Shown one piece after another: positions 1 to 46,317 of a stretch of DNA of 46,317 bases. Under the pieces are notes generated by a model that saw only the letters and a list, made by a program, of their open reading frames with translations, was not told the origin of the DNA and searched no databases. This DNA comes from a virus: IMG/VR virus record IMGVR_UViG_3300031673_014237, positions 1 through 46,317 of that record; one strand, 5' to 3'. The translations under genes and the position numbers were made by a program. Within the stretch, counting starts at the first letter, position 1, and each line of letters starts with the position of its first letter.

Positions 1-612
1 AATACAGATGAAAATGGAGGTTTTTACTTTTACCCTACCGTAAATATGCTTGGTCTCAACGTCCGTATGACTGAAGTGACTGCTGCCATAGCCAGATGCC
101 AACTGCAAAAATTGGATAGTTTTATAGAGGCAAAACGAAAGAATGTCAAACGCTTACATGAGGTTTTAGAAGATATACCAGCCATAAAACCGTCCCCGAT
201 TAGAGACAACTGTACCCATTCATACTATGTACAGTCGTTTAAATGGGATGCTGAGGCAGCAGGGATACACAGAGATAAATATATTGAGGCCGTGAAAGCA
301 GAACTTACACCAGAGGAAGGGCGGGAATCAGAAGGTGTGCCCATCGGTTGTGGATACATAAAACCCCTTAATCTTTTTCCCTTGTTTCAGAATGAACAGC
401 TCTATGGTGGAACCTCATACCCATTTAATTTAGCGCCAAGAGGTAATATGGCAGAAAACTACGCTCCCGGCTCTTGCCCTGTTGCCGAAAGGCTATGGAA
501 GGATAAATTGTTTTTATGGAGATTACAAAGTTTGCCTTTAACGGAAGAAGATATAAACGATGTTGGGCAAGCATTCTCCAAGGTCTGGGAAAATCGGAGG
601 GAGTTAAAGTGA
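1..612 (+). CDS. DegT/DnrJ/EryC1/StrS-family PLP aminotransferase, C-terminal part (5' end outside window)
   Basis: The frame is open from base 1, so the gene begins before the window and only about 203 residues remain. The sequence GLNVRMTEVTAAIARCQLQK matches the family's typical 'G.N.RMTE..AA....QL.KLD' block, and the C-terminal CPVAERLWKDKLFLW block is also typical. These enzymes transfer an amino group from glutamate to a nucleotide-linked keto-sugar. The PLP-binding lysine lies upstream and cannot be seen. PseB-like, GNAT and NeuB-like genes downstream make a PseC-type role in nonulosonic acid synthesis plausible, but the substrate is inferred. The stop overlaps the next gene (GTGA). 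Confidence 0.85.
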   Translation, partial: NTDENGGFYFYPTVNMLGLNVRMTEVTAAIARCQLQKLDSFIEAKRKNVKRLHEVLEDIPAIKPSPIRDNCTHSYYVQSFKWDAEAAGIHRDKYIEAVKAELTPEEGRESEGVPIGCGYIKPLNLFPLFQNEQLYGGTSYPFNLAPRGNMAENYAPGSCPVAERLWKDKLFLWRLQSLPLTEEDINDVGQAFSKVWENRRELK

Positions 613-857
613 AGGAAGAAGCAAAGGCATCAAGCAAACAGGTAGGAGGAAACCATTATAAACAGTACAAAATCCAACCTTACGAGTTTTTCATTAAAAA
701 TCAGATCCCTCATCATAAAGCTGCGATTATTCGCAGAATACTGAGGTATGATCACCCTACAGGGGCAGGGTTAGAGGACTTAGAGAAAATCAAGCATGAA
801 GTCGATTTAATAATCGAATTTGAGGGGTGGCCCCATGCAGGAAAAGAAAAGAATTAA
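609..857 (+). CDS. DUF3310-family small phage protein
   Basis: About 82 residues. I chose the GTG at 609, which overlaps the upstream stop as GTGA and has GGAGGG about 8 bases before it. The block VGGNHYKQYKIQPYEF, followed by RRILRYDHPTGAGLEDLEKI, is the DUF3310 signature (VGGdHY...qPieF ... ikYi.Ry..K.G.eDL.Ka). The family is common in phages. As far as I recall, the T7 gp1.7 nucleotide kinase has been linked to it, but no kinase motif is obvious here. It is translationally coupled to the aminotransferase, although the functions look unrelated. Confidence 0.8.
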   Translation: MKEEAKASSKQVGGNHYKQYKIQPYEFFIKNQIPHHKAAIIRRILRYDHPTGAGLEDLEKIKHEVDLIIEFEGWPHAGKEKN

Positions 858-867
858 ATTAAAATAT

Positions 868-888
868 ACAGCTTGAATCAGTATAATA
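868..888 (+). promoter_or_regulatory. Putative promoter, -10 TATAAT with shared upstream motif
   Basis: ACAGCTT, a few bases, then TCAGTATAATA precedes the NeuB-like gene. The same pair of motifs occurs at 8188-8206 upstream of another plus-strand gene. TATAAT fits a bacterial -10 box, but there is no good -35 at 17 bp. This could be an extended -10 promoter. The evidence is only two copies. Confidence 0.3.
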
Positions 889-908
889 TAAGAAGGAGAA
901 TAAAAAAA

Positions 909-1817
909 GTGATTCAATGGGTAGCAGAAATAGGCAGTAATCACAACAGATCGCTAAGCCGAACCCTCAGCTTAATTGACAAGGCCGCTGAGATCGGCTG
1001 TAATGGGGTGAAATTTCAATTATTCAATGCAAGGCTACTCTATGCCCCAGAATTTAAAGATCGTATAGCCTCGATGGAAAAATGGGCTTTACCAGAGAGA
1101 TTTCTCCCCTCCATCAAAGCACACTGTAACAAGAAGAGAATTAAAATTGGCATCTCAGTTTTTGATTTAAGGTCAGTCGAAATTGCAAAAGAATATGCAG
1201 ATTGGCTAAAGATAGGAAGTTATGAAATATTGTGGTTCCCTCTATTAAAAGCCGTCATTGATACCGGGCTCCCTTGGGTTTTCTCAACGGGAATGACAAA
1301 CGATATGAATGGAATTGGATGGTTGATATCTATGGGGTTATATAAGGGCAACCCCCCATATGCTATCTTGCATTGCAACTCTAATTACCCTGCCCTGCCA
1401 AAACATTGCAATTTATCCCGGATCAAGGAGATTGAAAAATCAACAAGAATTCTTGAGAAGCAAAGACCTGAACAAAATTATGTGCCTGCAAAAATTGGAT
1501 GGAGCGATCACACTAGAAATCCAGAATTAGTTTTGACTGCAATTGAACAAGGAGCATCTATTGTTGAGTTTCACTTTGATCTTGAAGATGGCAAGGGAGC
1601 AGAATCGTCATATAATCATTGCTGGAAACCCAGCGAAGCCAAGTTTTTAATTGAGAGGTCTGTATTTTTTGAAAGGATCGAGATGGAATACCCAGACAAA
1701 GAACAATGGATTCATTCAGCCTCAACAAAGGAAAATGAGGCCAGCAAATGGAGAACGGACCCGGAAGACGGATTGAGACCGTTGCAAAAATATAGATCAG
1801 AATTACTTAAAAAATAA
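909..1817 (+). CDS. NeuB/PseI-family nonulosonic acid synthase lacking the SAF domain
   Basis: 302 residues from a GTG at 909, which is preceded by AGGAG at 894-898; an upstream TTG at 873 is in frame but has no good ribosome site. NeuB enzymes condense phosphoenolpyruvate with an N-acetyl-hexosamine. Visible family blocks are VAEIGSNHNRS, GCNGVKFQLF, KIGSYEI...PLL, FSTGMTND, ILHCNSNYP, GWSDHT and GASIVEFHF. NeuB proteins usually have about 340 residues with a C-terminal SAF (antifreeze-like) domain. This one ends at RPLQKYRSELLKK with no such domain, as in some shortened relatives. Whether the product is sialic, legionaminic or pseudaminic acid cannot be read from the sequence. Confidence 0.85.
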   Translation: MIQWVAEIGSNHNRSLSRTLSLIDKAAEIGCNGVKFQLFNARLLYAPEFKDRIASMEKWALPERFLPSIKAHCNKKRIKIGISVFDLRSVEIAKEYADWLKIGSYEILWFPLLKAVIDTGLPWVFSTGMTNDMNGIGWLISMGLYKGNPPYAILHCNSNYPALPKHCNLSRIKEIEKSTRILEKQRPEQNYVPAKIGWSDHTRNPELVLTAIEQGASIVEFHFDLEDGKGAESSYNHCWKPSEAKFLIERSVFFERIEMEYPDKEQWIHSASTKENEASKWRTDPEDGLRPLQKYRSELLKK

Positions 1818-1847
1818 CTTTACTTTTTGTCTTTTAGGGGAAGAAAG

Positions 1848-2435
1848 ATGAAATTGATTAAAAAATTGCCAAGCCGCAAAGACAGAAAAGGAAAGACAAG
1901 ACAATATGGGATTTTCTTTTGTTCTTATTGTAAGCAGGAGATTGAGAAAGCGGTTGAAAACGGCAAAGCAGATAAATCTTGCGGATGTTCAAGAAGAAAA
2001 TTGGCAGGTATAAATAGAGCAAGGCATCGTGAAGGCAAAACTAGACTTTATAAAACTTGGTTAGATATGAAACAAAGATGTGTGAATCCAAATAATGGGG
2101 GCTACCAATATTATGGAGGGAGGGGAATCAAAGTTTATAATGAATGGTTAGATTATATTGTTTTCAGAGATTGGGCACTGGCCAATGGATATAAACCCGA
2201 TCTTACGATAGACAGAAAAAACAATAATGGCAATTATGAGCCTAATAATTGTTGGTTTATCACCCAAAAAGAAAATAACAGAAACCAAAATAAAACAATT
2301 CTTTCAATGAAAATCGCAAATGAAATTAGATCAAAATATGTTCCTTGGAAATATTCGATGTATAAACTTGCTGAAGAATATAATGTAACACAAACACACA
2401 TTTTCAATATATTGAAAGGAAGAGCGTGGACTTAA
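1848..2435 (+). CDS. Free-standing HNH-like (homing-type) endonuclease with C-terminal HTH
   Basis: 195 residues from ATG 1848, with AGGGG at 1836-1840 as ribosome site. A Cys-rich N-terminus (CSYC ... CGC) suggests a zinc ribbon. The middle contains YKTWLDMKQRCVNPNN, YYGGRGIKVYNEW, LTIDRKNNNGNYEPNNCW and a QKENNRN tail, a block common in phage-borne endonuclease-like proteins. The last 45 residues (IRSKY...KLAEEYNVTQTHIFNILKGR.W) look like a helix-turn-helix of the intron-endonuclease type. It interrupts the sugar cassette as a stand-alone gene. Function is inferred from family resemblance. Confidence 0.65.
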   Translation: MKLIKKLPSRKDRKGKTRQYGIFFCSYCKQEIEKAVENGKADKSCGCSRRKLAGINRARHREGKTRLYKTWLDMKQRCVNPNNGGYQYYGGRGIKVYNEWLDYIVFRDWALANGYKPDLTIDRKNNNGNYEPNNCWFITQKENNRNQNKTILSMKIANEIRSKYVPWKYSMYKLAEEYNVTQTHIFNILKGRAWT

Positions 2436-2454
2436 TAATATAAGGAGTTACTAA

Positions 2455-2730
2455 ATGGATGAATTTGAAAAAGAAATGTTAAAAACAATTGCTAAATTTC
2501 ATCGACACCCATTAGATGATATTGAATATGTATACCAAAAGATCAAACAATTTGATAAGGTAATCACTTTAATTAACTTTGCAGATGAGTTTAACCAGAG
2601 ATTGAGATATATGGGAAATCTGTTTGTAGCAATAACTAAAACACCAAGAAATGCTTTTGAATGGATTAATTGGGCAGGAAAAAATAATAAATTCAAAGCA
2701 ACAGTTGAAGAAACATTAAAAGAACGATGA
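2455..2730 (+). CDS. Hypothetical protein, 91 aa
   Basis: I do not recognise a family. ATG 2455 follows AAGGAG at a good distance. The protein is charged and probably helical (MDEFEKEMLKTIAKF ... ATVEETLKER), with no signal peptide or membrane segment. Its stop overlaps the next start as ATGA, so it is co-translated with the secreted 3D protein. Confidence 0.6.
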   Translation: MDEFEKEMLKTIAKFHRHPLDDIEYVYQKIKQFDKVITLINFADEFNQRLRYMGNLFVAITKTPRNAFEWINWAGKNNKFKATVEETLKER

Positions 2731-3224
2731 AAAGGTATCAAAAGGAACTTAAAAAAATGAAAAGTAAAATCTTCTTTCTCCTCGCCTTTATCTTGCTATT
2801 CATTCCTTCCCTGGTCAATTCAAACTCAGACGATGTTGCGATAAGACTAGCTAACCTTGAGAAACGAATAACGGAACTGGAAACCTACATTGAAATGGGC
2901 AGCATTAATTACACTCACCAAAAGGTTACTGTTACCGCTTATCATCCGAATTCAAAGGGCATTAACTCAGATCGAAACCCTGCCAGGACAGCAACGATGA
3001 AAAGGCCGATTGCTGGTTACACCCTGGCAATTTCTAATGAATTGTTTCGTTTGGGCTGGCTGGGAAAGAAAATCTATATTGATGGCTGGGGAGTTGGAAG
3101 GGCCACAGACAGAATGAGCACATCAGTAAAGGGCAAGCATATTGACATCTGTTTTCCAAGTTTAAAGACTGCCAGAACATTTGGAATAAAACGAGGGATA
3201 TTGGCCGTTTTATTATTGCAATGA
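2727..3224 (+). CDS. Secreted or membrane-anchored 3D-domain (RlpA/MltA-like barrel) protein
   Basis: 165 residues from ATG 2727 (ATGA overlap); an in-frame ATG at 2757 also has an upstream AGGAA and would start directly at the signal peptide. Residues 11-33 form a hydrophobic signal or anchor. A short heptad-like stretch (VAIRLANLEKRITELETYIE) follows. The 3D domain then runs from TVTAYHP to the end, with the three aspartates D119 (YIDGWG), D128 (ATDRM) and D140 (HIDICF). 3D domains belong to the double-psi barrel fold of peptidoglycan lytic transglycosylases. A cell-wall role during infection is plausible but not shown. The gene lies outside the late lysis cassette. Confidence 0.7.
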   Translation: MKRYQKELKKMKSKIFFLLAFILLFIPSLVNSNSDDVAIRLANLEKRITELETYIEMGSINYTHQKVTVTAYHPNSKGINSDRNPARTATMKRPIAGYTLAISNELFRLGWLGKKIYIDGWGVGRATDRMSTSVKGKHIDICFPSLKTARTFGIKRGILAVLLLQ

Positions 3225-3236
3225 GGGAAAGAAACC

Positions 3237-4307
3237 ATGAAACATTCAATTGTCTATAAAAACAAAGACAGATATGCCAGTTTTCCGTTGCTGGAGAAAC
3301 TTGATGACAGAATCTTAATTGGGTTTTTCACTGCCCCCATTCCTGACCACATGGGCTTGTTTTGGTGGAATGTACTTGAATCATTTGACCAAGGAGAAAC
3401 GTGGCAGGATTTCAATCGGTGGACAGACTCGAAGCCCCGTTCTGTAATACATCATTACAATTGGCCTGCCAATTCTCCACGGGAGAAATCAGACAGATTT
3501 GTATTTGAAGCCGGGGAATCAATGATTGCAACCGGCTCATATGGATTCAAGATAAACCGCAAAGAGAAGATAATCACAAAAAGCACAAATCTCTTCTATC
3601 GCCATTACCCAAAAGACTGGGAAAAGCTCAACAATCAAAAAACCTATGAAATCCCAGGTATTGATATCATTTTAACCTTTCCAAGGCTCCTCCAGATTGA
3701 CAATTTAATCTTGATTCCTGCCTATGCAATTTTGAAAGGAAGTGGGAAAAGCCGTTGCCTTGTATGGAGATCAACTGACTATGGGAGAACTTTCCATCTA
3801 TGGAATATGTTCCCTGATGAAATTGATGGAAACGAAATGGCTTTTATTGCCACAACCAATGGCATCCTTGCTCATATTCGCAGTGACAAGCACCCTTATC
3901 TGCTGGAAAGTTGGTCAGAAAATGCTGGGATGACATGGTCATATCCCACAAAGGTTTCCAGTGCCAGGAGCAATATAATCGGTGGCCCTCCACATCTATT
4001 GAAATTGAATGATGGCAGGATAATATGCAGCTATGGCTATCGTTTTCAACCAATGGGCATTCGGGCAATTGTGTCTGAAGATGAAGGGAGAATGTGGTCT
4101 GCTCCGACAATTCTGCGAGAAGACGGCGGATATTCAAGCAGCCTGCACAAAAGAAAATGGAAAAGCAAATTTAAAATGCCTCATGCCGGGAATGACATCG
4201 GGTATCCTGTGAGTATTCAATGTGATGATGAATCAATTTTGACGGCATATTACATAACCGGAAAAGATCGAATAACGGGGATCGAAGTGACGAAATGGAA
4301 GATTTGA
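3237..4307 (+). CDS. BNR/Asp-box sialidase-superfamily protein
   Basis: 356 residues. Four Asp-boxes (S.D.G.TW type) are visible: SFDQGETW at 49-56, STDYGRTF at 179-186, SENAGMTW at 227-234 and SEDEGRMW at 280-287. This fits a six-bladed beta-propeller sialidase fold. Sialidases remove terminal sialic or related nonulosonic acids. No signal peptide is seen, so it may act in the cell or on the virion. Its place between genes for nonulosonate synthesis suggests related substrates, but Asp-boxes also occur in non-sialidases and I did not identify the full arginine triad. Confidence 0.7.
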   Translation: MKHSIVYKNKDRYASFPLLEKLDDRILIGFFTAPIPDHMGLFWWNVLESFDQGETWQDFNRWTDSKPRSVIHHYNWPANSPREKSDRFVFEAGESMIATGSYGFKINRKEKIITKSTNLFYRHYPKDWEKLNNQKTYEIPGIDIILTFPRLLQIDNLILIPAYAILKGSGKSRCLVWRSTDYGRTFHLWNMFPDEIDGNEMAFIATTNGILAHIRSDKHPYLLESWSENAGMTWSYPTKVSSARSNIIGGPPHLLKLNDGRIICSYGYRFQPMGIRAIVSEDEGRMWSAPTILREDGGYSSSLHKRKWKSKFKMPHAGNDIGYPVSIQCDDESILTAYYITGKDRITGIEVTKWKI

Positions 4308-4308
4308 A

Positions 4309-4566
4309 ATGAGACAATTTAAGTCGGTAACAGAAGAAGAAGTTGAAAAAGTATGGGGCAATGCCAATTTCGGTTCCGATCTAAATGAGCGCAAAATGGA
4401 TGTCGTCAAAGGGGCACTGCTCAAATGGGCAAGTGAATACAGCACCGGACATACGGCATTTTGTATATTGGTTGAACTTGGTTTAATAACGGAAAAGAAA
4501 CACCTTACAGCCCGTGGCAGGCGGCAATTATGGGAATTTTTTGGGAATAACTGTGCAAAAGTTTAA
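4309..4566 (+). CDS. Hypothetical protein, 85 aa
   Basis: No family recognised. It starts one base after the sialidase stop region, so it is in the same operon. The sequence (MRQFKSVTEEEVEKVWGNANFG ...) has a helical middle and a basic ARGRRQLWEFF tail. It resembles small phage proteins that often accompany metabolic genes. Confidence 0.55.
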   Translation: MRQFKSVTEEEVEKVWGNANFGSDLNERKMDVVKGALLKWASEYSTGHTAFCILVELGLITEKKHLTARGRRQLWEFFGNNCAKV

Positions 4567-4582
4567 ATTACAAGGAGACAAA

Positions 4583-5536
4583 ATGAACTGGAATGAAAAG
4601 GAAGTTTTAATCACTGGTGGCACTGGCAGCCTCGGGAAAGCCCTAACAAAACAACTACTCAATGAGTACCATCCAAAAGGCATCAGAATATTCAGTAGAG
4701 ATGAATTGAAGCAATGGGAAATGAAAAGTGCTCTTGCCCAGGAATACAAAACCCTCCCCGTGTCTTTTCTTGTTGGCGATATCCGAGATCGGAAACGGGT
4801 TGAATTGGCAACTAAAGGCGTGCATATTATTATTCATGCTGCTGCTCTTAAACAAGTGCCCTCATGTGAAGATAACCCCTTAGAAGCCATCAACACAAAC
4901 ATCATCGGCGCCCAAAACGTGCTTTATGCTGCCCTTGAAAACAAGGTTGAAAAGGTTATGGCGATCAATACAGACAAAGCCGTAATGCCGATAAATTTAT
5001 ACGGAGCAACGAAACTTTGTGCTGAGAAGTTGTTCATCCAAGGCAATACCTACAGCGGAAATCGAATCCCTCACTTTTCAGTTTGTCGTTACGGAAATGT
5101 AATTGGAAGCAGGGGCAGCGTTATCCCTTTGTTCCAAAAACAATATGCCGAGACAGGAAAGGTGACCATCACCGACAAAAATATGACCCGTTTCTGGATT
5201 ACATTGGTCCAGGCCTCCAACTTCATTTTACAAGCAATTGAAGATATGGAAGGAGGGGAGATTTTCATTCCCAAAATGTCCAGTGCTGCTGTGGCAACAA
5301 TAGCACATGCAATCTGTCCTGATGCAGAAATTGAAATCGTGGGGATTCGGCCTGGAGAGAAATTGCATGAGACATTAATCACAAAAGAGGAAAGTGTTCA
5401 CACAACAATGAATATAGGTAAAAATAGATTTGAAATCAGAGCAATAGGAAAATTCAACCAATTTGAATACCGTAGTGACAACAATCCCCATTGGTTGGCA
5501 TTGGAGCAAATAAAGGAAATGATAAAGGAGGCATAA
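4583..5536 (+). CDS. pseB: PseB-like UDP-GlcNAc 4,6-dehydratase (SDR family)
   Basis: 317 residues from ATG 4583, preceded by AAGGAGAC. An upstream in-frame GTG lies inside the previous gene and is unlikely. The NAD(P) motif ITGGTGSLG is at residues 10-18. The catalytic residues of PseB-type enzymes are in place: T130-D131-K132 (INTDKAV) and Y140...K144 (LYGATK). The blocks CRYGNVIGSRGSV and GIRPGEKLHE are also typical. PseB performs the first step of pseudaminic acid synthesis (4,6-dehydration and 5-epimerisation of UDP-GlcNAc); related CapD/FlaA1 enzymes differ in stereochemistry. The acetyltransferase gene follows with TAATG overlap. Confidence 0.88.
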   Translation: MNWNEKEVLITGGTGSLGKALTKQLLNEYHPKGIRIFSRDELKQWEMKSALAQEYKTLPVSFLVGDIRDRKRVELATKGVHIIIHAAALKQVPSCEDNPLEAINTNIIGAQNVLYAALENKVEKVMAINTDKAVMPINLYGATKLCAEKLFIQGNTYSGNRIPHFSVCRYGNVIGSRGSVIPLFQKQYAETGKVTITDKNMTRFWITLVQASNFILQAIEDMEGGEIFIPKMSSAAVATIAHAICPDAEIEIVGIRPGEKLHETLITKEESVHTTMNIGKNRFEIRAIGKFNQFEYRSDNNPHWLALEQIKEMIKEA

Positions 5537-6090
5537 TGACCCCTATAGCAAAAACCAAACGCCTTGAATTAGTCAGCCTTATAGAATTGGTGGAAGAGGA
5601 ATACCCTACCAATTACTTGTCTTGGCTAAATGATCCAGAAGTAACCAAATACAATCATTGGGGCCTCTTCCCATACACTTCTTTGACGAGAGACCAATAT
5701 ATACAAGAACTCAAAAAGAGCAATAAAGCAATCGTTTGGGCCTGCCTTGTTGAGGGAATTCACATTGGAAACTTCACCCTACAAAATATCAACTATATAT
5801 ACCGCAGTGCAGAGTTTGCAGTGGTCATGGGCGAAAAAGAATATTGGAATAAGGGATATTGCACTGAAGCAGCCCGCCTGCTTTTTGCCCACGCCTTTGA
5901 TAAACTAAACCTTCACCGGGTGTGGACTGGTACGGCAGCAACAAACGCCGGAATGAGAAAAGTTGCTGAGAAATTGGGCATGACAAATGAGGGGGTTTTC
6001 ATTGACGCTATGTTTCTCAATGGAGAGTATGTTAATATTTATGAATTTGGGATCACCGAAAAAGAATGGAGACAACATGAAAACAAATGA
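5536..6090 (+). CDS. GNAT-family N-acetyltransferase (RimJ/RimL type, PseH-like role likely)
   Basis: 184 residues from ATG 5536, which overlaps the pseB stop, with AAAGGAGG at 5525-5531. It has the RimJ/RimL layout: RLELVSL at the N-terminus, WLNDPEVTKYNHWG, GNFTLQNI, the acetyl-CoA region EYWNKGYCTEAARLL, and NLHRVWTGTAATNAGMRKVAEKLGM near the end. Coupling to pseB suggests it acetylates a 4-amino sugar nucleotide as PseH does, giving a UDP-2,4-diacetamido sugar. The exact substrate is inferred. Confidence 0.85.
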   Translation: MTPIAKTKRLELVSLIELVEEEYPTNYLSWLNDPEVTKYNHWGLFPYTSLTRDQYIQELKKSNKAIVWACLVEGIHIGNFTLQNINYIYRSAEFAVVMGEKEYWNKGYCTEAARLLFAHAFDKLNLHRVWTGTAATNAGMRKVAEKLGMTNEGVFIDAMFLNGEYVNIYEFGITEKEWRQHENK

Positions 6091-6256
6091 CATCTTCAAT
6101 CAAGTCAAAAAGATTCGTACCCAGAACAATGAAAACTGGATGGAACTTTTGAGGCTAGCTTTTAGAATAGATCCATACAATGCCAAGAAAATTATGCAAA
6201 AGATTGTTGAGTGTGATGAAAAGATCAAAGACCTTTGTAAGGAGTTGATAGAATGA
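6077..6256 (+). CDS. Hypothetical small protein, 59 aa
   Basis: ATG 6077 lies inside the end of the acetyltransferase gene and has GGAGAC just upstream, so translation is coupled. The protein is charged and helical (NENWMELLRLAFRIDP ... KIKDLCKELIE). No family recognised. Confidence 0.55.
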   Translation: MKTNDIFNQVKKIRTQNNENWMELLRLAFRIDPYNAKKIMQKIVECDEKIKDLCKELIE

Positions 6257-6438
6257 AAACCAAAACAGCAAGAAGGTTTCTGAGTCGTAATGCCTATAAA
6301 GCAGCACACATAAAAACATTCACCCCTAACAAAAAGAACCACTTCACAAGACGATGGCAAGAATGCCTTAAAACAGTTGCAAAAGAAATGAGGATCAAAA
6401 ATGAGCAAAAAGAAAAAGCAGAAACGATCGAAACTTAA
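6253..6438 (+). CDS. Hypothetical small basic protein, 61 aa
   Basis: Overlaps the previous stop (ATGA) with AAGGAG upstream. It is basic and rich in Lys, Arg and His (KTARRFLSRNAYKAAH). It overlaps the start of the next gene by 38 bases in another frame, which is typical of compact phage operons. No family recognised. Confidence 0.5.
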   Translation: MKTKTARRFLSRNAYKAAHIKTFTPNKKNHFTRRWQECLKTVAKEMRIKNEQKEKAETIET

Positions 6439-7795
6439 AAAGAATCTGAATGCTCTGAAAACAATTAACCCCGGTATGTTCAGTTGGTTAAAAAAGCAAC
6501 CAGAGATTGATTGGATACAGGAGATTAAAAGCGAAAACGGAGACAGAAATCTGCTTATTCAAAGTGGCAGCAATCTGATCAATGCCTATCTAATGGACAA
6601 TCCAATGAAAGAGGCCGAGAGCGTAGCAGACCAAATGAATCTATACAAGGAAAATATCAGCATTATCATTGGGGCTGGACTAGGCTATCTTTGCAAAGCC
6701 GTTTTAGAGAAAATGGAAAAGAAACACAGAGTTATTGTAATCGAACCTATTGGAAGCATGATCAAATTAGCCCTGTCTAATTTTGACTTCTCAGAGGATC
6801 TCCGAAAAGGAAATCTAATATTCCTGCCGGGCAAGATTGAATTAGTCTATACCCTGCATTTTCTTAGTGGTCAATTTGTTATTTCCGATTGGTTACTAAC
6901 AACCGAAAAGTATACTCGCCATCGCCCCCATGAATATAATGAAATCGTCTCAGCTGCCCAGGAGACTATTAACCAGATAATGTGTAATACTGGAACTGTT
7001 GCAGGGGCCGCTGGAGGGATAATCGCTGACAATGACATTGCCTGTATGCCCTACGTCCTGCGACACCGGGGAGTAAATGAATTAAAAGGACTGTATAAGG
7101 ATAAACCTGCTATTTGTGTAAGCACCGGTCCCTCACTGGCAAAGAATATACATCATTTAATTGACCTTAAAGACAGGGCAATTATTATTTGTGTCGGGCA
7201 GGCAATCCGGCCATTGCTAGGTTATGGAATTAAACCTGATTTTGCAACAACTGTCGATTTTGGCGAAGTCAATATTGGACACTTTAAGGGGTTACTTGAT
7301 TGTAATATTCCCCTTGTAACAATAAACAGAACCTACGCCCTTTTAATAAAAGCATGGCAAGGACCCAAATTTATTGCTGCCACACCGGTCCCCGGATATG
7401 AGAGTATGGCAACTGGAATACTGACAGACAAAGGGTTTATCGAGGCCGGTGGCAGTGTAGCCCATTTGTCATTCGGTCTCGCACAATTGCTTGGCTGCAA
7501 CCCTATTGCTTTTTTGGGACAAGATTTGGCCTTGACGGATGGATCACATATTCCACTGGCAGATGCTTCAGGGGAGGTAAAAATAAATGCAGCAGGTGGG
7601 ATCGATTGGGTTGTGAAAGACCCCCGATGCAGTTTAACAGGCGAAGGGAAATCATACAGCATGGGCATGGTGCATTATGTTGAGGGATTTTATGGAGGAA
7701 AAACTTTAACAAACATGGGCCTAATGTCATTTTTGACAGTTTTTGAGGGAATGATATCTCGTCACCTTGAAGGAAATAAAGGGAAATTAACTTGA
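6401..7795 (+). CDS. Maf/DUF115-family glycosyltransferase (flagellin nonulosonate transferase-like)
   Basis: 464 residues after GAGGATCAAAA. The Lys-rich N-terminus is followed by IIIGAGLGYL (89-97) and the DUF115 core PAICVSTGPSLAKN (236-249), ALL-beta/alpha segments with GYGIKPDFATTVDF, GGSVAHLSFGLAQLLG and FLGQDLALTDGSHI. DUF115 (MAF_flag10) proteins of bacteria attach pseudaminic or legionaminic acid to flagellin serines and threonines. It closes the sugar cassette, so the likely acceptor is a host surface or flagellar protein, or a phage protein. CMP-activation (PseF/NeuA) and PseG genes are not in the window and would have to lie to the left or come from the host. Confidence 0.82.
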   Translation: MSKKKKQKRSKLKKNLNALKTINPGMFSWLKKQPEIDWIQEIKSENGDRNLLIQSGSNLINAYLMDNPMKEAESVADQMNLYKENISIIIGAGLGYLCKAVLEKMEKKHRVIVIEPIGSMIKLALSNFDFSEDLRKGNLIFLPGKIELVYTLHFLSGQFVISDWLLTTEKYTRHRPHEYNEIVSAAQETINQIMCNTGTVAGAAGGIIADNDIACMPYVLRHRGVNELKGLYKDKPAICVSTGPSLAKNIHHLIDLKDRAIIICVGQAIRPLLGYGIKPDFATTVDFGEVNIGHFKGLLDCNIPLVTINRTYALLIKAWQGPKFIAATPVPGYESMATGILTDKGFIEAGGSVAHLSFGLAQLLGCNPIAFLGQDLALTDGSHIPLADASGEVKINAAGGIDWVVKDPRCSLTGEGKSYSMGMVHYVEGFYGGKTLTNMGLMSFLTVFEGMISRHLEGNKGKLT

Positions 7796-7804
7796 TTTTT
7801 ATAT

Positions 7805-7879
7805 GCGGTAGGGTCGGGTGAGGTAGGGTCAGGACTGGCACGGCGAGGCGTGGTGAGGTTTGGTAAGGTATGGCATGGT
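7805..7879 (+). repeat. Pentamer array NNGGY, 15 consecutive 5-bp units
   Basis: Fifteen consecutive pentamers share GG at positions 3-4 and T or C at position 5 (one ends in A), while positions 1-2 vary: gcGGT agGGT cgGGT gaGGT ... aaGGT atGGC atGGT. It fills most of the gap between the Maf gene and the next start. It is not an open frame. The G bias is strictly on this strand, so a strand-specific DNA or RNA role is possible. Confidence 0.85.
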
Positions 7880-7910
7880 TTTAAAAGAAATTTAACAGGA
7901 GACGACCAAC

Positions 7911-8168
7911 ATGAAAAATAACAAAATAGCAGGGATTATAAACCCAGAAATGGAAAAGAAAGCAGAAGATTTCGAAGCCAATTGGGATCTGGTGAACATG
8001 ATAGACAGCCTATGCTGTGACTTTATAGACGAACACGACGGCATTTATGCCGAAGATGTCTATGTGGCATTGGAAAGGGTAAAATGGCATTTTCTGCAAA
8101 CCCATGTCGAAACGAGGATAGAAAGGCGACTGGAAAAGGCTGGAATAAAACTGCCAGAACTTGAATAA
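7911..8168 (+). CDS. Hypothetical protein, 85 aa
   Basis: ATG 7911 follows ACAGGAGACGACC. It is acidic and helical with a basic C-terminal helix (VETRIERRLEKAG). No family recognised. It is the only gene between the pentamer array and the alternating-core arrays. Confidence 0.6.
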   Translation: MKNNKIAGIINPEMEKKAEDFEANWDLVNMIDSLCCDFIDEHDGIYAEDVYVALERVKWHFLQTHVETRIERRLEKAGIKLPELE

Positions 8169-8187
8169 TAATCTTTTCAAGATTTGA

Positions 8188-8206
8188 ACAGCTTTTCAGT
8201 ATAATA
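8188..8206 (+). promoter_or_regulatory. Putative promoter, -10 TATAAT with shared upstream motif
   Basis: ACAGCTT then TTCAGTATAATA, the same pair of motifs as at 868-888, lies about 45 bases before the start of the coiled-coil gene. The distance allows transcription start and a ribosome site (AAGGAG). Support is from two copies only. Confidence 0.3.
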
Positions 8207-8249
8207 AGATAAAGGATAAAATAAACAATCAAATAAGAAGGAGAAAAAA

Positions 8250-8633
8250 ATGTCAGACGAAACAGGTTATATAGATTATGATGAGATGGACAAAAAGTAT
8301 CCTGAATTCAGGAAGAATCTCCTTACCCTAATCACCAACAATCGCAAAGAATTCCCTGATCTTCCAGTATGGAAAATAGTTCATCTTCTTGGTAAAGTTT
8401 GTAGAGAACTCGGGGATTACCAAAAAGATTTCAATGACCAAACTAAAAAGAAATCACAAATTCAAATAGAAAAGCAAACAGCAGAACTCAAAAGCCAAAT
8501 CCTCGACAGAGGCTTGGAAATTATGAATAATGAATATCATCTACGGGACGCTATCTCAGATATAGAAAAGGCAAAAAGGGATGAGGAAAAAAGCGAGGCA
8601 GAATCCCAAGCAGAAAAAGAGAGATGGAAATAA
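8250..8633 (+). CDS. Hypothetical coiled-coil protein, 127 aa
   Basis: ATG 8250 with AAGGAG upstream. The N-terminal half (KYPEFRKNLLTLI ... VHLLGKVCRELGDYQ) may be globular; the rest is a charged coiled coil. No family recognised. After its TAA the same reading frame continues as RKP/SEP repeats (array 1) until TAA at 8796, so array 1 lies in frame with this gene but behind a stop codon. Confidence 0.6.
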   Translation: MSDETGYIDYDEMDKKYPEFRKNLLTLITNNRKEFPDLPVWKIVHLLGKVCRELGDYQKDFNDQTKKKSQIQIEKQTAELKSQILDRGLEIMNNEYHLRDAISDIEKAKRDEEKSEAESQAEKERWK

Positions 8634-8641
8634 AAGGATAA

Positions 8642-8831
8642 AAACAAGCCAGCGGGGTGGAGAAAACCATCAAGACTGAGCGAGCCAGTTAAAACGAGAA
8701 AACCACATTATAGGAGCGAACCAAGCAACAAGAGAAAACCATATTATAGGAGCGAGCCAATTTTCACGAGAAAACCAATAAGCCGGAGCGAGCCATAAGG
8801 GTTGAGAAAACCACAGTTCCCGAGCGTATCT
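8642..8831 (+). repeat. Alternating-core array 1 (18-bp unit, 36-bp period)
   Basis: Core A GAGAAAACCA occurs at 8660, 8696, 8732, 8768 and 8804; core B GAGCGAGCCA (one GAGCGAACCA) at 8678, 8714, 8750 and 8786. All neighbouring starts are exactly 18 bp apart, with 8-bp spacers of differing sequence. A degenerate B core leads in at 8642 (AAACAAGCCA) and a truncated one ends it at 8822 (GAGCGTATCT). In one frame it reads RKPxxxSEPxxx, but TAA at 8796 interrupts this. The right end lies just upstream of the ParB-like gene. Confidence 0.95.
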
Positions 8832-8861
8832 ATTAACCTTTAACAAAAGGAGTTTTCAACA

Positions 8862-9602
8862 ATGACAAAGAAAACTAACAACAAAATCACTTACATCAAA
8901 GCAGGAGAGCTTGTGGTAGACATGGACCTCTACCCCAGGCAAAAGATCAATCGTTTCCATGTCAGCAAACTTCATGAAGCCCTGAAATCTGGAAAAGAAC
9001 TTCCCCCAATCTATGCAGACAAAGAAACAAAAATAATCTCAGACGGCAATCATCGGGTTGAGGCATATTTGAAATTCGGAGGGCCTATGCAAGAAGTCCC
9101 GGCCTTCATAAAAGATTACAAAGGGAACAAGGCAGAAATGTTCAAAGACGCAGTAACCCTCAACTCCTCTCATGGCATGGCCTTCAGCATTTTTGATATT
9201 GGAAGAATTCTGATGAAATGTGAGGGCATGGAAATAAAGATTGATATGGTCTGCCGGTATTTGAACATTACAGAACACAAGGCGGAGAAAATCCTCAACA
9301 GGATAAAGCCGGTAGTAGCACCAACCAAGAAAGGGAAAATGAAAGAAACTGGAGTCAAGGTCTCTATTAAAAGAGGAATGACTAAGCTCAGTTCTCAGGA
9401 TTCCATCACAGAGGAACAGGCAGAGATTAACGAGCACGCTTTGGGGGTGGCGGCAACACGCCTTGCAAAAGACCTGCTGGACAAGATCAAAGGCAATTGC
9501 ATACTCTATACTGCTGATTTGATTTACATGCTTGAAAAACTCCGTGATGCCCTTACTATAGTAATAGAGGCACATAAAGAAGATGAGGCTCAAGAAGGAT
9601 AA
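8862..9602 (+). CDS. ParB/Srx-fold (ParBc) domain protein
   Basis: 246 residues after AAAAGGAG. The N-terminal ParBc domain contains GELVVDMDLYPRQKINRFHV and the nucleotide-binding block IISDGNHRVEAYL (residues 59-70, with G62-N63-H64-R65). A middle segment (MEIKIDMVCRYLNITEHKAEKI) resembles the HTH that follows ParBc in ParB proteins. The C-terminal helices are unassigned. Phage ParBc proteins may be partition proteins, CTPases or regulators. It is placed between array 1 and array 2, so the arrays are candidate binding sites, though nothing here proves that. Confidence 0.8.
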   Translation: MTKKTNNKITYIKAGELVVDMDLYPRQKINRFHVSKLHEALKSGKELPPIYADKETKIISDGNHRVEAYLKFGGPMQEVPAFIKDYKGNKAEMFKDAVTLNSSHGMAFSIFDIGRILMKCEGMEIKIDMVCRYLNITEHKAEKILNRIKPVVAPTKKGKMKETGVKVSIKRGMTKLSSQDSITEEQAEINEHALGVAATRLAKDLLDKIKGNCILYTADLIYMLEKLRDALTIVIEAHKEDEAQEG

Positions 9603-9846
9603 AGAAATTGTGCCACCCAGTACGAGGAAACCATTGTTTATGAGCGAGCCATTTGGTTTGAGAAACCCATCAAGGGCGAGCGAGCCACTTAACCGAAGAA
9701 AACCGCTCATGGGAAGCGAGCCACCGGCGATGAGAAAACCATTTCATTCGAGCGAGCCACAAGACCCGAGAAAACCAACTTCAAAGAGCGTATTCCAAAA
9801 AAGAAAGGAGGTGCATAAAATCAGGCTAAGGCAATCTAACCATTAA
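9583..9846 (+). CDS. Possible RKPxxxSEPxxx 12-residue repeat protein spanning array 2
   Basis: An 87-codon open frame starts with ATG inside the last 20 bases of the ParB-like gene (another frame) and runs through the whole of array 2. It would encode about four copies of a 12-residue unit (RKPLFMSEPFGL, RNPSRASEPLNR, RKPLMGSEPPAM, RKPFHSSEPQDP), basic and proline-rich, with no known fold. The ribosome site is weak (GAGG about 12 bases upstream), so coupling would be needed. Arrays 1 and 3 carry stops in the equivalent frame, so this may be chance or a real exception. Confidence 0.35.
   Translation: MRLKKDKEIVPPSTRKPLFMSEPFGLRNPSRASEPLNRRKPLMGSEPPAMRKPFHSSEPQDPRKPTSKSVFQKRKEVHKIRLRQSNH
9606..9795 (+). 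repeat. Alternating-core array 2 (18-bp unit, 36-bp period)
   Basis: A cores at 9624 (GAGGAAACCA), 9660 (GAGAAACCCA), 9696 (AAGAAAACCG), 9732 and 9768 (both GAGAAAACCA); B cores at 9642, 9678, 9714 (AAGCGAGCCA) and 9750. Spacing is exactly 18 bp throughout, with unrelated 8-bp spacers. A degenerate B core leads in at 9606 and the array ends at 9786 with GAGCGTATTC, nearly the same terminal variant as array 1. It lies between the ParB-like gene and the Tnp_20-like gene. Confidence 0.95.
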
Positions 9847-9871
9847 CTGACAAAATAGGGAGGATTTAAAA

Positions 9872-10597
9872 ATGGCTAACTACAACAGATACGATTTGAG
9901 GAGAGTCACCAAGACCTTGTATGATATTCAAGATATAAGGAAAAGAGTGGAAGGAAGGCTTGGCCTCAAATCCAACGGCGTACAAAAGAAAATAAACGTA
10001 GGCGATGGGTCAAATTTAAAAGCAAACATTAATGAGGATGTCTTCAACCTTTTGAATGTGCTTTTAGCTTTCATGCAGAATGAAGAGAAAAAGCTCACAA
10101 AGCAACAAAAGGAAATGATCGATGATAGTTTTCCTTTTGGGACAATCCTAAGAGAGCAACAGGGAATCGATTACAAATTGGCCGGAGTAATCCTGTCTGA
10201 GATCGACATAGAGGAAGGCTCGACAGTGAGCAAACTCTGGAGATTTTGTGGACTTGACCCAACAGCTAAAAGCAAGAAAGGGGAAAAGAATAAGTATAAC
10301 AAATTCCTCAAAACTAAGTTGGTTGGAACATTCGGGCACATGGCTATACTCAGATTCAGCCATCCATACAGAGCTGTTTACGATGCCCGCAAGATGAGAA
10401 GAGAAAGTCAGGAGTGGGGAGAACGACCAGGGCACAGGCACAACGATGCTATACGATATGCCGTGAAAATGTGGATTGCCAATTGGTTATATCCCACATG
10501 GAGGGCACTAGAGGGGTTGCCAGTAAGACCCCCTTATCATGAGGAAAAACTTGGGCATAAGCACGATGATAAATCCAAGCCCAAGAATAAAAAGTGA
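9872..10597 (+). CDS. IS110-transposase C-terminal (Tnp_20/HhH)-like protein without a DEDD domain
   Basis: 241 residues after AGGGAGGA. The N-terminus is helical. From about residue 98 the pattern GIDYKLAGVILSEI ... KLWRFCGLDPTAKSKKGEK ... LKTKLVGTFGHMAILR ... YRAVYDARK follows the Tnp_20 domain of IS110 transposases (a helix-hairpin-helix 'PGIG...A..lleEI', then 'yaGl.P...KG'). The C-terminus GHRHNDAIRYAVKMWIANWL ... GLPVRPPYHEEKLGHKH is shared, as I recall, with a phage and archaeal group of such proteins. The RuvC-like DEDD domain needed for IS110 recombination is absent, and no insertion-sequence ends are visible. It is flanked on both sides by repeat arrays. Nucleic-acid binding is likely; activity is unknown. 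Confidence 0.65.
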   Translation: MANYNRYDLRRVTKTLYDIQDIRKRVEGRLGLKSNGVQKKINVGDGSNLKANINEDVFNLLNVLLAFMQNEEKKLTKQQKEMIDDSFPFGTILREQQGIDYKLAGVILSEIDIEEGSTVSKLWRFCGLDPTAKSKKGEKNKYNKFLKTKLVGTFGHMAILRFSHPYRAVYDARKMRRESQEWGERPGHRHNDAIRYAVKMWIANWLYPTWRALEGLPVRPPYHEEKLGHKHDDKSKPKNKK

Positions 10598-10607
10598 TTA
10601 AAGGAGA

Positions 10608-10632
10608 GCCGCCGCTTTCACATAGCGGCGGC
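10608..10632 (+). other. Perfect 9-bp inverted repeat (hairpin) left of array 3
   Basis: GCCGCCGCT at 10608-10616 and AGCGGCGGC at 10624-10632 form a GC-rich stem with loop TTCACAT. It starts 10 bases after the Tnp_20-like gene. It lacks a following T-run, so it is a poor intrinsic terminator and may be a structural boundary of array 3. Confidence 0.8.
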
Positions 10633-10647
10633 CCATAACATAATGCC

Positions 10648-10863
10648 AAACGAACCAAGGAAACCGTTGTCAAAAGCGAGCCAAGAGGAAAGAGAAAACC
10701 ATAGTTCGAGAGCGAGCCATATCAGGAGAGAAAACCATTGTTAAAGAGCGAGTCATATAATATGAGAAACCCTCAACTATAAAGCGAGCCAGGTTTGAGG
10801 AGAAAACCATTAATCACGAGCGAGCCAGGATCTCGGAGAAAACCATTAATAACGAGCGAGCCG
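10648..10863 (+). repeat. Alternating-core array 3 (18-bp unit, 36-bp period)
   Basis: B cores at 10674, 10710, 10746 (GAGCGAGTCA), 10782 (AAGCGAGCCA), 10818 and 10854 (GAGCGAGCCG). A cores at 10657 (AAGGAAACCG), 10692, 10728, 10764 (GAGAAACCCT), 10800 and 10836. The spacing is 18 bp except at the left, where one unit is 17 bp and a degenerate B core (AAACGAACCA, 10648) directly abuts the first A core. In the RKP/SEP frame it has stops (TAG at 10702, TAA at 10779), so the array as a whole is not coding. Hairpins lie at both ends. Confidence 0.95.
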
Positions 10864-10903
10864 GAAAGCACAGCGGGATTTTAAATGAGCCTGCTGTGCT
10901 TCC
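10863..10903 (+). other. Long imperfect hairpin at right end of array 3
   Basis: GGAAAGCACAGCGGG (10863-10877) pairs with CCTGCTGTGCTTCC (10890-10903) over about 14 bp, with one bulged A and one G-T pair; the loop is ATTTTAAATGAG. It starts at the last base of the final core B. It may be a terminator (followed by AAAACAA, not T) or a boundary of an array RNA. Confidence 0.75.
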
Positions 10904-10930
10904 AAAACAATTAAACAAGGGAGCCCCAAA

Positions 10931-11041
10931 ATGAGCAAAAAGAAGAAAAAGAAACCTCCCAAACCCTCAAAAAGGGCAGTAGTCAAAGGGACGCCTGAAA
11001 CCAAAAAGAAGAAAAAAAAGAAGAAGAGTAAAGGAAAATAG
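10931..11041 (+). CDS. Lys-rich mini-protein, 36 aa
   Basis: ATG 10931 has GGGAG about 9 bases upstream and the frame ends at TAG 11039-11041. The product is almost wholly basic: MSKKKKKKPPKPSKRA, a short neutral piece, then TKKKKKKKKSKGK. It could bind nucleic acid or acidic proteins. The first codons are nearly the same as those of the Maf-like gene (MSKKKK). No family assigned. It overlaps nothing and is followed two bases later by the next gene. Confidence 0.5.
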   Translation: MSKKKKKKPPKPSKRAVVKGTPETKKKKKKKKSKGK

Positions 11042-11043
11042 CT

Positions 11044-11838
11044 ATGCAAAAGCTCCCAAACAAAAGAGTCATAATCAATGATTTTATCCCTAGTCCAGAA
11101 AATGTAAGGAAATGCGATTCAGGGCACACAACCAACGGCCACTGGATGGTTCTTGCCTCTTTTCTGCCTAAAGTCTTTCAGGACAAAGTCGCAGAGCTCA
11201 CTTCGGCAAAGGCTGAATATCCTCACGGTCAAGACGTGATAGAAGCAATGTCCAAGAGGGAATTCCATGAGTGCAATTTTTCTGATCAAAATGAAAAAGA
11301 GGGAATTCTTATCTATAAATGTACAAATTTCAAAATTGCCTTTACCACAGTTTACATCCTATATCTCCATAAGCACATAGCAAATTTAAAAATAATGGCA
11401 AGCAGCCCAGAGGAACCGGCAAAATTAATTCAAGGGCCTGTTGGGATATTAGATAAAGACAAAGAAATTGGCGTTTTAATGCCATGTCTCTTGCGAATGA
11501 AAGGGGAAAATAGTATGAAAAAACCAATAGTTGTCTGCTTATGTGGTTCTACTCGATTCAAAGACAAATTTGTAGAAGCAAATCTTCAAGAGACTTTATC
11601 TGGAAAGATTGTACTTACGATAGGCTGTGATATGAGACCAGATGATGAAATTTTTAAGGACATGACTCCTGATACTTTTGCGGCCACAAAAAGAAATCTT
11701 GATAGATTACATTTAGCGAAAATTGATTTGTCTGATGAAGTGTTGATTTTGAATGTAGGAGGCTATATCGGAGAATCCACAACCAATGAATTAAATTATG
11801 CTAAGAAAAAAGGCAAGAAAGTGAGGTATTTAGAATGA
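11044..11838 (+). CDS. Fusion: unknown N-terminal domain plus nucleoside 2-deoxyribosyltransferase-like (SLOG-type) domain
   Basis: 264 residues. Residues 158-264 (MKKPIVVCLCGSTRFKDKF ... LDRLHLAKIDLSDEVLIL, NVGGYIGESTTNELNYAKK) match the phage and bacterial family related to nucleoside 2-deoxyribosyltransferases and other nucleotide-processing Rossmannoids. The N-terminal 157 residues (containing SGHTTNGHWMVLASFLPKVF) are unassigned. An in-frame ATG at 11515 with AAAGGGGAA upstream could start the C-terminal domain alone, so two products are possible. The next gene overlaps by ATGA. Confidence 0.7.
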   Translation: MQKLPNKRVIINDFIPSPENVRKCDSGHTTNGHWMVLASFLPKVFQDKVAELTSAKAEYPHGQDVIEAMSKREFHECNFSDQNEKEGILIYKCTNFKIAFTTVYILYLHKHIANLKIMASSPEEPAKLIQGPVGILDKDKEIGVLMPCLLRMKGENSMKKPIVVCLCGSTRFKDKFVEANLQETLSGKIVLTIGCDMRPDDEIFKDMTPDTFAATKRNLDRLHLAKIDLSDEVLILNVGGYIGESTTNELNYAKKKGKKVRYLE

Positions 11839-13331
11839 TACAAAGAACAGTCATTAATTCTACAGAAGGCGGGGCCAGAATCAAAGGCACAATCCCAATG
11901 CCCCTTTGTGATTTCATCGAGAAATATTGCAAGAAGACAATTGACAAATCCAAGCTCACTCCTTTGCTTGAACTGGCAGATGATGGAGACAAACTAATTG
12001 AAAAGGTCATCCCGCTATTACAAGACGACATTGACAATCTGGACATAATCATTAAAAGTTCGCGAATAGGGCTGGCCGCCTCCGAAGGCATAAAAAAGTT
12101 AATGTCCCGCAAGGCATATGAAAAATTGATGAAGAAAAAGACTGAAAAGATTTTTGAAATATGCCTTATGGAGGCCAGGCAGGAGTGTGGCAATAATTTT
12201 GTCGAGATCAACCACAAGTTTTATGAGAAACTCCTAAAGCAAATCCACAAACCTCAACTACAACACATCATAAGGCTGTCCCAGTGCAATTTCAAACACT
12301 CTGAGGAGGCCCACATCGCTTCAATCAAAAACCCTCTGGTCAATGTAGCTATCTATGGAGCAAGCCGAGCGATTCAGGGCAGGGCTTTAAAGGCAGACGA
12401 GACACTGGTAAACTTCCTGAAGGATAAGAAGGTTGCATTCACCCGATTGGAAAGGAACAGTCTGATCCTAAACACAGCTAAAAAGGCATCTGAATCCTTG
12501 AAAAAGTCTTATACAGAGACCTTAGAGTTGTTGAAAAAATACAATGAGACAAAAGAAGATGCCCTATTAAGGCCAATTGAACCAGAAGAGGTCAATTTAG
12601 ACGATGCAGAGGAATACTTTAAAACCGGGAATTGGGCACATCCTTTGTTGGATGCGGAAAAGGTTTTATTGAGTTCAAACAACAGAAAATCAACCCTAAG
12701 ACAAAAGGCAATAAGAGTCCTCAATAAAGCAACCAAAATGAGAAAAGAGGCTATTGAAACTGCCAAATGGAATGAAGACACCAACCTAGACCATGAACGA
12801 AAACTCCTCCAATACAACGATCTGATTGAAAGGGCAAAAAAACTTGGCAAAAAGGACAAAGAGTTTGACAAAGCCCTCAAACTGCTAATAAAAGCAACTA
12901 AACTATTGCCGAACGAAATTGAAGGAAGATGGGGGCTGGCAACTGCCCTCCACCATTCAGGCAATCTTAAAATGTCCATCATTGAATATAAAAAACTGGT
13001 CAAAGACTTCCCCGACAATGCAGGATTCAGATTTGAGCTTGGACAAGTTTTCCTAGTCAATAACCAGATACAAGACGGCCTCCGAGAAATCGGTAAGGCT
13101 ATGGAAAGCACAAAAGAATTTGATTCTTTTCTGATCCGGGTTGGTGAAATCTATGAGCAAAGCGGAATGATGGAAGAGGCCCTAACAGCATATGAAAATT
13201 ATCTTGAGAAATTCCCATATGACTTCAAAGCTTGGAATCATAAAGGCAATTGCCTACATAAAATCGGCAGAGAAGCAGAGGCCAAAGAAGCATATAACAA
13301 GGCTCAATCTATAAGCCCAAAAAACAAATGA
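11835..13331 (+). CDS. TPR-repeat protein, 498 aa
   Basis: The start overlaps the previous stop (ATGA). The first 330 residues are highly charged helices with no recognised domain. From about residue 335 tetratricopeptide units are visible (ALKLLIKATKLLPNEIEGRW; AGFRFELGQVFLVNNQIQDG; LIRVGEIYEQSGMMEEALTA; AWNHKGNCLHKIGREAEAKE). TPRs mediate protein-protein contact. The partner and role are unknown. No signal peptide is present. Confidence 0.75.
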   Translation: MIQRTVINSTEGGARIKGTIPMPLCDFIEKYCKKTIDKSKLTPLLELADDGDKLIEKVIPLLQDDIDNLDIIIKSSRIGLAASEGIKKLMSRKAYEKLMKKKTEKIFEICLMEARQECGNNFVEINHKFYEKLLKQIHKPQLQHIIRLSQCNFKHSEEAHIASIKNPLVNVAIYGASRAIQGRALKADETLVNFLKDKKVAFTRLERNSLILNTAKKASESLKKSYTETLELLKKYNETKEDALLRPIEPEEVNLDDAEEYFKTGNWAHPLLDAEKVLLSSNNRKSTLRQKAIRVLNKATKMRKEAIETAKWNEDTNLDHERKLLQYNDLIERAKKLGKKDKEFDKALKLLIKATKLLPNEIEGRWGLATALHHSGNLKMSIIEYKKLVKDFPDNAGFRFELGQVFLVNNQIQDGLREIGKAMESTKEFDSFLIRVGEIYEQSGMMEEALTAYENYLEKFPYDFKAWNHKGNCLHKIGREAEAKEAYNKAQSISPKNK

Positions 13332-13615
13332 GCCAATCCTGCTTGCAAGACCCTGAACGAAATTTATGGATTGCAGTAATGCATCGGGCATATGATGATC
13401 TACTTCTAAACCCCGATAATTATGGCCTAAATAAGAAAAGAGAAATCGAATTTTTGAAAGAGAAGACTGTATCATGGGTCAAAGAACAGAGAACCTCTAT
13501 AGGAAGTTTCTCATGGATATGCGGAGTGTTGGATCTACCAATAGAGGAAATGAGAAATTTAATGTTGGAACACAAGGAAAGAGAAGCCCATGATTATCTC
13601 CTTCGGAAAACATAA
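13328..13615 (+). CDS. Hypothetical phage protein, 95 aa
   Basis: Overlaps the TPR gene stop (ATGA). The sequence (NLWIAVMHRAYDDLLLNP ... SIGSFSWICGVLDLPIEEMR) looks like a compact helical phage regulatory or replication-accessory protein often found beside DUF3820 genes, but I cannot name a family. It overlaps the next small gene by 26 bases. Confidence 0.6.
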   Translation: MSQSCLQDPERNLWIAVMHRAYDDLLLNPDNYGLNKKREIEFLKEKTVSWVKEQRTSIGSFSWICGVLDLPIEEMRNLMLEHKEREAHDYLLRKT

Positions 13616-13766
13616 GGGCAAAGAGATAGAAGAAATTCCCTCTGGTTACCTCAAGTGGTTACTGGAGCAAGCCTTCATTGAAGAGGATAGGCATACCGAA
13701 CTATTTGAAGCCATTGAATATGAAATGGCCGTCAGAGACAGAAGTTATGGACACTTTTATGAGTAA
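13590..13766 (+). CDS. DUF3820-family small protein, 58 aa
   Basis: ATG 13590 lies within the end of the previous gene, with AAGGAAAG upstream. The product MIISFGKHKGKEIEEIPSGY (then LKWLL and a short helical tail) matches the DUF3820 pattern 'FGKHKG..l.eiP..YL.WL'. The family is widespread in phages and sometimes lies next to exonuclease domains; its function is unknown. It is the last plus-strand gene before the convergent region. Confidence 0.75.
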   Translation: MIISFGKHKGKEIEEIPSGYLKWLLEQAFIEEDRHTELFEAIEYEMAVRDRSYGHFYE

Positions 13767-13829
13767 TTACAAAAGATTTTTCTCTCTCAAACTTTGTATT
13801 GCTTGAGTCTCCAAAATAGCCTTTTAACC

Positions 13830-13931
13830 TCATAAAGCCGATGAAGCAAGTGGGCAATTTTTTGCCATATCTAAAATGACATTGAGATCATTAATCATTA
13901 TTTCCTCTATGCTGCTGGTATGTTTTGTCAT
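13830..13931 (-). pseudogene. Small frame, possibly frameshifted remnant at the 3' end of the late operon
   Basis: After the last tail-fibre gene, AAGGAG and then ATG (13931) open a 33-codon frame (MTKHTSSIEEIMIND ...). At a run of six A (GGCAAAAAATTG on the minus strand) a shift of one base would join it to a more protein-like tail (IAHLLHRLYEVKRLFWRLKQ, then YKV and stop). This may be a 48-residue gene broken by a one-base indel, or chance. Confidence 0.25.
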
Positions 13932-13935
13932 TTGA

Positions 13936-15330
13936 TCAATTCTCCTTCTTTTTTAGCCTCCTGCACAATGCGTAATCTGGCTTAGGGATCACTTTTTTTA
14001 TGGGCGTAACCGGCTCCTGTTTCAACCATGCTTCATCATAATCAGGAGGCAAGCCAACCGTAACTTCTTTCGTGGGCCATACAGGATTGGAATCTTCGTC
14101 TATGTCATAATCCTGTTCAATGACTTGTAATAAATCCAAATTCGGTTCTTCTTCGCCTTTGATACATTTTGCTCGCATTTCAGCAAGTTCTTCTTTTGAT
14201 GGGTTTATCACAATAATTTCATATTTTGATTTATCAAAATCCCCAAAAGGATGAGGCACGAGTAAAGGTTTCCCCCCGTTGCCGAAACAAGGATGGTCAG
14301 GTGCTTGCCACATTGATCTAATTTTTTTGGTGATTTTATCTCTTAGAATAAAAATCCAAAATACCTCTCCGGATGCGGTAACATATCGTTGTTGAGCATA
14401 GGCCGTATTTGCACTTTGGGCACCAAGGGCAATATTGGTAACATAAGAAGTGGTAACGGAGACTGCTGGATCTGCCATATACGCATCCATTGCACCTGCG
14501 GCGCTTTTTTTGACCTGCGGATAAAATCCATATTCGCCGCCCGGAAGAGTATAATTGGAAATGCCACCAGTACCACTAACGCTTCCCTGGCTAGTTTTAA
14601 GTTTCGCCTGCGCAACTGCGGAGGCTGCAAGTTTGCCTTCAGTGACGGCGAGGGCTGCAAGCATCCCCTCCTCGACAGCAAGATTTGCAATAGTCAAAAC
14701 TCCATCGGCTGCCAATGTAGCATCACCGCCCATTGTCTGGGGTGCAGGATCGGCACCAGTGGCACCTACTACGAGCTGGCCATTTGTCATGGCGGCTATT
14801 GTTGTTATACCAACAGGGCCAGTTGCAATTACCATTGCATGATTGGTTAAACCCGATATTCCTGTAGCAAGTTGAGATTGCATTTGGAAATAAGTACCAT
14901 CATAAATAACAGTTATTATCTGTCCTGATTCAATATCTCCAGTCTCAAGATCTCGATCATGTAGTTTTTTTATACTTTTAGCACCAAGAGCATTGATATT
15001 TAAAGTTGCTGCCCCAGTATTGGCAGTATTTGCCTTGAAATTAACTAACATGCCATTAAAATATGCTGTCACAATCGGATCAAGAGTAATTACATAATCA
15101 TCAGATGCTCCAACATCAGTAGCATACTTAGTTTTATCAATATTAAAAATTGCCTTCCACAACTGATTTCTTGTATCGGCTGAAGCCGGCAAAGGATTAA
15201 TTCCAGTGGCAGTTAAAACAGCAATTATTTCTTCCTGAACAGCATTAAGCCAATCTTCTTCAACCGTTGTTCCTGGCGGCCCATCTGTAAACATATTACC
15301 AACATTATTTTCACCTTCAGTCCTATGCAT
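13936..15330 (-). CDS. Tail-fibre-like protein, 464 aa
   Basis: The first about 65 residues (MHRTEGENNVGNMFTDGPPG ... EDWLNAVQEEI) match the start of the protein at 16103-16696, which suggests a shared attachment domain. The middle is Ala/Gly/Thr-rich with repeated 'LAVTEGKLAASAVAQAKL'-type heptads, as in trimeric fibre shafts. The C-terminal 120 residues (FILRDKITKKIRSMWQAPDH ...) look like a cap or chaperone-like piece. It is the last large gene of the late operon, where Mu-type phages keep fibre genes. Receptor binding is inferred. Confidence 0.7.
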   Translation of the reverse strand: MHRTEGENNVGNMFTDGPPGTTVEEDWLNAVQEEIIAVLTATGINPLPASADTRNQLWKAIFNIDKTKYATDVGASDDYVITLDPIVTAYFNGMLVNFKANTANTGAATLNINALGAKSIKKLHDRDLETGDIESGQIITVIYDGTYFQMQSQLATGISGLTNHAMVIATGPVGITTIAAMTNGQLVVGATGADPAPQTMGGDATLAADGVLTIANLAVEEGMLAALAVTEGKLAASAVAQAKLKTSQGSVSGTGGISNYTLPGGEYGFYPQVKKSAAGAMDAYMADPAVSVTTSYVTNIALGAQSANTAYAQQRYVTASGEVFWIFILRDKITKKIRSMWQAPDHPCFGNGGKPLLVPHPFGDFDKSKYEIIVINPSKEELAEMRAKCIKGEEEPNLDLLQVIEQDYDIDEDSNPVWPTKEVTVGLPPDYDEAWLKQEPVTPIKKVIPKPDYALCRRLKKKEN

Positions 15331-15355
15331 GATTATCTCCTTTAAATCTTCTTGA

Positions 15356-15709
15356 TCATGTTAAACGGGCTTGTTCTTTCTGCAATTGCCTAAACAATCC
15401 AAACAGGGCAAGAGAAGCCTCATCTGATTTGGGTTTGATTTTTCCATCAGCTCCTTCCTCTGTCATTGCATTTCTAAAAGATTCCGTTGCTTGTTGGTTT
15501 CCTTCTAGCAGGCCCATCATCGCCCATTGAAAATCAAATAACCACATATCTAAACATTGCTTTCGTATTTCCTTTTCTAAGGGGTTTCCCCGTTTTGATA
15601 CCGAAAGTTCAATCCAACAAGAGCATCCTTCATTTCCATCCCAAGCTTTCTGTGGGCAGCCATTCCTCTCGAAAACCTTTAAACCTCGTATACAAGGAGG
15701 ATTTTTCAT
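15356..15709 (-). CDS. Hypothetical protein, 117 aa, Cys-rich N-terminus
   Basis: The N-terminus has four cysteines (NPPCIRG, NGCPQKAWDG, GCSCW) that may bind a metal. The rest is helical. It lies between two fibre-like genes, so a fibre-assembly or fibre-associated role is possible but not shown. It overlaps the previous gene's stop by ATGA. Confidence 0.6.
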   Translation of the reverse strand: MKNPPCIRGLKVFERNGCPQKAWDGNEGCSCWIELSVSKRGNPLEKEIRKQCLDMWLFDFQWAMMGLLEGNQQATESFRNAMTEEGADGKIKPKSDEASLALFGLFRQLQKEQARLT

Positions 15710-16086
15710 TTTTTAACCTCTTTCATAACATAATCAAATCCGTCAATCGTTTGCTCTTCAATAGTTTCAGAAACATCAGGGTCATATTTAGGATTCGTTT
15801 TGCCATCATCTAGATATTCTGGTTCATAATCCTTGTTTGGCACAGCAACTACTTTATATCGTAGAGTCTTTGAAACCGTCATCTTCTTACCAACCATCTC
15901 CTTAACTTGATCGACAGTTGTTTTTTTCTGCCCTTCTCTTCTCTCCATTTCAGAAAAAATAGATTTGAGAAGTTCCTGGGATTCCTGTAATGGAAACCAG
16001 ACCTCTTCTTCTGACTCTTCAAACTGAATTAGCACCTTAACTTCTTTGCCGTTCTTGGATAACTCTTTTATTGTAAAAGTTCCCAT
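15706..16086 (-). CDS. Hypothetical protein, 126 aa
   Basis: Acidic N-terminal half and Lys-rich middle (VKEMVGKKMTVSKTLRYKVV). No family recognised. It is translationally linked to the Cys-rich gene and lies in the fibre region. Confidence 0.55.
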   Translation of the reverse strand: MGTFTIKELSKNGKEVKVLIQFEESEEEVWFPLQESQELLKSIFSEMERREGQKKTTVDQVKEMVGKKMTVSKTLRYKVVAVPNKDYEPEYLDDGKTNPKYDPDVSETIEEQTIDGFDYVMKEVKK

Positions 16087-16102
16087 TAGTTTCTTTCTCC
16101 CT

Positions 16103-16696
16103 TTAATCTTTTACTGCTGCTATGACTTCCTGATAATGCGGAGCCCCATTCGCCCCCGTCGCACCATGATTATGGGCACCGTCTCCACCAATGCTTTCAG
16201 AATCCTGATTACGAGAACCAATATTCCCAGGAGCAGAACCTCCTGCCCCATTTCCTTGCCAACCTTCAGTTGAACTATCATACATACCATGCACATGAGC
16301 AGGCATCTCAGCAATGATTAGAGTATGATCCCCAGTAGTATGTGTATGAGCAGTCTGAGGGTCTACAGCCCCACCCGAACCAATGGCCCCAGCAGCAGCA
16401 TAACAGAGCATAGCATTATCCTGCCAATCATCCTTGCGAGTCCACCCGACAGGAGCAACAGTCTGACCAAAAAGCATGATAGTTCCGGTTGGAATAGGAG
16501 CAAAAGCCTTTCTCAATGCTTCGTTTAATTGTTGAGTCGTTTCCGTCGCAGCAGTTTTTAAAGGTATTCCCTCCTGCTCAATAACATATGCAATCTCTTC
16601 TTGAATTGCATTAAGCCAATCTTCTTCAAGGCGTGTCCCCGGTGGGCCGTTTGCAAAGAAGTTTGCTACATTATTTGCGCCTTCTGTTCTGTGCAT
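16103..16696 (-). CDS. Tail-collar/fibre protein with His-rich tip, 197 aa
   Basis: Residues 1-65 match the fibre gene at 13936-15330. The next block IPTGTIMLFGQTVAPVGWTR is the phage tail-collar (microcystin-dependent protein) motif 'P.GtI..fag..aP.GWl'. After it come H-x-H pairs (AHTHTTGDH, PAHVHG, AHNHGATG), which in fibre tips such as T4 gp37 bind metal ions. A short fibre or tip protein is likely. Confidence 0.75.
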   Translation of the reverse strand: MHRTEGANNVANFFANGPPGTRLEEDWLNAIQEEIAYVIEQEGIPLKTAATETTQQLNEALRKAFAPIPTGTIMLFGQTVAPVGWTRKDDWQDNAMLCYAAAGAIGSGGAVDPQTAHTHTTGDHTLIIAEMPAHVHGMYDSSTEGWQGNGAGGSAPGNIGSRNQDSESIGGDGAHNHGATGANGAPHYQEVIAAVKD

Positions 16697-16725
16697 GATC
16701 TATCGCCTCCCAACAATTTGTTTTT

Positions 16726-17337
16726 TTATACGCCAGTTACAGCCCAGTTGCCAGTCCCATCAAAACGCCATTTGTAAATCGAAGGATAGGTAACGGTAAT
16801 AGACCCAATAACATAACCAATAATACCTTTCGGCGGATCACTTGTGGCTGAAGCAACGTCAATACTCCCGTGCGTAGAAGCAGCTGCCGCTGATTGCAAA
16901 AATACAGGCTTGCCAATGAAACCGCTCAACCGGGTCAAGTCCGTATCATATACAATTCCCTTGATGAGAATCTTGACATCAGTTGCCCCAGAAGCATAGC
17001 TATCAGCAGCAATTCCGCGGGCGGGATTCTGGGCTGAATTAGAAATATCAGCAAACCACCAGTTGCCAGAAACCTGATTGTAAGCCATCGGTTTCCCAAA
17101 TGAAATGCTGTAATCAGCATGTAATGTTTGGCTATAAAGATGAAATCCTCTTGTGGTCTTATCTGTGATAATGCCACCAGCAATTGGCCCATTGAAGAAA
17201 TCTCCCGCATAGGTGAACTCAGGAGTTTCCATCAGAGTCACTAAAAAATCCCTTAAATCCTGAGCACTTATCTGGCCTGTTACATTATCTGCAAACAGGG
17301 CAATCAGTTGTGCTCTTGTGCGTTGTGTATCAGCCAT
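16726..17337 (-). CDS. Phage tail protein of unknown class, 203 aa
   Basis: Begins MADTQRTRAQLIALFADNVT, a start often seen in phage tail-fibre-region proteins. It then contains beta-rich sequence (FTYAGDFFNGPIAGG; KWRFDGTGNWAVTGV at the end). Its place after the gp48-like gene is that of Mu tail fibre S. A fibre or fibre-adaptor role is inferred. Confidence 0.6.
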   Translation of the reverse strand: MADTQRTRAQLIALFADNVTGQISAQDLRDFLVTLMETPEFTYAGDFFNGPIAGGIITDKTTRGFHLYSQTLHADYSISFGKPMAYNQVSGNWWFADISNSAQNPARGIAADSYASGATDVKILIKGIVYDTDLTRLSGFIGKPVFLQSAAAASTHGSIDVASATSDPPKGIIGYVIGSITVTYPSIYKWRFDGTGNWAVTGV

Positions 17338-17352
17338 GACTAAATCCTCCTA

Positions 17353-18120
17353 TTAAATTGGTTTTCTAAAATCTCCACTAAACTCGCCCGTAAAATATTC
17401 ACCCCCATAGTGAACATCAAAGGCAGAGCTAAACTCTCGCCAAAACTCCCCATAAAGATAACTCTCGCTCCCGGAAAGCATCGCATCAAAAGCAGAGCTA
17501 AATGCAAAATCAAATTCTGGACCATCATAATCAAAAATCAAAACTGTGTGTGCAGGTTTATATTTCTCAAACTGGCAAAGCATCGATTCAGCACCAGAAA
17601 TATATGAAAGAAGATCTCCACACTCACTGCCTTCGCAAATAAAATAAATTATCTCTCCAAGACCTCCATATGAAATCGTGATTTTCCAATAAAAAATAAC
17701 CCATGCATCTCCACAAGGATCTCCTGCCCCCATCACTCCACACCAGAAAGGGCTATATTCGGTCACCGTAACTGTCCAACCGTATGCCGCTGCAAGCTCA
17801 ATAAAATATGCTGGATTCTGTTGCCCTAATGCAATCAGTTTACTATGGGCTGCCAATCTCCGTTCTTGAATCGTCTGGGTCTCTGGTGAACATTCATCGG
17901 GCAAACCCAAATCAATCTCATGATCAATAAGCAACTCAGTTGTATATCGGACATCTCTTTCAATAAGTAAAGTGTTCGATCGAGCATCTACACGAGCAAA
18001 TTCTTCTGCATCCCCATGCAAGAATTCTGTTAGGACAGACCCCTCTTCCCGATTCCATGCCTTCCCACGGGGCAATAATGATTGCAATAACCGCAAATAA
18101 TCTGTTGCAGACCTGATCAC
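17353..18120 (-). CDS. Mu gp48-like (YmfQ/DUF2313) baseplate protein
   Basis: 255 residues. The N-terminus DYLRLLQSLLPRGKAWNREE is the DUF2313 signature, and AAYGWTVTVTEYSPFWCGVM matches the family's mid block. In Mu-type phages this protein lies next to gp47 at the edge of the baseplate. The C-terminal 90 residues repeat SxFDxxxSG/GEF-like pieces (YGEFWREFSSAFDVHYGGEY). Confidence 0.85.
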   Translation of the reverse strand: MIRSATDYLRLLQSLLPRGKAWNREEGSVLTEFLHGDAEEFARVDARSNTLLIERDVRYTTELLIDHEIDLGLPDECSPETQTIQERRLAAHSKLIALGQQNPAYFIELAAAYGWTVTVTEYSPFWCGVMGAGDPCGDAWVIFYWKITISYGGLGEIIYFICEGSECGDLLSYISGAESMLCQFEKYKPAHTVLIFDYDGPEFDFAFSSAFDAMLSGSESYLYGEFWREFSSAFDVHYGGEYFTGEFSGDFRKPI

Positions 18121-18121
18121 A

Positions 18122-19213
18122 TTAATAATCCGTAAAAGTTACTGTGCCTAACGCATGCACTTTATTTGTTGCTGTAACATCTGATGCTGGAGAATCCAGT
18201 CGATGGTGTTCTTCTCCAGTCGTCAAACAGATTGCCTCATTAATCTCAGACAAGTAAATTACCTCACCGGGACCTCCCTCTCGCATTATTAGATCCTCCA
18301 AGGCATCTTCAACAGCGGACTGAACAGCTACAGTATTTGGATAAATAGCAATTTCAAAATTAACTGTCTGCAAGGTCAATTCAACCATAAACAGGCCAGG
18401 CTCCGCAGTCACAGGGCACCCTACTATTTGCCCAGTCCCAGAGTCTTCATGTTCAACAATATATGCCCTAACCTCTGCCATCTGGACAGCATTAGGGATT
18501 ATACTATCATCGTCATCCCGGACAAATGCAACTCCTATCGTGCCGATTCCCATATACAAAGGGAAGGTCCATGCCCGAGTAACCCCAGGCACTTCCAGCG
18601 CCCAAGTTTCATAATCAAATTCAGCCCCTCCATGTGGGGGTTGTCTTTTTCGTGCTAAAACCCTTGTTCTCAATTCATCATCAGTCTCCACGTCCGTCCC
18701 ATCATAAATTCCATCAGCATCAACTGTCAATGAAGTACTAACTCCTGCAATTGGGCTAACAAAAGTCAATGTAATTCCAGGATCATCATTTCCATCTGCC
18801 CCTGCTGCAGTTGCAGTAAACGGTACTGTTGCCACGCCCGCTGCAATCACTACGTCCTCATCTGTTTCATAAGTCTGGTCATTTGTCGATGTCAATTGGG
18901 TGCCTGCTGGAATTGCAACCCCATTCGTCCCCGTAGCCGTGCCTGATCCAATAGCGACAACTGCGGCCTGCCTCGTAATCCCATATTCAGCGGCAATGGT
19001 CTCAAGTCCTGCCTCATCTGCTGTTGAGACAAATAATTGACGGGCTTGATAGTCAAGGTATTCATACAACAGATGAAATGCCCCAGCATTTACCCTTGCA
19101 ATCACCCGCAAAACAGACCTCCGCAAAAGAGAAGTCGCTCCTGTAATTCTGGTTTGAAAATCAGATGTTATTCGATCAACAATTCCCTGAAGAGATAATC
19201 GAGAAAACGGCAT
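18122..19213 (-). CDS. Baseplate J/gp47-like wedge protein
   Basis: 363 residues with the Baseplate_J pattern: AGAFHLLYEYLDYQARQLFV, AGLETIAAEYGITRQAA, AIPAGTQLTSTNDQTYETDE and DDELRTRVLARKRQPPHGGA then W. This forms the baseplate wedge of contractile tails. It overlaps the gp46-like gene by one base. Confidence 0.92.
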   Translation of the reverse strand: MPFSRLSLQGIVDRITSDFQTRITGATSLLRRSVLRVIARVNAGAFHLLYEYLDYQARQLFVSTADEAGLETIAAEYGITRQAAVVAIGSGTATGTNGVAIPAGTQLTSTNDQTYETDEDVVIAAGVATVPFTATAAGADGNDDPGITLTFVSPIAGVSTSLTVDADGIYDGTDVETDDELRTRVLARKRQPPHGGAEFDYETWALEVPGVTRAWTFPLYMGIGTIGVAFVRDDDDSIIPNAVQMAEVRAYIVEHEDSGTGQIVGCPVTAEPGLFMVELTLQTVNFEIAIYPNTVAVQSAVEDALEDLIMREGGPGEVIYLSEINEAICLTTGEEHHRLDSPASDVTATNKVHALGTVTFTDY

Positions 19214-19698
19214 TATGTTCTACCCTCCTGTACAGACCACTGATATGAAAACTCCTCAGCTTGTTTGTTTCCATATTTTCGATGAATTAAAATCTTCAAT
19301 GCTAATATGTCATTCCCTGGTGTCCCTTGCCGCTCTGCTTCCACTTCAACCTTCATAGCAACTCCATCATCAATCAACCATTGGAGGGATTCCTCCACAT
19401 ATTGCTTCGCTCTAATGACGACATTTGGCGTTGTCTTCTCCCTTTCCAATAGCCATAATCTTGAGCCAATTTGATCATTTTCAATATTGCTCGTTAAATC
19501 CCCCCACCAACCCCTGCGATCAAGGTTATTAGAGTCTGGCAAGGCATCATCTTCATTCGCCCTTCGATCTGTGAAAAGACTGATTATTACAGCGGTTTCA
19601 AGCCCCCCATCAGATTCAAGATCCTGGATGGTTTCATCAAAAACAAAATCTCCCTCCAAAAAAATAGGGTCTAAACTTATGCGAATATCATCTGCCAT
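19213..19698 (-). CDS. Mu gp46-like baseplate protein (GPW/gp25-type)
   Basis: 161 residues. LETAVIISLFTDRRA, then DRRGWWGDLTSNIEND, is typical of Mu gp46. C-terminal ALKILIHRKYGNKQAEEFSY, then W, fits the family. It lies between gp45 and gp47 homologs in the conserved Mu order. Confidence 0.9.
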   Translation of the reverse strand: MADDIRISLDPIFLEGDFVFDETIQDLESDGGLETAVIISLFTDRRANEDDALPDSNNLDRRGWWGDLTSNIENDQIGSRLWLLEREKTTPNVVIRAKQYVEESLQWLIDDGVAMKVEVEAERQGTPGNDILALKILIHRKYGNKQAEEFSYQWSVQEGRT

Positions 19699-19699
19699 A

Positions 19700-20341
19700 T
19701 CATATCGCCTTAACCTTAGTCGTTGCTTGGTTTGCTTCAGAAGCTGCTACAGTTGGAGTCCCTGAATTCCCAACTCCCCCGCCATTTGCATGAACATGAT
19801 TATTAAATAAGTCAATAAAACGTTCATCAATTATCTTTCTCAACCCTGCAAAAGCTGGTCCGCCTAATGAAACTTCTGGAGAATTAATAATATGAGCAGC
19901 AATATTAACATGAGTTTCTGTTGGAGCCGTAACCGTTTTGCTTGTATCTAAAGTTTTTGTTTCTTGGTCTCCTAAAATATTAAAAATTCTTCCACGTTTT
20001 AAATGAATGCGAAAATCATCCTCATCTGTATATACTGCTACTTCTCCTGCAACTAAATCCTTTGGTCTGTAACGTCTATCATGAACGCAGATAGCAATTC
20101 CATGATCCCGATTGCCATTGAAAAATACCGCCAATACCTCTGCCCCTTCCAGAGGGTAAGTCTCAAACCCATATTCCTGAAAACGCTCCATATCAGTGAT
20201 TGTTTCCCCATCAAGAGCATTAATTTGAATCTCTTGGGTTAATTTTGTATTATAGACCGCCATCAAAACAGCCCTTCCTAACAACAAAAATATTTTGTTT
20301 CTCAACGGTTGAATCAATCTTTTAAAATTAGGTAAATTCAT
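19700..20341 (-). CDS. Mu gp45-like baseplate spike
   Basis: 213 residues. IFLLLGRAVLMAV, MERFQEYGFETYPLEGAEVL, then GNRDHGIAICVHDRRYRP follow the Mu gp45 family (OB-fold then beta-helix). A C-terminal HVH (NNHVHANGGG) resembles the metal-binding H-x-H tip of membrane-piercing spikes. I kept the start at 20341 because family homology begins before the later ATG at 20263, even though the latter has the better ribosome site (GGAAGGG). Confidence 0.9.
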   Translation of the reverse strand: MNLPNFKRLIQPLRNKIFLLLGRAVLMAVYNTKLTQEIQINALDGETITDMERFQEYGFETYPLEGAEVLAVFFNGNRDHGIAICVHDRRYRPKDLVAGEVAVYTDEDDFRIHLKRGRIFNILGDQETKTLDTSKTVTAPTETHVNIAAHIINSPEVSLGGPAFAGLRKIIDERFIDLFNNHVHANGGGVGNSGTPTVAASEANQATTKVKAI

Positions 20342-20355
20342 ATTTATCTGCTCGG

Positions 20356-21435
20356 CTAGTCAATCATTGATAATTTATTCTTTTTTGGAGCTTCAGGCAA
20401 AACTTCAAAAACATTCGGATCAACTAATCTCATCTTTGTAATTGCCCCTGCATCTCCAACGGTAAAAGACAAATCAGACATCAATAAACTTTCACCAGCT
20501 ATCCCCAATATATCATCCTTTACCTGTACCATTGCATTCAATGGCCAGATTTTCCCATCTGATTGCGTCCATCCTTGCACTTCATAATCAACAGTGCGGG
20601 ATGCACCTATCCTCTTGCTCAATTCCCATCTTGCCCTTTCAAGACATTTTCCTCTATCACATTTCGTTTCAGCAAAAACAATTATCGGCCTGTATCTCGT
20701 GATAACTTTTTCGTCTGTTATCCTGCCAACAGGTCCTGCAATATCCTCTATAGGGTTTACTTTTGTATCCTCCCCTTTCCCTTGCCCTTTTACGATATAA
20801 GTTTGGAACCGATCTTTATTACTATTATCAAGGCTTCCTCTTAAAATATTTTTGCCTGTCTCCAAAGAATCAGTTGCTTTATAAGCAGTTCCTGCTCTGG
20901 TCAAAGTCAATTTTCCATCACTATAACTCAACGGCAAAATTGCTTTCATTTTGCAGATCTTTGTAATCAAATCAAATACAACATCTCCTTCATCTGCTTT
21001 CACACTTTCTGTCCATATTGCATTTGCATCCTTTGAAACGGAATCATCAACAACTATATCAATATGAAATGGTTCGCAAACACGCTTGATAATTTCTTTG
21101 ATGGACAGATTTCTCCATTCTTTCGTCACCTGATCTAGTGAGCAATCAACCAAATCCCCTGTCTTATCCCTGCCACCAAATTGAATATTATGGCTTGAAG
21201 CATCATAATTAACCAGAATATCTTCAACATAACCTGTGATTATTTTCTGATCATTTATTTCAACAACGCATTCATCCCCCAAAACAACATTCCATTTTTT
21301 AGCTTCTCCAGGGAAAAGGTCTGTTGTTGCTAATCCAAAAGATCCGACCATCTGATACATGGACTTCTCAATCATAACACTTGTCCAACCTCGGAAGGCT
21401 TGACCTTTTACTTTTAATGTAACTTCATCACTCAT
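20356..21435 (-). CDS. P: Mu gpP-like (gp44) baseplate hub protein
   Basis: 359 residues. MSDEVTLKVKGQAFRGWTSV and the hub-fold pieces (VVLGDECVVEINDQKIITGY; SIKEIIKRVCEPFHIDIVVD; RYRPIIVFAETK) match gpP/gpD-type hub proteins. It is translationally coupled to gpN (starts before its stop). Confidence 0.88.
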   Translation of the reverse strand: MSDEVTLKVKGQAFRGWTSVMIEKSMYQMVGSFGLATTDLFPGEAKKWNVVLGDECVVEINDQKIITGYVEDILVNYDASSHNIQFGGRDKTGDLVDCSLDQVTKEWRNLSIKEIIKRVCEPFHIDIVVDDSVSKDANAIWTESVKADEGDVVFDLITKICKMKAILPLSYSDGKLTLTRAGTAYKATDSLETGKNILRGSLDNSNKDRFQTYIVKGQGKGEDTKVNPIEDIAGPVGRITDEKVITRYRPIIVFAETKCDRGKCLERARWELSKRIGASRTVDYEVQGWTQSDGKIWPLNAMVQVKDDILGIAGESLLMSDLSFTVGDAGAITKMRLVDPNVFEVLPEAPKKNKLSMID

Positions 21436-22972
21436 TCAAAACCTCAATCGTTCTGCCTCCCGGCAAAAAGCCAGGATGTTGAATCAGTGGAATATTTCTT
21501 CCGATAATCTCTGCCTCCCGCCCCAAATCATAATATCTATCATAGGCCAAAACTAATGATGGAAATGTCGTAGGAGGAACCTCATAGTCAACAATCTTTG
21601 CCAAAGATGCCCCAATCCCAATCATCGATTCAGTAAACACAGACCTCAAAGATTCTATTGCCTGATACGAACCAGGGGAAGCAATCGTGATATTGTAATC
21701 GTCATATTCTGTATCAGCAGCATCGTTGCCGAGTTTGAGCAATAAATTTTCCAAGGCATCTGTTACTTCTTTCATCATTTCAATTGCCGAATCGTAGCTA
21801 GTATAATCGATCCTAACTGCTGTCCTGATGGCTGCAATAACTGCATTAATTCGAACCAAATTAACGATTGCAACCAGATTCGCTGACTGTCTTGCCCTCT
21901 GATATGTTGTAATCGACACGGGGGCGATAGTCCCACCGTATGTGCTTGAATTTGCCCCTGGGTCTTCACCAAAACGGTTCACTGCCAGCATTGCTCTAAC
22001 AGTTGTCTTGCCTAAATTCTCACCTATTTTAGACGGGCTTTCCATTGTGCTGGCTTCAAATCCCGTTTTCTCCCCAGACGGAATCACTACAGCAGAAGAC
22101 ATCGGACCAGTGAAAAACCCATAAACTCTGTCACTGCAAGCCCCTAGCAATTGATCAGAGGTAAGTTCACCATACATTCCTGCAATGCTCTTCAGCCCAT
22201 CAAACATACCTCCAATACTATTTGCAAAACCACATGCATCAGATATCGCTGAAACGTCAATCCCTGCACGAGCCTCTGCCAAATAAGCCAATGCCTTCGA
22301 CACTTGGGAAGGGAAGGCTCCTTGAATTGATTTTATTGTTGACTTCAACATATTGTTTAAAGAACCGATTGCAACCATAATTGAATTCTTAGCATAACTG
22401 GGAGCGTCTGCTATATCATAAACATCTGAAAAACTATCATCTGCTACATCCAAAGCGTCTTCTGACCTGTCATCAACAGACTCAATATAGTCTGCCGCTG
22501 TCTTAGGATATGGTATTAGGGGCTCGTCTCCTTGAAAAAATGACTGGGTTTCACTAATCATGACAAAAGTCATGGAGAAACGGGCAAGCCCCCCTTCCCT
22601 AAACGATTCAGAAATACGAGCTTTGCCAACCAGATTAACCAGCTTTTCACCCAAAAACGGATGAATCAATATCCCAGGTCCAGGCTCCTTCAGGGCATTG
22701 ATTAATGCATCTCTCTCTGTAAAGTAATCAAGATTATTCTCTTCATTTTGAACAACATACCCATCAACTGTAAATTCATCCGTATCTCTTCCCAAATCCT
22801 CTATATACGGAGAATCCTTATATGGGTATTGGTGGACAACATTTCGCCGCCCAACGCTGGCCTCTGATCTTTCAAAGAAGAATTTTGCCCCCCGGAAAGA
22901 AGATTTATACTTAACAACTCCGCCGGCAGAGACTTCCGCCAGATCCCATAATAATTTATCACGCCAAGTCAT
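21428..22972 (-). CDS. N: Mu gpN-like DNA-circularisation/tail protein
   Basis: 514 residues. The N-terminal DNA_circ_N domain is visible (ASVGRRNVVHQYPYKDSPYI, EDLGRDTDEFTVDGYVV, GPGILIHPFLGEKLV). The C-terminal part is helical and less conserved. In Mu this protein belongs to the tail tip. It stops just before gpP. Confidence 0.9.
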   Translation of the reverse strand: MTWRDKLLWDLAEVSAGGVVKYKSSFRGAKFFFERSEASVGRRNVVHQYPYKDSPYIEDLGRDTDEFTVDGYVVQNEENNLDYFTERDALINALKEPGPGILIHPFLGEKLVNLVGKARISESFREGGLARFSMTFVMISETQSFFQGDEPLIPYPKTAADYIESVDDRSEDALDVADDSFSDVYDIADAPSYAKNSIMVAIGSLNNMLKSTIKSIQGAFPSQVSKALAYLAEARAGIDVSAISDACGFANSIGGMFDGLKSIAGMYGELTSDQLLGACSDRVYGFFTGPMSSAVVIPSGEKTGFEASTMESPSKIGENLGKTTVRAMLAVNRFGEDPGANSSTYGGTIAPVSITTYQRARQSANLVAIVNLVRINAVIAAIRTAVRIDYTSYDSAIEMMKEVTDALENLLLKLGNDAADTEYDDYNITIASPGSYQAIESLRSVFTESMIGIGASLAKIVDYEVPPTTFPSLVLAYDRYYDLGREAEIIGRNIPLIQHPGFLPGGRTIEVLNE

Positions 22973-22973
22973 T

Positions 22974-24923
22974 TTATTGAAATTCCCCTACAAACCCAAG
23001 AAGGTCAGTAGAAACATTTGCATCTCCTTTTTTCTTTTTGACCTTTTCTATTGTAGCAGTTGTCCCGGGCTCGGCAGAAACTTTGAGATTTATATCTGTC
23101 TGAGATTTTTGATTCCCTGCTATTGCGCCAACTGCTCCTCCGACTCCTTGCCTTTCAAGGTTTCTTCTCATTTCCTCTCGTGATCTTTCTACGTTGCTCA
23201 ACTCTGGAGTTCCTGTTTCAGTTTTCTTTGTTTCGACCTCAATACCAAGCCTTTTCTTGACCCAATCAGGGATTACCCCCATAATCTTTTTTACTATATC
23301 TTCAACAAACAAATATGCATCAGTAAAAATAGTTTCAATAGTTTTCCATAAATCACGAAAATAAGTTATCAATGGATCCCAATTGCCAGTAAAAAGTCCA
23401 ATCCCGATACTCTTAATGAGATCAACAATAGCCCCGACTGTTCTTGAAAATATGTCCCAAACAAACCCTAAAATATCTCTAACTATTTCAGGAAATTCAT
23501 TCCAATGTCTTATCACCTGAATTATAGCGAAGCCTATTGCAGCAACGGCCACTACAACAGCAGCAATTGGTGCAAGTAGGGCAATCAAAGCAGGAGTCGC
23601 AATTGCCATTATAGCTCCTATTGCAAACGCTATTTGACCAAAAATAATTAACAAAGGTCCTATTGCAGCAACCAACGCCCCAATGATGATAATTATTGTT
23701 TTCCCAGTTGGCCCCAATTTTGTTAACCACTTAATCACAGGCATAAGCCGATCAATAACTGCAATTAATGCTCTTTTTAATATATCTCCAAAAGCCGCCG
23801 CCATCTGCATGACCCAGTTCATTGCAATTTTCAATCGGGAGGCTGTCGTTTTATATCTCAAATTAGCCTCTTTCGTTAATGCAATATTTTCTCGCCATGC
23901 TTTTTCACTTCTAGCCAGAGCTTTGCGAAACGTATCACCAGATTGAGCAGCTCCTAACAAACTCATTGAAACTCTAATACCGTCCATTCCGAGAAAATCA
24001 AGGATTTCGGAAACATTTTTTCCTTTTTTGTCCAGCTTGCCAAGTCCTTCTGTAAATTTCAAAAGCGTTTCAGCGGCATTATCCTTCCATGATTTTTCAA
24101 ATTCTGCCACTGACATCCCGGAAATCTTAGCAAACCCTTGCATTTTTTCACTGCCTGTTCCAAGTTCCTTGCTAATTCTCATCATAACTTGAGAAAATGC
24201 TGTACCTCCAGCCTCAGCATTTATGCCAATGGATGTTAATGCCGCTGAAAGTCCCATTATCTGAGCAGCCGACATTCCAGAAAGTTTTCCCGCTGTCTTC
24301 AACCTCCCTCCCATTTCAACAATTTCCCTTTCATTTGCAGCCATATTATTTCCAAGATCGACAATCACAGATCCAAGCCTATCGAAATCTTTTGAAGACA
24401 CCCCGACAACATTAGCAAATCTTGCAAGTTCCGTTGCCGCCTCTTCAGCAGTCATGTTAGTGGTTGCTCCCAAATCGGCCATGACCTTTGTAAATTTCAT
24501 CATGTCACCTTGTTTAATCCCCAACTGGCCTGCTGCCTCAGCAATACCAAAAATTTCCTGAGTGCCGAGGGGAATCTCCCGGGCCAATCCCATCAGACCC
24601 TTCTTCAATGCCTCAAATTGTGGCTCCGTTGCCTCAACTGTTTTACGTACTCCAGTAAAAGCACTTTCAAAATCAATGGAGGCTTTTGTTGCAATCCCTG
24701 CCATCAAGGTCAAAGGCAAGGTCAATTTCAGTGACATATTGCGCCCAACCTGGCCCATGCTTTTACCTATCTTCTGAAGGCTTCTCCCCAATGCTTGTGT
24801 CCGTCTATTAACCTCATCAATAGGTTTCGTCAACTGCCGAAATTTGCCCCCTATTCTAGTCAGAGGAGCACTGGCTTTATCCAAAACCCTCAAAATAACA
24901 CTGAGATCGTACTTGTCAGCCAT
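22974..24923 (-). CDS. Tail tape measure protein
   Basis: 649 residues. The TP901-type core is clear: FESAFTGVRKTVEATEPQFE, LGTQEIFGIAEAAGQLGI, TNMTAEEAATELARF, then GGTAFSQVMMRISKE. Hydrophobic segments follow at about 410-465. Length sets the tail length; at roughly 1.5 angstrom per residue this gives a tail near 100 nm (rough estimate). The ATG overlaps the end of the frameshift extension of the chaperone gene. Confidence 0.92.
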   Translation of the reverse strand: MADKYDLSVILRVLDKASAPLTRIGGKFRQLTKPIDEVNRRTQALGRSLQKIGKSMGQVGRNMSLKLTLPLTLMAGIATKASIDFESAFTGVRKTVEATEPQFEALKKGLMGLAREIPLGTQEIFGIAEAAGQLGIKQGDMMKFTKVMADLGATTNMTAEEAATELARFANVVGVSSKDFDRLGSVIVDLGNNMAANEREIVEMGGRLKTAGKLSGMSAAQIMGLSAALTSIGINAEAGGTAFSQVMMRISKELGTGSEKMQGFAKISGMSVAEFEKSWKDNAAETLLKFTEGLGKLDKKGKNVSEILDFLGMDGIRVSMSLLGAAQSGDTFRKALARSEKAWRENIALTKEANLRYKTTASRLKIAMNWVMQMAAAFGDILKRALIAVIDRLMPVIKWLTKLGPTGKTIIIIIGALVAAIGPLLIIFGQIAFAIGAIMAIATPALIALLAPIAAVVVAVAAIGFAIIQVIRHWNEFPEIVRDILGFVWDIFSRTVGAIVDLIKSIGIGLFTGNWDPLITYFRDLWKTIETIFTDAYLFVEDIVKKIMGVIPDWVKKRLGIEVETKKTETGTPELSNVERSREEMRRNLERQGVGGAVGAIAGNQKSQTDINLKVSAEPGTTATIEKVKKKKGDANVSTDLLGFVGEFQ

Positions 24924-25067
24924 CCTTCAACCACCTTGCAATTTGATTTGACCCTTTACGCCAAAACTCTAAATCATCCATATCCATTTCCCAAATCTCA
25001 CTGGGCTGAAAATGAAACAGATATGCTATCCCCCAGACTAACTCTTCCCAGTCTGGAGGAAATCTGC
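24916..25067 (-). CDS. -1 frameshift extension of the tail assembly chaperone (gpE'/gp42-like)
   Basis: Read only after a -1 shift at T TTT TTG (25074-25068). It adds 50 residues (GRFPPDWEELVWGIAYLFHF, QPSEIWEMDMDDLEFWRKGS, NQIARWLKDG) to residue 92 of the gp41-like protein and ends at TGA 24918-24916, inside the tape-measure start. P2 uses the same heptamer for its E+E' product. The Trp/hydrophobic-rich sequence and clean placement before the tape measure support it. Confidence 0.82.
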
Positions 25068-25343
25068 CAAAAAAGACATTAGACCCTCAACAATTGGCTC
25101 AACATCTTCCATATCAATCTCGTCAGCAGATTCGACTGGAATGTCAGCAACACCAGCAATCAAAGGGATCAACTCCGCAGGGGCAACTTTCCCCTCTCTC
25201 TCGGCAAAGTCTTTTGGCAACAAGCGCAAATGCTTCAATTTTAGACGACCCATTTTCAGTTGATTAACATCAACCGTGCCACCCCCCTCTTTGGGAATTG
25301 GAATGGAATACTTCAGTTTTACGATACCTTTTTCATTGTCCAT
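25038..25343 (-). CDS. Mu gp41-like tail assembly chaperone (0-frame product)
   Basis: 101 residues. GIVKLKYSIPIPKEGGGTVD, VNQLKMGRLKLKHLRLLP then LIPLIAGV match the phage tail assembly chaperone family of Mu gp41 and P2 gpE (four-helix proteins that bind the tape measure). A slippery site near the 3' end gives a longer product. Confidence 0.88.
   Translation of the reverse strand: MDNEKGIVKLKYSIPIPKEGGGTVDVNQLKMGRLKLKHLRLLPKDFAEREGKVAPAELIPLIAGVADIPVESADEIDMEDVEPIVEGLMSFLADFLQTGKS
25068..25074 (-). other. Programmed -1 frameshift site, T TTT TTG
   Basis: In the 0 frame the codons are TCT TTT TTG, which fits X XXY YYZ. The downstream -1 frame is open for 50 codons and has coding character. 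No obvious downstream pseudoknot was checked. Confidence 0.8.
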
Positions 25344-25351
25344 AAATCACC

Positions 25352-25747
25352 TTAGCTTTCTGAGGTTGTCTCTGTCCAGTAAGGGCCTTCAAAAACAACT
25401 TCGGTCTCTCCCTCCCCACCAGTGACTGTGAAGTTACGCAAGCATGTTGCTCCTTCCATTGTGTATTCTTTCCCTCCACCGGCAGCGCGGAAAATGATAG
25501 TGCCATTTCCCATTATGGAAGCAAGCTCACTCAGACTGATGTCATCCCTATCTGTGATTGTAACTTCACACCGTGCAGGCACCGGTTCCTCAACATAACC
25601 ATGTGGACCTGTGTCCCCCTGAACTGCCTTCAGCTCAAAATTCGGTTGTCCTGAAATGCCAATGCCGACGGCCTTTGCCCCTGCCTTATTGAGAAGAAGA
25701 TTCCCATTTACAAGGACTTCTACCCGGCCTGTAATTTTTCCTGCCAT
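25352..25747 (-). CDS. M: Tail tube protein, Mu gpM-like
   Basis: 131 residues. GRVEVLVNGNLLLNKAGAKA and GPHGYVEEPVPARCEVTITD are typical of the Phage_tail_tube family of Mu gpM/P2 FII type. It lies directly after the sheath gene, the usual order. Confidence 0.92.
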   Translation of the reverse strand: MAGKITGRVEVLVNGNLLLNKAGAKAVGIGISGQPNFELKAVQGDTGPHGYVEEPVPARCEVTITDRDDISLSELASIMGNGTIIFRAAGGGKEYTMEGATCLRNFTVTGGEGETEVVFEGPYWTETTSES

Positions 25748-25775
25748 TTTCTTTTTCCTCCTTTGTTAAAATAAA

Positions 25776-25824
25776 AAGGCCAAATGCAAATAAGAATACT
25801 TTTTCTTATTCAGCAGTTGGCCTT
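25776..25824 (-). terminator. Two-tier hairpin between sheath and tube genes
   Basis: Outer stem AAGGCCAA (25776-25783) with TTGGCCTT (25817-25824); inner stem AATAAGAA (25789-25796) with TTCTTATT (25803-25810). It lies in the 139-base gap after the sheath stop. It may be an attenuator or mRNA-processing site. On the minus strand it is followed by TTATTTTAAC, only weakly T-rich. Confidence 0.55.
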
Positions 25825-25886
25825 CTGGTGGTTGCCTCACTTCTGCTTACAATTAAATATCAAAGCCTTAGATCAAATAATCTCCT

Positions 25887-27464
25887 TTACAAAATGAACT
25901 GAATTTGTCCAGCTAAGATCCTGAATTGGTTGATCAAATCGCTTGGAATGAGAACGTCAATCCTGTTTCTGTCTGTATCATTTCGAAGAACAACCAAGTT
26001 CTCAATAAACTCATCCAAATTTTCTATGAGCCCTTTGTCTCGCAGCAAGGTAAACAAGGCAACAGTCTCCGCCTTCACCGTTTTGGGTGTCGCTACATAA
26101 CTTCCCGGTTGAACAGGAAAAGTGTCATCAGCCAATTTGAATCTCGGAATGATAAAGCGGGAAACCATTCTCGCTTTATATTGATACCGAATCTCCCCCA
26201 GCGTTGCCAGGGTTTGAATATCAAGATAACTCGGATCAAGCGTATTGAGGGCAGTCTTCTGATAAGTAGTAATACATCTTTCAATTACCACATTTCCGCC
26301 AGTATCCACTAAATGAGTTGCAACACCATCTTTAAGATGAATGTCCCTCTCTGCCCTAGAATAACGGTCTTCAATTTTAGGAGGTAAAATATCCTTTAAT
26401 TTCAAGAAGTGCAACGGTCTCGCAGGATCATTATTCAAATTCCATGCAGCAATGGCCCCTAATGCCGCAGCCCATTCTTCTGGCGGGTTAGGAGATCCAG
26501 TGGCACCCATGATCGTATTATGAGGAGAGTTTCTCCCTCCCCCGGCAGCAGTTGCAGCAACCCTTGTTGTCAGCCCCGCATGACTGTCCCTTATCATTGT
26601 GAACCCGTGTCCTTGCAGATCATTCAACGGATCAAACCTATCTTCAAGTTCTCCCTCTATTGCGGTCAAATTAGTCGTATCAACATAAGGCTGAATAATA
26701 TAATGGTACTGATCGTTGTCAATTAATGCCCAGGCACTATCAAGATGAACGGTGCCGGTTCCTCCAGCAAAGGATAAAACAGAACCTCCGCCTCCGCCAG
26801 AATCCCTCTGCACAGACGCACTAAAACAAGAAGGGGTAACCTGGCCTTGATAATAATTCGCCCTGATATCTATTTGGTTGCCCAAAGTGCCAGAGAACAT
26901 TGCTTCAAGTGTTATATGCCCGTGACTTCCAGCCCCATGATCAGATGCAGAGGCCCAAATAGGCAGATCGTCCATTGAATTGATCAGCGTCTCCAGATTA
27001 GTTGCAACATCGGCTGCACTCTCCCCGGCAGCAATATCCAAATAGCACGTTTTCCCATTAATCATCAAATACCATGTGCCTGCCACAGACGCGTCTGCTT
27101 CATTTAAAGCAGTTGAAAATTCAAGATCACAGCTTGCATGAACATCTCCAGTCGAAACCAAAAGAGCTAACGCCTGCAATTCTGTATTGGGATTGTTTGC
27201 CTTAAAAACCTTACACATCCTGGCCAGAGGAGAGCCAATGCCGAAAAATCCGTCTGCAAGATTGTCGTTTGTAATCGCCATCAGAATATCGTTGTCTGCA
27301 CTGCCAACCTGGTCTGCTGGCGTCTTTGAGTGCCCGGATTTTTGGCCTATAATTAAGGCTCTATGAGGGTTCTGGATTAACCCCTTGAGTGCCCTCGAAT
27401 TATCAACCTCCAAATAAACACCCGGAGTTCGGATCGTTGTTGGAATATTGTTAAAAGAAATCAT
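25887..27464 (-). CDS. L: Contractile tail sheath protein, Mu gpL-like
   Basis: 525 residues. N-terminal MISFNNIPTTIRTPGVYLEV, middle ELQALALLVSTGDVH and C-terminal ATLGEIRYQYKARMVSRFII, RVLIPSDLINQF-type blocks follow Mu gpL. There is a Gly-rich loop (RDSGGGGGSVLSF) near the middle. This gene shows the phage is a myovirus. Confidence 0.93.
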   Translation of the reverse strand: MISFNNIPTTIRTPGVYLEVDNSRALKGLIQNPHRALIIGQKSGHSKTPADQVGSADNDILMAITNDNLADGFFGIGSPLARMCKVFKANNPNTELQALALLVSTGDVHASCDLEFSTALNEADASVAGTWYLMINGKTCYLDIAAGESAADVATNLETLINSMDDLPIWASASDHGAGSHGHITLEAMFSGTLGNQIDIRANYYQGQVTPSCFSASVQRDSGGGGGSVLSFAGGTGTVHLDSAWALIDNDQYHYIIQPYVDTTNLTAIEGELEDRFDPLNDLQGHGFTMIRDSHAGLTTRVAATAAGGGRNSPHNTIMGATGSPNPPEEWAAALGAIAAWNLNNDPARPLHFLKLKDILPPKIEDRYSRAERDIHLKDGVATHLVDTGGNVVIERCITTYQKTALNTLDPSYLDIQTLATLGEIRYQYKARMVSRFIIPRFKLADDTFPVQPGSYVATPKTVKAETVALFTLLRDKGLIENLDEFIENLVVLRNDTDRNRIDVLIPSDLINQFRILAGQIQFIL

Positions 27465-27496
27465 AGTTTACTCCTCCTCGTTCTCGTTTGTTTTTT

Positions 27497-27697
27497 CTAT
27501 TTCTTTGAAATAACAGATTGTTTTTTAACAACTTGTTTTCCTATTATTACACTTCCGTCTCTGATTCTCCTATTCCAATAACGCCCCAAAGGGCCTCTTG
27601 TTGGTTTCATGGCTCCTTCTTTTGGCAAGGGTCTCTTCGTTTTTGGATCGCGCACTATCAGATCATTCACAGGAATTAAAAATTCTTTACCGTACAT
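27497..27697 (-). CDS. Mu gp38-like DUF2635 protein, 66 aa
   Basis: VRDPKTKRPLPKEGAMKPTR, then YWNRRIRDGSVI is the DUF2635 signature. The family always lies just before the sheath gene in Mu-type tails; the function is not known. Confidence 0.87.
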   Translation of the reverse strand: MYGKEFLIPVNDLIVRDPKTKRPLPKEGAMKPTRGPLGRYWNRRIRDGSVIIGKQVVKKQSVISKK

Positions 27698-27700
27698 AGT

Positions 27701-28354
27701 TTAGCTCCTTCTCTTTTCATCATAGGTTTCAAATTTCACACCAAACCCCCGCCCAAAGGCCCCATATCGAGGATCATCAGTCAAATCCACTATTGAGGTC
27801 ATATCAGGCATAAACGCTGTAACTGGCACCCCACCAACTGGCAAATGAGCACTGGGAGACAAAACCCATTGAGCATAGACAGTATTAAAATCATCCAATG
27901 CCTCTACTCCGACATCAACCCCGTCATCATCATCAATTCGAGTTACAGTCACAAATTCAAACTGATACCAAAAAGTGGCTCGTGTAATACCAATAGTTCT
28001 TCCCCCTCCATATGAAACCAGATCTTCTGTTCCCGGTATTTGCCAGCCCAGGATTGCTTTGAAGATCTCTGCCCTGACATCATGCAATGTATCATAGGCT
28101 GTCAAGCCTGTCTTGTCTTTATCTGATGAGGCATTGTCTAGAGCAACAATTACCCCAAACCTTTCTGTTATCTTCTGACTGATTCCACTGTCAAGATCAT
28201 TTGCTTTTGCTGTCTCGGTCAATGGGATTACAAATGCAACTTCCTTGGTCAATGTACCTGTCAGGGCATAGGCCAGTTCAGCAGCCCCGGCAATCATATC
28301 ACCGAAACGAGTTTCCGCAGCACGTAATTTTAAAACTATTGGTCCTATCTTCAC
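27701..28354 (-). CDS. Mu gp37-like tail terminator/completion protein
   Basis: 217 residues. ALDNASSDKDKTGLTAYDTL, then AILGWQIPG and GITRATFWYQFEFVTVTRID match the gp37-like tail terminator family. It sits at the head/tail gene border as in Mu. ATG overlaps the gp10-like stop. Confidence 0.82.
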   Translation of the reverse strand: MKIGPIVLKLRAAETRFGDMIAGAAELAYALTGTLTKEVAFVIPLTETAKANDLDSGISQKITERFGVIVALDNASSDKDKTGLTAYDTLHDVRAEIFKAILGWQIPGTEDLVSYGGGRTIGITRATFWYQFEFVTVTRIDDDDGVDVGVEALDDFNTVYAQWVLSPSAHLPVGGVPVTAFMPDMTSIVDLTDDPRYGAFGRGFGVKFETYDEKRRS

Positions 28355-28818
28355 TACATTCCCTCAAATGGTTTTCCTATTATCTCAAAAGAAACCTTAC
28401 CAACCCGACTAAGGATACCTCCAAAATGCTCATTCACTGCTGGTTCAAGCCATGGTCTTGGCTCGATATGTTCTGTTCCTTTTTCAAGGAAAACTCCATA
28501 AGGCGCACCGGCTTCATTTCCAACCTCAACTTCCATATGACGCACATCAAACATAATCGACCGGAGCAATTCTCCATAGTCAACGGCAGGGGCCTCTCCA
28601 GGGGCAGATGCAATATGAAAATTCTTTCCCCTCCGATATCTCATGCCCGTTTTTGGAGTTTTTTTCATTGAATCGATAATTGTATTGCGAATATCATTAG
28701 CACCAATTGCCAACTCCTGCGTGACTACATCGGGAATTTCAGCCACAGTTTTCTGAATCTTCTTCCCAATCTCATCCAACTTTTTGTTCATTTTTTTCAA
28801 TGCCTCTGAATCGATCAT
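28354..28818 (-). CDS. HK97 gp10-like head-tail protein
   Basis: 154 residues. Helical start, then YRRGKNFHIASAPGEAPAVD and YGVFLEKGTEHIEPRPWLEP are the HK97_gp10 pattern ('G...H.AS.pGe.Pa...G.L...Y...lE.GT....prPfl.Pa'). Confidence 0.9.
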   Translation of the reverse strand: MIDSEALKKMNKKLDEIGKKIQKTVAEIPDVVTQELAIGANDIRNTIIDSMKKTPKTGMRYRRGKNFHIASAPGEAPAVDYGELLRSIMFDVRHMEVEVGNEAGAPYGVFLEKGTEHIEPRPWLEPAVNEHFGGILSRVGKVSFEIIGKPFEGM

Positions 28819-29309
28819 GCTGAATATCCTGTGCCTCTCTCTTCGATCTCTTCTGCTGCAATTGAGAGATATTCTTTTGCCTCTGCAACATTCACAATAC
28901 TATCAACCCGAAAAAGTCTTCCCTTAACAGACGAGCCGTTTTGAAGGAATAGATAATAATCAGATTTTAACGGTCCCAAATCCGGCATGGATTTAAATCC
29001 AATATCAAATGCTCCTCCAAATTCCTTGCCCAAATTCGCTACTGCTAGATGTCGAACAATAAACTCGTGTGTAACCGTCTCGTTTACCTGCTTGCCCCTG
29101 ATATACTTTTGACCTGTCCCTTTGTAACCAACAGGAGAAAATCCCATCCAGACGGTCGTCAATGGGGCAAGGTAATCAAATCCACTTCCACCAAATCCTT
29201 CTCCAAAAGGAAAGCCAAATCCAAAATCAAAACCACCAGCCTCATTTGGCTCCTGAGAAGGCTTTAAAATCTGAACCCTATTCACAAATTTTGGAGCGAT
29301 CCAGCTCAT
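28815..29309 (-). CDS. Phage head-tail joining (head completion) protein
   Basis: 164 residues. Beta-rich; VTHEFIVRHL, then SSVKGRLFRVDSIVNVAEAK, YLSIAAEEI fit the Phage_H_T_join family (SPP1 gp16 type). An unusual Gly/Phe-rich insert (FDFGFGFPFGEGFGGSGFDY) lies near residue 25-45. Genes around it overlap by four bases. Confidence 0.8.
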   Translation of the reverse strand: MSWIAPKFVNRVQILKPSQEPNEAGGFDFGFGFPFGEGFGGSGFDYLAPLTTVWMGFSPVGYKGTGQKYIRGKQVNETVTHEFIVRHLAVANLGKEFGGAFDIGFKSMPDLGPLKSDYYLFLQNGSSVKGRLFRVDSIVNVAEAKEYLSIAAEEIEERGTGYSA

Positions 29310-29977
29310 CTTATAATCATCGTCCCCCGCCGATATAAATCCAAAAATGTTCGGGCTTCAGGTGGCGGATTCTTTGGATCAATAACCCGTGTCGCATATG
29401 CTGCCCCGACCCAGATTATAACCCCATCTCGAATTGGCCTCGGCACATCATCTGCTGCCTCGCCATATCCCGCCTTGAACTCAATCAAAAATCCGCCATA
29501 ATCCCGGACTGTATTTTGTGGAGCAGTAACAGATTTCTTCAAGACAATCCTGCCAGGAGTGCCTTGTGTAATGACATAATAATTATCTGAATCATATTCA
29601 GTTTCAACATCATCTTCATCTAGTGTTGCAACCTTAGTCACAGAGATCAATGGAGGGCACGGCAACTCAACCGTCGTCCTCGGCCAATAATCCATTTTCA
29701 CTTGAATTGTTTGCTCAATAAAGGCCCGGCCAGTATATTCCTCAGCCGCCCCCCTAACGGCTTCAACGAACCCCTCCAGCATGCTATCATGGTCAGCGTA
29801 ATCAATACCGGAAAAAGACTTCACCTCATCAATAGTAACGGGTTCAATGGCCGGGCCTGATATAACCTCCCAAACACGGTTTCCGTGAGAAGGCAATACT
29901 TTAGAAATCAACCTGCCCGTTTTACGGGCAAGACCTTCTCCAAAACCAAATTCCTGCTCTGCTAATCCGTAGCTCAT
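29306..29977 (-). CDS. Phage gp6-like head-tail connector
   Basis: 223 residues. EPVTIDEVKSFSGIDYADHD, then AAEEYTGRAFIEQT and WPRTTVELPCPPLISVTKVA are the gp6/DUF3199-type connector pattern. The first 35 residues (EFGFGEGLARKTGR) are an extra N-terminal piece. Confidence 0.88.
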   Translation of the reverse strand: MSYGLAEQEFGFGEGLARKTGRLISKVLPSHGNRVWEVISGPAIEPVTIDEVKSFSGIDYADHDSMLEGFVEAVRGAAEEYTGRAFIEQTIQVKMDYWPRTTVELPCPPLISVTKVATLDEDDVETEYDSDNYYVITQGTPGRIVLKKSVTAPQNTVRDYGGFLIEFKAGYGEAADDVPRPIRDGVIIWVGAAYATRVIDPKNPPPEARTFLDLYRRGTMIIR

Positions 29978-30388
29978 TTAAAGTCCTAATGCCTTCTTCA
30001 ACCGTTTTACTTCATCATCAGAGAGATTCGATGCCGGAGCGGTTGCGGCAATTCCCAAATCCTTTGCCTTATTCAAAATCAGGCGATTTGAAACTCCCAG
30101 ATCCTTTGCCAACTGAAAAACTCGGATATAGGGATTGTCTTCCTCCCCTGTCTCCTCTGATTTCTCTTCAACGGTTTCCTCTTTAATCTCTGGAGCAGAC
30201 TCAACAACAGCCCTTTCCGAAGGCTCTGGCATTGCCCTCTCTCTAACAAATGACGCAATTTTAAGATTGTAAACAAGCAAGTTGGCTAAATCTTTCTCAA
30301 CATCCTCTTCCAATCCCGCCTGAAAAAGCCGGATGTGAATGCCATCAACTGCCACTGGCATTGTTTTTGTTATTCGAATCTTAGGCAA
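29978..30388 (-). CDS. Head-region protein with C-terminal IF2_N-like domain, 136 aa
   Basis: N-terminal 55 residues (PKIRITKTMPVAVDGIHIRL) resemble small phage proteins found beside connectors. A Glu-rich linker (about 60-90) leads to YIRVFQLAKDLGVSNRLILN, KAKDLGIAAT and SNLSDDEVKRLKKALG, which follows the IF2_N domain found at the N-terminus of bacterial initiation factor IF2. Such a domain in a phage structural region is odd. Its role (binding or oligomerisation) is not known. Confidence 0.7.
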   Translation of the reverse strand: MPKIRITKTMPVAVDGIHIRLFQAGLEEDVEKDLANLLVYNLKIASFVRERAMPEPSERAVVESAPEIKEETVEEKSEETGEEDNPYIRVFQLAKDLGVSNRLILNKAKDLGIAATAPASNLSDDEVKRLKKALGL

Positions 30389-30400
30389 AATATACCTCCT

Positions 30401-30892
30401 TTATTCAACAACCTTTCCACCAGTACCAACAATTGACCATATCCCATCCGTAAAGCACTTTATGTGCACCCAGGGATCGCTTGCGGCTGACGTATGCATT
30501 TCCCATCCGCTTCCCGCTCCTCCAGTAGAAAGAAGGAGAATACAGGCAGCGCCAGAAATTGAAAAATCTAATTCTGCCGTCGCATTGGTGAATGTCCCGG
30601 TTGGATCTCCTCTCAGCATTATCATTAAATCGGCCCCAACAGAACAAGACCCGAGCCGACACGACGCACTCCATGCAGCCGCAGCCCCCGCGGAAAATAT
30701 GAGAGTGCCATAACTGATAGGCAACTCCACTACAGAAAAACATTCTGCGGTAACACTTGGGTTTATCACAATGACAGGGCTTCTTATTGCCCCTCCTGAT
30801 TCCACTCTAGCCATTCCGCCGGAGCCGAAAACAAAAGCGTCTCCCCCTCGTTCTTGATATACTTTTGTTTGATAAGTTTCATCTTGGGCCAT
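30401..30892 (-). CDS. Putative capsid decoration protein, paralog 1 (163 aa)
   Basis: Starts MAQDETYQTKVYQERGGDAF, then GSGGMARVESGG, almost the same as the next gene upstream. The rest is beta-rich and ends SDPWVHIKCFTDGIWSIVGT. The position just after the capsid gene and beta-rich content suggest a decoration or head-fibre protein. No named family. Confidence 0.65.
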   Translation of the reverse strand: MAQDETYQTKVYQERGGDAFVFGSGGMARVESGGAIRSPVIVINPSVTAECFSVVELPISYGTLIFSAGAAAAWSASCRLGSCSVGADLMIMLRGDPTGTFTNATAELDFSISGAACILLLSTGGAGSGWEMHTSAASDPWVHIKCFTDGIWSIVGTGGKVVE

Positions 30893-30910
30893 AATAAAAG
30901 CCTCCTATTT

Positions 30911-31411
30911 TTATTCAGTTATACTTCCATTTTGGGCAACAATTGACCAGACATCATCTGCGAAGCACTTCAGTTGAACCCAAGGATCACTTGCGCCTGA
31001 CGTATGCATTTCAAAGCTGAGTATGGCTCTGCCTTCAGACCCAAGAAGAGTGCACCCTGAAAGAGATACTTCGATAATAGTGCTATAGTTAGTAAATGTG
31101 CCAGTAATATCTCCTCTTAGCAATAGCGTCACATCAGCTCCAACAGAGACAGAAGTAAGCCAAAAAGAACCGTTGATCAAATTGGACTCAGCAGAAAATA
31201 TAACAATTCCCCTGCTAAAAGGGAGATTTACTTCAGAAAGAACACCTACGCCAGCCCCAGCATCAGATACAGAATTAAGACCAAGAATCTTTCGACAAGG
31301 AATAAAAGCCCCTCCCGATTCTATTCTCCCCATTCCACCAGACCCAAAAATAAGGGCATTCCCTCCCTGCTCTTGATATACAGCAGTTTGATAAGTTTCA
31401 TCTTGAGCCAT
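30911..31411 (-). CDS. Putative capsid decoration protein, paralog 2 (166 aa)
   Basis: Shares the N-terminal block MAQDETYQTAVYQEQGGNAL and GSGGMGRIESGG and the C-terminal SDPWVQLKCFADDVWSIVAQ with the adjacent gene; the middles have diverged. This is a tandem duplication. The variable middle could present different surfaces on the capsid. Confidence 0.65.
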   Translation of the reverse strand: MAQDETYQTAVYQEQGGNALIFGSGGMGRIESGGAFIPCRKILGLNSVSDAGAGVGVLSEVNLPFSRGIVIFSAESNLINGSFWLTSVSVGADVTLLLRGDITGTFTNYSTIIEVSLSGCTLLGSEGRAILSFEMHTSGASDPWVQLKCFADDVWSIVAQNGSITE

Positions 31412-31432
31412 AGCTCATTCTCCTTTTAATCA

Positions 31433-31455
31433 GGGAGGGGCTTTTCTCCCCTCCC
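31433..31455 (-). terminator. GC-rich 8-bp hairpin between decoration-like genes
   Basis: GGGAGGGG (31433-31440) pairs with CCCCTCCC (31448-31455), loop of seven bases. On the minus strand TGATTAAAAGG follows, so there is no U-tail; it may be an mRNA-stabilising hairpin or attenuator. Confidence 0.55.
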
Positions 31456-31481
31456 GTTATCCTAAAGTGAAAGCTCAAGCC

Positions 31482-32090
31482 TTAAAGGGTTTTGCGGACA
31501 GCGTTAATCGGCCAATTTGCCTCAAGCCCAAGAATGGCAATTGCAGCCAGAGCAATACCGCTCGTCTCACCAGCCGCACTAACAGAAACCACCAGACGTA
31601 CCCAACGATGGTCGCCGATATATCCCGCCGGATATGCCTGAGACTCCCAATAGCTCTGGTGGTCCGCAGATACTCCGCCAAGGCAGAAAAAGGTTCCATT
31701 GGCAAGGCCAGACCCGGCATTACTCACACAAAGGATGCCCGCACTAGCACTTCCCCATCCACTTGTATTTGCGCCTGTTCCTGCGCCAAGCACTGTGGCA
31801 TCATCACTAAGCCTGACATCAACAAGGATGTGCTCAGCAGAACAATTGCTCCAAACAATTGTCCCTGCTGCATTAGAGGTTCCGTGCTGCATCCTGATCC
31901 ATCCACAAGAATCCACAGAAACTCCTGCCGATGCCCCAGAACCGTCTTCCCCTGCATGAACAACAAAAACCAATGTCTCATAGCCTTGTTTATCAACAGT
32001 TGCTCCCACCTTTGCCGCACCAGTGTAATCACCAGGACCTAATGCCTCGAAAAACCGATAACCTGAAAATCCGTCTCTTACTCCGCCCAT
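31482..32090 (-). CDS. Virion protein of unknown class, 202 aa
   Basis: Directly follows the capsid gene. It is Gly/Ala/Ser-rich and beta-rich (GAAKVGATVDKQGYETLVFV; WVRLVVSVSAAGETSGIALA). Similar proteins occur next to HK97 capsid genes in other phages. A decoration role is inferred. Hairpins flank it on both sides, which may set its level apart from its neighbours. Confidence 0.6.
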   Translation of the reverse strand: MGGVRDGFSGYRFFEALGPGDYTGAAKVGATVDKQGYETLVFVVHAGEDGSGASAGVSVDSCGWIRMQHGTSNAAGTIVWSNCSAEHILVDVRLSDDATVLGAGTGANTSGWGSASAGILCVSNAGSGLANGTFFCLGGVSADHQSYWESQAYPAGYIGDHRWVRLVVSVSAAGETSGIALAAIAILGLEANWPINAVRKTL

Positions 32091-32113
32091 AATCTATTCC
32101 TCCTTTATTATCC

Positions 32114-32134
32114 GGCAGGGGATTAAACCCTGCC
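32114..32134 (-). terminator. 7-bp hairpin after the major capsid gene
   Basis: GGCAGGG (32114-32120) pairs with CCCTGCC (32128-32134), loop GATTAAA. It lies between the capsid stop and the next start. No T-run follows on the minus strand (GGATAATAAAGG), so it is probably an attenuator or mRNA-stability element. Confidence 0.55.
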
Positions 32135-32153
32135 AGAAGGATTATTTGTTAAT

Positions 32154-33590
32154 TTACGCTACAACGCCCAATTTAATTGCCTGAAAATTGATCACGTCCC
32201 CACCAACCCTTTTCCTTGTGTAAAACTCCACATAAGGTTTTTGGGTATAGGGATCTCGCTGTACAGTGATCCCAAGGCGATCAACGATCATATATGACTC
32301 TCGCCAATCAGCGATTGCAACAGACAAGGCATTCGCGGCCTGAATCGGCATTGTTGTGCTCATCCGCAAGGGCAGTCCTAACAGGGTGCTGTATTCATCC
32401 TCTTTCAGACCAGGGCTCCACAGATACCGACCTGCCCCGTCCTTCAGTTGCATAAAATCTGCAACCGTCAGCCGGTTAACCAACCAGGTGCCTCTTTGCA
32501 GGTATTGCTCGATCAACCTAAACTTCAGATCAATAAGGCCATCGGCAGTAATCGGGTTTCCAATATTCTGACGTTCAATCTTGGCCCACTCATCAACTCC
32601 AGCAGTGGCATAATTGCCGTAGGTCAAGAAGCCCCTCGGTTTCCCAACTCCGTCTCCACTGACAAAGGCCGCAGACTCAAGCCGCAAGAAGCGGTTAGAC
32701 TGCTTATCGGCCAGCCAGCTCTCAATATTGATCGCTGAATCTTCCAACAGGGTTTGTGTGGCCCTCGGTTTGGCATACAGGACATGCACCGGGATTCTCT
32801 TTTTGAAGATCTTCGGTGTCCCTGTCTCGGCTCCGGACTCGGTCTCACCTTCCCATCCCCCACCGGCCTCATCATAATCCACCAACCATTCAATGGCATT
32901 TGTGGAAATGGTCTCCACTGATGCAAGGGAACGCAAAGGATCAAGCTCAAAAAGCCGTTTCACAATCTGATTGCTCATGGTCGGGGTTACAGTATAGCCC
33001 CCGTCAGGGTCAACAGACACAGACAGGGCTTTAAGCTCTTCAGGTGGGACAGGCATCTTATCTCGTCTCCGAATAAAACCATTGAATGCCTTACAATACT
33101 CTTTATAAAGCTCAACGTCGGGTTTAAAATCCTCAGCCTTTGTCCAATGCACCCCTATCGCATTCGGCTCATCCGCTGCTGTCCCAGCAGTGCCTATAGC
33201 TACTGCCATGTTTGCAAAAAAGAAATCCTTGGCATCTTTCAGATCCTCCGGCAATTCTCCGGGTAAAGATTCCTTGAGCTGTCGTTTCATAGCAGTCTCA
33301 AGGTCATTCATCCGGTCGTTCAAGACTTTCTTTTCTTCTTCAATATTAATCGAAACGATCTTCTGGTCCAAGGCTTCCTGCCGGGTTGTAATGTCTTCTC
33401 CCAGCTTCGTGATCTGCGCCTGGACAAGGGCATCAAACTTTCCTTCACTGGCCTCCACCAATGACTTCAAGGAATTATAGCCCTTTTGCAGATCCTCATA
33501 ATTCTTTTTTACATTATCCCCTAATTTTTTAATCTCATCTTGAACCGCTTTTACAACTTCAGGCTCAAGTGTTTTTGCTGCCTCAGTCAT
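32154..33590 (-). CDS. Major capsid protein, HK97 family
   Basis: 478 residues. The first about 110 residues form a coiled coil, the scaffold-like delta domain usually removed by the protease. The core has ALSVSVDPDGGYTVTPTMSN, LRSLASVETISTNAIEWLVD, RRIPVHVLYAKP-type beta pieces, ESAAFVSGDGVGKPRGFLTY and GLPLRMSTTMP, all standard for Phage_capsid (HK97). It lies just downstream of the protease gene. Confidence 0.95.
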   Translation of the reverse strand: MTEAAKTLEPEVVKAVQDEIKKLGDNVKKNYEDLQKGYNSLKSLVEASEGKFDALVQAQITKLGEDITTRQEALDQKIVSINIEEEKKVLNDRMNDLETAMKRQLKESLPGELPEDLKDAKDFFFANMAVAIGTAGTAADEPNAIGVHWTKAEDFKPDVELYKEYCKAFNGFIRRRDKMPVPPEELKALSVSVDPDGGYTVTPTMSNQIVKRLFELDPLRSLASVETISTNAIEWLVDYDEAGGGWEGETESGAETGTPKIFKKRIPVHVLYAKPRATQTLLEDSAINIESWLADKQSNRFLRLESAAFVSGDGVGKPRGFLTYGNYATAGVDEWAKIERQNIGNPITADGLIDLKFRLIEQYLQRGTWLVNRLTVADFMQLKDGAGRYLWSPGLKEDEYSTLLGLPLRMSTTMPIQAANALSVAIADWRESYMIVDRLGITVQRDPYTQKPYVEFYTRKRVGGDVINFQAIKLGVVA

Positions 33591-33606
33591 CTTGAGTACC
33601 TCCTTC

Positions 33607-34728
33607 TCAATTTAATAAATTCAATTCAGATAGACTCTCCAATATTCCGTCCATCCCAATTTCCATCACATAGTCAGGAAACATTTCAAACAACTCCTGA
33701 TCACTGTAATCCTTAAATTCCGGCACAGGTTTTTTGAACTCCTTATAATGCTTTGCCAAGTGGTTATAACACCCCTTGCGGTCTGCATCAGGAATCAACG
33801 TGCCTGCCTGAAGCAAGCGGGCCATCCCGGCAGCAACCCCACGCCAGACAGTCGTGTAACCGTCTTGTTTGTGGTGGGGCAATTTGTATGCACTCTTTTT
33901 ATCTGCATTAGCTTTATCGTACCAAGTGCACATGATTTTCAGATCATCAACATCAGCGGCCTTAACCTGTGCCCCTGCATCCCATGCCTCCCCTTCATCG
34001 GCCAGGGAATAGGATTTAAAGGGAACAACGGACTTGTAGAGTATCTCAAATTCCTCGTTTGTTTTTGTCAAACTGGCAAGTATCTCAGCCAGCAAACCAG
34101 CTTCCAACGGACCCATTTCCCCAGCCTCCCGCAAGGAGGGTCTGCATAACTTGACCAAATACTTTGCAATTGAATTTGAAAGTCCTGCCTCCCGCAGGAG
34201 ATCTTCCAGCTCACGTGGTGTCTTGGTCTCTTCTATTGATTTCACCGTCAGCACATTCGCCCCTAATTTAGCAGGGAACGTGACGAGGCTAATTTCCCAA
34301 AGTTCAACTTTCTTTAAATCTCGGATTTTCTTTTTCTCATCAACATCATATTCAATGGCATCATAGCCAATAGATTGACCCAGTTTAAAAGTCCCAATTT
34401 CAGCAGCCAATTTCATAATCTCATGAACGTCTTTGCCCAGAGTTGTATTGATCGCAAGGCGGCCATCTGAAACAAGCCCTTTGTTATCTTCCTGCAAGGA
34501 AGACCAAATACCGGGGATTTTGCTCACATCATGTTGCCAAAGCATCGCAACCCCAGACTCATTCCTGCCCCCTTTAGCAATAGTATCCAGGAAGGCTCCT
34601 TTGCTGACCAGGTCTCCATGAGCGTCCGGCTTGCGATTGAAAAGAGAAGCATAGCCCCGGAAAGAACCATCCTCTTTTATATCTGCGGCTTTAACTTCAA
34701 ATGGAACATCTATATATAATGGTGACAT
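33607..34728 (-). CDS. HK97 prohead protease with C-terminal extension
   Basis: 373 residues; HK97 proteases are usually about 200. Family blocks: GSFRGYASLFNRKPDAHGDL, catalytic His66 in MLWQHD and Ser147 in WEISLVTFPAK. After about residue 200 comes an added region with IMCTWYDKANADKKSAYKLP, then HHKQDGYTTVWRGVAAGM and GCYNHLAKHYKEFKK, which I have seen in other prohead proteases but cannot name. The 40-bp promoter-like element is just upstream. Confidence 0.9.
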   Translation of the reverse strand: MSPLYIDVPFEVKAADIKEDGSFRGYASLFNRKPDAHGDLVSKGAFLDTIAKGGRNESGVAMLWQHDVSKIPGIWSSLQEDNKGLVSDGRLAINTTLGKDVHEIMKLAAEIGTFKLGQSIGYDAIEYDVDEKKKIRDLKKVELWEISLVTFPAKLGANVLTVKSIEETKTPRELEDLLREAGLSNSIAKYLVKLCRPSLREAGEMGPLEAGLLAEILASLTKTNEEFEILYKSVVPFKSYSLADEGEAWDAGAQVKAADVDDLKIMCTWYDKANADKKSAYKLPHHKQDGYTTVWRGVAAGMARLLQAGTLIPDADRKGCYNHLAKHYKEFKKPVPEFKDYSDQELFEMFPDYVMEIGMDGILESLSELNLLN

Positions 34729-34747
34729 CTTTTAATCTTCCCTTTTA

Positions 34748-34787
34748 AATTATATAATGAAAATCCTGAAAAAATTAAGTTTGTCAA
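34748..34787 (-). promoter_or_regulatory. Putative phage late promoter, copy 1
   Basis: A 40-bp element identical but for one base to 45483-45522. On the minus strand it begins TTGACAAACTTAATTTTTTC and ends TTTTCATTATATAATT. It lies 20 bases before the protease start. The TATAAT-like box is suitably placed, but TTGACA is about 27 bp away, too far for a normal sigma-70 pair. It may be read by the phage's own sigma-like factor. Confidence 0.65.
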
Positions 34788-34815
34788 TTATTTTTTTTCA
34801 TTCCTGTAATTTTCA

Positions 34816-35061
34816 TCAAACCTCTATCACATCAGAAGCCCTCAGGCGACTCCCAGAATAAGCAAACTTCAAAACCTCCAAAAACCGGATTCCATCATCT
34901 GGATAAATAAACCCACTTTTAGTCCTGATTCCCTCCCTTAACTCAGCAATCAATTTTCCTGGCAAGTCTCTGAAAACTACTTTCCCCTCAATAAGCAATG
35001 CCTTTCCGTCCAACCCTTGCTTGCCACTATCCACCGTTCTATAAAATTCAACCTCTTTCAT
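34816..35061 (-). CDS. Hypothetical protein, 81 aa, coupled to the kinase-like head gene
   Basis: ATG overlaps the stop of the head/kinase gene (ATGA). The product (MKEVEFYRTVDSGKQGLDGK ... YPDDGIRFLEVLKFAYSGSR) has no recognised family. Tight coupling suggests a partner of the kinase-like domain or a head protein. No signal or membrane segment. Confidence 0.55.
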   Translation of the reverse strand: MKEVEFYRTVDSGKQGLDGKALLIEGKVVFRDLPGKLIAELREGIRTKSGFIYPDDGIRFLEVLKFAYSGSRLRASDVIEV

Positions 35062-37814
35062 TTTCCAGCCCTTTCAACCAAATCTTCAACCCCAACATTA
35101 CCATAATCTCTCAACAAGAAACTAACCTGATCTGTCTCAACCGCTTTCTTCATTATCTTTATCCTTTCTTTCAATGCTGATATTTCTGATTTTGTTAAAT
35201 TATACTTTTCAACTAATTTATTCACCTTCAACCTTTTTAGCCCTGCCAATGTTTTCTTGCGCAAATCATCAGAAACATTCACGTCATCAAATGCAACAGA
35301 AATAAATCTTGCTTCAGATAGCCCAGTTTTCTTCATCCTTTTTGATATAACAAGCACTGGATATTTTCGAGGATCTGGAAAAGAATATCCATGATCAATC
35401 AAAACCGGAACTCCTCTCTTTTTCATTCTCAAATAATTCTCAATATGCCTATCTGTATTCCCAATAACATAATCAAAAATTCCAATTTTGTATCTCTCTT
35501 CATAAGTCAATTGCCTGCCATTCCATTTAGATTCCTCTAAGGCATCATCTATCCACTTTTGAGCACTCCCTTTCCCTTTTCCAAAATCCCGCATAACTGT
35601 AGGAGGAGTCATTCCAAATCCAAGATTATCATCAATTTCATAAGCCAACGCCTCCCTCTCTGCCAATGGAAAATTCTTATTTGAAACAGTATATCTTTGA
35701 CTCCAATCTTCTCCATCCACTGGCTTGAAAATAGCTTTAAACCTTTTTCCTTCATGTTCAACCCCAACAACACTGCTAACATTCACTCCGCCGTTCAAAG
35801 GAGTTGAACTATGCAAATCTCCCTCTAACAACGGAGTTGCTGCCTCTGGAGGACTTTCAGGCTCATACGGTTTAATCTTCTCCATCTGTTTAACTGTGTG
35901 ATACAAAAGAACGCAACGGCAATTATGGGTCACAAATCCATTAGCGATATAACTTTCATCATCTTCAACAGCAAAATTATATATATTAATTCTTCTTTTG
36001 AGAACTCGACTTGATACGGACCTAACCTTCATACCAACTTGTGCAAAAGTTCCAGTATGATTCAAACTAACTAAGTCAAAAAACTCCCATTTCGGCGGGG
36101 TCGGTTTATAATCAACATGAGCAATTTTATGATCTGGATATTCACTTAATATTTCCAGGTCCCTTTTCCTATCTCGCTCTTTATCCTCATGCCAAGGAAA
36201 ACCATCAACTTCAATAAACAGTTTTTCTTTTTCAACATAAAAATCAATTCTTCTTCTCCCAATCTGAAATTGAGCAACAAATTCTCTATTGTTTTTATCA
36301 AGAAAATCTGCCATCGCTTGTTCTATTTTTGAGCCCCCAAAATTAGTCTTTCCTAATGCGGGAAATGCCGTTTGTTTTAGCATATTCAAAATAGAACCGT
36401 ATTTCTTCTCAATCGCTTTTTTTCGAGCCTTTTGAAATTCTTCTGTCTTCCCAAGAACACCAAAAGACCCCCCTACTCCCCATTTGGCATAATGAGCCTT
36501 TCTCGCTTTCTTTGTTATTTCATTTCCGTTTCTTATTCCATTTGCATATTCCCTTTTCAATTGAGCCGACGTTTTTTTACTCATATTTTTTCTATGTTCC
36601 GGATCTGCCCATTGTTTCAATGCAACTTGTCTTCTTTCTTCTGAAAATTCAGAATTATTTGTCCTTTCTTCCCCAAGATTTTTGCCAGAACAATATTTAT
36701 CACAGAAATTATTATAATACGGGATAGGTTTCCCACACCATTGACAATATGAGGCCATAAATCGAACGCTATCGTCAAGTTTGATATATTTAGCCTCTTT
36801 CCATCTAAAAAATCTTCCGCCCCTTGAAACCAAAAAGGGATGTTCAGGAGTAACTACAATAAATTTTCCCTGCCCATCAAGAGTAATCCTGACAACCTCC
36901 CCTCCATACAAGGTTTTGTTAAGACGCAAAACTTTTTTAAACCTATTTTTATGAGTCAAAACTAGATCACCAGGCTTGATATACCTAACCTGCTTCCAAC
37001 CTTCAGAAGTGTAAATTGGAGTCCCATAATTGGTTAAACACCGGATAATATTTCCCGCACTCCCCTTCGGATCTCCTGGATAACTCAAAGGCTGCCCCGT
37101 GCCCACAAAATCCTTATCCTGTGGCACCCGTTCCCCATCTGCTCCATTTGGAAACTTTCCATAATGATTCCAGATATTATTCTTGTCGGGCCTACGTGTG
37201 CGCATGTCACGTGCGCTCACCCACTCCCGTTCCATCTCAATCCGGGTGCTCTTAACAGCAGAATCAATACTTTTCATTGCTGCTGTGTGGGTCTCTGTCA
37301 AGGCAATTGTCTTTGCTCGATAAGAGCTTGTGATCTTCCCTGTGCTACGAATATTCTTTGCAATATCAACATGGGATATCCCCTCTTGCATACCTTTATG
37401 AATGACCCCGGCAATAACGTTTTTTGTGGTCTTGTTGATCTTGGTTATCTTGCTAGCTGCTTGAGTTTTGGACCACGCGCCAATCTCTTTCCAGAAATCT
37501 TCTTTTGGGGTCTTGATCTCTGAGGGCTGAATAAACTTTTTGTTGGCAAATATCCCAAATGCCTTGTTGCTGAAGACAGTTGCAACCCTTCTGTAATGGT
37601 TCTGCAAGGTCTCGACCATCTTAGGACGAGCATCATCAACAACAAAATCAATATCATCAAACCTGCCAACCTTGGCCAATCGAGAGGCTTTGAAGCATTG
37701 AGAATTAAGCAGCCTTGTCCATTCTTTGGTCTGTGAATATTCCAGGCTTGCCATCATCCTCTCAATCTCAGCTTGCCAGAGGAGGCGGGCTCTTCTGTCT
37801 GTAATGTTTATCAT
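35058..37814 (-). CDS. Mu gpF/SPP1 gp7-like head protein with intein and C-terminal HipA/PI4K-like kinase domain
   Basis: 918 residues. Residues 1-258 are a head morphogenesis (Mu gpF-like) domain (SYRAKTIALTETHTAAMKSI, RTRRPDKNNIWNHY, PGDPKGSAGNIIR). Residues 259-631 are an intein. The host domain resumes at CRCVLLYH (632), so the spliced protein has 545 residues. From about 675 to 815 there is a kinase-like fold: Lys697 (AIFKPVDG), EREALAYEID (719-728) with LGFGMTPPTV, catalytic loop NTDRHIENYL (D788, N793) and metal-binding LIDHGYSF (D807). This resembles HipA and bacterial PI3/4-kinase-like proteins. Substrate unknown. gpF-like proteins lie inside heads, so the kinase may be injected with the DNA. 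Confidence 0.85.
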   Translation of the reverse strand: MINITDRRARLLWQAEIERMMASLEYSQTKEWTRLLNSQCFKASRLAKVGRFDDIDFVVDDARPKMVETLQNHYRRVATVFSNKAFGIFANKKFIQPSEIKTPKEDFWKEIGAWSKTQAASKITKINKTTKNVIAGVIHKGMQEGISHVDIAKNIRSTGKITSSYRAKTIALTETHTAAMKSIDSAVKSTRIEMEREWVSARDMRTRRPDKNNIWNHYGKFPNGADGERVPQDKDFVGTGQPLSYPGDPKGSAGNIIRCLTNYGTPIYTSEGWKQVRYIKPGDLVLTHKNRFKKVLRLNKTLYGGEVVRITLDGQGKFIVVTPEHPFLVSRGGRFFRWKEAKYIKLDDSVRFMASYCQWCGKPIPYYNNFCDKYCSGKNLGEERTNNSEFSEERRQVALKQWADPEHRKNMSKKTSAQLKREYANGIRNGNEITKKARKAHYAKWGVGGSFGVLGKTEEFQKARKKAIEKKYGSILNMLKQTAFPALGKTNFGGSKIEQAMADFLDKNNREFVAQFQIGRRRIDFYVEKEKLFIEVDGFPWHEDKERDRKRDLEILSEYPDHKIAHVDYKPTPPKWEFFDLVSLNHTGTFAQVGMKVRSVSSRVLKRRINIYNFAVEDDESYIANGFVTHNCRCVLLYHTVKQMEKIKPYEPESPPEAATPLLEGDLHSSTPLNGGVNVSSVVGVEHEGKRFKAIFKPVDGEDWSQRYTVSNKNFPLAEREALAYEIDDNLGFGMTPPTVMRDFGKGKGSAQKWIDDALEESKWNGRQLTYEERYKIGIFDYVIGNTDRHIENYLRMKKRGVPVLIDHGYSFPDPRKYPVLVISKRMKKTGLSEARFISVAFDDVNVSDDLRKKTLAGLKRLKVNKLVEKYNLTKSEISALKERIKIMKKAVETDQVSFLLRDYGNVGVEDLVERAGK
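35922..37040 (-). mobile_element. Intein (373 aa) with EDxHD/DUF559-like PD-(D/E)XK endonuclease
   Basis: Splice start is Cys259 (CLTNYGTPIYT) and splice end is FVTHN followed by Cys632. Block B TPEH is at 322-325; block F/G is YNFAVEDDESYIANGFVTHN. Inside are a zinc-finger-like C357/C360/C371/C375 and, from 494 to 565, a nuclease core: E498 (GGSKIEQAMADFL), D524 (RRRIDFYV), E535 (LFIEVDGFPWH) and ERDRKRDLEIL. This is the Vsr/DUF559-type core reported in some inteins rather than LAGLIDADG. Insertion is directly before the conserved Cys of the gpF CRC motif. All splice residues look intact. Confidence 0.9.
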
Positions 37815-37914
37815 TCTTCAATGACGCCCTCTTGGATTGGGCAATTAATCTTTTCTTCCTGCATCCTTTACACTTCCTTTTGATGTTCCGTTTCAATTTA
37901 AAAGGCAACGGCAT
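37768..37914 (-). CDS. Small basic CxxC protein, 48 aa
   Basis: ATG 37914 lies three bases after the portal stop with AGGATG upstream. The product MPLPFKLKRNIKRKCKGCRK, then KRLIAQSKRA, is strongly basic and has one CKGC pair. Its end overlaps the start of the large head gene by 47 bases. No family recognised; it fills the only gap between portal and head genes. Confidence 0.5.
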   Translation of the reverse strand: MPLPFKLKRNIKRKCKGCRKKRLIAQSKRASLKNDKHYRQKSPPPLAS

Positions 37915-37916
37915 TT

Positions 37917-39389
37917 TTATTCATCCTCGCTTTTACCTGGCCCTGGTCTCTCTGCCCTTCTCATCTTCCCCCCACACTTTGGACAGGAAATCTCGGAACA
38001 ATGCTTATCTGAAGTCATCTTGTAACCGCACTTAATACACGAACAATTGTACTTTGCCTTTTCTTCATCGTCTTCATAGTCCAATTCTAACATTTCTTCA
38101 ATTTCCTCTTCCGTATATCCCTCAGCAAGCAGTTTTTTTCTTGTCTCTTCCTCAGTTTCCTCTTCCTCCGCTGGTTCCATTCCAAGAGGGATTTTGCTCG
38201 CATCAATCAAAATCACGTCCCCTTCTTTTCCCCAATTATCCAATCCTGCCATTTCTCTCTTTTCGTTTATAGATGCAAAAGTTGCTTCCTCAGCACGCTT
38301 CCACAACATTTCTTTCTTTTCCGCAAACGCAGGAACATCATCCAGAATATAACTGATAAAGCGATTTGAATCGCCTGGAAATAACCAATTATTCAACTCT
38401 CCTCGAAGATAATTCAGCCACCAAACGACTGTATTTTCCCAGAAAAATAGTCTTGCTTCCCTCCTGTTATTGAAGGTGGAGGACTCAATCCCAAGCAATT
38501 CAGGGGGAACTCCGTAAGCCATGGCAATTTTACGCATCAGGCGAACATCCCCCTCACTGAAATCCATATCGGTCGGAGACCAGCCATAAGGTGCAACCCC
38601 AGTGCCCCGCTCCCCTGTGATAATTAAATCCTTCCCAGCAAAAGACGGCCCACTGCGCTGTTCAAGATGCCGCTCCAACTCATCAAATGCCTGTGACCCT
38701 TGAGCCCCGACCAAAGTGAAAACCAAGCCGGGACGCCCCTGATTATCAAGCAACGCCTTATTCCATTCTGTGGATGCATTGCTAGTGTCAATCTCCCTAG
38801 CCGCTGACTCTGTCGGGGCCGCGCCCCACCAATCATCAAGAGGATGGAATGCTTTCAGTTGAAGAATGTCTGCCTGATGGGTTACCGGATCAATATCCCA
38901 TGCCGTCACCCTCCCCCCAACCGTGTAAACATACTGTTCCAACCTGCCGTTTGAAGTCTTGAACTTAAAACGGTCTGGCCGATGAGAGTACATCTCCCTC
39001 ATCTGCCCTTTGTTTGGGCCTGTATCTAATTTGATTCTTTCCAAGAATGCATTCCCGCTCATAACCAGATAAGCAAGTGTCTTCAACGTAACAAACGCAA
39101 AAGATTCGTCTGGGTTAGGTCTTTTTAAAATCATATTGAAAGGATCATCTTGCGCTTCCTCCCGGCTGCCATCCTCATTCTTGTCAAAAATCTTCCACGG
39201 CACTGAGGCTCCAGACTTGGCAACCTCATCAATGGCCCGGAAAGCCGTGACATTCTTCAGGTAGGTCTCACGGGCAAAGTTATCATACCCTCTTTGTGGC
39301 CAGACGACTTTAGTTGAGCCAGGGCTGGCAACTATGCCAACCGTGCGGCTCTCTTTCCGTCTGAATATTCTGTTCAGCCATTCTTTCAT
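37917..39389 (-). CDS. HK97-family portal protein with C-terminal zinc ribbon
   Basis: 490 residues. Portal blocks: TYLKNVTAFRAIDEVAKSGA, then LAYLVMSGNAFLERI, EWNKALLDNQGRPGLVFTL and AYGVPPELLGIESSTFNNRR. After a Glu-rich tail the last 45 residues carry six cysteines (CSCIKCGYKM, HCSEISCPKCGG), a zinc ribbon not present in HK97 itself. It could bind DNA or a partner such as terminase. The start overlaps the lipoprotein stop. Confidence 0.93.
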   Translation of the reverse strand: MKEWLNRIFRRKESRTVGIVASPGSTKVVWPQRGYDNFARETYLKNVTAFRAIDEVAKSGASVPWKIFDKNEDGSREEAQDDPFNMILKRPNPDESFAFVTLKTLAYLVMSGNAFLERIKLDTGPNKGQMREMYSHRPDRFKFKTSNGRLEQYVYTVGGRVTAWDIDPVTHQADILQLKAFHPLDDWWGAAPTESAAREIDTSNASTEWNKALLDNQGRPGLVFTLVGAQGSQAFDELERHLEQRSGPSFAGKDLIITGERGTGVAPYGWSPTDMDFSEGDVRLMRKIAMAYGVPPELLGIESSTFNNRREARLFFWENTVVWWLNYLRGELNNWLFPGDSNRFISYILDDVPAFAEKKEMLWKRAEEATFASINEKREMAGLDNWGKEGDVILIDASKIPLGMEPAEEEETEEETRKKLLAEGYTEEEIEEMLELDYEDDEEKAKYNCSCIKCGYKMTSDKHCSEISCPKCGGKMRRAERPGPGKSEDE

Positions 39390-39598
39390 TTTGCTCCTTG
39401 GTCATCTTTCTTTTTGTTCATCTCTTTGCTTTTAAGTAAAGTTTTTTCAACCCCCTCAGTTCCGGCTTTGCCCTCAGAAACAATGAAAATGACTCTACTG
39501 TACCCAGTATCTACTTGCATGTACACGACCTTCCTGCTAGCGCAAGATGCAAAAATTATAACAGATGAAAACAGTAAGCATAAAATTAAATTTCTCAT
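39386..39598 (-). CDS. Small lipoprotein, o-spanin-like
   Basis: 70 residues. MRNLILCLLFSSVIIFASC has a signal sequence ending in a lipobox F-A-S-C19, so the mature protein would be lipid-anchored at Cys19. Short outer-membrane lipoproteins beside endolysin genes act as o-spanins in phages of Gram-negative hosts. The sequence is not Pro-rich like Rz1, so the role rests on context. Confidence 0.65.
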   Translation of the reverse strand: MRNLILCLLFSSVIIFASCASRKVVYMQVDTGYSRVIFIVSEGKAGTEGVEKTLLKSKEMNKKKDDQGAK

Positions 39599-39602
39599 GA
39601 GG

Positions 39603-40178
39603 CTATTCCTTTAAAATTGTTACCCTTTTGAACCAACCACGACAGAATCTCTCTTGTCTGGAAGCTGATTTCATTATTGTTATATAATGAAATCCCTGAA
39701 GGACGTTCATCATTTTAAAAATCAATTTCAAATCATCATCATCTATACAATTCAAGGCACCAAGAGTCTTGAGTCCAAAAATACCATCTTCTTTTAAATC
39801 ATCATAAATAACCTGATTTCTATTCAAACAATTAAGGGCAATCTGGAGAAACTTAACTGCCCGACCAACTCCCAAGTTCACAGATGTATCAAATAACTCC
39901 TCTGCCAAGGGTTGAAATGAAATCTGGTCCCCTCCAAACTTATTCCAATAATTTTCTTGATAAAATTGGCTTGTCAATAAATCCAATCTACTCTCAATAT
40001 CACCAGTCAACTCTAAGCGTCTTTGTCGGAAAGCATCCAGAATATTCCACCCTTCCCATGAAGGATTGAATTTTCTAGAAATTCCTCTATATGTTTCTCC
40101 CCCAGGGTCCAATGGGTCATTGGAATATTTCCCCTCATGGCCCATTGTTTTATCAAATGCCAAATTAAAATCCGCCAT
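39603..40178 (-). CDS. Endolysin, GH108-type muramidase with PG-binding domain
   Basis: 191 residues. N-terminal MGHEGKYSNDPLDPGGETYR, GIS is the glycosyl hydrolase 108 motif with catalytic Glu15. The C-terminal half (AVKFLQIALNCLNRNQVIYD, DGIFGLKTLGALN) matches the peptidoglycan-binding domain joined to it. No signal peptide, so release depends on a holin. Near its 3' end the coding sequence contains a partial copy (39680-39700) of the late promoter-like element. Confidence 0.9.
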   Translation of the reverse strand: MADFNLAFDKTMGHEGKYSNDPLDPGGETYRGISRKFNPSWEGWNILDAFRQRRLELTGDIESRLDLLTSQFYQENYWNKFGGDQISFQPLAEELFDTSVNLGVGRAVKFLQIALNCLNRNQVIYDDLKEDGIFGLKTLGALNCIDDDDLKLIFKMMNVLQGFHYITIMKSASRQERFCRGWFKRVTILKE

Positions 40179-40192
40179 TTATTCCCTCTAAT

Positions 40193-40378
40193 TTAGTCTT
40201 TAATATCAAAACCTTCTTCCATCAAATTTTCTCTCAATTGTTTAAGGTCTTTTTCCATTGCCTCACATCTATGACAAGGCCTAGTGGCCTCTTCAAAAAG
40301 TTTCTTTGCCATTACATGAATTGCCACAACACCATTGAGAACAACATCTTTTTCATCATCGATTTTATCAGATCCCAT
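40193..40378 (-). CDS. Hypothetical small protein, 61 aa, CHRC motif
   Basis: Starts inside the end of the membrane coiled-coil gene. It is acidic with one CHRC pair (RPCHRCEAMEKDLKQLRENL). No family recognised. It lies in the lysis region and may belong to that operon. Confidence 0.5.
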   Translation of the reverse strand: MGSDKIDDEKDVVLNGVVAIHVMAKKLFEEATRPCHRCEAMEKDLKQLRENLMEEGFDIKD

Positions 40379-40853
40379 CTTCTTGATCTACACTTGTAAG
40401 GTGTTTGGTTCTATCAAGAGCAGTTTTTGTCTTCCTTGATAGATCTTCAATTTTGCCATCCTGATTTTTGCATCTTGCTTCGTACTTGGAATCAAGTTTA
40501 TCAATCTTCTTCTCGATTCTGTCTGCAAATTCTTCCAATCGTGCAGAAATAAACTCCTTGATAGAATAAGATGCAATAGCACACATATCTGCATGTTTAT
40601 CTGTTTTCAAAGAAAGTCTATCAATTTCATTCACTTTTACCTCCAATGTAACAATTTTATCACAGGCTTTCTTTATCTGTTTGTGTACTTCCTCAGCAGG
40701 AATATAGATCAAAGTTCCGTCCTCCTTGAACAAAGTCTGCTTTAGTTTAGAATTCTGATTGATCCTATAAAGCGCAACTGCCAAAGTAGATATAATCACA
40801 CCAATAGAGATTGCAATTGGCCAAGAAGCAACTACAAAGTGATAGGATTCCAT
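40368..40853 (-). CDS. Membrane-anchored coiled-coil protein (i-spanin/holin-region candidate)
   Basis: 161 residues from ATG 40853, which has GGAGGGAG upstream; an in-frame start at 40886 lacks this. MESYHFVVASWPIAISIGVI, then ISTLAVALY is an N-terminal membrane segment, followed by a long charged coiled coil. This layout, next to endolysin and lipoprotein genes, fits an i-spanin, although other membrane roles are possible. No separate holin is evident here. Confidence 0.6.
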   Translation of the reverse strand: MESYHFVVASWPIAISIGVIISTLAVALYRINQNSKLKQTLFKEDGTLIYIPAEEVHKQIKKACDKIVTLEVKVNEIDRLSLKTDKHADMCAIASYSIKEFISARLEEFADRIEKKIDKLDSKYEARCKNQDGKIEDLSRKTKTALDRTKHLTSVDQEDGI

Positions 40854-41089
40854 TCTTCTCCCTCCTCCTGTCGATAAACAACACAATTGACTACAATTGA
40901 ATTCACCCCTCTCTTAAAATAACTCCTGCCAAAGCAGCGACTAAAATTTTCCATGAATCTCTGATATTGATTTTTGCTTGTTAAATAAGAATCCAAGGTT
41001 TGTTGTTCTAACTCGGTCAACGCCCTTTCCTCTTCTGTTTTTGAATCAAAGAGGTCAAACTTCGGCTTTATCTCCATCTCAGGGATCAA
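40832..41089 (-). CDS. Hypothetical protein, 85 aa
   Basis: Acidic N-terminus and a basic middle (FSRCFGRSYFKRGVNSIVVN). No family recognised. Overlaps the next gene by 22 bases. Confidence 0.5.
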   Translation of the reverse strand: MIPEMEIKPKFDLFDSKTEEERALTELEQQTLDSYLTSKNQYQRFMENFSRCFGRSYFKRGVNSIVVNCVVYRQEEGEEWNPITL

Positions 41090-41103
41090 AATTGCAACAT
41101 TCC

Positions 41104-42516
41104 CTAATTCCTCCCTGATATCGCAAAGACCCTGGCAATCACTTCTGCCTCTGCTGGTGTTAAACCACGAGAGAAATCTATGAAAGAGGCAACCCTTCCA
41201 TCTGCAAAGTTAGTACCGTCATATCCCATTTTAAACGTTGTATGCGTATCAGCAGGAACATCTTGTGCGGCTGTTACCCGTGCCCCCACCCCCACCGAGA
41301 CAAAGGCCTTTGTTCCATCATGACCGGCTGTAATTTTGTACCAAGTATTAGCAGAAATAGCATCTCCCCATGTAGCTGTAACAATATCTGTACCATCTCC
41401 TATTGAACAATAAGGTTTATCAGCAGCATCACACCCTATTCGATAACCTTGAAAAGCTGTAGCATCCAATTTATCACAGATAACAAAATTAGTAGGATCA
41501 GTAGGATAAATCCACCAGGATTGAGAAAAAGCAGCAACGTGGTTAAAATCAGGCTCGAATATCTCAAACGTCATTGAGCTATCATTTGGGTTAAATCCTG
41601 CATCTATATTCCAGTTCTGGGAGCCGCCGGGCGTGGAGGTGATGAGGACAGCATCGGTGCCGAGGTGGGTGACTTCCTGGATAGTATATGTAGTAATATC
41701 AGAAGTTCCAGCATCAGGAACATATAAGAGGGCATAAGCATCGGGGGCATTAAAATAAGCAGTTCCAAAGTCAGCGAGATAAATTACAACAAGGCTACCG
41801 CTTTTAGCTTGCATAACTGAAGATGTGGTACTACCAGCAGTCACTATCTTGTAGAGTTTTCTAATATTCACTACACCACCTTTGTAAACATAACCAATAC
41901 CTGGCGAAGTAAAACTATTAGCATCATCTATAACAGCAGGGTCTCCCCCGGGGCCTGCACTCCACCCATCTGTAAAGTCCCATCCAAATAATAGATCAGC
42001 TCCAAACGCCTCTGCCGTATCCGCTGCCTTGATATAGCCGGAACAGGTCTTGCCTGAGCTATCAGTAAATACTACAAACTTACCGATATAATCTGTCAGG
42101 TCTACCCCTGCAACACGCACGGCAGCAGAACCATTAACAGTGACAAAGTAAAAAGCCGTAGCTCCTGTTTCGTCAGCTAAGACTTTTTGAGGAATGTAAT
42201 CTGCTATCCCATCAAAAACACGTGTAGTCTTGTTTCCAAAAGGAAGAATTATGGAGGGCTGCTTGCCTGCAACTGGCTGATCAAGGACTCCTCTCCCAGC
42301 CACAAGATTCCGCCACGATTGAAGATCCTCTGCCTGCATTGCTGTTTGGTCAAACCAACCAACTAGACTGTTGCCTAATACCCCAAAGCGACGGAAAAAA
42401 TCATAGACCTCTTCCCCGTCTGCCCAAATCGGCCCCCGATGCCTGAAAAAGTCAGAGACGGCATCTACCCGCAAGCCAGTAGACCTAGTTCTGTTTGCCT
42501 CAATCGTTACGGTCAT
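41104..42516 (-). CDS. LamG/concanavalin-like virion protein, 470 aa
   Basis: N-terminus DFFRHRGPIWADGEEVYDFF; the middle is beta-rich (TIEVTHLG-type repeats). C-terminal about 170 residues (MTFEIFEPDFNHVAAFSQSW, WIYPTD, ISANTWYKITAGHDGTKAFV, SVGVGARV) resemble a LamG-type jelly roll that may bind sugar. It follows a 131-residue gene that is a paralog of the one before 43209-45047, so the pair looks like a duplicated module. A receptor-binding or decoration role is inferred. Confidence 0.6.
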   Translation of the reverse strand: MTVTIEANRTRSTGLRVDAVSDFFRHRGPIWADGEEVYDFFRRFGVLGNSLVGWFDQTAMQAEDLQSWRNLVAGRGVLDQPVAGKQPSIILPFGNKTTRVFDGIADYIPQKVLADETGATAFYFVTVNGSAAVRVAGVDLTDYIGKFVVFTDSSGKTCSGYIKAADTAEAFGADLLFGWDFTDGWSAGPGGDPAVIDDANSFTSPGIGYVYKGGVVNIRKLYKIVTAGSTTSSVMQAKSGSLVVIYLADFGTAYFNAPDAYALLYVPDAGTSDITTYTIQEVTHLGTDAVLITSTPGGSQNWNIDAGFNPNDSSMTFEIFEPDFNHVAAFSQSWWIYPTDPTNFVICDKLDATAFQGYRIGCDAADKPYCSIGDGTDIVTATWGDAISANTWYKITAGHDGTKAFVSVGVGARVTAAQDVPADTHTTFKMGYDGTNFADGRVASFIDFSRGLTPAEAEVIARVFAISGRN

Positions 42517-42519
42517 CGT

Positions 42520-42915
42520 TTACCCCGTCTCCTGTGTCACGCTCCACCCAGAGATCGTCAATCCAAACGAATTGGTTGCTGACATCGCCATACCAATGCT
42601 GAGGGTATCTCCCGCCCAAAACATCCGAGGTGGGTCGGCCTGATAGACTACATCCTTAATTCCAAGCATCGCCTGAGAAATCAACACCTCATTATATGCA
42701 CTATCTATGTGATTTGAAACGATGACATAGAAACTGACAATAGAGACATGAACAGTGGAAAGATGGATATGAATTTGATCAAGGATAAAAGCACAGGACG
42801 GATCAAACTGTTCGTCCAAGGTATCGTCCCAGGCCCCTGCCGGATTACCATCAGAAGCAAAGAAACGAAAATAGCGATGTTTTGAAACCGGAAGATATTT
42901 TGCTGTTAACGCCAT
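42520..42915 (-). CDS. Conserved virion-associated protein, paralog B (131 aa)
   Basis: Same length as 45047-45442 and about 70% identical by eye without gaps (93 of 131 positions). Shared blocks: HLSTVHVSIVSF, HIDSAYNE and DTLSI. Beta-rich. Each copy lies directly before a large beta-rich protein, so it may be its adaptor or chaperone. Family not known. Confidence 0.7.
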   Translation of the reverse strand: MALTAKYLPVSKHRYFRFFASDGNPAGAWDDTLDEQFDPSCAFILDQIHIHLSTVHVSIVSFYVIVSNHIDSAYNEVLISQAMLGIKDVVYQADPPRMFWAGDTLSIGMAMSATNSFGLTISGWSVTQETG

Positions 42916-42918
42916 TCT

Positions 42919-43212
42919 TTAATTCTCCTTCTTACTAAACTTTGATAAAACCTTCCTCCCCCAGACCCTTATTCTTCCAAAAATAGAAGGTTTTCTTTTT
43001 TCCTGCACTAACAAAACAGCCTGTTTCTCAATGGGCAAATCAATCTGCTTTCCAGAAGAAAATGAAACTGTTTGTAGGATTCCATTCACATACAAATAAG
43101 CGCTTATCTGGCCAAGAAAAGAATTAGTCAAAAACCGTATCTGCTCCATTGCATAAAATCCGATTTGTATCCCAGAGGCAGGATCAACTGAATTGATGAT
43201 CATTCGGTTCAT
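42919..43212 (-). CDS. Hypothetical protein, 97 aa
   Basis: Begins MNRMIINSVDPASGIQIGFY, ends in a basic tail (FGRIRVWGRKVLSKFSKKEN). No family recognised. It separates the two copies of the duplicated module. Confidence 0.55.
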   Translation of the reverse strand: MNRMIINSVDPASGIQIGFYAMEQIRFLTNSFLGQISAYLYVNGILQTVSFSSGKQIDLPIEKQAVLLVQEKRKPSIFGRIRVWGRKVLSKFSKKEN

Positions 43213-45047
43213 AGGTTCGTTCCCCTCAAATCCAACTCTGTCTTTGTCAATACTCGGTCATATAGCTGAAGAAAGGTCAACCAAGTGGGGCCAGCAATTT
43301 GATGATAAATAATATCTATCCCCGTTCTGCCAGCCAGTCCGGCACCAAAAGCGGGCTCCGGGCCAGCCCACTCAAACCCAGAACCATCATCAATTCCAAG
43401 CTTCTCTCGGATAGATCCGGCTGCATTTTTAAATCCCCACTTGTAAGCAGGCTTATACAAACCATCCAGAACATGAATAAAAACAACTTGGCTTCCTTTC
43501 TCAGATAGAAACTCACTTTTTGTCGGAGAAAAGGGAGAATGCCAAAAGCCAGAAATTGCACTATTATTGACAGATACAATATTGCCAGCAAAGTTAAAAT
43601 CGTCACATGCATAACCAAACCTGGCAAGGGCAACCAAAGTCCCCTTATCTGTTGCGGAAAACATCCCAGTAGGCAAGGTATATTCAAGTATCGAATGCTC
43701 TGCCGCCCGATAATTGCCATATTCCTTTAAACTGAAATTATCAAAATCACCGCTGGAATTGACAGAGTTTGATTTTAGTTCCAACCCACCGCTTGTCGGA
43801 TACAGGGTAACAAAGTAAAAGACGTTTGTGCCATTCTCCGTGACCATGCCAAGTTTGTTTGCCGTGGCATAATCCGTCAAATACCAACTGCCAACAATAT
43901 TCGCAACATCAAACTGAATCCGATAAACCTTACACCGAGACATAGGAGCGCTTGCACCAGCCACATGACAGGATTGCAACCTCGCATCTGCTGTAATACT
44001 CAAATCTCCAGTTTCATCGTAGGCAAACAGCGGGTCAAAAATGTCATTTGACCAATTAGATGGAGCACTGAAGTCTCTATCTGCCTGAACAATTATTAAC
44101 TCAGCCCCTAATGCAATCCCATCATTATCAATATAACTGGTAGGAGCCAAAAGAGGAGCTCCATGAATGCCTGATGCAACTGTTCCCCATCCTTTTTCTA
44201 ATTGGGGACAGTCGAAAACGGCAGAACCAATCGGGGTTCCGTCCGTAAATGTAGAACCGTCTGTGCTAATTGCAGCAGCCAAATTAAAAACAACCTGATT
44301 ATTTCCACCTGTGTCTTTGTGAGCAAGCCAAACACGCCAAAAATTACCCGCATCCCTAATGCCGAAAGCATCAGGAACAAAACCAACCCGGCCCGTAACC
44401 ACTCCCGTGTTAGTATTAACAATTATCATTACATGCTTAAAAACACCTCCCCAGAATTCAATGGCTACACAGGGAAATGATGTTGCCCCAACCGTCTTTT
44501 TGATATAAACAGAACCAATATAATTTTCATTCGACGGATCGATATCAACAACTTGACAACGTCCTTCATTGTTGGCTGCACTATCATCCTCAAGCGTCCA
44601 TGCCTTATTTGCTGCCCCGTCAACCCCCATTTCGTTTTGTGTTTCCGTGCAAGTCCCCGCCCCTATCTCTGCCCAGGGAGCAGTTGTAAAATTCCTAGAT
44701 TGCAAAAGAAGGTTAATACTGTTAGGCTCCAACAGCAACCCTGCCGGAGGTGCAAAACTATAATCAATCACAGGGGCATCGGCCCCGGCAACCTTCAAAA
44801 GACCATCCTCGTCAAGGTAAGTCCTCGTCAAACCCGCATAGGTCAACGCCCCCTGATCCAACCCCTTACAGCCAAACCAGGGGACAATCTGGCGAAAGAA
44901 TGGAAATAGTGCCTTGAGGCCAGGCGGCTTGCGAAAGGCATTCAGGGTCACGGGGTTTGCCTGCGTCTCTGCATCTATATCCATATAGGCTCCCCGGTTC
45001 CCAAATTGAGGCTCGGCATTAACTGAAAGATTATGCATTGTGTGCAT
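43209..45047 (-). CDS. Large beta-rich virion protein with CBM-like and C-terminal jelly-roll parts, 612 aa
   Basis: After a 100-residue start, NLLLQSRNFTTAPWAEIGAG, NKAWTLEDDS, then YIGSVYIKKTVGA is a pattern seen in phage receptor-binding or carbohydrate-binding-module-like domains. The C-terminal about 150 residues (LEYTLPTGMF ... LTFLQLYDRVLTKTELDLRG) look like a LamG/concanavalin jelly roll. Likely exposed on the virion. It overlaps the upstream paralog A by TAATG. Confidence 0.6.
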   Translation of the reverse strand: MHTMHNLSVNAEPQFGNRGAYMDIDAETQANPVTLNAFRKPPGLKALFPFFRQIVPWFGCKGLDQGALTYAGLTRTYLDEDGLLKVAGADAPVIDYSFAPPAGLLLEPNSINLLLQSRNFTTAPWAEIGAGTCTETQNEMGVDGAANKAWTLEDDSAANNEGRCQVVDIDPSNENYIGSVYIKKTVGATSFPCVAIEFWGGVFKHVMIIVNTNTGVVTGRVGFVPDAFGIRDAGNFWRVWLAHKDTGGNNQVVFNLAAAISTDGSTFTDGTPIGSAVFDCPQLEKGWGTVASGIHGAPLLAPTSYIDNDGIALGAELIIVQADRDFSAPSNWSNDIFDPLFAYDETGDLSITADARLQSCHVAGASAPMSRCKVYRIQFDVANIVGSWYLTDYATANKLGMVTENGTNVFYFVTLYPTSGGLELKSNSVNSSGDFDNFSLKEYGNYRAAEHSILEYTLPTGMFSATDKGTLVALARFGYACDDFNFAGNIVSVNNSAISGFWHSPFSPTKSEFLSEKGSQVVFIHVLDGLYKPAYKWGFKNAAGSIREKLGIDDGSGFEWAGPEPAFGAGLAGRTGIDIIYHQIAGPTWLTFLQLYDRVLTKTELDLRGTNL

Positions 45048-45442
45048 TACCCCACTTCCTGTGTTATTGCCCAGCCGGAAATCTCAATGCCATAAACATT
45101 TGTCGCCGACATTGGCATTGCAATTGACAGAGTATCGCCAGGATGAAAAAAACGAGGAGGATGTGCTTGGTAAAGCAGATCTCGAACCCCCAGCATAGCC
45201 TGAGAAATTATGATCTCATTATATGCGCTGTCAATATGATGAGAAAGAGTAACGACAAAACTCACAATAGAAACGTGTACTGTTGATAGATGCAAACGGA
45301 TCTTATCCAATATGAAAGCATATGAAGGGGCAAACTGTTCATCCATTGTGTCATCCCAGGCGGCAATAGGGTTTCCATCAGTAGCGAAAAATGAGAAATA
45401 TCTATGTCTTGAGACTGGCAAATATTTCGATTCGAAGGTCAC
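45047..45442 (-). CDS. Conserved virion-associated protein, paralog A (131 aa)
   Basis: Paralog of 42520-42915 (equal length, about 70% identity). Shared N-terminus KYLPVSRHRYFSFFATDGNP. It is the first gene after the 40-bp promoter-like element and the sigma factor. Function unknown; structural role inferred from its position before the 612-residue protein. Confidence 0.7.
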   Translation of the reverse strand: MTFESKYLPVSRHRYFSFFATDGNPIAAWDDTMDEQFAPSYAFILDKIRLHLSTVHVSIVSFVVTLSHHIDSAYNEIIISQAMLGVRDLLYQAHPPRFFHPGDTLSIAMPMSATNVYGIEISGWAITQEVG

Positions 45443-45482
45443 ATCATTATCTCCCCTATTAAAATTTAATTCTCCACTTTAT

Positions 45483-45522
45483 AATTATATAATGAAAATC
45501 CCGAAAAAATTAAGTTTGTCAA
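45483..45522 (-). promoter_or_regulatory. Putative phage late promoter, copy 2
   Basis: 39 of 40 bases match 34748-34787. On the minus strand it starts at the TGA stop of the sigma-like gene (45521-45519) and lies 40 bases before paralog A. It ends in the same TTCATTATATAATT box. The high conservation between two non-coding sites is strong evidence for regulation. Confidence 0.7.
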
Positions 45523-46073
45523 GAAAATTCATCCCCAAACTCCTCAATGATTAAATCCTTCAACCCCGAAATCATCAGGCTCACATTAGGAGGGGAGCAA
45601 CCTCTCCAATCTGCAATCTCCTTTCCCAGATATCCATCCATCAAATAGGCAAGAAAATCATCCACTTCCTTCTTTCTCTTCCTTGTTCTGCCTTTATTTT
45701 TAAGTGAATTCTCTCTGACAAAATCCAGAATTTTGCAAACCAAGTCTTTATTGCAAAGCATCTGCTCTGTGCCATCAGAAGCCAAATCAAGAGAATTGGA
45801 ATAGTCATTAATATCAACCATAATTGGCATACTCCAAACCTCCTCTTTAATAAAGTTCATCACTACAAACTCAACATTTCTAACAATCCACGTCTTTAAT
45901 GTAGCCCCGAGGGTCTCATCATAACTATCAATTGCTGCAATCAAGGTTTCAGCAGCAACAGATAAGCAATCATCAAAGAAATGAAAAGGGAGGTTTTTGC
46001 TCCAACAAAGATTGAAGGCAATTCCCCTGGCATAAGGGAGGTGTTCAAGGATAAGGTCTTGTCGAGTAGGCAT
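45519..46073 (-). CDS. Phage sigma-70-like factor, 184 aa
   Basis: Residues 8-78 follow sigma region 2 (LPYARGIAFNLCWSKNLPFH, FFDDCLSVAAETLIAAIDSY, DETLGATLKTWIVRNVEF); residues 138-180 follow region 4 HTH (FLAYLMDGYLGKEIADWRGC, SPPNVSLMISGLKDLI). A basic linker GRTRKRKKEVDD joins them. Start is supported by GAGGG at nine bases. Such a factor could direct host RNA polymerase to the 40-bp elements, the first of which overlaps its own stop codon. Confidence 0.72.
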   Translation of the reverse strand: MPTRQDLILEHLPYARGIAFNLCWSKNLPFHFFDDCLSVAAETLIAAIDSYDETLGATLKTWIVRNVEFVVMNFIKEEVWSMPIMVDINDYSNSLDLASDGTEQMLCNKDLVCKILDFVRENSLKNKGRTRKRKKEVDDFLAYLMDGYLGKEIADWRGCSPPNVSLMISGLKDLIIEEFGDEFS

Positions 46074-46088
46074 CTGATTGGTCCCTCT

Positions 46089-46304
46089 CTATGAGACTAC
46101 CTTGCCGATTTTGGATGCCATTTCAAGTAATTTGTTTTGATCAAACCCACTCGATGCCTTGGCCTGAGTGTTCTTGTCCACAGATCTGGCAAGAGTGTAA
46201 CCGGTAAAGGAAGTCATAAAAGCCCCCCAAAGAGTTGCGCCCTGCCACAATATCATACTCGTGATCAGTTTCAACAATTCTGTGTCAACCTTCAGCCATC
46301 CCAT
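46089..46304 (-). CDS. Small membrane protein, 71 aa
   Basis: One hydrophobic segment (LLKLITSMILWQGATLWGAF, MTSFTGYTL) followed by a polar tail. It could be a holin or other membrane protein. There is no clear ribosome site before 46304 and the window ends 13 bases upstream, so the true start may be further right. Confidence 0.5.
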   Translation of the reverse strand: MGWLKVDTELLKLITSMILWQGATLWGAFMTSFTGYTLARSVDKNTQAKASSGFDQNKLLEMASKIGKVVS

Positions 46305-46317
46305 AAGACAGACAAGA

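What the first reader, a model, noticed from the sequence alone, without database searches (positions are those of the whole stretch)
8642..10863. Three arrays of alternating 10-bp cores with hypervariable 8-bp spacers
Seen directly: about 30 cores in three arrays (8642-8831, 9606-9795, 10648-10863). Core A GAGAAAACCA and core B GAGCGAGCCA alternate strictly; starts are 18 bp apart with one exception. By my count 11 of 16 A cores and 8 of 14 B cores are exact, while the 8-bp spacers between them are nearly all different. A decaying tandem duplication would lose cores and spacers alike, so cores appear to be under selection and spacers free or actively diversified. The pattern does not match CRISPR, iterons or known phage repeats that I recall. 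Possible readings are a protein-binding array, an array RNA with 8-nt guide-like segments, or a repeat-coding gene family.
Basis: partly seen in the sequence, partly recalled or inferred. Interest (0 to 1): 0.92.

Follow-up and report, generated by a model that had tools for sequence, protein, structure and literature searches.

The report
Phage TIGR-Tas dual-guide RNA arrays
The repeats are the guide-RNA arrays of a TIGR-Tas system, an RNA-guided DNA-binding machine described in 2025, here carried by a tailed phage in the version that pairs a nuclease-free TasA protein with a ParB-like partner; it is a clean new member of a known kind, and comparing its relatives suggests the arrays are rewritten by copying whole 36-base guide units.

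Summary
The gene between arrays 2 and 3 (9872-10597) encodes a solo-Nop TasA: sequence match to solved TasH and TasR, and a predicted fold whose only good matches are TasH, TasR and IS110 recombinases. The gene between arrays 1 and 2 (8862-9602) is a ParB-like TasParB. That paper describes this very layout (arrays before, between and after tasParB-tasA, 10-nt repeats). Array ends show which core is which: arrays open with half an edge repeat (GCCA), and two of three close with the other half (GAGCG), so B is the edge and A the loop, giving about sixteen ~36-nt guide RNAs, each with two 8-nt guides. Of 79 loci fetched through TasA alone, 70 carry these arrays, all on the tas strand. Beyond the paper, as far as I could find: spacer pairs travel together across the loop but not the edge (67 versus 2), and near-duplicate units are enriched within arrays. 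Natural targets were not found.

The parts
8648..8826 (+). TIGR array 1: 5' half-edge GCCA, five loop repeats (8660, 8696, 8732, 8768, 8804), four full edge repeats, 3' half-edge GAGCG (8822-8826)
   Evidence: Sequence; pattern statistics; array detection; half-edge ends also seen in relatives
8862..9602 (+). tasParB: ParB-like protein, 246 aa
   Evidence: phrog_1033 ParB-like, E 1.1e-6, residues 6-102; relatives next to TasA and arrays, e.g. L004, L006, L011, L017, L033, L036, L043; no Pfam hit
9612..9790 (+). TIGR array 2: half-edge GCCA (9612-9615), five loops (9624, 9660, 9696, 9732, 9768), four edges, half-edge GAGCG (9786-9790)
   Evidence: Sequence
9872..10597 (+). tasA: solo Nop-domain TIGR effector, 241 aa, no nuclease domain
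   Evidence: phmmer to PDB: TasH 2.8e-12, TasR (9mty) 1.6e-10; AlphaFold2 pLDDT 82.7, Foldseek top 11 all TasH or TasR, next IS621 and ISCro4; phrog_4285 'transposase' 7.4e-29
10645..10863 (+). TIGR array 3: half-edge GCCA (10645-10648), six loops (10657, 10692, 10728, 10764, 10800, 10836), six edges, the last (10854-10863) nearly full
   Evidence: Sequence; one 17-bp step 10657 to 10674
10863..10903 (+). Hairpin directly after array 3, a possible 3' end of the array transcript; it lacks a T tract
   Evidence: RNA fold -24.3 kcal/mol, z -5.85

Best explanation
This is a TIGR-TasA/TasParB locus of a tailed phage. The three arrays lie in the gaps of one gene run (127-aa gene, tasParB, tasA) and are probably transcribed with it. 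The transcript is cut inside each edge repeat (GAGCG/AGCCA), giving about sixteen ~36-nt tigRNAs of the form (A)GCCA-N8-GAGAAAACCA-N8-GAGCG. A TasA dimer holds each tigRNA by its two repeats (GAG as box D, CCA as box C), and the two 8-nt spacers pair with opposite strands of one ~16-bp DNA site. TasA has no nuclease, so the complex most likely binds and bends DNA, either blocking it or marking it for TasParB. Shown here: array anatomy, repeat roles, TasA family and predicted fold, the genomic association, the lack of a coding frame, and co-inheritance of spacer pairs. Inferred from the characterised homologues: transcription, processing, dual-strand pairing. Speculative: the biological role and what TasParB does.
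For: Array form and chance level. TasA relation by sequence and by fold. TasParB relation. Of 79 viral loci found through TasA alone, 70 carry arrays of these cores, all on the tas strand and nearly all next to the gene; 16 also have TasParB; shuffled and reversed sequence gave 0 arrays. Of 45 array starts with a good loop first, 25 have GCCA at the half-edge place and only 1 a full edge; of 53 ends with a good loop last, 40 have RAGCG and none goes on to CCA. The published system has alternating 8-12-nt repeats, 8-9-nt spacers, truncated edges at both ends, 36-nt tigRNAs, and tasParB-tasA operons with arrays upstream, between and downstream and 10-nt repeats. Shared spacers keep their partner across the loop, not the edge (67 versus 2), as expected if edge-to-edge is the functional unit.
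Against: No RNA data exist for this phage, so transcription and 36-nt processing are not shown. No natural target was found: own-contig searches and searches of the other loci were at chance level. Array 3 ends in a nearly full edge, not a half-edge. The hairpin after array 3 lacks a T tract. No Rfam family matches.
Confidence: 0.93

Rival explanations
1. A DNA-level protein-binding array, for example a parS-like centromere bound by the ParB-like protein, with cores as binding sites and spacers as free sequence.
For: A ParB-like gene lies between arrays 1 and 2; strict 18-bp spacing would suit a DNA lattice.
Against: Most relatives have TasA and the same arrays but no detected TasParB (54 of 70 array-bearing TasA-anchored loci). 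Arrays are always on the tas strand, which a DNA site would not need. Spacer pairs are inherited as units. Half-repeat ends match RNA processing points.
Confidence: 0.04
2. A repeat-coding gene family (RKPxxxSEPxxx on the + strand or GFLxxxGSLxxx on the - strand).
For: The 18-bp period is six codons, and array 2 happens to be open in one + frame (ORF 9583-9846).
Against: Window arrays 1 and 3 have stops in all six frames, and long arrays in relatives mostly have many stops in every frame. Spacers show no three-base composition pattern.
Confidence: 0.01
3. A CRISPR-like immune memory that takes up spacers from invaders, using TIGR-Tas as effector.
For: Guide arrays in phages with fast spacer turnover.
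Against: No adaptation gene was identified among the neighbouring proteins scanned. Turnover is explained in part by copying of existing units. No target signal was found.
Confidence: 0.05

Closest known systems
TIGR-TasA with TasParB (Faure et al. 2025, PMC12045711, section 44 and fig. S14)
   Same: tasParB-tasA order, arrays upstream, between and downstream, 10-nt edge and loop repeats, nuclease-free Tas protein
   Different: No difference of kind found; supplementary sequences could not be read, so identity to a published locus was not checked. Spacers are 8 nt against the usual 9.
TIGR-TasH of Salicola phage CGphi29 and TIGR-TasR (PDB 9mty)
   Same: Nop domain, alternating repeats, dual spacers; 8-nt spacers as in SpTasH (16 nt in all)
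   Different: Window TasA has no HNH or RuvC domain; repeats begin with GAG instead of the UG of TasR
IS110/IS621 bridge-RNA recombinases
   Same: Related fold (Foldseek hits 8wt9 and 9t56); PHROG labels the protein 'transposase'
   Different: No room for a DEDD catalytic domain in 241 aa; guide arrays in place of one bridge RNA; weaker structural match than to Tas
Box C/D snoRNPs (Nop5/Nop56)
   Same: Nop-type RNA binding with two guides per RNA, as described for Tas proteins in PMC12045711
   Different: Not among the Foldseek hits here; no fibrillarin or L7 partner seen

Membership tests
TIGR-Tas | Array of two alternating 8-12-nt repeats with short (8-12 nt) variable spacers | tested here: met
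   10-nt repeats, 8-nt spacers, 36-bp period
TIGR-Tas | Adjacent Nop-domain Tas protein | tested here: met
   TasH 2.8e-12, TasR 1.6e-10; Foldseek top 11 all Tas
TIGR-Tas | Arrays begin and end with truncated edge repeats | tested here: met
   All three arrays begin GCCA, arrays 1 and 2 end GAGCG; across relatives 25/45 starts and 40/53 ends. Array 3 ends with a near-full edge
[quoted passage not shown]
   Both repeats start GAG and end CCA in the window and relatives; the box roles are by analogy with the TasR structure
TIGR-Tas | Transcription and processing to 36-nt tigRNAs | not testable with these tools
   No RNA data; edge-to-edge units are inherited together, which agrees
TIGR-Tas | Two spacers pair with opposite strands of one DNA target | tested here: inconclusive
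   No target above chance in own contigs, relatives or three collection scans
TIGR-TasA/TasParB subtype | ParB-like gene in operon with tasA, arrays upstream, between and downstream, 10-nt repeats | tested here: met
   description in PMC12045711 section 44
CRISPR-Cas | Single repeats of 25-36 nt, spacers of similar size, Cas proteins | tested here: not met
   10-nt alternating repeats; no Cas hit among the neighbouring proteins scanned

The most novel reading that the evidence does not exclude
TIGR arrays renew themselves without an adaptation machine: whole edge-to-edge units are copied within and between arrays of related phages, then their spacers diverge while repeats are kept; and in this subtype TasA uses the guides to place a ParB-like clamp on chosen DNA (a programmable parS).
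Probability: 0.2. Interest if true: 0.75.

Novelty: new member of a known kind. Interest (0 to 1): 0.42.

Why it matters
It shows that a raw-sequence reader can pick out a TIGR array unaided, and it adds a well-formed TasParB-type locus with three arrays on a 46-kb phage contig. The repeat consensus GAGAAAACCA/GAGCGAGCCA is a good probe: one scan found 52 stretches of viral contigs. The comparison of near-identical tas genes with different spacers bears on a question the discoverers left open, how TIGR arrays expand and change: units are copied in register with the guide RNA, which can be tested in any pair of related phages.

Tried and rejected
Coding repeat: rejected by stops. Rfam: nothing. 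Targets in own contigs, both strand arrangements, gaps 0-2: at the level of re-paired controls. Targets in all 157 loci: at control level. Collection scans for two conserved units: one arrangement gave 49 of 69 hits at gap 0, with a cluster of 27 homologous contigs, which looked like a real target; I dropped it because the sites lie in one recurrent phage gene seen many times, a second cluster lies in an unrelated gene on the other strand, the arrangement is not the one that I derive from the published 3' overhangs, and no other unit of the same arrays hits those contigs above controls. TasA in plasmid records: none; in named phages only distant Salicola CGphi29 and Microcystis Mvi-JY20.

Full report
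Reading the sequence, cores GAGAAAACCA (A) and GAGCGAGCCA (B) alternate every 18 bp in three intergenic stretches, with one 17-bp step. A two-core pattern matches 13 times in the window against 0.01 expected.

The pattern is widespread. An exact A-N8-B search found 52 stretches of viral contigs, many with arrays of 20 to 60 cores at the same 18-bp step, and 25 stretches in genome contigs, of which 16 hold arrays by my detector, including Nomurabacteria, Veblenbacteria and two archaeal bins. In about 1,070 units the core positions are mostly 75-98% one base while all eight spacer positions are nearly flat. Long arrays carry stops in most or all frames, so they do not encode a protein.

The effector is next door. 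The 241-aa product of 9872-10597 has no Pfam hit but matches solved TasH (2.8e-12) and TasR (1.6e-10). Its predicted structure (mean pLDDT 82.7) has as its top 11 Foldseek matches only TasH and TasR chains, followed by the IS621 and ISCro4 recombinases; nothing else scores well. Its length, and the lack of any added domain, make it a TasA, the nuclease-free form. The product of 8862-9602 is ParB-like and has relatives in nine of the first 52 loci, beside TasA.

The literature settles the family. Faure et al. 2025 (PMC12045711) describe TIGR arrays: an edge and a loop repeat of 8-12 nt alternating with ~9-nt spacers, truncated edge repeats at both ends, processing to 36-nt tigRNAs, and pairing of the two spacers with opposite DNA strands. 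[quoted passage not shown] The window has this layout.

The association was tested without using the repeats as bait. Of 79 new viral loci found with the TasA alignment, 70 contain arrays of these cores, all on the tas strand; shuffled and reversed sequence gave none. I did not examine the nine without a detected array one by one; in some the contig ends close to the gene.

Repeat roles follow from the ends. All three window arrays begin with GCCA, eight bases before the first A core, and arrays 1 and 2 end in GAGCG, eight bases after the last A core. In relatives, 25 of 45 testable starts and 40 of 53 testable ends show the same half-repeats; none of those ends goes on to a full repeat. So B is the edge repeat and is cut near GAGCG/AGCCA, and A is the loop. 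By analogy with the TasR structure, GAG and CCA act as boxes D and C, the A-rich middle of the loop repeat is the tetraloop-like part, and C4 and G7 of the edge could form the extra pair reported there; these assignments are inference.

Array evolution. In a clade whose tas genes are 94-99% identical, spacer sets differ strongly: L019 and L051 share 6 identical units of about 20, L051 and L014 none. L016 and L051 (tas 99.1% identical) have almost the same array, but near its end L051 carries a copy of its own seventh unit, AGGATTTG-TAGAAAACCA-ATCGAAAA, where L016 has AGGTGGTC-AAGAAAACCA-AGTGACTT. Among spacers shared between different loci, the partner across the loop alone is shared 67 times and the partner across the edge alone twice; these counts are not independent, as the 67 come from 18 locus pairs and 47 distinct spacers, mostly one clade. 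Within arrays, spacers of the same kind within one mismatch are 9 to 27 times as frequent as between loci (adjacent B 1.9% against 0.07%), while A against B stays at background. So units are copied in register, edge to edge, and spacers then diverge while repeats stay. Most units show no trace of a source, so uptake from elsewhere is not excluded. I found no report of this, but the library lacks most subscription journals.

Targets. No spacer pair of the window matches its own phage with one mismatch or none. Searches across the loci gave nothing above re-paired controls. Three collection scans gave one tempting cluster, which I reject as chance in an over-represented phage gene. The role therefore stays open, as in the paper.

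Verdict: a new member of a known kind, with a modest new finding on how such arrays change.

Noticed in passing
window 46-7795: The phage carries a run of sugar-biosynthesis-like genes: DegT aminotransferase fragment, NeuB family (873-1817), Polysacc_synt_2/epimerase (4514-5536), GNAT acetyltransferase (5491-6090), and an MptE/Maf-glycosyltransferase-like protein (6401-7795), resembling a pseudaminic or sialic acid flagellin-glycosylation pathway.
   Followed up: partly
window 35058-37814 (-): A 918-aa head-morphogenesis protein holds an intein (Intein_splicing 3.2e-9) with a restriction-endonuclease-like insert (MTES_1575/DUF559) and a C-terminal PI3/PI4-kinase-like stretch.
   Followed up: partly
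window 13936-15330 and 16103-16696 (-): Two tail-region proteins start almost alike (MHRTEGENNVGNMFTDGPPGT / MHRTEGANNVANFFANGPPGT), a likely duplicated N-terminal module.
   Followed up: no
L038:10610-11581 (-) and L001:6586-7494 (-): Larger Tas proteins with an HNH-like N-terminal part (by eye) sit by arrays of the same repeat consensus as TasA loci, so nuclease and nuclease-free Tas seem to share repeats.
   Followed up: no
L019, L051, L016, L005, L027 arrays: One degenerate unit (spacer GAAGGACA, loop TAGCAACCCG or similar, spacer TCCTTACG/TCTTTACG/TCCTTACA) is kept across diverged arrays and could form an AAGGA/TCCTT hairpin.
   Followed up: no
window ~13900: GC skew flips sign near 14 kb, where the coding strand switches from + to -.
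   Followed up: no

Follow-up and report, generated by a model that had tools for sequence, protein, structure and literature searches.

The window studied here, a stretch of viral DNA of 46,317 bp (IMG/VR record IMGVR_UViG_3300031673_014237), raises the question of what a kinase joined to a phage head protein is for. The coordinates of the original prediction were borne out, as the open reading frame covers exactly 35058-37814, lies on the minus strand and encodes 918 aa. Directly upstream on the same strand lies the gene for a portal protein of 490 aa (37917..39389; PF04860, 3.1e-49; phrog_12, 7.9e-46), and such a position directly after the portal is usual for MuF genes. On its other side, also on the minus strand, a gene for an 81-aa protein (34816..35061) is followed by those for a prohead serine protease (33607..34728; PF04586, 1.2e-26) and the major capsid protein (32154..33590; PF05065, 2.7e-73), placing the MuF-kinase gene between the portal and prohead protease genes.

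The first 258 residues (37041..37814, minus strand) form the MuF head domain. Profile search matched residues 10-259 to phrog_2468 (head morphogenesis) with 5.3e-35, which, together with the upstream portal gene, supports the earlier assignment to the gpF/MuF-type head proteins. The PF04233 score of 28.0 bits stayed just under the cut-off of 29.6, because the MuF domain is split by an intein that had gone unmentioned in the original prediction; in the intein-free protein of relative L012, the same profile reached 32.7 bits, over the cut-off.

This intein of 373 residues (259-631; 35922..37040, minus strand) was detected by PF14890 (3.2e-9) and TIGR01443 (1.4e-6), each scoring above its cut-off. 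Its splicing blocks are intact, comprising C259, the TxxH block T322-H325, H630-N631 and the +1 nucleophile C632, and it is inserted exactly before the conserved CRC motif of MuF. A precise empty site was found in L010 and L012, two kinase-carrying relatives whose MuF parts are 85-91% identical to that of the window. As the splicing motifs are intact and empty-site relatives exist, we infer that the 918-aa precursor splices out its own intein and restores the NIIR-CRC motif of MuF, leaving a predicted mature protein of 545 aa; residue numbers given below for the kinase are therefore precursor numbers. Within the intein, residues 498-557 (RRIDFYV...LFIEVDG; 36144..36323, minus strand) form a DUF559 or PD-(D/E)XK-type nuclease core (PF04480, 21.5 bits against a cut-off of 20.6; PF18741, 3.7e-5, below cut-off), and residues 357-375 (36690..36746, minus strand) a treble-clef-like CxxC...CxxxC element seen in the sequence (PF09889, 0.027, below cut-off). 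Comparison of intein residues 376-598 with contig L013 gave a dN/dS of about 0.13. In a scan for inteins, the MuF CRC site was the insertion point in 7/7 loci returned. The MuF-like minor capsid genes of Gordonia phages Nordenberg and Barsten likewise carry inteins directly before this motif; these have 275 aa, as opposed to 373 residues in the window, and the proteins revealed neither a DUF559 match at E <= 1 nor a kinase match.

According to the available text of PMC3482391, polymorphic toxins often have a HINT peptidase immediately ahead of the toxin domain, and Pfam also showed a weak Hint_2 match in the window protein, so the insert could be read as a PT-HINT-type autoprotease that frees the kinase. 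We regard this as extremely improbable in view of the complete C-terminal splicing block ending in HN/C, the embedded nuclease, the existence of alleles without the insert at precisely this position, and five proteins (L073-L077) that carry the same insert without any effector. Two of these, L073 and L074, stop at about the end of the C-extein linker (residues 632-654, CRCVLLYHTVK...KPYEP; 35853..35921, minus strand), a segment that is constant across effectors.

Beyond this linker, residues 655-918 (35061..35852, minus strand) make up a PI3/PI4-type kinase effector domain. With 36.7 bits, PF00454 (PI3_PI4_kinase) lies above its curated cut-off of 27.1, and the match is hence not due to chance. 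Every residue of the kinase pattern named earlier is present (K697, E721, D788, R789, H790, N793, D807, H808, and G809), and an alignment of 20 kinases showed D788, R789, N793, and D807 to be invariant, K697 and E721 to be nearly so, and H790 to be kept in 16. The domain was modelled with a pLDDT of 77.1 and a pTM of 0.79, and its best fold match was phosphatidylinositol 4-kinase type II (PI4K-II; Foldseek E 1.8e-8; Z 21.3, rmsd 3.1 over 240 residues, 19% identity), followed by Fam20 and HipT/HipA, with Z values of 10.5-11.6 for named HipT/HipA entries. Thus, of the label "HipA/PI4-kinase-like", the kinase fold and the PI4-kinase part hold for the predicted structure, while HipA is not the closest relative; HipA profile PF20613 scored 14.0 bits in the window kinase, under its cut-off of 27, and PF07804 gave no match at E <= 1. 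Neither of the two outcomes that would have spoken against the original prediction, a non-kinase fold or unconserved motif residues, was observed. With PI4K-II the domain shares the catalytic motifs as well as the fold, but it differs in being phage-borne and in its toxin-like context. In a PDB profile search with the kinases, designed helical proteins also matched the C-terminal helices, with values down to 2.7e-10; they were rejected as relatives, as they reflect composition and not kinship. Matches of PADLOC to the kinases were likewise not taken as a defence system, since they cover only short stretches around the catalytic motif.

The 81-aa gene overlaps the kinase stop by 4 bases (ATGA), and the suggestion that it encodes a partner gained support from a leave-one-out HMM analysis, in which its family ranked first beside the kinase in 16/16 loci and matched none of 22 MuF loci without this kinase; 12 of the 28 kinase loci examined had no recognised partner. 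Its model is confident (pLDDT 95.7). The best VIA rows were the small subunit of 7vkb (Z 4.3) and HipS of 8ezr (Z 4.2), values that a mere common arrangement can reach; HipA came next with Z 3.3 and 3.0, the latter tied with unrelated folds at 2.9. Compared with HipA-type PF13657 domains by hhalign, the family scored 18.7 at a probability of 5% (shuffle maximum 15.7) when 11 of 14 such domains were used, leaving out L110, L113, and L114, which lack the LPE/LPD motif; a smaller comparison with only five sequences gave an E of 0.014. PF13657 (Couple_hipA) itself had no match in the window record. Foldseek retrieved nothing for the partner at E <= 0.001, viral models included; Pfam gave no match for the window member at E <= 1 or for seven others at E <= 10, and a PDB sequence search no match of note. 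The modelled fold weakly resembles HipS, the antitoxin of HipT, and the protein is probably HipS-like. In two loci, the partner domain is part of a virion protein, which is unusual for a plain immunity protein: in L041 it is joined to a prohead protease (PF14550, over cut-off), and in L037, next to a fusion of portal-like protein and kinase, to a protein resembling MuF (below cut-off).

Among 21 related MuF contigs, some of them near-identical, the MuF part is followed either by no C-terminal domain or by one of five kinds, namely the kinase (in 4/21), TopIB, a metallopeptidase-like domain, and two without an assigned family, and the other domains come with other small genes. The metallopeptidase-like label is putative, being based on an HExxH motif plus a sub-cut-off match in L014 and on the HExxH motif in L017-L021. 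An assignment of the domain in L013, L015, L016, L088, and L089 as ADP-ribosyltransferase was dropped, as the members scanned revealed no family and no PDB relative, and a JAB-like label given by eye to L086/L090 could not be confirmed. DNA homology between the window and L013 stops at 35853 and resumes at 34745, 17 bases before the prohead protease start, two positions that mark the borders of the exchanged segment. In pairwise comparison of the window, L010, and L012, the portal, MuF, protease, and capsid proteins are 82-91% identical, whereas the window shares with L010 and L012 only 63-65% in the kinase and 63-66% in the partner, compared to 88% and 83%, respectively, between L010 and L012. 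Judged by these identities, kinase and partner are swapped together as one cassette. A gene further downstream (30911-31411) is also discordant among the three, and mosaicism thus extends beyond the cassette. Comparisons of dN/dS revealed purifying selection, with rough values for pairs including the window owing to a dS of 0.9-1.9; the partner pair of L010 and L012 gave 0.47.

The search for the same MuF-kinase fusion suggested in the original prediction did find it in other phages (e.g., L010 and L012); further carriers of the kinase are portal-like proteins, haloarchaeal head-tail-region proteins, and actinobacterial proteins. The kinase alone had no tblastn match at E <= 0.01 in 50,697 phage records; at E <= 10, 19 records were obtained, through which HCTV-6, Mx1, and others were reached, some rows (RNA ligase; Vibrio phi50-12) being due to chance. 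Peptides from the first kinase alignment (A3) found nothing new in viral or genome contigs, and core alignments (A5, A7) served as the productive queries. Gene order and sequence suggest that the N-terminal part of HCTV-6 gp16 is a neck protein. In the actinobacterial loci L047, L050, L051, and L100, the kinase forms the C-terminus of the protein and is accompanied by the partner, away from recognised virion genes. L051 alone has another toxin-type domain over the Pfam cut-off (ADPrib_exo_Tox), and no secretion domain was identified in these carriers, which may be secreted toxins. Members of the partner family come from tailed phages, haloarchaeal viruses, and actinobacteria as well as from a Paceibacter (Patescibacteria) genome. 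When 345 genomes of Actinomadura's class were searched with the partner alone, two matched; one of these was new, and the gene just upstream of its match has kinase motifs. In 379 genomes of the Paceibacter genome's phylum, the partner retrieved the known one and another that matched twice, weakly and over part of the length (E 2.5e-4 and 5.1e-4).

Taken together, the gene likely encodes a polymorphic toxin of the MuF family whose warhead is a kinase, with a putative HipS-like immunity protein beside it. The 918-aa precursor would remove its 373-residue homing intein to give a head protein of 545 aa that ends in a PI4K-II/HipT-type kinase. A few copies of this protein may be incorporated into the prohead next to the portal and enter the next cell along with the DNA, where the kinase would phosphorylate a host target. 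The 81-aa partner is probably translated together with the kinase; co-occurrence, co-exchange, and fold suggest that it would hold the kinase inactive by binding to it inside the producing cell.

An injected kinase could also reprogramme host metabolism or translation without toxicity, as argued for T4 Alt, with the partner as virion chaperone or loading factor; virion-borne effectors are argued for in the accessible part of PMC5512222. This would fit the fusions that join the kinase to MuF, a portal-like protein, and haloarchaeal head-tail-region proteins, as well as the partner domains in virion proteins of L037 and L041, but the same pair ends actinobacterial proteins away from recognised virion genes and the kinase shares its slot with other domains having their own small genes, so we consider such an early effector quite unlikely. 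That the kinase is structural and phosphorylates phage head proteins during assembly under control of the partner would agree with the gene's place between portal and prohead protease, yet most head-module relatives (all but 4 of 21 contigs) lack it and a similar cassette exists in actinobacteria, which makes this highly improbable.

The closest known systems include the MuF polymorphic toxins, whose published members are typically found in temperate phages. As far as the available text of PMC5576092 and, for Apk2, PMC12226406 goes, these share the MuF N-terminus, the post-portal gene, the variable C-terminal domain, and the small downstream ORF; a length below 150 aa directly downstream marks an immunity candidate, and the window has 81 aa. 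The toxin classes named there are nucleases, metallopeptidases, ADP-ribosyltransferases, and RelA-like/ppApp synthetases, from which the PI4K-type kinase of the window differs, and the same text mentions no intein, unlike what is found here. HipBST and HipJS modules, as far as described in the available parts of PMC10627512, PMC8262856, and PMC9325769, combine a related kinase fold with a HipS antitoxin of ~100 aa, and in HipJ and HipI modules a putative antitoxin lies downstream, as in the window. In contrast to HipBST, the window kinase is nearer to PI4K-II than to HipT and is fused to a virion protein, no hipB-like HTH gene is adjacent (the neighbours being portal and prohead protease), and the partner resembles HipS by weak fold and profile evidence. 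The locus would join Hip-type kinase toxin-antitoxin pairs with phage-head toxins, a link not found in the literature as far as its available text goes. It also supplies a candidate toxin/antidote pair, a partner family for which Pfam has no model, and an example of a mobile intein lodged where a delivery domain meets its exchangeable warheads.

An unlikely elaboration is that the HipS-like partner, made with the prohead, restrains the kinase during head building but disappears, by loss or destruction, when the capsid matures, leaving the kinase armed on injection; the intein at the junction of carrier and warhead would also promote warhead exchange. If true, Hip-type kinase/antitoxin pairs would gain a virion-delivered branch. 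Cited along with it are the protease fusion of L041, the MuF-like fusion of L037, and the position of the window's partner gene just before the prohead protease gene.

The 46,317-base IMG/VR record carries an open reading frame on the minus strand (35058-37814) encoding 918 aa, whose N-terminus matches head-morphogenesis proteins (PHROGs, 5.3e-35) and whose kinase domain reaches 36.7 bits against PF00454 (Pfam curated cut-off 27.1), bearing out the predicted fusion of a head protein with a kinase. A portal gene (PF04860) lies upstream, and genes for a prohead protease (PF04586) and the major capsid protein (PF05065) lie downstream. Every residue of the kinase pattern listed in the original prediction was found in the frame (numbered here in the unspliced precursor). 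Across 20 aligned relatives, D781, Y782, G785, N786, D788, R789, N793, and D807 were invariant and K697, P698, E721, and G809 were kept in at least 90%, so that the expected conservation of the motif residues applied apart from H790, which was replaced in four. The structural model (pLDDT 77.1, pTM 0.79) showed a kinase fold; of the two likenesses proposed, that to PI4 kinases was the closer, with PI4K-II as best match (Foldseek E 1.8e-8; VIA-align Z 21.3, rmsd 3.1, 240 residues), followed in VIA-align by Fam20 (Z 14.6), H. pylori CtkA (13.8), and a bacterial kinase complex (7vkb, 11.8), and then by HipT of Legionella (8ezs, 11.6), HipT of E. coli (11.2), and HipA (10.5). PI4K-II was also found at 5.1e-12 when PDB sequences were searched with a profile of the 20 kinases.

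Overlooked in the original prediction, residues 259-631 are, judging from their sequence, an intein: PF14890 and TIGR01443 each scored above their own cut-offs over this stretch, which begins with C259 and ends with H630-N631, followed by C632, and contains a DUF559-type nuclease (PF04480 above cut-off). In L010 and L012, two kinase-bearing relatives with MuF parts 91% and 85% identical to that of the window, respectively, the sequence NIIR-CRC is unbroken at the exact intein point. A scan for the intein revealed seven loci, all with the insert directly 5' of the MuF CRC motif, one being a 15.7-kb contig 99.99% identical to the window (9.8 kb compared). The intein occurred together with the kinase, with an effector of unassigned family (L013), or without an effector (L073-L077; L073 and L074 encode the same protein, and the MuF type of L075-L077 is more distant). 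Compared with L013, dN/dS was about 0.10 for the intein and 0.13 for the nuclease part, approximate values given the high dS. Gordonia phages Nordenberg and Barsten harbor inteins of 275 aa at the same MuF position as that of the window. In Nordenberg, a small gene (L007:5235-5453) matching ribosome modulation factor RMF (PF04957, 3.3e-11) overlaps the 3' end of the intein-bearing MuF gene.

Scanning with the MuF part and with the intein uncovered 21 distinct contigs of the window's MuF type, several of them near-identical to one another. Four, including the window's twin, had the kinase at the C-terminus, six a metallopeptidase-like domain containing HExxH, five and two respectively a first and a second kind of domain without assigned family, and one a DNA topoisomerase IB (L092:5001-6809; PF01028 3.4e-28, plus PF21338), while three had no C-terminal domain in open frame. 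The window and L013 share DNA homology from 37815 across the intein and on for another 23 codons, as far as 35853; it returns only at 34745, just 5' of the protease gene. Effector and partner, the latter encoded at 34816-35061, are thus exchanged as a single piece. In each pairing of the window, L010, and L012, portal, MuF, protease, and capsid proteins shared 82-91% identity. Kinase and partner reached 63-66% in the pairs including the window, and 88% and 83%, respectively, between L010 and L012, out of step with the flanking proteins, showing that the cassette has moved among kinase carriers too. The gene at 30911-31411 was likewise discordant (87% identity to L010, 47% to L012), so these genomes are mosaic at more than one place.

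The search for the same fusion elsewhere was successful, since the kinase was found in other viral contigs on a different MuF protein (L042, above cut-off), a portal-like protein (L037, PF05136 below cut-off), and a MuF-like protein of 2682 aa (L038:2058-10106, below cut-off) with two kinase and three ADP-ribosyltransferase stretches. In haloarchaeal viruses (L044, L046; HCTV-6 gp16) it is attached to proteins of the head-tail gene region; in bacteria, it forms the C-terminal part of actinobacterial proteins 526, 804, and more than 1839 aa long (L047, L048, L051) and turns up in shorter proteins from Nocardia and from a Paceibacter (Patescibacteria) genome (L049). On the best tree, in which several branches are weak, MuF-kinase fusions need two origins (the window group and L042), and a single origin is compatible as well. 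Several phage proteins share a W/F-D-E-x-K-HPR...GG[KR]F-like motif 5' of the kinase (L035:4455-5705, L040:4179-5453, L042:2025-5396).

The suggestion that the overlapping 81-aa gene is a partner gained support from a leave-one-out test, in which the ORF following the kinase was chosen by eye in 16 loci and searched with a profile of the other 15 among all ORFs 50 aa or longer (70-121 per locus). It ranked first in 16/16 loci (E 8e-25 to 0.059; weakest L036 at 0.059 and L046 at 0.003); within the kin groups window/L010/L012 and L044/L046, the loci are not independent. L048, L052, L053, and L057, without a candidate partner ORF, were excluded from the 20-locus set. The full profile gave no match at E < 0.01 in 22 kinase-free MuF loci (some near-identical) or in 12 further kinase loci, including these four. 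When the partner alone was sought in 345 genomes from the class to which Actinomadura belongs (up to 16 candidates scored in each), two had a match: the known one and L100, whose upstream reading frame contains the kinase motifs.

Foldseek revealed no significant match for the partner model, which was of very high confidence (pLDDT 95.7). In VIA-align, where Z values below 8, as in all partner rows, possibly reflect a common arrangement only, the small subunit of 7vkb, which we take to be HipS, came first (Z 4.3, 68/81 residues); Legionella HipS (8ezr) scored 4.2 over 67 residues. Two rows for the HipA N-subdomain followed at 3.3 and 3.0, level with unrelated folds at 2.9. When profiles were compared, 11 HipA N-domains gave a score of 18.7 (hhalign probability 5%), a value reached by 0/200 column shuffles (maximum 15.7; reversed control 11.05). 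HipS is an antitoxin blocking the kinase HipT (PMC10627512), and putative HipS-like antitoxins are encoded downstream of the kinases HipJ and HipI (PMC8262856), as is the partner in the window.

Translation yields the precursor, from which splicing would produce a 545-aa MuF-kinase. MuF proteins are thought to bind viral DNA and to be present at 2-3 copies per head (PMC12226406). Delivered along with the DNA, the kinase would reach the next host, and the partner would protect the producing cell. Partner domains at the N-terminus of a prohead protease (L041:720-3020, PF14550 above cut-off) and of a MuF-like protein beside the portal-like/kinase fusion (L037:5151-6386, PF04233 below cut-off) suggest that the prohead may carry the partner along, the basis for a less probable reading in which it would hold the kinase off until capsid maturation.

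MuF toxins with downstream immunity genes have been described (PMC5576092; PMC3482391; PMC5512222), and kinases mentioned there include a lantibiotic-synthetase-type toxin (PMC3482391), a truncated protein-kinase group, and zeta-toxin-type kinases (PMC5512222). No MuF toxin of the PI4K/Hip type was found in main-text parts of these three papers, and neither kinase/MuF nor intein/MuF combinations were described in titles or abstract beginnings of mainly open-access literature. The system is therefore of a known kind, here apparently in a new form.

Elsewhere in the window, plus-strand sugar-modification genes (46-7795) encode a DegT aminotransferase piece, NeuB, a BNR-repeat protein, a Polysacc_synt_2 dehydratase, a GNAT acetyltransferase, and an MptE-like protein (Maf match below cut-off), a cluster that looks like phage-borne nonulosonic-acid synthesis. 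Two pairs of similar genes of unknown function, adjacent or near each other (30401-30892/30911-31411 and 42520-42915/45047-45442), look like duplications.
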